From the IMG/VR virus record IMGVR_UViG_3300007540_000128, positions 1 to 22,311 of that record: a DNA stretch of 22,311 bases; one strand, 5' to 3'. This document shows positions 1 to 22,311 of the stretch, piece after piece. Within the stretch, counting starts at the first letter, position 1; each line of letters begins with the position of its first letter. A program made the position numbers and the translations under genes. The DNA is from a virus. Below the pieces are notes generated by a model. It did not search any database and was not told where the DNA came from. It was given only the letters and a program-made list of their open reading frames with translations.

Positions 1-108
1 CAGTATTTCTGTATAGTAACGCTTGTCATAGGTTAGTTCCTCTATGAAACCACCTGCCCAAAAGTATTCAATAGCATCCATGACATCTTTTTTAGTTGTC
101 TTTTTCAT
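1..108 (-). CDS. Small hypothetical protein, C-terminus cut by window edge
   Basis: An open frame starts with ATG at 108 and runs off the left edge after 36 codons. It begins MKKTTKKDVMDAIEYFWAGG and continues with an acidic/aromatic stretch. A good Shine-Dalgarno (GGAGAAACACA before ATG) sets the start, 14 bp after the stop of the cell wall hydrolase gene, so it is the next cistron of the leftward operon. I do not recognise the family. No membrane segment or signal peptide is visible in the part present. Confidence 0.7.
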   Translation of the reverse strand, partial: MKKTTKKDVMDAIEYFWAGGFIEELTYDKRYYTEIL

Positions 109-122
109 TGTGTTTCTCCATT

Positions 123-557
123 CTATCTATAATATATATGATCTTCTATTGTTGTAATGTACTCTCTATTCCATGCTGGGTCAACGTCCACTGAATGATA
201 GAACGTAGCACCATCCACTACATTGATTGTTAAACCATATGAATAGTACACCTCCTCTGCTATAGACACTGCTCTATTCCATGAGCGTTGGTCTTTAGGT
301 ACGTCAGGCTTACCATCACAGTACCAACTGAACTGGCATCTGTTCCTGATAGGATAGTCCTGCTTCCAACTGTATGTTGGCCCTTCACGTATGACATCGC
401 ACACTGTATCAGGCCATGCAGGATGGTGCACCCTGTTCAGTACGACATAGGCTACTGCCATCTGTCCCACTGTAGGTTGATCACGTGCCTCAAAGTAAAT
501 GTTCTGGGCAAGGCACGTAATCGTAGCACCTACTGCAAGTATACTAGCGTCCAGCAT
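123..557 (-). CDS. SleB-type cell wall hydrolase
   Basis: Predicted peptidoglycan hydrolase of the SleB/Hydrolase_2 type, 144 residues, the usual size of a single catalytic domain. Visible family features are NIYFEARDQP with the likely catalytic Glu23, the following helix GQMAVAYVVLNRV (31-43), CQFSWYCDG (74-82) and ATFYHS with a downstream PAWN (117-130). Residues 5-17 are mildly hydrophobic; a clear signal peptide is not visible. The start at 557 is chosen because AAAAGG lies five bases upstream. An alternative ATG at 581 has no ribosome site and would lengthen the overlap with the previous gene from 14 to 38 bp. The gene sits in the leftward arm, away from the right-arm lysis cassette, so it may act in exit or in late release; which one cannot be told from sequence. 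Confidence 0.85.
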   Translation of the reverse strand: MLDASILAVGATITCLAQNIYFEARDQPTVGQMAVAYVVLNRVHHPAWPDTVCDVIREGPTYSWKQDYPIRNRCQFSWYCDGKPDVPKDQRSWNRAVSIAEEVYYSYGLTINVVDGATFYHSVDVDPAWNREYITTIEDHIYYR

Positions 558-771
558 TTCTGCCTTTTCTACCTCTAGCATTATCTAGTAGTGTCTGCAC
601 ATCTTCCTCCTCTTGTTGGTGTAGGCAAGGTGGTACTTTACCTTTCCTGTGGTTAAAGAATACATAGCTAGGCTCACCTTGCAGGTTCATCCTACGCTGG
701 TACTGTACAGGGCATCTGTCTAGCCATTCATAGAACTCTGCCTGTGTTTGTATGTCCCACTGTTGGCCCAT
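544..771 (-). CDS. Small phage protein with EWLDxCP motif
   Basis: A 75-residue protein containing FYEWLDRCP near residue 13-21, then a basic segment, an aromatic strand (YVFF) and an acidic EEED patch near the C-terminus. The same EWLDxCP motif followed by an aromatic strand occurs in the 55-residue protein at 2337-2504, so the two look like divergent paralogues. I do not know the function. The ATG at 771 lies 1 bp after the stop of the DUF932-like gene, and the C-terminus overlaps the hydrolase start, consistent with translational coupling along one leftward operon. Confidence 0.7.
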   Translation of the reverse strand: MGQQWDIQTQAEFYEWLDRCPVQYQRRMNLQGEPSYVFFNHRKGKVPPCLHQQEEEDVQTLLDNARGRKGRNAGR

Positions 772-772
772 A

Positions 773-1651
773 TCAGGCAGCCATCTCTAAAAATGATGGG
801 TGTTCTACCCACTTGGCTACCTCTAGGTTGCGGTTAAACTGACGCTGTACCTGAGTATCGTTGTTAGTCTTACGAAACTCAAACCTGTCACTATGAGTAG
901 CGTACTGTGTCATAGCTGAATACACAGCCCACATGTTACAGCCACGTGTGTTTAGTTCTTCTAGTACAGAGTGAAAACTCTTATCTGCCTTACGTTTAGG
1001 CATCATGGAATCTAGCATAGGCTCTATTGCACTGAGACATACTTCCTTCTCAGCTAAACTCTGACACCACGCATTGTGCTCACTGTATCCAGTAATCATA
1101 CCACCTGCCTTATCAGCAAAGGTAGACAGGTCAAAGTTCTTTGTGTTTCTTTTCTTCAACACAGAGTAGTCACCTGTCACCATACCATTCGTACAGAAGA
1201 AATCTATCAGCCCACCAACAAAGTTGTTAGACGTACTGCCATTAACACTGTGCCAGTAGTTCAGTTGCATAGCTGTCTCTGTCTTATGCTTCTTAGTTTC
1301 AACCACACCTTTGAGGTCAGGAAAGGTAACTGTTTCCAATGCCCATGCCCCATTACCTGCTGTCCTAGTCTTGATGTCATACTTATCAGGTTGCAGTGTG
1401 TTCATCCACTGCTCACGCATCTTACCAAAGTAATCTGGATGTGACGTACCAGTGTAGGTACTATTGACCATACCAATACATTCATCTGTGTCAGTACGAA
1501 TAACATACTTGTGTTTGTCTGATCTCTCTGTAGTTACATAGTCTACGTCAAACTCTGCATGTCCATATGTGTTCATCATGTTACTGTCCAATCTGTTGTG
1601 TTTGTTGTTTTGCTCTACGTAACTTACGCCTCTCGCGTTTCCAATCGTCAC
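773..1651 (-). CDS. DUF932-like phage/plasmid protein
   Basis: About 292 residues from the GTG at 1651, or 268 from ATG-ATG at 1579. The body resembles DUF932 proteins of phages and plasmids: an N-terminal beta-rich part, a central IDFFCTNGMVTGD stretch (about 150-162) and a C-terminal helical part with NMWAVYSAMTQYATH (about 239-253). The molecular role of this family is unknown to me; members are often found among phage early genes. Neither start has a convincing Shine-Dalgarno. The GTG start places the gene 2 bp after the upstream stop, typical for this operon, while the sequence before residue 25 is polar and low in conserved character. Family assignment is by pattern recognition and needs a profile search. 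Confidence 0.72.
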   Translation of the reverse strand: MTIGNARGVSYVEQNNKHNRLDSNMMNTYGHAEFDVDYVTTERSDKHKYVIRTDTDECIGMVNSTYTGTSHPDYFGKMREQWMNTLQPDKYDIKTRTAGNGAWALETVTFPDLKGVVETKKHKTETAMQLNYWHSVNGSTSNNFVGGLIDFFCTNGMVTGDYSVLKKRNTKNFDLSTFADKAGGMITGYSEHNAWCQSLAEKEVCLSAIEPMLDSMMPKRKADKSFHSVLEELNTRGCNMWAVYSAMTQYATHSDRFEFRKTNNDTQVQRQFNRNLEVAKWVEHPSFLEMAA

Positions 1652-1653
1652 GT

Positions 1654-1833
1654 TTAGGTTTCGGTGTTGTTAATTTTGTTATACGCATCTTTTGATATTG
1701 TGACTGAGACTGCATCCTCTCGTCCTTTCTTTCTATTGTATGAACCTTTACCCTTCTTACTGGGTATGACCTGAGTACGAGGACGGTTACGAGCTACTGC
1801 CTTTGCTACTGGATTTACTCTACGTATTCTCAT
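1654..1833 (-). CDS. Small Arg/Lys-rich phage protein (MRxRRxNP type)
   Basis: A 59-residue basic protein beginning MRIRRVNPVAKAVARNRPRT, followed by IPSKKGKGSYNRKKGR and an ordinary C-terminal tail. Short proteins opening with this Arg-Asn-Pro-x-Ala-Lys pattern and ending in KKxxxSRK-like clusters are common in tailed phages; their function is not known to me. The start at 1833 is preferred because AGGGA lies eight bases upstream; the ATG at 1842 would overlap that site. A GTCCAA-type dyad (1871-1884) lies in the leader. The charge suggests nucleic acid binding, which is inference only. Confidence 0.68.
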   Translation of the reverse strand: MRIRRVNPVAKAVARNRPRTQVIPSKKGKGSYNRKKGREDAVSVTISKDAYNKINNTET

Positions 1834-1870
1834 AACCACCATCCCTATACTCAGATCACTTAATTGTTAA

Positions 1871-1884
1871 GTCCAATGTTGGAC
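1871..1884. promoter_or_regulatory. GTCCAA-NN-TTGGAC dyad, copy 1
   Basis: GTCCAATGTTGGAC: two 6-bp inverted half-sites around a TG centre. It lies between the stop at 1892 and the start at 1833 on the minus strand. It is one of seven related copies, all in the left arm or the intergenic region. The likely use is binding of a dimeric regulator; this is inference from symmetry and repetition. Confidence 0.65.
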
Positions 1885-1891
1885 CTAATTA

Positions 1892-2098
1892 CTAGGCAAC
1901 AAACCTGCCTGTCTTACCATCACGTACACCTTGCACCATGTCCTTGTGGATGAAAGGAATACTTCTACCTTTGTACACCTGATACAACCTACCTCGTGTA
2001 TCACCACCTGATGCAGTAGCTTTGTTGTCTGCTTCCACTATGCTTCTAGCGTTAGTGATGCGGTTAACTCTTACGATAAGTGTTGATGTTGTAGCCAT
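1892..2098 (-). CDS. Hypothetical 68-residue protein
   Basis: Begins MATTSTLIVRVNRITNARSI and ends GKTGRFVA. The pattern is beta-strand rich with scattered basic residues and looks like a compact soluble domain. I do not recognise the family. The start has a good ribosome site (AGGAGATTATTAAA before ATG) and its own promoter directly upstream (2130-2158), so it probably begins a transcription unit inside the leftward arm. Confidence 0.72.
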   Translation of the reverse strand: MATTSTLIVRVNRITNARSIVEADNKATASGGDTRGRLYQVYKGRSIPFIHKDMVQGVRDGKTGRFVA

Positions 2099-2129
2099 TT
2101 TAATAATCTCCTATGTTAATTATACGATT

Positions 2130-2158
2130 AATATATTATTGTTTGTTAATAGTGTCAA
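2130..2158 (-). promoter_or_regulatory. Sigma70-type promoter, minus strand
   Basis: On the minus strand, TTGACA (2153-2158) is followed by a 17-bp spacer and TATATT (2130-2135), five of six matches to the -10 consensus. It points at the gene starting at 2098, about 32 bp away. The -35 box overlaps the stop codon of the upstream gene. The block CTTGACACT is identical in two other minus-strand promoter candidates (near 4856 and 5452). Confidence 0.68.
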
Positions 2159-2340
2159 GTAGTAATATCAATGTGCTTGCCTAGCCCCTCCTTTGATGGT
2201 TGTACAGTGTCCTTCTTTTCCAGTGGTACAGGTGCTCCTGTCTCTGGTTTGTGTGCATGACTGATCTTGTCCTTGTGTCTCAGTACATTGCTGATCGTGT
2301 CATATGCCAGTGAACTGTTACCTATATGATCTGTACTCAT
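2155..2340 (-). CDS. Hypothetical 61-residue protein
   Basis: A polar protein, MSTDHIGNSSLAYDTISNVL followed by Lys/His/Pro-rich sequence; the second half looks disordered. No domain is recognised. Its ATG overlaps the stop of the preceding gene as ATGA (2337-2340), indicating coupled translation. The stop codon lies in the -35 region of the next promoter, so this is probably the last gene of the methyltransferase sub-operon. Confidence 0.65.
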   Translation of the reverse strand: MSTDHIGNSSLAYDTISNVLRHKDKISHAHKPETGAPVPLEKKDTVQPSKEGLGKHIDITT

Positions 2341-2504
2341 TCCGCATCCTTCTCTCGTTTATCTACTCGTATGATATAGTATCTACCATTCTCAAACTCT
2401 GTCTCTATGTTGGTAGGGCATTCATCCAACCATTCCTGTACAGTTTGTTTAGCTTTAAGATCATTGTAGATCTTGGTGAAGTGTTCTCTACTACCTATTT
2501 GCAT
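2337..2504 (-). CDS. Small EWLDxCP protein (paralogue-like)
   Basis: A 55-residue protein starting MQIGSREHFTKIYNDLKAKQ, then VQEWLDECP, then an acidic/aromatic strand RYYIIRVDKRE. The EWLDxCP core matches the 75-residue protein at 544-771. The start is set by a TAATG overlap with the methyltransferase stop at 2504; a longer frame to 2561 has no support because it lies inside the methyltransferase gene. Function unknown. Confidence 0.7.
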   Translation of the reverse strand: MQIGSREHFTKIYNDLKAKQTVQEWLDECPTNIETEFENGRYYIIRVDKREKDAE

Positions 2505-3436
2505 TATAATAATCCTTTCAGTATATGGGCTATCACATCCACAGTGAAGCCATTGCCACATATTTTGTAGCGTTGTGTATTGGACACACCCTCTGTGTAT
2601 CCGGAAGGCAGGGTTTGTAATCGTTCACACTCAAGAGGTGTCAGCTTACGCCAACTCATATCCTGTGTGTACACCTTTGGTTCACGATGACCACCACCCA
2701 TAGTGGTAAGCGTAGGTGCTTTGCCTTCTCTGTGATAGACACGCTTCAAGCTGTCGATACCTTTCAGGTTAGCCTCACCGACATGGCACAGGCCATCCTT
2801 ACTGAATACCAACTGTCTTCTGTGCTTCTCAAAGTATGTCTTGAGATTACCACCCTTCCAGTAGTTAGCGTCAAGGCAGAAAGACTTATCTCTGTCCACA
2901 CAACCATCCTCTAGTATGTCCTTAAGCATGATACCCTTGTCCTCTGGCAGACCTGACTGTGGTATGTTAGTCCAGTATAGTCTACGTCTATTCTGTGCTG
3001 ACACAAGACTGCTGTTGATCTCGATAGGTTCCACACCTAGATGCTGACTGATGACATCCTGATACTCCTGTTTCATAGGTACATTCTCAAACAGAAACCA
3101 CTTAGGTTTGAGTAGGTTTTTGATACGTACTATCTCCCAAAAAACCTGACCACGTGGATCGTCAAAGCCCTTACCTTTACCTGCCACAGAAAATGAGGGA
3201 CAAGGAAACCCACCTGCCATGAAGTCAATGGGATCACCATTGAATGAGTGCAGATCTACGTTGTGGATGTCACCTAACTGCTGTGTGTCTGACCAGTTCT
3301 TTTGTGTTACCTTGATAGCCCACTTGTCTAGCTCACTGGCATAGTACCTGTAGGTTGGTGCTAGTACACCTGCCCTGACCATAGCTTCCTGTAACATAGA
3401 CCCACCATCACATGCTGAAAATACTGTATTAATCAT
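2504..3436 (-). CDS. DNA (cytosine-5) methyltransferase
   Basis: A 310-residue enzyme that should transfer a methyl group from S-adenosylmethionine to C5 of cytosine in DNA. Motif I region is FSACDGGSMLQEAM (6-19). The catalytic motif IV is FPCPSFS with Cys79, followed by GKGKGFDDPRG. Motif VI is FENV (116-119) and motif VIII is QNRRR (148-152). A target-recognition region follows, then LTPLECERLQTLP and GNGFTVDVIAHI at the C-terminus (motifs IX-X). All core catalytic features are present. The start at 3436 overlaps the upstream stop as ATGA; an upstream in-frame start would lie inside that gene. No restriction nuclease is nearby, so it is an orphan enzyme, likely for self-protection against host restriction or for epigenetic control. 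Sequence specificity cannot be read. Confidence 0.93.
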   Translation of the reverse strand: MINTVFSACDGGSMLQEAMVRAGVLAPTYRYYASELDKWAIKVTQKNWSDTQQLGDIHNVDLHSFNGDPIDFMAGGFPCPSFSVAGKGKGFDDPRGQVFWEIVRIKNLLKPKWFLFENVPMKQEYQDVISQHLGVEPIEINSSLVSAQNRRRLYWTNIPQSGLPEDKGIMLKDILEDGCVDRDKSFCLDANYWKGGNLKTYFEKHRRQLVFSKDGLCHVGEANLKGIDSLKRVYHREGKAPTLTTMGGGHREPKVYTQDMSWRKLTPLECERLQTLPSGYTEGVSNTQRYKICGNGFTVDVIAHILKGLL

Positions 3437-3570
3437 TTTGCTTTTACCTCGCTCCAACCATTAAACCTAGTCCATGCTATATCAATAGCTTCTTCTTCTG
3501 TATAGCCCTCTGCCATGAGGTCATCAACTATGTCCTCTAGCTGGCTTGCTATCTGTGGATGTAAACTCAT
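3433..3570 (-). CDS. Small acidic protein upstream of the methyltransferase
   Basis: A 45-residue ORF: MSLHPQIASQLEDIVDDLMA, then EGYTEEEAIDIAWTRFNGW and a short basic tail. It is acidic and helical, resembling a small UBA- or CUE-like helical bundle in pattern only. It overlaps the 81-residue gene upstream and the methyltransferase downstream, both through ATGA, which strongly supports translation. It might partner the methyltransferase; that is speculation from position. Confidence 0.72.
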   Translation of the reverse strand: MSLHPQIASQLEDIVDDLMAEGYTEEEAIDIAWTRFNGWSEVKAK

Positions 3571-3812
3571 ACGTTATCTCCTATTGCTACGTCTAACTCT
3601 GTCTCTATCCATACTCTAGCACCACAAGGCAATGGGTTATCTGGTCTGTACACTATGGATGCCAACACCTCGCCATCCTCACTGAGCATATCTATCCTGT
3701 CACCATACAGTGTATCGTGATCACCTTGTGCTCTCAATACAGGCAACCTGTCCTTAGGTTCCCTATGTATGTTGCTACGTATATTGCCCTGATTAACATG
3801 TAATATATTCAT
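3567..3812 (-). CDS. Conserved phage hypothetical (MNILHVNQxxIRSN type)
   Basis: An 81-residue beta-rich protein starting MNILHVNQGNIRSN, with a middle stretch LPVLRAQGDHDTLYGDRI and a C-terminal VYRPDNPLPCGARVWIETE. Small proteins with this N-terminus and the RPDxPLxCGARVWIET ending recur in many tailed phages, but I know of no assigned function. A ribosome site GGAG lies before the ATG, and a GTCCAA dyad (3833-3846) stands 20 bp upstream of it. It begins the run of ATGA-coupled genes that leads into the methyltransferase. Confidence 0.75.
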   Translation of the reverse strand: MNILHVNQGNIRSNIHREPKDRLPVLRAQGDHDTLYGDRIDMLSEDGEVLASIVYRPDNPLPCGARVWIETELDVAIGDNV

Positions 3813-3832
3813 TGTACTTTCTCCAATGTTAG

Positions 3833-3846
3833 GTCCAATGTTGGAC
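3833..3846. promoter_or_regulatory. GTCCAA-NN-TTGGAC dyad, copy 2
   Basis: GTCCAATGTTGGAC, identical to copy 1, in the short gap between the Gp88-like gene stop and the start at 3812. The bases around it, TTAG on the left and TTAG on the right, also recur around copy 3. It lies 20 bp upstream of the start codon, so a bound protein or RNA fold here could affect both transcription and initiation. Confidence 0.65.
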
Positions 3847-4512
3847 TTAGTGAGATGATAAGTGAACTGTTACTCGCTTGCCTATAGTAGTCTGACTAAA
3901 GCATCCTGCCTTACATACAGCACAATGTCCAGACATTTTCTTCCATGTCTTAGGACACTTGAATGCTTCACCTTTCTCTGCATACTTGGTATCATCACCA
4001 AAGTACATAATGTTCCAGCCATCAGCAATCAAACTGTCCTCTTCCTCCTGTGTATTGGATGGATCAAGTGACGCATTGAGAGCTATGTTTGGAATAGGGA
4101 ATAGCTCTATCTGTATCAGTTCACGTAGCAATGTATTACGCCATGCTCGTGTTGGTATCCACCATGTAGTATCTGGAGTAGCCAATGCTATGTCCTTCAC
4201 ACGATAAATATCGGACAGATCCTTGATAGCTTCGCCTCTAGTCATATGTCTAGCACGTTTAGTCTGCTTCTTTTTACGTGACAGATAGGTACGCACCGCA
4301 TTGCCAGACACCTGCATCCACTCACGTTCACAACGTTCGTCACGTTTGCCCATGTTAGGATACATCCTGTATAGCTTGACGTTGTAACAGGTATCATCAC
4401 AGAAACTAGTCCGATGATCACAAGATCCTTTCACAGATCCTACATCATTGATTGGCCTATCGCTGGCGAACATGCCTATGTCATCACAGTAACGAAATAA
4501 ATCCTTAATCAT
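3847..4512 (-). CDS. Gp88-like cysteine-rich phage protein
   Basis: A 221-residue protein with two cysteine clusters: C31, C38, C42 followed by Tyr (CDHRTSFCDDTCY) near the N-terminus, and C186, C197, C200, C204 (KCPKTW...CAVCKAGCF) near the C-terminus. The middle contains MTRGEAI and a segment of alternating hydrophobic strands and helices. This two-cluster layout matches the Gp88-like family found in many actinobacterial and proteobacterial phages; its function is unknown to me, though the cysteines suggest metal or iron-sulfur binding. The ATG at 4512 is separated by one base from the stop of the 29-residue gene upstream, so translation is probably coupled. Confidence in gene is high, in family moderate. 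Confidence 0.7.
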   Translation of the reverse strand: MIKDLFRYCDDIGMFASDRPINDVGSVKGSCDHRTSFCDDTCYNVKLYRMYPNMGKRDERCEREWMQVSGNAVRTYLSRKKKQTKRARHMTRGEAIKDLSDIYRVKDIALATPDTTWWIPTRAWRNTLLRELIQIELFPIPNIALNASLDPSNTQEEEDSLIADGWNIMYFGDDTKYAEKGEAFKCPKTWKKMSGHCAVCKAGCFSQTTIGKRVTVHLSSH

Positions 4513-4513
4513 T

Positions 4514-4603
4514 TTAGTTATCCCTAAAGCAAGTTACAATTAAACCTAATGCTACTACAAACCAACAGATAGCTAGTATCTGTAATGTGTTAAGTTCTTC
4601 CAT
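4514..4603 (-). CDS. 29-residue single-span membrane peptide
   Basis: MEELNTLQILAICWFVVALG followed by LIVTCFRDN: a short acidic N-terminus, a hydrophobic segment at about 8-25, and a charged end. The ribosome site CGGAG precedes the ATG by eight bases. The leader (CGGAGTGAATAAC) is nearly the same as the one before the gene at 4787. The stop lies one base before the next ATG. Size, ribosome site and spacing support a real membrane peptide; its role is unknown. Confidence 0.65.
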   Translation of the reverse strand: MEELNTLQILAICWFVVALGLIVTCFRDN

Positions 4604-4604
4604 G

Positions 4605-4787
4605 TTATTCACTCCGATGTTTTGCTTTTAGCTTTACCACCTGCCTGAATACTCTTTCAAACTCAGGATGTTGGCTGTTTCGCACAGATAAATTACGCAC
4701 TAACCACATCACATTATCAAGATTATTTGTATCCCTTCTCATGGTTGGTACATCCATACTGTCAGGTATTATAGTCATTGTATTCAC
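4605..4787 (-). CDS. Hypothetical 60-residue protein
   Basis: Starts MNTMTIIPDSMDVPTMRRDT and continues with a helical, basic C-terminal half rich in Arg, Val and Lys. No family recognised. The ATG has CGGAG eight to nine bases upstream. Its leader carries, in transcript order, the minus-strand promoter and hairpin element A (4825-4878), then a perfect GTCCAACGTTGGAC palindrome (4799-4812), so it heads a regulated unit that may include the Gp88-like gene. Confidence 0.65.
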   Translation of the reverse strand: MNTMTIIPDSMDVPTMRRDTNNLDNVMWLVRNLSVRNSQHPEFERVFRQVVKLKAKHRSE

Positions 4788-4798
4788 TCCGATGTTAG

Positions 4799-4812
4799 GT
4801 CCAACGTTGGAC
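4799..4812. promoter_or_regulatory. GTCCAACGTTGGAC perfect palindrome, copy 3
   Basis: A fully symmetric 14-bp palindrome with CG at the centre, 11 bp upstream of the ATG at 4787 and just downstream of the promoter candidate at 4831-4859. It sits where a bound repressor would block transcription or early elongation. Confidence 0.7.
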
Positions 4813-4824
4813 TTAGTTAAGATC

Positions 4825-4878
4825 TATCTAAGTAATATATACTTTTACTAAAGTGTCAAGTATATATTACGTAAGATA
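4825..4878 (-). repeat. Hairpin element A (inverted repeat with conserved loop)
   Basis: A perfect 13-bp inner stem (4832-4844 with 4858-4870) encloses a 13-nt loop. Outside it is an internal loop (AA at 4830-4831 facing GTA at 4871-4873), then a 5-bp outer stem (4825-4829 with 4874-4878). The loop holds ACTAAAGT. Element B at 6118-6178 has the same layout, the same internal loop and nearly the same apical loop but different stem sequences that still pair. It overlaps the promoter at 4831-4859. Confidence 0.75.
4831..4859 (-). promoter_or_regulatory. Promoter candidate inside hairpin element A
   Basis: On the minus strand TTGACA (4854-4859) lies 16 bp before TATTAC (4832-4837), or 17 bp before ATTACT; the -10 match is only fair. 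The nine-base block CTTGACACT is identical to that of two other minus-strand candidates. The spacer contains ACTTT-N4-AAAGT, a small dyad repeated in element B. It would serve the genes from 4787 leftward. Confidence 0.5.
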
Positions 4879-4890
4879 TATCTAAAGTGA

Positions 4891-5301
4891 TTATGCTCTG
4901 TTGAAATACTCAATACCTACCCAATCCTTAACCTTACGTTGATGGGCAATTTCCCTAACTCCATTTTCAAACAGAGTTTGTTCCCAATCATAGAAACCTC
5001 CATAAGAGTTGCCACCTGCATCAGCTAACCAACGCAATACATCCTGCCGACTAGTCGTAGGACTGACTAATGTCTCAATCCTACCTATGAGATTGTACAT
5101 GCTTTGCTCACTACGCTCTCGGTCTTCCTCCTCCTGCTCTGTGAGAGTGGCAACCAACCCATCCCAATGCTCATTAAACTGAGCATCAGACATGCTACGA
5201 ACCCATTCCATCGTGTGTGCCAGAGGCCTACATCCCCATACATCCTTGTGCAAATCGCTGTAGCAATCCATGAGTTCATCTCGTGATACTTCGTCAGTCA
5301 T
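4891..5301 (-). CDS. Conserved phage hypothetical (YSDxHKDVxGxRP type)
   Basis: A 136-residue acidic, helical protein. Residues 8-27 carry ELMDCYSDLHKDVWGCRP, a signature shared by many short phage proteins (Tyr-Ser-Asp-x-His-Lys-Asp-Val-x-Gly-x-Arg-Pro). An EQEEEDRERSEQ acidic helix follows near 53-64, and the C-terminal half (TSRQDVLRWLADAGGNS, YDWEQTLFENGVREIAH) is helical. Function unknown to me. The ATG overlaps the upstream stop as ATGA (5298-5301), with GGAG seven bases upstream, and a perfect GTCCAACGTTGGAC palindrome lies 19 bp upstream, within the preceding gene. Confidence 0.78.
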   Translation of the reverse strand: MTDEVSRDELMDCYSDLHKDVWGCRPLAHTMEWVRSMSDAQFNEHWDGLVATLTEQEEEDRERSEQSMYNLIGRIETLVSPTTSRQDVLRWLADAGGNSYGGFYDWEQTLFENGVREIAHQRKVKDWVGIEYFNRA

Positions 5302-5528
5302 TTTTTATCTCCATTGTTTTGTCCAACGTTGGACTTGATTTGCTTTGCCTTCATACGTAATTGCGACCATTTGTGGTCACGCTTGGCCTTTGCAAAGGCA
5401 TCAGCCATAGCTTGCTCTTGACCTATTCTATATACCAAAGGCACTTTAGTGTCAAGATCGGGAACTTCATTGATCCAATGAGATCTCAAAGGAGTATGAG
5501 ATCCCATAGGGATTATGTGTCTTGTCAT
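5298..5528 (-). CDS. Hypothetical 76-residue basic protein
   Basis: Starts MTRHIIPMGSHTPLRSHWIN and has a Lys/Arg-rich C-terminal half (AFAKAKRDHKWSQLRMKAKQ). No family recognised. It overlaps both neighbours, by TAATG at 5528 and ATGA at 5298-5301, so it is part of the first leftward operon after the 189-residue gene. Its coding sequence contains a promoter candidate (5427-5455) and a GTCCAACGTTGGAC palindrome (5321-5334); the palindrome is translated as part of KSNVGQ. Confidence 0.68.
   Translation of the reverse strand: MTRHIIPMGSHTPLRSHWINEVPDLDTKVPLVYRIGQEQAMADAFAKAKRDHKWSQLRMKAKQIKSNVGQNNGDKK
5321..5334. promoter_or_regulatory. GTCCAACGTTGGAC perfect palindrome, copy 4
   Basis: A fully symmetric 14-bp palindrome identical to copy 3, lying inside the end of the 76-residue gene and 19 bp upstream of the ATG at 5301. 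Its retention inside coding sequence argues that the DNA or RNA site itself is selected. Confidence 0.68.
5427..5455 (-). promoter_or_regulatory. Sigma70-type promoter, minus strand, intragenic
   Basis: On the minus strand TTGACA (5450-5455), a 17-bp spacer and TATAGA (5427-5432). It shares CTTGACACT with the promoters near 2155 and 4856. It lies within the 76-residue gene and would direct transcription across the palindrome at 5321-5334 into the 136-residue gene. Confidence 0.6.
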
Positions 5529-6097
5529 TAGGCTACCTCACTTTCTGCTACTGAATTATCAGTAGATGTTGCACTATCAATCAACATTTCTACAACTTGT
5601 TGTAGGTCAATGTTATGCTTCTTAGCAGTAGCTAAAACATTTGCTACAATGCTTTCAGCATTTACGTTAGAGGTTGAAGTATCATCATCACCATCACTTT
5701 CAGTGCTAGGTCCATCGTTGGACTTATCGGCTTTCTTCATTGCTGACTGCAAAGCAGTTAATGATGTGAAGCCTTTCTTTGAGGCTTTGATTGCTTCTAA
5801 ACAATCATCTTGATTGTCAAAGAACCACATAGCTTCTGATCGTCTTCTCTTATCAATATTGGCTATGCCAACATCTCTAAGTCTAGCTGATGTAACCTTG
5901 CCATTTTCACCAACCTCATCTCGTAGAGATCGCATTAGCTTACCTAATCGGTAATCCAATCCATCCTTAGAGATGGAGATCTTGAACCTCTTCTTCAAAG
6001 AAGCCTGTTCATTCTTGTACATCTTAGCTAAAGCTAAACCTTCACTCTCTAGAGTGTCTACTGATGGGATGATTGCTATTGCTGTTGAGGTTGTCAT
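5528..6097 (-). CDS. Hypothetical 189-residue protein, first gene of the leftward operon
   Basis: Starts MTTSTAIAIIPSVDTLESEG. Residues 30-110 are basic and helical (KKRFKISISKDG, RLGKLMRSLRDEVGENG, RLRDVGIANIDKRRRSEAMW), a DNA-binding-like composition without a helix-turn-helix I can name. An acidic Ser/Asp-rich linker follows (about 128-147), then a helical C-terminal segment. The ATG at 6097 is chosen because the frame upstream of it is inside hairpin element B and has no supported start. Two GTCCAA-type dyads lie upstream and one (5710-5723) lies within the gene, a layout typical of an autoregulated regulator. Whether this protein binds those sites is inference. Confidence 0.7.
   Translation of the reverse strand: MTTSTAIAIIPSVDTLESEGLALAKMYKNEQASLKKRFKISISKDGLDYRLGKLMRSLRDEVGENGKVTSARLRDVGIANIDKRRRSEAMWFFDNQDDCLEAIKASKKGFTSLTALQSAMKKADKSNDGPSTESDGDDDTSTSNVNAESIVANVLATAKKHNIDLQQVVEMLIDSATSTDNSVAESEVA
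5710..5723. promoter_or_regulatory. GTCCATCGTTGGAC dyad, copy 5 (intragenic)
   Basis: GTCCATCGTTGGAC has one mismatched pair relative to the perfect palindrome and lies inside the coding sequence of the 189-residue protein, within the acidic linker (translated SNDG). It may be a weaker auxiliary site or a chance similarity helped by codon choice. Confidence 0.45.
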
Positions 6098-6103
6098 TTC
6101 TTT

Positions 6104-6191
6104 TCTCTCTTTCTTTCTACTGTTTCTAAGTGTTATTACTTTCACTAAAGTATAAGTAATAACACGTAAGAAACAGTAAAGAAAGAAGAGA
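6104..6191 (-). repeat. Hairpin element B in the leader of the 189-residue gene
   Basis: The core is a perfect 12-bp inner stem (6130-6141 with 6154-6165) around a 12-nt loop, an internal loop (AA 6128-6129 facing GTA 6166-6168) and a perfect 10-bp outer stem (6118-6127 with 6169-6178). With a 2-nt and a 1-nt bulge, pairing continues for about 12 more base pairs out to 6104 and 6191, and that outermost part includes the purine tract that should serve as ribosome site for the ATG at 6097. Architecture and loop match element A. Confidence 0.78.
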
Positions 6192-6225
6192 GAGTTTGGT
6201 GGGGTAAATCGGTGACAAAAACTGT

Positions 6226-6274
6226 GCCAACTACTCACACGCGAAAGCTACGCTTTTGTTGCGCGGTAGTTAGC
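6226..6274 (-). repeat. Nested hairpin in the leftward leader
   Basis: Outer stem 6226-6234 with 6266-6274 (nine pairs, one G-U in RNA), middle stem CGCG 6240-6243 with 6262-6265, inner stem 6244-6248 with 6252-6256 closing a 3-nt loop. Unpaired stretches of five bases separate the stems on one side each. It lies 3 bp from the dyad at 6278-6291. No U-tract follows, so it is not a typical terminator. Confidence 0.55.
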
Positions 6275-6277
6275 CAA

Positions 6278-6291
6278 GTCCAACATTGGAC
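6278..6291. promoter_or_regulatory. GTCCAACATTGGAC dyad, copy 6
   Basis: Two perfect GTCCAA/TTGGAC half-sites around CA, the reverse complement of copies 1 and 2. It lies between the nested hairpin and copy 7, about 180 bp upstream of the ATG at 6097, in the leader or promoter zone of the leftward operon. Confidence 0.65.
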
Positions 6292-6327
6292 ATCGTTTTT
6301 GATGGGGTGGTATCTGTAGGTTTTGTA

Positions 6328-6341
6328 GTCCGACGTTGGGG
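6328..6341. promoter_or_regulatory. GTCCGACGTTGGGG degenerate dyad, copy 7
   Basis: GTCCGACGTTGGGG keeps the CGACGTTGG-like core but deviates from the GTCCAACGTTGGAC palindrome at three positions. It lies 36 bp from copy 6, close to three and a half helical turns, so paired binding is possible. It is the weakest member of the set. Confidence 0.4.
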
Positions 6342-6391
6342 TCTTTTCACATCTCATATTTCGGCATATTCAGTATCGTAATGCTGTGACA

Positions 6392-6408
6392 AGTGATAGT
6401 GTATCACT
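6392..6408. promoter_or_regulatory. AGTGATA-GTG-TATCACT inverted repeat
   Basis: A perfect 7-bp inverted repeat with a 3-bp centre, typical in size for a dimeric repressor operator. It differs from the GTCCAA family and occurs once. It lies between the leftward leader and the CATATGCTA repeats. Confidence 0.5.
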
Positions 6409-6467
6409 AGCATTGCTAAATCGTAGATTGATCGCACATAATGTGTTGCATTGCCTACGCTACACTA

Positions 6468-6499
6468 CATATGCTACATATGCTACGCCTCATATGCTA
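6468..6499. repeat. CATATGCTA short repeats beside a GC-rich island
   Basis: CATATGCTA occurs at 6468-6476, 6477-6485 and 6491-6499, the first two directly adjacent, with related GCTATGCTATATGC following to about 6516. A GC-rich stretch (about 6513-6560) and then AT-rich DNA follow. Short iterated sites next to an AT-rich zone resemble an iteron-type origin or a repeated binding site; neither can be decided here. Confidence 0.45.
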
Positions 6500-6684
6500 T
6501 GCGCTATGCTATATGCGCCCATCCAAGCGCGGGCGGGCATGCTCCACCGGGGGTACGGTAGATATATATACACAGAAGAACACAGATCAGGTATTTTCAC
6601 TGTTAACCATACAGGCAAGTGATAACTATATGTACCCTATTAGACACACACATAAATTATTTTCACAATATTTGTATTTTTTAG

Positions 6685-6713
6685 TTGACAGAGTTTGATT
6701 GAGCCACTATAAC
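6685..6713 (+). promoter_or_regulatory. Strong sigma70-type promoter for the right arm
   Basis: Consensus TTGACA (6685-6690), a 17-bp spacer and TATAAC (6708-6713), five of six -10 matches. It faces the right arm and lies about 110 bp upstream of the first plus-strand gene at 6824. A second TATAAT (6721-6726) follows without a good -35. The palindrome at 6729-6740 lies near the expected start of transcription. Confidence 0.72.
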
Positions 6714-6728
6714 TATACACTATAATGA

Positions 6729-6740
6729 TCACTTAAGTGA
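6729..6740. promoter_or_regulatory. TCACTTAAGTGA palindrome at the promoter start site
   Basis: A perfect 12-bp palindrome beginning 16 bp after the -10 box of the right-arm promoter. Its position just past the start of transcription fits an operator. Related sequence (AACACTTAA) recurs just before the first gene at about 6816-6824, but not as a full palindrome. Confidence 0.5.
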
Positions 6741-6823
6741 ATATTAAAACTATCCCTTCATAAAAACTTAAAAAACATTTAATTATAAAACACATTAGTG
6801 AACATTGAAAGTGAAACACTTAA

Positions 6824-6988
6824 ATGGTAGATCAATTATCTCTAATAGAAATATTATCAACTATATGGCCTATCTTACTGGGTATAATAACTCTTATTAT
6901 TGTACTAGCTAAGATGCATGGCGATATTGTTGTACTAAAAGAGAAAGTAAAGAGTCTGTTTGATCTATGGAACTCTAAAAATAAGTAG
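6824..6988 (+). CDS. Small single-span membrane protein
   Basis: A 54-residue protein, MVDQLSLIEILSTIWPILLG then IITLIIVLAK, giving one membrane span at about 9-29, followed by a basic amphipathic helix (VVLKEKVKSLFDLWNSKNK). This layout, one span then a short coiled-coil-like helix with a Leu-Phe-x-Leu-Trp-Asn end, is seen in small phage membrane proteins sometimes linked to lysis; it is also compatible with an accessory membrane anchor. The ribosome site is weak (GAAAGTGAAA upstream). It is the first gene after the strong promoter at 6685-6713. Confidence 0.65.
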   Translation: MVDQLSLIEILSTIWPILLGIITLIIVLAKMHGDIVVLKEKVKSLFDLWNSKNK

Positions 6989-6989
6989 T

Positions 6990-7187
6990 ATGATAGTTAG
7001 AGAACCAGTATTGATACGTATTTACTACTACCTGCCTGATTATAGTAGTTTAGTGCAGGAATTTATGTGGGGTACTATGGACATTATTCCAGAATACCCA
7101 CGTATTAATAAATTTTTAAACTATTGGCATGAAAATATAGACGCTGTAATAGCCAGTATTGACATTGACCCATATAAAGGAGTATAA
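6990..7187 (+). CDS. Usg-like protein
   Basis: A 65-residue protein whose body matches the Usg family known from Alphaproteobacteria: YYYLPDYSSLVQEFMWGTMD, then IPEYP, then KFLNYWHENIDAVIASIDI. The family pattern is Tyr-x-x-Pro-Asp-x-x-x-Leu-Leu-Gln-x-Phe-x-Trp, Asp-x-x-Pro-x-x-Pro, Lys-Phe-Leu-x-x-Trp and a final Ser-Val/Ile strand; all are present. The molecular function of Usg is not established to my knowledge. The start at 6990 is chosen because it follows the upstream stop by one base; the frame upstream of it overlaps the membrane gene. It is followed 3 bp later by another membrane protein gene. Confidence 0.72.
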   Translation: MIVREPVLIRIYYYLPDYSSLVQEFMWGTMDIIPEYPRINKFLNYWHENIDAVIASIDIDPYKGV

Positions 7188-7190
7188 TCT

Positions 7191-7355
7191 ATGAAAATTA
7201 AAGCATTCTTTAATGGCATGTACGAATTTGCAAAGAAAGCATACGCACGTGCTACCAGTATACTATCAGATCCAATGAATACCAGAGCAATCATAGCTAT
7301 AGTTGTACTAACAGGTTTTGTATTATTAGCAATGAGCTTTGGTATTATTAAATAA
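7191..7355 (+). CDS. Small single-span membrane protein
   Basis: A 54-residue protein: MKIKAFFNGMYEFAKKAYAR as an amphipathic basic N-terminus, a short linker, then a hydrophobic span (about 33-51, IIAIVVLTGFVLLAMSF). The ribosome site AAAGGAG precedes the ATG by ten bases. It is not recognised. The N-terminal basic helix plus a C-terminal span suggests a membrane-anchored protein with the helix in the cytoplasm; its position after the Usg-like gene suggests co-expression. Confidence 0.68.
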   Translation: MKIKAFFNGMYEFAKKAYARATSILSDPMNTRAIIAIVVLTGFVLLAMSFGIIK

Positions 7356-7377
7356 TTACAGAAACAACTTGACATTT

Positions 7378-7581
7378 ATGAGAAAAGAAGTAAAACTATA
7401 CAAAGAAAGAGTATTAGAGTCATTTTATGACGCAATAACAAATAAAACATTAAAGTATCTACACGTACCCCATAGCAAAGTGTTTTATGTACGTGCTGCA
7501 ATAGAAAAACGTACAGGTATTAGGTATAGTTTAGAACATATAGAAAATGCTATGGTACTTGAAGGATGGAAAGATGGCTAA
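7378..7581 (+). CDS. Hypothetical 67-residue protein
   Basis: Starts MRKEVKLYKERVLESFYDAI and includes KVFYVRAAIEKRTGIRYSLE and HIENAMVLEGWKDG. The helix pattern with a basic recognition-like segment is compatible with a small winged or helix-turn-helix fold, but I cannot name a family. No Shine-Dalgarno is visible before the ATG at 7378 and a TTG at 7339 would give a longer version. The C-terminus overlaps the next gene by 8 bp. Confidence 0.6.
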   Translation: MRKEVKLYKERVLESFYDAITNKTLKYLHVPHSKVFYVRAAIEKRTGIRYSLEHIENAMVLEGWKDG

Positions 7582-7846
7582 AACTCCTGCATGGACACGT
7601 AAGGCTGGTAAGAGTAAATCTGGTGGTCTGAATAAAAAAGGCGTAGCCTCATATCGTAAAGAAAATCCCAACTCTAAATTAAAGATGGCTGTAACTGGTA
7701 AAGTTAAAAAGGCATCAGCCGATGCTAAAAGACGTAAATCATTTTGTGCTAGAATGAAAGGCATGAAGAAACGCTTAACGAGTGCCAAGACTGCTCGTGA
7801 TCCTAACTCAAGGATCAATAAGTCTTTGAGGAAATGGAGATGTTAA
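7574..7846 (+). CDS. Conserved phage protein, DUF6321-like
   Basis: A 90-residue basic protein beginning MAKTPAWTRKAGKSKSGGLN, then KKGVASYRKENP, SFCARMKGMKKRLTSAKTA and a C-terminal DPNSRINKSLRKWRC. The order of PAWTRKxGKxxxGGLNxKG, SFCARMxGMKKxLT and DPNSRINKSLRKW is strongly conserved in phages and some larger viruses and corresponds, as I recall, to DUF6321. The role is unknown to me; the basic charge fits DNA or RNA contact. The ATG at 7574 has GGATGGAAAG upstream; an in-frame start at 7547 would add ten residues outside the conserved part. Confidence 0.85.
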   Translation: MAKTPAWTRKAGKSKSGGLNKKGVASYRKENPNSKLKMAVTGKVKKASADAKRRKSFCARMKGMKKRLTSAKTARDPNSRINKSLRKWRC

Positions 7847-7847
7847 A

Positions 7848-8669
7848 ATGGTAGCGAAAGCAATAGCCAAAGCAGTCACGAGATCTGCTGGTAAGAAACT
7901 AACAAAGAAAAAAAGATCCGAAACTGCTGAACAAAAAACTAAGCGATTAATAAAATTAGATTCTGATATAAAGAAAGTAAAAGCATTACGCGAAAAAGAG
8001 TTAAAGCGTATACGTGCTGAAAAAGCAGTGGTAAAAAAGAAAGCCTCTACACAAAAAGGTATGATAGGTTCTGGTGCTAGATCAGCAAAAGGTAAAGGTG
8101 CAAAAGGTTCACAACGAGCATATGATGCAGAACCTATGAGAGCTGCTAATGATGCCAAAGTTACAGATTTATCCGTAAGTAAAGGACAGAAAGGTAAGAT
8201 TACCACAGGCAAAGATGCTCCTATGCATAAGCAACTGCAAACTAAAGCACAGAAAAATAGAGTTGCAAAATATTTAGAGTTAAAGAAAAAACAAAGAGAT
8301 GGTACACTAACAGCAGAAGATAAGCGATGGTTGAAATCCGATGCTGCATATGAAGCAGAAAGATTACGTAGATCTGGTCAAGGCTCTAGAAATAAAAGAG
8401 CAGACTCTCCTAGCAAAGCAGGTAGAAAAACTTCTGCACAAAGAAAGAGGAGTTTAGATTTACCTCCGTTAAAAGGTGAAAAGAAAACTGTACGTACCAA
8501 AGATGATATGGGCGATCCATCTACAGGTGAAGTTACAAGCAAGACAACTGCAAACAGAGCAGCTGCATTAGCTCGTAGTGCAGATAGAAAAGCAGAAGTA
8601 GATAGAATAGATAGAAAAACTAAACGAAGCAGAAAAAGAAATGTAAGAGAAATGAAAAGGAGAAAGTAA
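7848..8669 (+). CDS. Lysine-rich hypothetical protein
   Basis: A 273-residue, very basic, low-hydrophobicity protein, opening MVAKAIAKAVTRSAGKKLTK and with repeated Lys/Arg runs to its end (KRSRKRNVREMKRRK). A central helical block (KYLELKKKQRDGTLTAEDKR) is the only segment with ordered character. No domain is recognised. It starts two bases after the stop of the DUF6321-like gene. The composition suggests nucleic acid binding, possibly a protein packaged with DNA; that is inference. It does not carry the double-glycine motif of the next genes. Confidence 0.75.
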   Translation: MVAKAIAKAVTRSAGKKLTKKKRSETAEQKTKRLIKLDSDIKKVKALREKELKRIRAEKAVVKKKASTQKGMIGSGARSAKGKGAKGSQRAYDAEPMRAANDAKVTDLSVSKGQKGKITTGKDAPMHKQLQTKAQKNRVAKYLELKKKQRDGTLTAEDKRWLKSDAAYEAERLRRSGQGSRNKRADSPSKAGRKTSAQRKRSLDLPPLKGEKKTVRTKDDMGDPSTGEVTSKTTANRAAALARSADRKAEVDRIDRKTKRSRKRNVREMKRRK

Positions 8670-9041
8670 ATGGGACTAGAAGTAGAAATAATGTTACCAC
8701 TAAAATATTATAAAGAACGAATAGCAGAAGCTAAAAAAGCTGGCGATATGAAAAAAGTAAAAAAATTAGAAAGCCAGTTAGAACAAAGAAAAAAAGAAAT
8801 AAATAAACAGGCATCTATGGATCGTAATGCTAGAGCCAATGCTGCTGATTTAAAAGCTGGATCAGCAATGGGTGGTGCAAAACCACCAAAGCCTATGAAA
8901 AAACCAGAAATGATGTATGGTGGTATGGCAAACAATAAGAAGCATATGTACTCAGCAGGAGGATCGGTTAAAGATAATCCCGGTCTGAAAGCATTAGCAA
9001 AGCAACGACCAGATGTAGTTGCTAAAATGATGAAAGGATAA
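8670..9041 (+). CDS. Small coiled-coil protein with double-glycine motifs
   Basis: A 123-residue protein: an N-terminal charged helix (YYKERIAEAKKAGDMKKVKK and EQRKKEINKQ) likely to coil, then a Gly/Ala/Pro/Met-rich part with MMYGGMA and MYSAGGSVKDNPG, ending LAKQRPDVVAKMMKG. The start at 8670 has a perfect AAGGAG upstream. The Tyr-x-x-GG motif recurs in the next two small proteins and in the 637-residue protein at 16005. Function unknown; proteins with this motif accompany virion genes in similar phages as far as I recall. Confidence 0.75.
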   Translation: MGLEVEIMLPLKYYKERIAEAKKAGDMKKVKKLESQLEQRKKEINKQASMDRNARANAADLKAGSAMGGAKPPKPMKKPEMMYGGMANNKKHMYSAGGSVKDNPGLKALAKQRPDVVAKMMKG

Positions 9042-9048
9042 ATACAAT

Positions 9049-9180
9049 ATGCCTATGCACAAGAAAACAAAGAAAATGTCTAAGGGTGGAGCCACTAAGA
9101 AAATGTATGGTGGTGGAATGGGTATGGGTAAAAAGGGTACAAAGAAGTACTCTAAAGGTGGAGCTGCTAAACGTAGATAA
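9049..9180 (+). CDS. 43-residue Gly/Lys-rich peptide with three GG motifs
   Basis: Starts MPMHKKTKKMSKGGATKKMY, continues GGGMGMGKKG and ends KKYSKGGAAKRR. It is almost entirely Lys, Gly, Met and Ser, with SKGG, MYGGG and YSKGG repeats. GGATAAATACAAT before the ATG is an acceptable ribosome site, and the stop overlaps the next start as TAATG. No fold is expected. Its conserved-looking spacing and coupling support translation. It shares its motif with the flanking small proteins. Confidence 0.68.
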   Translation: MPMHKKTKKMSKGGATKKMYGGGMGMGKKGTKKYSKGGAAKRR

Positions 9181-9899
9181 TGCCTAATCTTATAAGCAAT
9201 GTACCCCACTTTAATTGTTGGGTACGTAGAGAGTTCACTAGTAACCATCAAAAGTATCACGGTGAATTTCTACATGGGATTGCATTTGCAGTAAATACCA
9301 TACCAGACAGATCACTTAGCTTTCAGGTTGTATTTACTGGATGTGAGATAGACAGGGAAGATGGACCTCAAGAGAATGTACATGGAGGAGCTATGTGGGC
9401 AAGGATGCCGATACAGGCACTCGTAGCTGACATACCTCTAGAAGAGTGGCCTGACCCAATGGAAGATCATTTATGCCAACCTTGGGATTGTGAGTCACGA
9501 GAGCATGGTACAGTCATTCTGGATAGAGTAAGTTCATCACCTTGGTTGTGTAAGATAGGAGGTGATCTCTATACAGGTAAATACTTATTTACCGTAGATT
9601 ACACAGGCAATGATATAGCAGATGATCCTGCACAGCATAAACAGTCACACGTAATATATTTAACAGATGCTGGTAGCTGGACAGGAAACTTTGTAGCACT
9701 GCCTAACAATAGAGTAAGGGCAACTAGCCCTGCTCTATGGAGAACTGGAGAGGGTGCACCTGACTTTGTACCGTCACAATGGGTGCACTCAGCAGAAGGA
9801 CATGAGACATACTTAGATCCATCTGTAACATTTAATAATCTATACGCAAAGGACACTAGGAAAAATGCCAGTAAAAAGAAAAGTAAGAAAACTAAGTAA
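9180..9899 (+). CDS. Conserved phage protein of unknown function, 239 residues
   Basis: A soluble, beta-rich protein opening MPNLISNVPHFNCWVRREFT, with HGEFLHGIAFAV, QVVFTGCE, ENVHGGAMWARMPIQALV, QPWDCES, PSPWLCKIGG-like SSPWLCKIGGDLYTGKYLFT, ADDPAQHKQSHVI and ALPNNRVRATSPA. I recall this whole set, in this order, as a conserved protein lying just upstream of the lysis and packaging genes in many marine-type phages; no function is known to me. The C-terminal 20 residues are Lys-rich (NASKKKSKKTK). The TAATG overlap with the previous gene supports the start. It may be a virion component; a structure prediction would test that. Confidence 0.85.
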   Translation: MPNLISNVPHFNCWVRREFTSNHQKYHGEFLHGIAFAVNTIPDRSLSFQVVFTGCEIDREDGPQENVHGGAMWARMPIQALVADIPLEEWPDPMEDHLCQPWDCESREHGTVILDRVSSSPWLCKIGGDLYTGKYLFTVDYTGNDIADDPAQHKQSHVIYLTDAGSWTGNFVALPNNRVRATSPALWRTGEGAPDFVPSQWVHSAEGHETYLDPSVTFNNLYAKDTRKNASKKKSKKTK

Positions 9900-10074
9900 G
9901 GGTGGTAGCACAGTAAACGCAGCAGGTAACTATACACAGCCCGGTATGCGTAAGAGATTATTCAATAGTATTAAGGCGAGTGGAAAAGGTGGTGCTCCGG
10001 GGCAATGGTCAGGACGCAAAGCCCAGATGTTAGCAAAAAGATACAAGGCAAAAGGTGGAGGTTACAAATCATAA
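9865..10074 (+). CDS. Conserved small phage protein (KGGxxGQWSxRKAQ type)
   Basis: A 69-residue basic protein: MPVKRKVRKLSKGGSTVNAA, then GNYTQPGMRKRLFNSIKASG, then KGGAPGQWSGRKAQMLAKRY and an ending KAKGGGYKS. The core NYTxPxMRKRLFxxIKAxxKGGxxGQWSxRKAQxLAxxYxxxGGGY is very widely conserved in phages; its function is unknown to me. The gene starts inside the last 35 bp of the previous gene with AGGAAAA upstream, and its stop overlaps the next start as TAATG. It contains one LSKGG copy of the double-glycine motif. Confidence 0.84.
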   Translation: MPVKRKVRKLSKGGSTVNAAGNYTQPGMRKRLFNSIKASGKGGAPGQWSGRKAQMLAKRYKAKGGGYKS

Positions 10075-10202
10075 TGACATGTGAATGTGGAGAAGAGCCA
10101 GTATGCATGTGTAATGTAGAGTCAGAATCTAAATGCGATAGTTGCATAGAGTGTGGCTGTAATCCAGATGTATGTAAATGTGAGTGTCATGGCAAGAGCT
10201 AA
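10074..10202 (+). CDS. Cysteine-rich metallothionein-like peptide
   Basis: A 42-residue peptide with 11 cysteines at positions 3, 5, 11, 13, 21, 24, 27, 29, 34, 36 and 38, plus His39: MTCECGEEPVCMCN, then KCDSCIECGCN, then VCKCECHGKS. The CxC, CxxC and CxCxC spacing and lack of aromatic residues resemble metallothioneins, which bind Zn, Cu or Cd through Cys clusters. Its acidic, Cys-dense make-up is unlike any neighbour. The start is set by the TAATG overlap with the previous gene and the stop lies 14 bp inside the next gene, so it fits the operon. Homology to a known family is not claimed; the function is inferred from composition. Confidence 0.7.
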   Translation: MTCECGEEPVCMCNVESESKCDSCIECGCNPDVCKCECHGKS

Positions 10203-10437
10203 GTCACAACAGAGTCTGGCAAACTGGACAAAGCAGGATTGGCGTACTAAGTCAGGTAAGCCATCTACACAGGGACCAAAGGCTACAGGTGAAAGGTATT
10301 TACCTGCTAAAGCTATTAAGTCACTATCATCTTCTGAGTATGCTGCTACTACCAAAGCTAAACGTGCAGGTAACAAACAACATGTAAAACAACCAAAGGG
10401 CATAGCTAAGAAGACAGCTAGGTTTAGGAGAGCTTAA
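10189..10437 (+). CDS. Conserved small phage protein (WTKQxWRTxSGKPS...RYLPxKAI type)
   Basis: An 82-residue basic protein: MARAKSQQSLANWTKQDWRT, SGKPS, then GERYLPAKAIKSLSSSEYAA, TTKAKRAGNKQHVKQPKGIA and KKTARFRRA. The order of these segments is well conserved in many phages and some giant viruses; function unknown to me. It starts inside the end of the Cys-rich gene (14-bp overlap) and its stop overlaps the holin start as TAATG. Its neighbour two genes upstream, the KGGxxGQWS protein, often travels with it, suggesting a linked role. Confidence 0.84.
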   Translation: MARAKSQQSLANWTKQDWRTKSGKPSTQGPKATGERYLPAKAIKSLSSSEYAATTKAKRAGNKQHVKQPKGIAKKTARFRRA

Positions 10438-10817
10438 TGCTAGGTGCAATAATAGGACCAGTAGCTAATCTAGCTGGTACATGGCTAGAGGGACAGGTTG
10501 CTGAGAAGAAAGCTAAAACAGAAGCTAAGATTGTAACAATAAGATCTGACGCTAAGATAAAAGAGAAACAGGCAGCAGGTGAAATAGACTGGGATATAGC
10601 ACAGGCTAAAGCGAGTGATAACTCGTGGAAAGACGAGTGGCTTACAATTTTGTTCTCGATACCTCTTGTGCTTGCGTTCATTCCCGGCTGTGAAGATATA
10701 GTTCAAATAGGGTTTAGCCAACTACAACTGATGCCTGAGTGGTATAAGTATGCCATTTCGGTAATCGTGGCAGCGTCATTTGGGGTACGTAGTGCCACTA
10801 AGCTATTTAAAAAATAA
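10437..10817 (+). CDS. Three-helix holin, GTA_holin_3TM-like
   Basis: A 126-residue membrane protein. Residues 1-18 form a hydrophobic/amphipathic helix, a charged helix runs to about 60, then SWKDEWLTI (63-71) leads into a span at about 69-84 ending in FIPG, and a second span lies at about 104-117 (YAISVIVAASFGVR). The SWKDEW...PLVLxFIPG...PEWYxYAxxxxxAASFGxR layout matches the holins of gene transfer agents and related phages (GTA_holin_3TM). It should form the membrane lesion that lets lysozyme reach peptidoglycan. It heads a lysis cassette with the next membrane protein and the GH24 lysozyme. Start fixed by a TAATG overlap. Confidence 0.85.
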   Translation: MLGAIIGPVANLAGTWLEGQVAEKKAKTEAKIVTIRSDAKIKEKQAAGEIDWDIAQAKASDNSWKDEWLTILFSIPLVLAFIPGCEDIVQIGFSQLQLMPEWYKYAISVIVAASFGVRSATKLFKK

Positions 10818-10829
10818 GGAGTAATAAAC

Positions 10830-11048
10830 ATGGCAGATGAAAATGTAATTGTTGACAAAGCAGCATATCAATCTAACAGACGCTATATGGCATGGACTGC
10901 ACTCGCTACAATGCTTATAGCTACTACTGCTGTACTAATATGGCCTGACAGGTTTGCAGCAGCAGACAGTATTCTTATGATGATGTATGGTTCATTGTCT
11001 GCACTTGTTGGTGCATACTTTGGCTTTGCAATGCCTAAGAAGAAATAG
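10830..11048 (+). CDS. Two-span membrane protein, likely holin or antiholin
   Basis: A 72-residue protein with spans at about 20-38 (MAWTALATMLIATTAVLIW) and 48-67 (ILMMMYGSLSALVGAYFGFA), separated by a short periplasmic or cytoplasmic loop PDRFAAADS, and a basic C-terminus (MPKKK). The clear AAGGAG ribosome site and a 12-bp gap after the 3TM holin place it in the lysis cassette. Such two-span proteins commonly serve as holin partners or antiholins. The next gene starts directly after its stop. Confidence 0.78.
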   Translation: MADENVIVDKAAYQSNRRYMAWTALATMLIATTAVLIWPDRFAAADSILMMMYGSLSALVGAYFGFAMPKKK

Positions 11049-11540
11049 ATGAAGTACGATACTAGCAAATTACTTGACATGCTTATCAGAGATGAAGGCA
11101 TGGAACTAAAGGTCTATAAAGATACATTAGGTATAGACACAATAGGTGCAGGTAGAAATTTAAAAGATAGACCCTTGACTGTTAGACAATTGCAACACTT
11201 GGGTCTGTCTGATATGCAGGACATTTATGACAATGGAATTACCCTTTACGGTGCTAGATATATATTGCGTATTGATGTTGACATTGCTGAACGAGAACTC
11301 CTTGATGCTCATCCTTGCGTTAAAAATTTAAATGCACCACGGCAAATGGTTTGTGTCAATATGGCATTTAACTTGGGTATGCCACGTTTAAATAAGTTTA
11401 AAAAGATGTGGTCTGCTATAGAAGATGAGGACTATAATAATGCAGCAGTTGAGATGTTAGACAGTAGGTGGGCAGAGCAGGTAAAAGGCAGGGCTACAAG
11501 ATTGAGTGACATAATGCGAACTGGGGAATTAAATGACTAG
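11049..11540 (+). CDS. GH24 (T4-type) lysozyme, endolysin
   Basis: A 163-residue muramidase that cleaves the N-acetylmuramic acid-N-acetylglucosamine bond of peptidoglycan. The catalytic segment is DEGMELKVYKDTLGIDTIG with Glu16, Asp25 and Thr31 in the T4-lysozyme Glu-8x-Asp-5x-Thr spacing, followed by GAGRNL. The C-terminal lobe includes QMVCVNMAFNLGMPRLNKF and WAEQVKGRATRLSDIM, usual for the family. No signal peptide or SAR segment is evident, so release through the neighbouring holins is expected. It overlaps the terminase small subunit gene by 8 bp, so lysis and packaging genes share one transcript. Confidence 0.93.
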   Translation: MKYDTSKLLDMLIRDEGMELKVYKDTLGIDTIGAGRNLKDRPLTVRQLQHLGLSDMQDIYDNGITLYGARYILRIDVDIAERELLDAHPCVKNLNAPRQMVCVNMAFNLGMPRLNKFKKMWSAIEDEDYNNAAVEMLDSRWAEQVKGRATRLSDIMRTGELND

Positions 11541-11907
11541 ACAGTACACAGAAAATCAGGTAAAATTCCTAGATGTACTATTTGATGAAGCAGGTGGGGA
11601 TGTAGCAACAGCTAAGAAACTAGCTGGCTATGCAGATGGTACATCTACTACAGTGGTAGTTAAGAGCCTCAAGGAAGAGATACTAGAAGCAACACAGCAG
11701 TACATGGCACGTAATGCCCCTAAAGCTGCTGTAGCGATGGCTGGTGCACTCCTAGACCCTACTGAGTTAGGACTAAGAGATAAGATGTCAGCAGCAAAGG
11801 AACTACTGGATCGTACTGGGCTGGTTAAAACTGAGAAGCTACAGGTAGAAGCAAGTGGTGGTGTGATGTTAATGCCACCTAAGAAACAAAGTGATGATGA
11901 CGATTAA
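11533..11907 (+). CDS. Terminase small subunit
   Basis: A 124-residue protein placed directly before the large subunit region. It opens MTRQYTENQVKFLDVLFDEA with a helix-turn-helix-like region (GGDVATAKKLAGYADGTSTT), then a long helical part (EEILEATQQYMARNAPKAAV, LLDPTELGLRDKMSAAKELL) and an acidic tail ending SDDDD. This layout, DNA-binding N-terminus, oligomerising helices and acidic C-terminus, is typical of phage small terminases that recognise packaging sites. Starts in the last 8 bp of the lysozyme gene; its stop overlaps the next start as TAATG. Confidence 0.8.
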   Translation: MTRQYTENQVKFLDVLFDEAGGDVATAKKLAGYADGTSTTVVVKSLKEEILEATQQYMARNAPKAAVAMAGALLDPTELGLRDKMSAAKELLDRTGLVKTEKLQVEASGGVMLMPPKKQSDDDD

Positions 11908-12326
11908 TGAATAGGAGTTTAGGCAAATGGAAATTACCGCAACCAACAGATGTGAAGGAAGAAAATGAGTGGCTACCTGTACCACGTATTGCTAGAACAG
12001 TCCCATTTGGCTACGAAGTGGACCCCAATGACGAAGACCTACTACTACCAATACCTAAAGAACTCGATCATCTGGAAAAAGCTAAAGCGTATCTACGCCA
12101 GTATTCGTTGCGACAGGTAGCAGCATGGTTAAGCAAAAACACAGGAAGGTATATATCACATCTTGGACTACAGAAAAGAATAAAGCATGAGCGACAGCGT
12201 AAGGACAAAGCTAGAAGCCTCCGTCAATGGGCAGTCTATGCGGAAAAGGCGATCAAGAAAGCCAAAGAAATCGAAGAAAGTAGACTTGGTGCAAAGCGAG
12301 TCCACACCACAGAAAGTACAGTATGA
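11907..12326 (+). CDS. Conserved phage protein between terminase subunits
   Basis: A 139-residue protein: an extended N-terminal part with EWLPVPRIARTVPFGYEVDP and an acidic stretch, then a helical, basic half with SLRQVAAWLSKNTGRYISHL and GLQKRIKHERQRKDKARS that has the look of a resolvase-type helix-turn-helix. Proteins with the LPVPRIARTVPFGYxxDP signature occur beside terminases in other phages as I recall; the role is unknown, a DNA-binding packaging accessory being plausible. Its 3' end overlaps the longest large-terminase frame by 140 bp, which is unusually long and suggests that the large subunit starts later. Confidence 0.72.
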   Translation: MNRSLGKWKLPQPTDVKEENEWLPVPRIARTVPFGYEVDPNDEDLLLPIPKELDHLEKAKAYLRQYSLRQVAAWLSKNTGRYISHLGLQKRIKHERQRKDKARSLRQWAVYAEKAIKKAKEIEESRLGAKRVHTTESTV

Positions 12327-13743
12327 TACACATGCTATTGAACGCGAAGCCAATGTACTATTTAAACCGAATGCTGGGCCACAGACAGAGTTTTTAGCTG
12401 CACCAGAACGAGAAGTATTGTATGGTGGTAGTGCAGGTGGTGGTAAGAGTTATGCGATGTTAGCTGATCCACTACGGTTTATGGGTCATCCTGCATTTAG
12501 CGGATTGTTATTAAGACATACAACAGAAGAGTTACGTGAATTAATATCTAAGTCACAGGAACTATATCCTAAAGTCTGGCCGGGAATAAAATGGTCAGAA
12601 AGAAAGATGCAGTGGACCGCACCATCTGGTGCAAGACTTTGGATGTCATACTTAGATCGTGATGATGATGTCATGCGCTATCAGGGTCTGGCTTTTAGCT
12701 GGATAGGTTTTGACGAATTAACTCAGTGGCCTACACCTTATGCGTGGAACTACATGAGATCTCGTCTACGTTCCACTGCCCCTGATTTAGAAGTGTACAT
12801 GAGGGCAACAACTAACCCCGGTGGACCGGGACATGGATGGGTTAAGAAGATGTTTATTGATCCAGCACCATACGATACAAGTTTTGCTGCAACAGATATA
12901 GAAACAGGAGAAGCGTTAAAGTATCCAGCAGGTCATAGTAAAGCAGGTAGACCACTATTTAAACGTAGGTTCATACCTGCTAGGTTATCAGATAACCCAT
13001 ACCTGTCAGATACAGGTGACTACGAAGCAATGCTACTGTCATTACCTGAACATCAGCGTAGGCAGTTGCTAGAGGGTGATTGGGATATTAAAGAAGGTGC
13101 AGCTTTCACAGAGTTTAACAGGTATGTACATGTTGTTGAACCATTTGATATACCGAGTAACTGGGTTAAGTTTAGGGCGTGTGACTATGGTTATGGTTCT
13201 TATAGTGGTGTTCTTTGGTTTGCTGTTACGCCAGATGAACAACTCATAGTATATAGAGAGTTATATGTATCAAAAGTATTAGCTACAGATTTAGCTGATA
13301 TGGTACTTGACTTAGAAGCAGGAGATGGTAATATAAAGTATGGAGTACTAGATAGCTCTGTATGGCATAAACGAGGTGACACAGGACCATCACTTGCAGA
13401 ACAGATGATAAATAAAGGCTGTAGGTGGAGGCCATCAGATAGAAGTAAAGGAAGTAGGGTATCAGGTAAGAACGAAATACACAGAAGACTACAGGTAGAT
13501 GAGGACAGTGAAGAACCTAGACTAGTATTCTTTTCTAACTGTACAGAACTAATTTCACAATTACCTGCATTGCCTATTGACAAACGTAACCCAGAAGATA
13601 TAGATACACATGCAGAAGATCACTTATATGACGCACTACGATATGGGGTTATGTCAAGACCTAAGTTTAATTTATTTGATTACGATCCTAGTAGAAGACC
13701 ATCAAGCACCATGCCAGTAGCAGATGCTGTATTTGGATATTAA
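12187..13743 (+). CDS. Terminase large subunit
   Basis: The packaging motor ATPase and nuclease, 518 residues from the first ATG. Walker A is GGSAGGGKSY (80-89), Walker B is WIGFDE (172-177, Asp176 and Glu177) and the coupling motif is RATTNP (206-211). Nuclease-domain acidic residues are Asp333 (RACDYGYG), Asp389 (GVLDSS) and Asp478/Asp482 (EDHLYDALRY). All core residues are present. The start is uncertain: ATG at 12187 overlaps the previous gene by 140 bp with a weak ribosome site; ATG at 12238 or GTG at 12289 are alternatives and would remove only a basic N-terminal tail (MRKRRSRKPKKSKK). It should dock on the portal encoded next. Confidence 0.94.
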   Translation: MSDSVRTKLEASVNGQSMRKRRSRKPKKSKKVDLVQSESTPQKVQYDTHAIEREANVLFKPNAGPQTEFLAAPEREVLYGGSAGGGKSYAMLADPLRFMGHPAFSGLLLRHTTEELRELISKSQELYPKVWPGIKWSERKMQWTAPSGARLWMSYLDRDDDVMRYQGLAFSWIGFDELTQWPTPYAWNYMRSRLRSTAPDLEVYMRATTNPGGPGHGWVKKMFIDPAPYDTSFAATDIETGEALKYPAGHSKAGRPLFKRRFIPARLSDNPYLSDTGDYEAMLLSLPEHQRRQLLEGDWDIKEGAAFTEFNRYVHVVEPFDIPSNWVKFRACDYGYGSYSGVLWFAVTPDEQLIVYRELYVSKVLATDLADMVLDLEAGDGNIKYGVLDSSVWHKRGDTGPSLAEQMINKGCRWRPSDRSKGSRVSGKNEIHRRLQVDEDSEEPRLVFFSNCTELISQLPALPIDKRNPEDIDTHAEDHLYDALRYGVMSRPKFNLFDYDPSRRPSSTMPVADAVFGY

Positions 13744-13755
13744 GGAAAAAAAATA

Positions 13756-15876
13756 ATGGCAGATGATTTTACAATAGAACAAGACGCTATACATCTAGAG
13801 GACGCAGATGAGTCTAGAGATGAAGAAATAGCAAACCTAGTACCTTTTATAGTTGACAGATACAAAAGAGCAGAAGACTATAGGTATCAGGATGAAGAAC
13901 GTTGGATAAAGTCTTACAGAAACTACAGGGGTTTGTACGGCACAGACGTACAGTTTTCAGAAGCAGAACGCTCTCGTGTATTTATTAAGGTAACTAAAAC
14001 TAAAACTCTTGCTGCATATGGACAGATAGTAGATGTTCTATTTGCAAATAATAAATTTCCATTGACAATTGACCCAACACAACTACCTGATGGTGTAGCA
14101 GGTGATGTACACTTTGATCCAAAGGAACCACCTGAAGTAAGAGATATGATGGATAGTCCATATGGCTTTGCTGGTGACGGTAAAGACCTACAACCGGGTG
14201 ACACTCAAAATACCCTAAATGAAAGATTGGGTGAATATGCAAATAAACTAGGAGAGATAGAGGGTGTTAGAGAAGGTGTTGGTAAAACAGGTACGGCAAT
14301 TACGTTTAGCCCTGCTCTTGTGGCAGCGAAAAGGATGCAGAAAAAGATACACGATCAGTTAGAAGAGTCAGGTGCTAGTAAACATTTAAGAAGTACAGCA
14401 TTTGAAATGGCATTGTTTGGTACTGGTGTTATGAAAGGACCATTTGCTATTGATAAAGAGTATCCTAACTGGGATGATGAGGGTGAGTACAATCCACTTA
14501 TTAAAACTGTACCACAAGTATCGCATGTATCAGTGTGGAACTTCTACCCAGATCCAGATGCTAACAACATGGATGAGGCACAGTATGTAATAGAACGACA
14601 CAAGATGTCACGTTCACAGCTACGTGCACTTAAGAAACGCCCATACTTTAGAGACAGTGTAATTGAGGAAGTGATCACAAGAGGTGAGAACTACGAAAAG
14701 CTGTACTGGGAAGATGATCTATCTGACTATGCACCACAGCATGACATTGACCGCTTTGAGGTTATGGAGTATTGGGGTACAGTAGATATTGAACTATTAG
14801 AAGAACAAGAGATTACAATACCAAAAGATCTACAGGAACTAGATGAGCTACAGGCAAACATCTGGATATGTAATGGTAGACTATTACGTGTAGTACTTAA
14901 TCCATTTAAACCTGCTCGTATACCTTACATGGCAGCACCATATGAACTTAACCCATATAGTTTCTTTGGTGTAGGTATTGCAGAGAACATGGATGACACA
15001 CAAACTTTGATGAATGGTTTTATGCGTATGGCAGTTGACAATGCTGTACTGTCAGGTAACTTACTTATTGAGGTAGATGAAACTAACCTAGTGCCGGGTC
15101 AGGACTTGACAGTGTATCCCGGCAAGGTGTTTAGAAGACAGGGTGGTGCACCCGGACAGGCACTGTTTGGTACAAAGTATCCAAATGTATCTAGTGAGAA
15201 CATGATGATGTTTGACAAAGCTAGACAGCTATCGGATGAGAGTACAGGTTTCCCATCTTTTGCTCATGGTCAGACAGGCGTAGCTGGTGTGGGTAGAACT
15301 GCATCAGGTATATCTATGTTGATGGGTGCAGCAGCAGGTGGTATTAAGACAGTGATTAAGAATGTAGATGACTATCTACTCAGACCATTAGGAGAAGGAC
15401 TGTTTCAGTTTAATATGCAGTTTGATTTTGACCCTGACATCAAAGGTGATCTAGAAGTATCTGCACGTGGAACAGAAAGTTTGATGGCTAATGAAGTACG
15501 TAGCCAGAGGTTGATGCAATTTTTAGGTGTTACATCCAATCCAGCACTTGCACCTTTTGCAAAATTCAACTATATTATACGTGAGATTGCAAAATCTTTA
15601 GACCTTGATCCAGATAAGGTTACTAATAATATGGATGAAGCAGCAATACAGGCTGAGATTATGAAAGGTCTACAGCCAGAACAGCCACCAGCAGGTGCAC
15701 AACAACCACCAGCAGGAGCTAATCCAATGGATACATCAGGAGCAGGAGGAGGAACAATTGGAACAGGACAAGCACCAGTACCCGGAGAACAAGGGTTTAG
15801 TGGGCCACCGCAAGGAGCTACTCAGCAAGCTCAAGCCCCTAGTCAGCAACAACCGCCAGTGGGTACTATTCAGTAG
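13756..15876 (+). CDS. Portal protein
   Basis: A 706-residue protein directly after the large terminase, the usual place and size for a large portal of short-tailed phages. N-terminal part: RYKRAEDYRYQDEERWIKSY, YRNYRGLYG and TKTLAAYGQIVDVLFANNKF; the central part has SVWNFYPDPDANNMDEAQYV, the wing/stem region PYMAAPYELNPYSFFGVGIA and GRTASGISMLMGAAAGGIKT, then a helical part. The last 65 residues are Gln/Pro/Gly/Ala-rich and probably disordered. The ring should form the DNA entry vertex and bind terminase and adaptor. A clear AAGGA ribosome site precedes the ATG. Confidence 0.9.
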   Translation: MADDFTIEQDAIHLEDADESRDEEIANLVPFIVDRYKRAEDYRYQDEERWIKSYRNYRGLYGTDVQFSEAERSRVFIKVTKTKTLAAYGQIVDVLFANNKFPLTIDPTQLPDGVAGDVHFDPKEPPEVRDMMDSPYGFAGDGKDLQPGDTQNTLNERLGEYANKLGEIEGVREGVGKTGTAITFSPALVAAKRMQKKIHDQLEESGASKHLRSTAFEMALFGTGVMKGPFAIDKEYPNWDDEGEYNPLIKTVPQVSHVSVWNFYPDPDANNMDEAQYVIERHKMSRSQLRALKKRPYFRDSVIEEVITRGENYEKLYWEDDLSDYAPQHDIDRFEVMEYWGTVDIELLEEQEITIPKDLQELDELQANIWICNGRLLRVVLNPFKPARIPYMAAPYELNPYSFFGVGIAENMDDTQTLMNGFMRMAVDNAVLSGNLLIEVDETNLVPGQDLTVYPGKVFRRQGGAPGQALFGTKYPNVSSENMMMFDKARQLSDESTGFPSFAHGQTGVAGVGRTASGISMLMGAAAGGIKTVIKNVDDYLLRPLGEGLFQFNMQFDFDPDIKGDLEVSARGTESLMANEVRSQRLMQFLGVTSNPALAPFAKFNYIIREIAKSLDLDPDKVTNNMDEAAIQAEIMKGLQPEQPPAGAQQPPAGANPMDTSGAGGGTIGTGQAPVPGEQGFSGPPQGATQQAQAPSQQQPPVGTIQ

Positions 15877-15889
15877 CTATCTGGACTCT

Positions 15890-16012
15890 ATGATTGAAAG
15901 TGAAAGAAAAACATTAGAACAATCGATTGACATGGTTACAATGCACAGAGCGCAAGGAGCAATCAGTGCGTACCAAAAGATTAAACAACTAAGGGAACAC
16001 GTAAATGGCTGA
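15890..16012 (+). CDS. 40-residue helical peptide after the portal
   Basis: MIESERKTLEQSIDMVTMHR then AQGAISAYQKIKQLREHVNG: charged, helical and probably coiled-coil. The ATG at 15890 is 13 bp after the portal stop, and the stop overlaps the next gene by 8 bp. The open frame extends upstream into the portal gene, but that part reads as a shadow of the portal tail (Gln/His-rich). Short helical proteins at this position are common in tailed phages; the role is unknown. Confidence 0.65.
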   Translation: MIESERKTLEQSIDMVTMHRAQGAISAYQKIKQLREHVNG

Positions 16013-17918
16013 TATATTAAGAAGAACAGTAGGAACTGGATCAGAAATACTTGATAGATCATCGAGGCCAACTCGACAAGCACCTAAAGTTTCTAGGTCT
16101 AATGGTAAAACAAAACTAAGAGGAGGTGCTAATATTGAAGGACGTATTTCACCTAGAAAAGTTATAACACAAGATAGTAAAGGTAATCAGGTACAAAAAG
16201 AAGTAGATGTTAAAACTGCTAATGCATTATTAGATATTGGTGCTATAGTTTCTTTAGGAAATGGTTTTTTTCTAGATGCAGATTTAGCACTAAGTGCTGA
16301 CGGTGTTAACGTAGAAGATTATAAGTTTGGTGAAGGTCGTATAGATAGATTAGGTTTAGGTATAGGTAAAAAATTTGACGATGGACAAATTGGTGTAAAA
16401 GGCACATATAACCCAGAATCAAGAGATGCTACAGTAGGATTGGGTGGATCTTTTAAATTTAATAAAGGTGGAGAAGTACAAATGCAAAAACAAATGGAAA
16501 TGTTTCAGGACGGTGGTTTAAATGATCAGGGTGGATCTAAAGATCCTGTGTCTGGTAATGATGTACCTTCAGGTTCACTTAAAGAAGAGGTACGTGATGA
16601 CATAGATGCAAAGCTAAGTCCGGGTGAGTTTGTATTTCCTGCTGATGTTGTACGATTTATAGGTTTAGAAAAACTAATGCTCATGCGTGATAAGGCTAAG
16701 AGAGGTCTAGCTCGTATGGAAGAGATGGGGCAGATGGGTAACTCTGAAGAAGCTACCATAGATGATGATGTACCATTTGGTATGGAAGATTTAATTATTG
16801 TAGCAGGATCACCTGACAATGAGATGAGCAAAGGTGGTGTACCTAGTTATAGTAGAGGTGGACAACTATTGGGTTTAGATGGTTATGTAGCACCTACTAC
16901 GTATTATAATCCAGCTACAGGACAGGAGATGATCTCTACTAAAATAGGTGGTAAGTTTTTTCCACCATTACCTAAAGGGTTTGTAGAAAAACCTAAGAAG
17001 GCTGAAGCAAAACCTAGAGATGTTAAATCAGAAACTGCTAAAGTAGATACTGAACTAGGTAGTGGTGAAGTGGATGGTGGACCAGATAAAGGTGATAAAA
17101 GTTTTGGAGAACTATCACCCGATGAACAAATATCTTATGGACAAGATTTAATGGGACCATTTGGAGGTGCTATAAGTGTTGCTAATAAAGCAATAGGTTA
17201 TGGAGCAGATTTTGCGTTAGGCCCAAGTCTAGGTGGGAAAATTGGTGCGTATGGTTTAGGAGCTTTGACAGATACACAAATAGATACTAGTTTAGGTATT
17301 GCAGCTCAAATTGAAAAAGAAGAAAATAGGGCTATAGATTTAGCACTTTCAGATATTAGTGCCGTATCTCCTAGTGTTGCTAATAAAGCACGTAAAGATT
17401 ATGAAGCTGCACAAAAAACAAAAACAGCTTCTTATGCTGTATCACAACAATTAGGAGTAGCACAAGACTTAGTAGAACAACATCAAGATGATGTAAGCAG
17501 AGGTAATGCACCTCCCGGTTCAGTTCCTAATTCATTTGGTGGGTATAGTACCACTACAGGACCACAACAACATAGTACTAATAGTAATAATGAAGTTGTA
17601 AGTAATAAAGAACATAAAGAAGAAATGTCTCGTCAAAAAGAAGCAAAAGAAAAAGCAGCAAAAGCTAAAGATTTTAAAGATTTTATGTCCGACTATGAAA
17701 AAGCTAAAGCAAGTGGACCTGATCCAGATATGGCAGATAAAGGTGGTGTAGAAGCAGTAGGTGGTAAAGAAGGAACGCAAAGTGACGATACAGGACCAGA
17801 TGATGACGGTACAGGTGCAGGATCAGAAACAGGTGTTATGAATATAGGAGGATTAGCATCTAAACCTAAAAAGAAAAAACAAAAGAAGATGAAGCGTGGT
17901 GGTTTAGCTTCAAGATAA
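16005..17918 (+). CDS. Virion-associated protein with beta-barrel-like N-terminus and GG motifs
   Basis: A 637-residue protein of mixed architecture. Residues 72-152 form alternating beta-like strands with Gly turns (ALLDIGAIVSLGNGFFLDAD, RLGLGIGKKF, QIGVKGTYNP, TVGLGGSFKF), reminiscent of an outer-membrane barrel. A conserved block follows: PVSGNDVPSGSLKEEVRDDI, DAKLSPGEFVFPADVVRFIG and LEKLMLMRDKAKRGLARMEE. Double-glycine motifs lie near 155, 170, 277, 285 and 632. The C-terminal third is low-complexity, Lys/Ala/Gly-rich. I recall the KLSPGEFVFPADVVRF block from other phages, where it is annotated only as structural or hypothetical. Its place between portal and scaffold suggests a virion or ejection protein. 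AGGGAA precedes the ATG. Confidence 0.75.
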   Translation: MADILRRTVGTGSEILDRSSRPTRQAPKVSRSNGKTKLRGGANIEGRISPRKVITQDSKGNQVQKEVDVKTANALLDIGAIVSLGNGFFLDADLALSADGVNVEDYKFGEGRIDRLGLGIGKKFDDGQIGVKGTYNPESRDATVGLGGSFKFNKGGEVQMQKQMEMFQDGGLNDQGGSKDPVSGNDVPSGSLKEEVRDDIDAKLSPGEFVFPADVVRFIGLEKLMLMRDKAKRGLARMEEMGQMGNSEEATIDDDVPFGMEDLIIVAGSPDNEMSKGGVPSYSRGGQLLGLDGYVAPTTYYNPATGQEMISTKIGGKFFPPLPKGFVEKPKKAEAKPRDVKSETAKVDTELGSGEVDGGPDKGDKSFGELSPDEQISYGQDLMGPFGGAISVANKAIGYGADFALGPSLGGKIGAYGLGALTDTQIDTSLGIAAQIEKEENRAIDLALSDISAVSPSVANKARKDYEAAQKTKTASYAVSQQLGVAQDLVEQHQDDVSRGNAPPGSVPNSFGGYSTTTGPQQHSTNSNNEVVSNKEHKEEMSRQKEAKEKAAKAKDFKDFMSDYEKAKASGPDPDMADKGGVEAVGGKEGTQSDDTGPDDDGTGAGSETGVMNIGGLASKPKKKKQKKMKRGGLASR

Positions 17919-17930
17919 TAAACCACATGT

Positions 17931-17972
17931 GTTGGCTACCTATGCCCCTAATAAGGCTACCATAGCCCCAAC
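17931..17972 (+). promoter_or_regulatory. Alternative hairpins upstream of the scaffold gene
   Basis: GGCTA (17955-17959) can pair with TAGCC (17963-17967) as a small hairpin, while an earlier GGCTA (17934-17938) can pair with the same TAGCC, extended by GTT/AAC after a 2-nt bulge. The two folds exclude each other. They lie just before the GAAAGGAAAT ribosome site of the scaffold gene. It may adjust the level of scaffold expression; this is speculative. Confidence 0.4.
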
Positions 17973-17987
17973 GAAAGGAAATATAAT

Positions 17988-18842
17988 ATGTCAGACGTAA
18001 CACAAGTAGAAGTAGAACCAAGTAAAGTAGCATTTGTATCTAGACCTTACAGTAAGGATGAGAAACTTAAGAAGGACGAAGAAGAACTAGAACAGCTACT
18101 AGAAGAACAAAAACAGGATGCCTCAACAGAAGAAGTAGAAGAAGAACCTACTACTGCTGAAGAAAAAACATTTAAGAAAAGATATTCAGATCTACGTAGG
18201 CATCAGCAGAAACAGACAGAAGAACTAAAGACTGAGATAAATGCACTTAAGAGCCAGTTAGAACAGTCAACTAAGAAACAGATTAAACTTCCTAAGTCTG
18301 ACGAGGATATAGAAACATGGGCCAAAGAGTATCCTGATGTAGCTGCTATAGTAGAAACAATAGCTATGAAGAAGGCAGCAGAACAATCAGCTAGTCTAGA
18401 GCAACGTGTTAAAGCATTAGATGATATGCAACAGGACGTAAGCAAACAACGTGCAGAGACAGAGTTGTTACAAATGCATCCAGACTTTGATGATATACGT
18501 AACGATGATGACTTTCATACATGGGCAGAAGAACAGCCTAAGTGGATACAGGACGCTCTGTATGAAAATGATAATGATGCACGATCTGCTGCTAGAGCAA
18601 TTGATTTGTACAAGGCAGATAGAAGTATTACAACTAAGAAAACTAATAATAGAGATGCAGCTAAGTCTGTATCTACAAAAGGAAAACGTAACAAACCTGT
18701 AGAAAATGAGTCTAGTTCTTTTCTAAGAGAGTCTGAAGTACAGCGTATGACCGCAAAGGAATACGAAAGTAGATCAGATGAAATCATGGAAGCTATTAGA
18801 CAAAACAAGTTTGTATACGATTTATCTGGATCAGCACGTTAA
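17988..18842 (+). CDS. Scaffold-like protein
   Basis: A 284-residue, acidic, helical protein just before the capsid gene, as expected for a scaffold. Residues 25-60 are Glu-rich (KLKKDEEELEQLLEEQKQDA, EEVEEEPTTAEEKTF), followed by a long coiled-coil region (RYSDLRRHQQKQTEELKTEI, LKSQLEQSTKKQ), and a helical mid-part (TWAKEYPDVAAIVETIAMKK, HPDFDDIRNDDDFHTWAEEQ, WIQDALYENDNDARSAARAI), then a basic linker and C-terminal helix. Scaffolds guide capsid assembly and leave before DNA packaging. Similar proteins with HPDFxxIRxxxxFxxW occur in many podoviruses. GAAAGGAAATATAAT before ATG is a good ribosome site. Confidence 0.85.
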   Translation: MSDVTQVEVEPSKVAFVSRPYSKDEKLKKDEEELEQLLEEQKQDASTEEVEEEPTTAEEKTFKKRYSDLRRHQQKQTEELKTEINALKSQLEQSTKKQIKLPKSDEDIETWAKEYPDVAAIVETIAMKKAAEQSASLEQRVKALDDMQQDVSKQRAETELLQMHPDFDDIRNDDDFHTWAEEQPKWIQDALYENDNDARSAARAIDLYKADRSITTKKTNNRDAAKSVSTKGKRNKPVENESSSFLRESEVQRMTAKEYESRSDEIMEAIRQNKFVYDLSGSAR

Positions 18843-18848
18843 TTAGTG

Positions 18849-18876
18849 TTGACAAACAGTAGATTGTGTATATAAC
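18849..18876 (+). promoter_or_regulatory. Strong promoter for the capsid gene
   Basis: TTGACA (18849-18854), a 16-bp spacer and TATAAC (18871-18876), the same boxes as the right-arm promoter at 6685. It lies in the 236-bp gap before the major capsid gene and faces it. The gap also has a TAGTTAG/CTAACTA inverted repeat (18896-18902 with 18920-18926) and the inverted repeat at 19033. A dedicated promoter would raise capsid expression. Confidence 0.68.
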
Positions 18877-19032
18877 TATACATAGTCGCAAGATGTAGTT
18901 AGCCCTTGAATAAGACTACCTAACTATATCTCACTATACTTCTAAGACAACCCGATGAAGAAGAGCCTATGTGTAGTTGGCCTTACACGTACAACCTCTT
19001 AGTTCACGGCCCTTAAGGTAGATAAAAAAATA

Positions 19033-19049
19033 GTGTACAATATGTACAC
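19033..19049. promoter_or_regulatory. GTGTACA-ATA-TGTACAC inverted repeat
   Basis: A perfect 7-bp inverted repeat with a 3-bp centre, 30 bp upstream of the capsid start at 19079. It may be an operator or a small hairpin in the capsid mRNA leader that protects the 5' side. The capsid ribosome site (TAGGAG) lies outside it and stays free. Confidence 0.5.
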
Positions 19050-19078
19050 ATGGGATGTCGTATATAGGAGAAAATAAA

Positions 19079-20137
19079 ATGGCATTTTCAACTGCAACAG
19101 GCTACGGCAACCTGCCTAATGGTAATTTCTCACCAGTTATCTACTCTAAGCAGGTACAAGTAGCTTTTCGTAAGGCTTCAATTGTTGAAGCTATTACAAA
19201 TAGTGACTACTTTGGCGAGATCGCAAATATGGGCGATAGCGTTAAAATAATTAAGGAGCCAGAAATCACGGTTAAAGCGTATGCTCGTGGTACTACGATT
19301 ACTCCGCAAGACTTGGACGATGAAGAGTTCTCTCTTACCATCGACAAAGCAAACTACTTTGCATTTAAAGTCGATGATATTGAAGAGGCACACTCTCACA
19401 TCAACTTCCAACAGCTTGCAACTGATCGTGCAGCTTACAGACTAGCTGACCAGTTTGACCAAGACGCTCTTGGTTACTTAACTGGTTTCAAACAGTCTTC
19501 TTTGCATTCCAATGCTGATACTGTTAACTCAACTGTTAATGGTGCAGTTGCTGTATCTACAGCAGGTACTGACGAATTACTAAGCTCAATGAAGATAGAT
19601 GCTTCTGAGTTCGGTGGTTCTGCTAGTAATGCAATTGGTATTCAAGCACGTGCTGGTGGTGCAACTTCTGCTACACCCGGTTCAGGTAATGCTAACCCAT
19701 TACAAATCGTAGCTCGTATGGCTCGTTTGCTTGATCAACAAAATGTTGACACCAACAATCGTTGGCTCGTTGTTGATCCAGTTTTCGTTGAAGTTCTCAA
19801 AGATGAAGACTCTCGTCTTCTCAATGGTGACTTTGGTGGAAGCGGAATACAAAATGGTCTTATACTTAATAACCTTCATGGTTTCAAAGTATATATGTCT
19901 AACAACCTACCTTCTATTGGAACTGGACCAGCTACTACTGGTGGTACAAACTCCTCTAACTTTGGTATGATTGTATCTGGACATTCTTCTGCTGTAGCAA
20001 CTGCCGAGCAGATTAATAAGACAGAGACATATCGTGACCCTGATAGCTTTGCCGACATAGTTCGGGGAATGCATTTGTATGGACGTAAGATACTTAGACC
20101 TGAAGCTCTAAGTGTTGCACGTTATTGCTTGGTATAA
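19079..20137 (+). CDS. Major capsid protein
   Basis: A 352-residue protein opening MAFSTATGYGNLPNGNFSPV, then QVAFRKASIVEAITNSDYFG, SVKIIKEPEITVKAYARGTT, DLDDEEFSLTIDKANYFAFK and RAAYRLADQFDQDALGYLTG; the C-terminal part has RWLVVDPVFVEVLKDEDSRL, FKVYMSNNLPS and GMHLYGRKILRPEAL. This fits the conserved coat protein of many short-tailed phages with an HK97-like fold. It should form the icosahedral shell around the scaffold. The start at 19079 is chosen over the upstream ATG at 19055 because TAGGAG lies ten bases before it. Codon use differs from its neighbours, with more CGT, CTC, CTT and AAC codons, consistent with very high expression. Confidence 0.92.
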   Translation: MAFSTATGYGNLPNGNFSPVIYSKQVQVAFRKASIVEAITNSDYFGEIANMGDSVKIIKEPEITVKAYARGTTITPQDLDDEEFSLTIDKANYFAFKVDDIEEAHSHINFQQLATDRAAYRLADQFDQDALGYLTGFKQSSLHSNADTVNSTVNGAVAVSTAGTDELLSSMKIDASEFGGSASNAIGIQARAGGATSATPGSGNANPLQIVARMARLLDQQNVDTNNRWLVVDPVFVEVLKDEDSRLLNGDFGGSGIQNGLILNNLHGFKVYMSNNLPSIGTGPATTGGTNSSNFGMIVSGHSSAVATAEQINKTETYRDPDSFADIVRGMHLYGRKILRPEALSVARYCLV

Positions 20138-20149
20138 GGAGACTGAATC

Positions 20150-20644
20150 ATGGCTACAGTAACAACCTTAAGTTCAGCGGCTCGTGGCTCAGATGCCAGA
20201 GGTCGCGCTCCTTACTTGGTGCAAAATAGTATTGACTTCTCTGCTGCTGTTACCGCTAAAGGTACAGCACTAGCAGCTGCTGATATTATTGAAGCAATCA
20301 CAATACCTGCTAATACTATGATCTTGGATGCTGGTTTTGAAGTAACGACAGTTCACGCTGGTACTTCTTCTGACTGTGCACTTGATCTAGGAGTAACAGG
20401 TGTTGATGTGGATGCATACGTTGATGGCTTTGACTTTGACGGTGCATCAGCAGGTGCTTATAGTGTAGGTGCAGGTAGTGGACCTCTCACTGTTGGTGCA
20501 ACTGCCGACACGCTTGATGTTTTAATTCAGGCACAAACTGGAACTACAACGGCTGGTGTTATCCGTGTCTTTGCATTATTGCTAGACGTTGATGACATAG
20601 GCACAGTAGGTGCAGATGAAGTGGATCGTGATACACTCGCGTAA
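20150..20644 (+). CDS. Small virion protein after the capsid gene, decoration or head-fibre candidate
   Basis: A 164-residue, Ala/Gly/Thr/Asp-rich beta protein. It opens MATVTTLSSAARGSDARGRA, with YLVQNSIDFSAAVTAKGTAL, DIIEAITIPANTMILDAGFE, ALDLGVTGVDVDAYVDGFDF and a final VIRVFALLLDVDDIG. Such proteins lie just after coat genes in related phages and are often virion components. No transmembrane segment is evident. It has a good ribosome site (AAGGAGACTGAATC) and sits 12 bp after the capsid stop, so it shares the capsid transcript. A strong hairpin follows (20652-20680). Confidence 0.72.
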   Translation: MATVTTLSSAARGSDARGRAPYLVQNSIDFSAAVTAKGTALAAADIIEAITIPANTMILDAGFEVTTVHAGTSSDCALDLGVTGVDVDAYVDGFDFDGASAGAYSVGAGSGPLTVGATADTLDVLIQAQTGTTTAGVIRVFALLLDVDDIGTVGADEVDRDTLA

Positions 20645-20651
20645 CACATGT

Positions 20652-20680
20652 GGAAGGGGTGGGATAAACCTGCCCCTTTC
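20652..20680 (+). terminator. Strong GC-rich hairpin, terminator-like
   Basis: A 12-bp stem (20652-20663 with 20669-20680), including three G-U pairs on the plus-strand RNA, closes a 5-nt loop ATAAA. It follows the small virion gene by 7 bp. The tail (TACTT) is poor in U, so it may be a weak or partial terminator, or a structure that protects the 3' end of the abundant capsid message. Confidence 0.5.
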
Positions 20681-20696
20681 TACTTAAGGATATATT

Positions 20697-21446
20697 ATGG
20701 CTACAACATTTCTAACATTAGTTAATGATGTCAACAAAAGGCTGAACGAAGTTGAGCTTACCAGTTCTAACTTTGCATCAGCCACAGGTTTTTATGCACA
20801 CATAAAAGATGCAGTCAACTCTGCTATACGCTACATTAATGAAAGCGAGTATGAGTGGCCTTTTAATCATTCAGAAAAAGAACAAACATTAGTTGCTGGT
20901 ACAACAAGATACGCATTTCCAACAGATGCTAAACTAATAGACTTTGAATCGTTTAGAATAAAAGAAGATGCTACATTAGGAAATGATACAAAGAAACTAG
21001 CTTTAATTACATATGATGAATACCTAGAAAAATACGTGGATCAGGAGTACGCTGCAAGTCAGACACGTGCACTACCACGTTTTGTTTTTCATGGACCTGA
21101 TCTAAAGTATGGTTTGATAGAACCACCTGATAAAGCATACACGTTAGTATTTGACTACTACGTATTTCAGGCAGACCTATCTGCTCATGGTGACACAATG
21201 GTTATCCCAGACCGTTTTAAACACGTTGTAGTGGACGCTGCAATGTTTCATGCATATATGTTCAGGGGTAACACTCAAGATGCTGTAGTGGTCAAGGAGA
21301 GGGCAGATGAGGGTATTAAAGCAATGAGGTCTATGTTAATTAATCGCTATCACTATATGAGGTCTTATATGATACCTGCTGCAACAGGAGGACGTAGACT
21401 AGGTTCCTCTAGGTCTACAGCAGGATCGAGCTTGGATAGTCTATAA
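20697..21446 (+). CDS. Head-tail adaptor-like protein
   Basis: A 249-residue protein opening MATTFLTLVNDVNKRLNEVE, a signature of the phage adaptor family that docks under the portal in short-tailed phages. Further segments are FYAHIKDAVNSAIRYINESE, TRYAFPTDAKLIDFESFRIK, DEYLEKYVDQEYA, YYVFQADLSAHGDTMVIPDR and the C-terminal helix AMRSMLINRYHYMRSYMIPA. The helical bundle with a beta-rich insert fits the fold. Its position, following the capsid and small virion genes and before the nozzle-like gene, agrees. The start has AAGGA upstream. Confidence 0.8.
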   Translation: MATTFLTLVNDVNKRLNEVELTSSNFASATGFYAHIKDAVNSAIRYINESEYEWPFNHSEKEQTLVAGTTRYAFPTDAKLIDFESFRIKEDATLGNDTKKLALITYDEYLEKYVDQEYAASQTRALPRFVFHGPDLKYGLIEPPDKAYTLVFDYYVFQADLSAHGDTMVIPDRFKHVVVDAAMFHAYMFRGNTQDAVVVKERADEGIKAMRSMLINRYHYMRSYMIPAATGGRRLGSSRSTAGSSLDSL

Positions 21447-22174
21447 TGCCTGATGCATGGGAGACATTTAGAATAGAGTTTAAAGGTGGGCTAGTAACTA
21501 ATCTTAGCCCATTGCAACAAGCTATCAATGCTCCCGGTTCTGCCAGAATACTACGTAACTACGAACCATCTATTGATGGAGGTTACAAACGCATACAGGG
21601 CTATGCTAAGTTTGATAGTAATATTATGGCTCCATATGGTAATCCAGTTGTACATGGAGCTAGTCAATCAGGTACTACATTAATTATAGCAGCAGTGCAT
21701 ACTACTCCTGCTGTTGGTGATACATTTACTATAGCAGGAGTCTCTAGTACATATACAATATCGGGTGTATCTTTTGATGCTACTAATAATAGAGCCACAC
21801 TAACTTTATCAGGTGCACTAGCTTCTAGCCCTGCTAATGGTGCGCTTATAACATTTGCTACTGTAACTACAGCTAACTATGCTAATGGTATTACATACTT
21901 TAATAATAAAGCTGTAGTAGCACTTAATGCAGATATATTAGAAACAGCAGGTAGTGGCTATACAAAAATAAATAAACCTAATTATGGTAGTCCATTAGTA
22001 CACAATGCTTCTCAGACAGGTACATCTCTAGAGATAGATGCGGTAGATAACTTTCCACAAGCAGGTGATGTATTTACTATTGCAGGTATAGATAAAACAT
22101 ACACAGATATTAATACTGTATCTTCTTACTCAGATGCAAGTAGTAAAGAAGTAAACATAACTATTCATCCTTAA
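21446..22174 (+). CDS. Nozzle-like tail protein, truncated by an in-frame stop
   Basis: A 242-residue ORF starting MPDAWETFRIEFKGGLVTNL and with NYEPSIDGGYKRIQGYAKFD (39-57), a signature of the tail nozzle or stabiliser-type proteins that follow adaptors. It contains two copies of a beta domain: VVHGASQSGTTLIIAAV at 68-84 and LVHNASQTGTSLEIDAV at 184-200, each followed by a (Q/V)(A/V)GD-FTIAG strand and a TYT strand. The ORF ends at TAA (22172-22174), but the same frame stays open after it and resumes the second copy (see the next entry). So the complete gene is probably longer and either carries a real nonsense change, a sequencing error or a read-through. Start coupled to the adaptor stop. 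Confidence 0.78.
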   Translation: MPDAWETFRIEFKGGLVTNLSPLQQAINAPGSARILRNYEPSIDGGYKRIQGYAKFDSNIMAPYGNPVVHGASQSGTTLIIAAVHTTPAVGDTFTIAGVSSTYTISGVSFDATNNRATLTLSGALASSPANGALITFATVTTANYANGITYFNNKAVVALNADILETAGSGYTKINKPNYGSPLVHNASQTGTSLEIDAVDNFPQAGDVFTIAGIDKTYTDINTVSSYSDASSKEVNITIHP

Positions 22175-22311
22175 TTAGCTAGTAGCCCTGCTAATAATGC
22201 AGTTATAACATTTATCTCTAGTGATAGAGAAGGTGCAATTAATACACGATTTGACATCATTGACTTTACAGGTACAAAAACACTTGTGTTGGTTGACGGT
22301 GTGAATGCACC
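22175..22311 (+). pseudogene. In-frame continuation of the nozzle-like gene after TAA
   Basis: In the same frame as the ORF ending at 22174, the sequence is open to the window edge. It opens LASSPANNAVITF, which matches the corresponding part of the first repeat, ALASSPANGALITF, at residues 125-137. So the domain repeat is interrupted by the stop rather than ended by it. The right end is cut by the window, and no alternative start with a ribosome site is seen here. Confidence 0.7.

Follow-up and report, generated by a model that had tools for sequence, protein, structure and literature searches.

The window analysed here is the complete virus record IMGVR_UViG_3300007540_000128 (22,311 bases), in which two long hairpins, named A and B, lie upstream of two leftward genes. 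The features of the locus are as follows.

123-6097, minus strand: leftward genes, including those for a cell wall hydrolase, a DUF932 protein, a C5 cytosine methyltransferase and a GP88-like protein
4605-4778, minus strand: gene downstream of hairpin A, 57 aa from its ATG, matching no known family
4799-4812, minus strand: small palindrome GTCCAACGTTGGAC, placed after hairpin A and before the Shine-Dalgarno of the gene that follows; such a palindrome follows most class II hairpins
4820-4883, minus strand: hairpin A (class II), with outer stem, internal loop, 13-bp inner stem and 13-nt apex, read directly
4845-4857, minus strand: apex of A, sense GACACTTTAGTAA; the family consensus is GA(N)AC-NTTA-GTGA
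5528-6097, minus strand: gene downstream of hairpin B, 189 aa, first in the leftward block
6103-6193, minus strand: hairpin B (class I), operon leader, about 36-40 bp overall
6142-6153, minus strand: apex of B, sense ATACTTTAGTGA, the consensus minus one G
1871-1884, 3833-3846, 4799-4812, 5321-5334 and 6278-6291: sites of a 14-nt palindrome
7547-22174, plus strand: rightward genes, including that for the large terminase

A perfect 12/12 sigma-70-type promoter (TTGACA-18-TATAAT) at 7159-7188 on the plus strand faces the rightward genes, and no comparable sigma-70-type site was found in the window ahead of the leftward block. ARAGORN called a tRNA-Arg (CCT) at 614-703 on the plus strand, overlapping the leftward frame 544-771; Rfam finds no tRNA there, and the call is probably false.

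Written in plus-strand letters, the outer stem of hairpin A pairs TATCT (4825-4829) with AGATA (4874-4878) and is extended by AGAT (4820-4823) with ATCT (4880-4883). An internal loop of AA (4830-4831) opposite GTA (4871-4873) leads to the inner stem of 13 bp (4832-4844 with 4858-4870), which carries the loop TTACTAAAGTGTC (4845-4857); the sense (minus) strand reads ...GTAATATATACTT-GACACTTTAGTAA-AAGTATATATTAC... Hairpin B is built in the same way, with the outer stem TACTGTTTCT (6118-6127) and AGAAACAGTA (6169-6178), AA (6128-6129) opposite GTA (6166-6168), an inner stem of 12 bp (6130-6141 with 6154-6165) and the loop TCACTAAAGTAT (6142-6153). This layout had been described in a first-pass annotation of the sequence and was borne out by our direct reading, except that B, which had been delimited at 6118-6178, continues outward as a helix to about 6103-6193, nearly to the start codon at 6097, so that those positions are only its inner part. 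The Shine-Dalgarno of the gene behind B is within the predicted pairing.

On both strands, none of 200 dinucleotide shuffles folded as well as either hairpin. The z scores of the RNA folds were -4.1 to -4.4 for A (sense -4.1) and -8.4 to -9.1 for B, whose sense strand gave -43.9 kcal/mol (z -8.4), and those of the DNA folds ranged from -3.9 to -10 for the two hairpins. A covariance model scored A at 45.5 bits (E 1.2e-6), the sequence of A being part of the model, and B, which is absent from it, at 37.8 bits. The 10-nt loop word by itself is not unusual in the window (11 matches at one mismatch or fewer against 6.5 expected); what is unusual about A and B is the long stem around the loop word, not the word itself.

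A family of hairpins in marine phages

A pattern made from the shared loop and the closing pairs matched 103 IMG/VR stretches. About 60-69 distinct elements remained among the matches listed in the loop scans once duplicates were removed; identical copies across contigs were counted once, the distinct copies do not count as phylogenetically independent, and, as most of them were found via the loop, loop conservation is overstated in these sets. Sites with both loop and stem numbered 210 in 1.8 Mb of fetched phage DNA, compared with 0-5 in shuffled copies, and nearly every distinct match is a long hairpin that lies on the sense strand shortly before a start codon. Isolated phages carry it too: HMO-2011 has three copies, at 13, at 1213 and, as a class I copy, near 54,112; CRP-1 carries two, at 1003 and, again of class I, at the end of the record; and CRP-345 carries one, of class I. 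None of these hairpins has a feature annotation in its record. A further group of marine phages, not related to these (L005, L013, L036, L039, L044 and L059), has the hairpin as well; its early genes encode a Mu Gam-like protein, a replication initiator and an exonuclease.

When loci chosen by their GP88 gene were scanned with the covariance model, 32 matches were obtained, all on the sense strand; one HMO-2011 copy that is part of the model is among the 32, and some of the contigs were already known from the loop scans. Late-region stretches of the same phage group gave no covariance-model match in 789 kb. We also considered a cellular origin and rejected it: the loop scan of cellular genome contigs returned chance sites only, without stems, and the covariance model found two borderline matches in 592 kb of those loci. 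No match was found in 289 genomes of the class to which a marine alphaproteobacterial genome belongs, which under the strict filters used is a weak test. Dozens of distinct copies with pairing kept are present in phages, so that neither of the two outcomes named by the first-pass annotation as refuting its proposal came about. We regard A and B as belonging to a probably new family of hairpins that would act in cis.

The stems differ almost entirely in sequence while remaining paired. Pair counts were taken from sets of equal length, and MAFFT alignments of mixed loop lengths were left out. Among 28 distinct ungapped copies found through the loop, all ten inner pairs were changed on both sides (66 cells), and the covariation score was 0.664; shuffles gave 0.163, and sliding the partner gave no more than 0.25. 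Because this set had been found through the loop, the count was repeated on copies fetched by their GP88 gene; in 19 distinct rows, whose alignment was fitted to the covariance model and so leans towards it, again 10/10 inner pairs were changed on both sides, with a score of 0.790 against 0.197. The compensating changes that the first-pass annotation took as the sign of a conserved fold are thus seen at every inner pair in both sets. B and its HMO-2011 counterpart precede homologous genes, one having an A/T-rich stem (GTGTTATTACTT) and the other a GC-rich one (GGGATAACCCCTT), while class II stems are nearly pure A/T. G.U pairs are almost absent, with 0/280 inner stem cells in the 28-copy set and 1/189 in the 19-row set (1/469 in total); interior stem positions hold 3 G.U and 4 A.C in 902, compared with 31 G.U in 494 for tRNAs from the same loci. 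Bulges and internal mismatches recur at set places, such as an A bulge on the 3' arm, and the closing pair has lost both members together in HMO-2011 copy 2 and several others. The AA facing GTA, proposed earlier as part of the shared architecture, is present in A and B but is not universal across the family.

The apical loop, noted before as near-identical in A and B, is indeed conserved, but it holds a small helix of its own. Across the wider variants the sense apex reads GA-(N)-AC, then NTTA, GTA, GAA, ATA, TTA, TTT, GTAA or ACTA, then GT-GA, and more distant copies (CRP-1, CRP-345, L428 and L431) have CC/GG or CCTT/AAGG in place of AC/GT with the same 3' TGA. The mini-helix within the apex therefore covaries as well (AC/GT, CC/GG, CCTT/AAGG), and judging from these sequences the "loop" is most plausibly a 2-bp mini-hairpin set on tandem G.A mismatches.

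Placement before early genes

In about 50 of 62 elements, a start codon with a good Shine-Dalgarno follows the end of the loop at 27-80 nt. Two classes can be distinguished. Class I hairpins, such as B, stand at the head of an early block and abut the Shine-Dalgarno without a small palindrome, whereas class II hairpins, A among them, mostly occupy intergenic positions, with GTCCAAYRTTGGAC behind them at a distance of 7-10 nt from the Shine-Dalgarno. Most of the intergenic copies have the stop codon of the preceding gene at or within their 5' arm, so that the hairpin fills the gap between two genes of the same direction; in the L003-L180 elements this stop codon tends to lie 9-14 or 20-35 nt before the loop. 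The genes downstream belong to about 20 or more unrelated families, which argues for a general signal rather than the private operator of one gene; gene-specific autoregulation was rejected on this ground. Homologues of the 189-aa gene (5528-6097) are located downstream of class I hairpins with quite different stems in HMO-2011 and seven other loci. A switch that sequesters the Shine-Dalgarno was rejected as the general role, as the Shine-Dalgarno is inside the predicted pairing in only 19 of 54 elements. The 400 nt that precede class I hairpins contained almost no sigma-70-like promoters. Class II copies carry TTGATA and TATNAC separated by 16-18 nt, and class I copies are without these hexamers, so a sigma-70 promoter inside every hairpin was also rejected.

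Other elements were noticed near the hairpins. The 14-nt palindrome GTCCAAYRTTGGAC precedes the Shine-Dalgarno of many genes by 7-10 nt even where there is no big hairpin; GTCCN6GGAC occurs at 548 sites in 2.6 Mb of fetched loci, and its fifth pair covaries (A-T 153, G-C 39). It gives the impression of a signal in its own right, acting in translation or in the mRNA. Upstream of class I hairpins there is also a second block that is structured and conserved, a candidate origin, ncRNA or promoter region; it lies at L112:23700-24060 (HMO-2011 53.7-54.1 kb), with homologues in L012, L023, L070, L098, L114, L122, L137, L170 and others. It consists of AACTGTTATGGTATCAGTTGCCAT followed by TTTC-(covarying hairpin with a GTA, GAA or TTG loop)-TGCAAYCRC-GAAACGGC-GCAGAGGAT, and has no Rfam match at cut-off. 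Directly after the first hairpin of HMO-2011, an open frame of about 53 aa with a good Shine-Dalgarno (L111:94-255) is unannotated in GU557055; the hairpins may flag such missed small early genes and help to find them. The main early protein common to both unrelated hairpin-carrying groups is a Pyr_excise protein (pyrimidine-dimer-glycosylase-like, phrog_624; L005:9538-10020, L113:4191-4706, L086:5227-5826, L070:7904-8440, L079:12500-13045 and L012:213-803). As a single phage-encoded binder common to all carriers, this type of DNA glycosylase is a poor candidate, and it was not seen in the window.

Possible modes of action

The first-pass annotation proposed that the fold forms either in the RNA of leftward transcripts or as a cruciform in the DNA. 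Our evidence leads to the same pair of candidates, RNA and DNA, and makes clear which strand is the sense one relative to the genes. We tentatively favour a sense-strand mRNA hairpin, leader or intercistronic, that controls the processing or translation of early genes, and give this reading slightly less than an even chance. In HMO-2011-type and other marine phages the hairpins would mark where early gene blocks start, and also certain genes within these blocks; each hairpin would be transcribed and fold as RNA directly upstream of the ribosome-binding site. A factor, which is probably of the host because unrelated phages carry the hairpin, would recognise the conserved apex at the tip of a roughly 14-bp stem, and would process or protect the message or set the translation of the next gene, as RNase III hairpins do in the early leaders of T7 and lambda. 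The sense-strand bias, the position against the ribosome-binding site and prior plausibility support this reading, and the recurrence of GA/GA and of GNA and NTTA loops in the sense-strand apex was counted for it as well, together with the covariation, the upstream stop codons at the 5' arm, the variety of downstream genes and the 19 of 54 Shine-Dalgarno sequences within the pairing. Against it, the Shine-Dalgarno is not sequestered throughout the family, some of the stems are, at 14-17 bp, rather short to be cut by RNase III, and the region upstream of class I is almost devoid of sigma-70-like promoters. The near-absence of G.U also speaks against RNA, because RNA helices should tolerate such pairs, but template-switch repair of the palindromes could explain it.

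The palindromes may instead work as DNA hairpins, in cruciforms or on single-stranded phage DNA, and the extruded hairpin may serve as the early promoter or regulate it, as in N4, except that the reader would be the host RNA polymerase or some phage polymerase; we take this possibility seriously while leaning against it. Strictly Watson-Crick stems, in which A.C is as rare as G.U, speak for it, as do the nearly pure A/T stems of class II, and the apical mini-loops are of kinds stable in DNA, where GTTA, GTA (GNA) and GAA loops are known to be so. TTTA is a structurally defined type II DNA tetraloop (PMC8037738). The three copies of HMO-2011 head its first three early blocks, just as N4 has three early hairpin promoters, and both the TTGATA-16/18-TATNAC arrangement in class II and the scarcity of sigma-70-like promoters ahead of class I would fit. 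On the other hand, class I is without promoter hexamers and the register enrichment is weak, and in B and similar class I copies the Shine-Dalgarno is within the stem, so that the RNA would have to start inside the hairpin. Nor did the searches turn up a virion RNA polymerase: those virion proteins of HMO-2011 that were tested gave no polymerase match in Pfam, PHROGs or PDB, and a 16-member profile of gp22 found no polymerase in PDB. The AlphaFold model of gp22 is helical and of low confidence (pLDDT 56), so neither profile nor model supports a hidden virion RNA polymerase in this protein. That the hairpins, extruded by supercoiling or formed on single strands, act as DNA early promoters or switches we consider unlikely; hairpin promoters would then have arisen a second time, independently of N4, in one of the most abundant phage groups of the ocean.

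Two further explanations concern the palindromes as DNA. Template switching at quasi-palindromes, documented in bacteria (PMC10710837), might keep the arms matched, in which case the covariation would overstate selection and only the apex would be functional, as a protein site on duplex DNA. Paired changes without intermediates, as we observed, are what this process would yield, but it would erase the bulges and mismatches that persist at set places (the A bulge on the 3' arm), and it fits poorly with the joint loss of the closing pair in HMO-2011 copy 2 and others and with a mini-helix in the apex that covaries too; we give it little credence. Still less probable is a single-stranded DNA element for replication, recombination or gene shuffling, such as a primosome or single-strand initiation site, an attC-like site or a Rep-nick hairpin. 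The HMO-2011 group has a tyrosine integrase and a primase, and the hairpins precede non-homologous genes, but such roles do not need the tight placement in the sense direction 27-80 nt before starts, and attC conserves its arms and varies its tip, the reverse of what the family does. The mRNA hairpin remains our preferred reading; that the shape is kept while the stem sequences change almost completely points to a shared gene-control signal.

Comparison with known systems

The first-pass annotation inferred that the element was new, and we found no matching element in Rfam or in the literature searched. Rfam release 15 gave no match at the gathering cut-off for the whole window or the hairpins, only sub-threshold ones, those of B to miRNA families being generic long-hairpin matches. 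The HMO-2011-type genome papers that we checked in the open-licence literature make no mention of promoters, hairpins or palindromes, and neither transcription data nor anything on early-gene control in these phages was found in the sources searched. As the literature search was limited to open-licence papers, the family is likely, not certainly, new. HMO-2011-type phages are described as one of the most abundant known ocean virus groups (PMC6918029), and a single easily recognised signal ahead of early genes, common to unrelated phages, gives a direct handle on early control. Were the signal to act as DNA, it would be one of the few natural hairpin promoters; were it to act as RNA, it would add a new type of leader element in phages, with a partner in the host.

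The best bacterial or phage Rfam match to the HMO-2011 class I copy is the DUF2815 RNA (RF03084), which also consists of a hairpin followed by a Shine-Dalgarno and ATG; it scored 24.5 bits against a gathering cut-off of 41.2, has a short 7-bp stem and a different loop, and is not among the Rfam matches to A or B. The attC sites of integrons are single-strand hairpins with variable stems and conserved bulges. They combine conserved R and L boxes in the arms with a variable terminal structure, whereas the family shows the opposite.

Phage N4 has three early promoters that are DNA hairpins, in which the non-conserved stem bases are free if paired (PMC4496689). Like these promoters of the N4 virion RNA polymerase, the present family consists of covarying inverted repeats with few conserved apex bases, located ahead of early units, three per genome in HMO-2011; covarying stem-loops at the head of early transcription units are found in both. 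The dimensions differ: N4 hairpins have a 5-7 bp stem and a 3-nt loop centred at -11, with the start site at the hairpin base, while those of the family have inner stems of 12-14 bp plus outer stems and an apex of 11-14 nt, outside the N4 stem and loop sizes.

The RNase III hairpins of T7 and lambda are long and imperfect and lie between early genes, just upstream of ribosome-binding sites. The family is similarly long, intercistronic and upstream of the ribosome-binding site in early operons. The near-continuous duplex of about 20 bp or more associated with RNase III is reached in many copies, including B and the HMO-2011 class I copy, while L005-type copies have 14-17 bp. The T7 and lambda hairpins differ from the family in being without a conserved apical loop and in allowing G.U.
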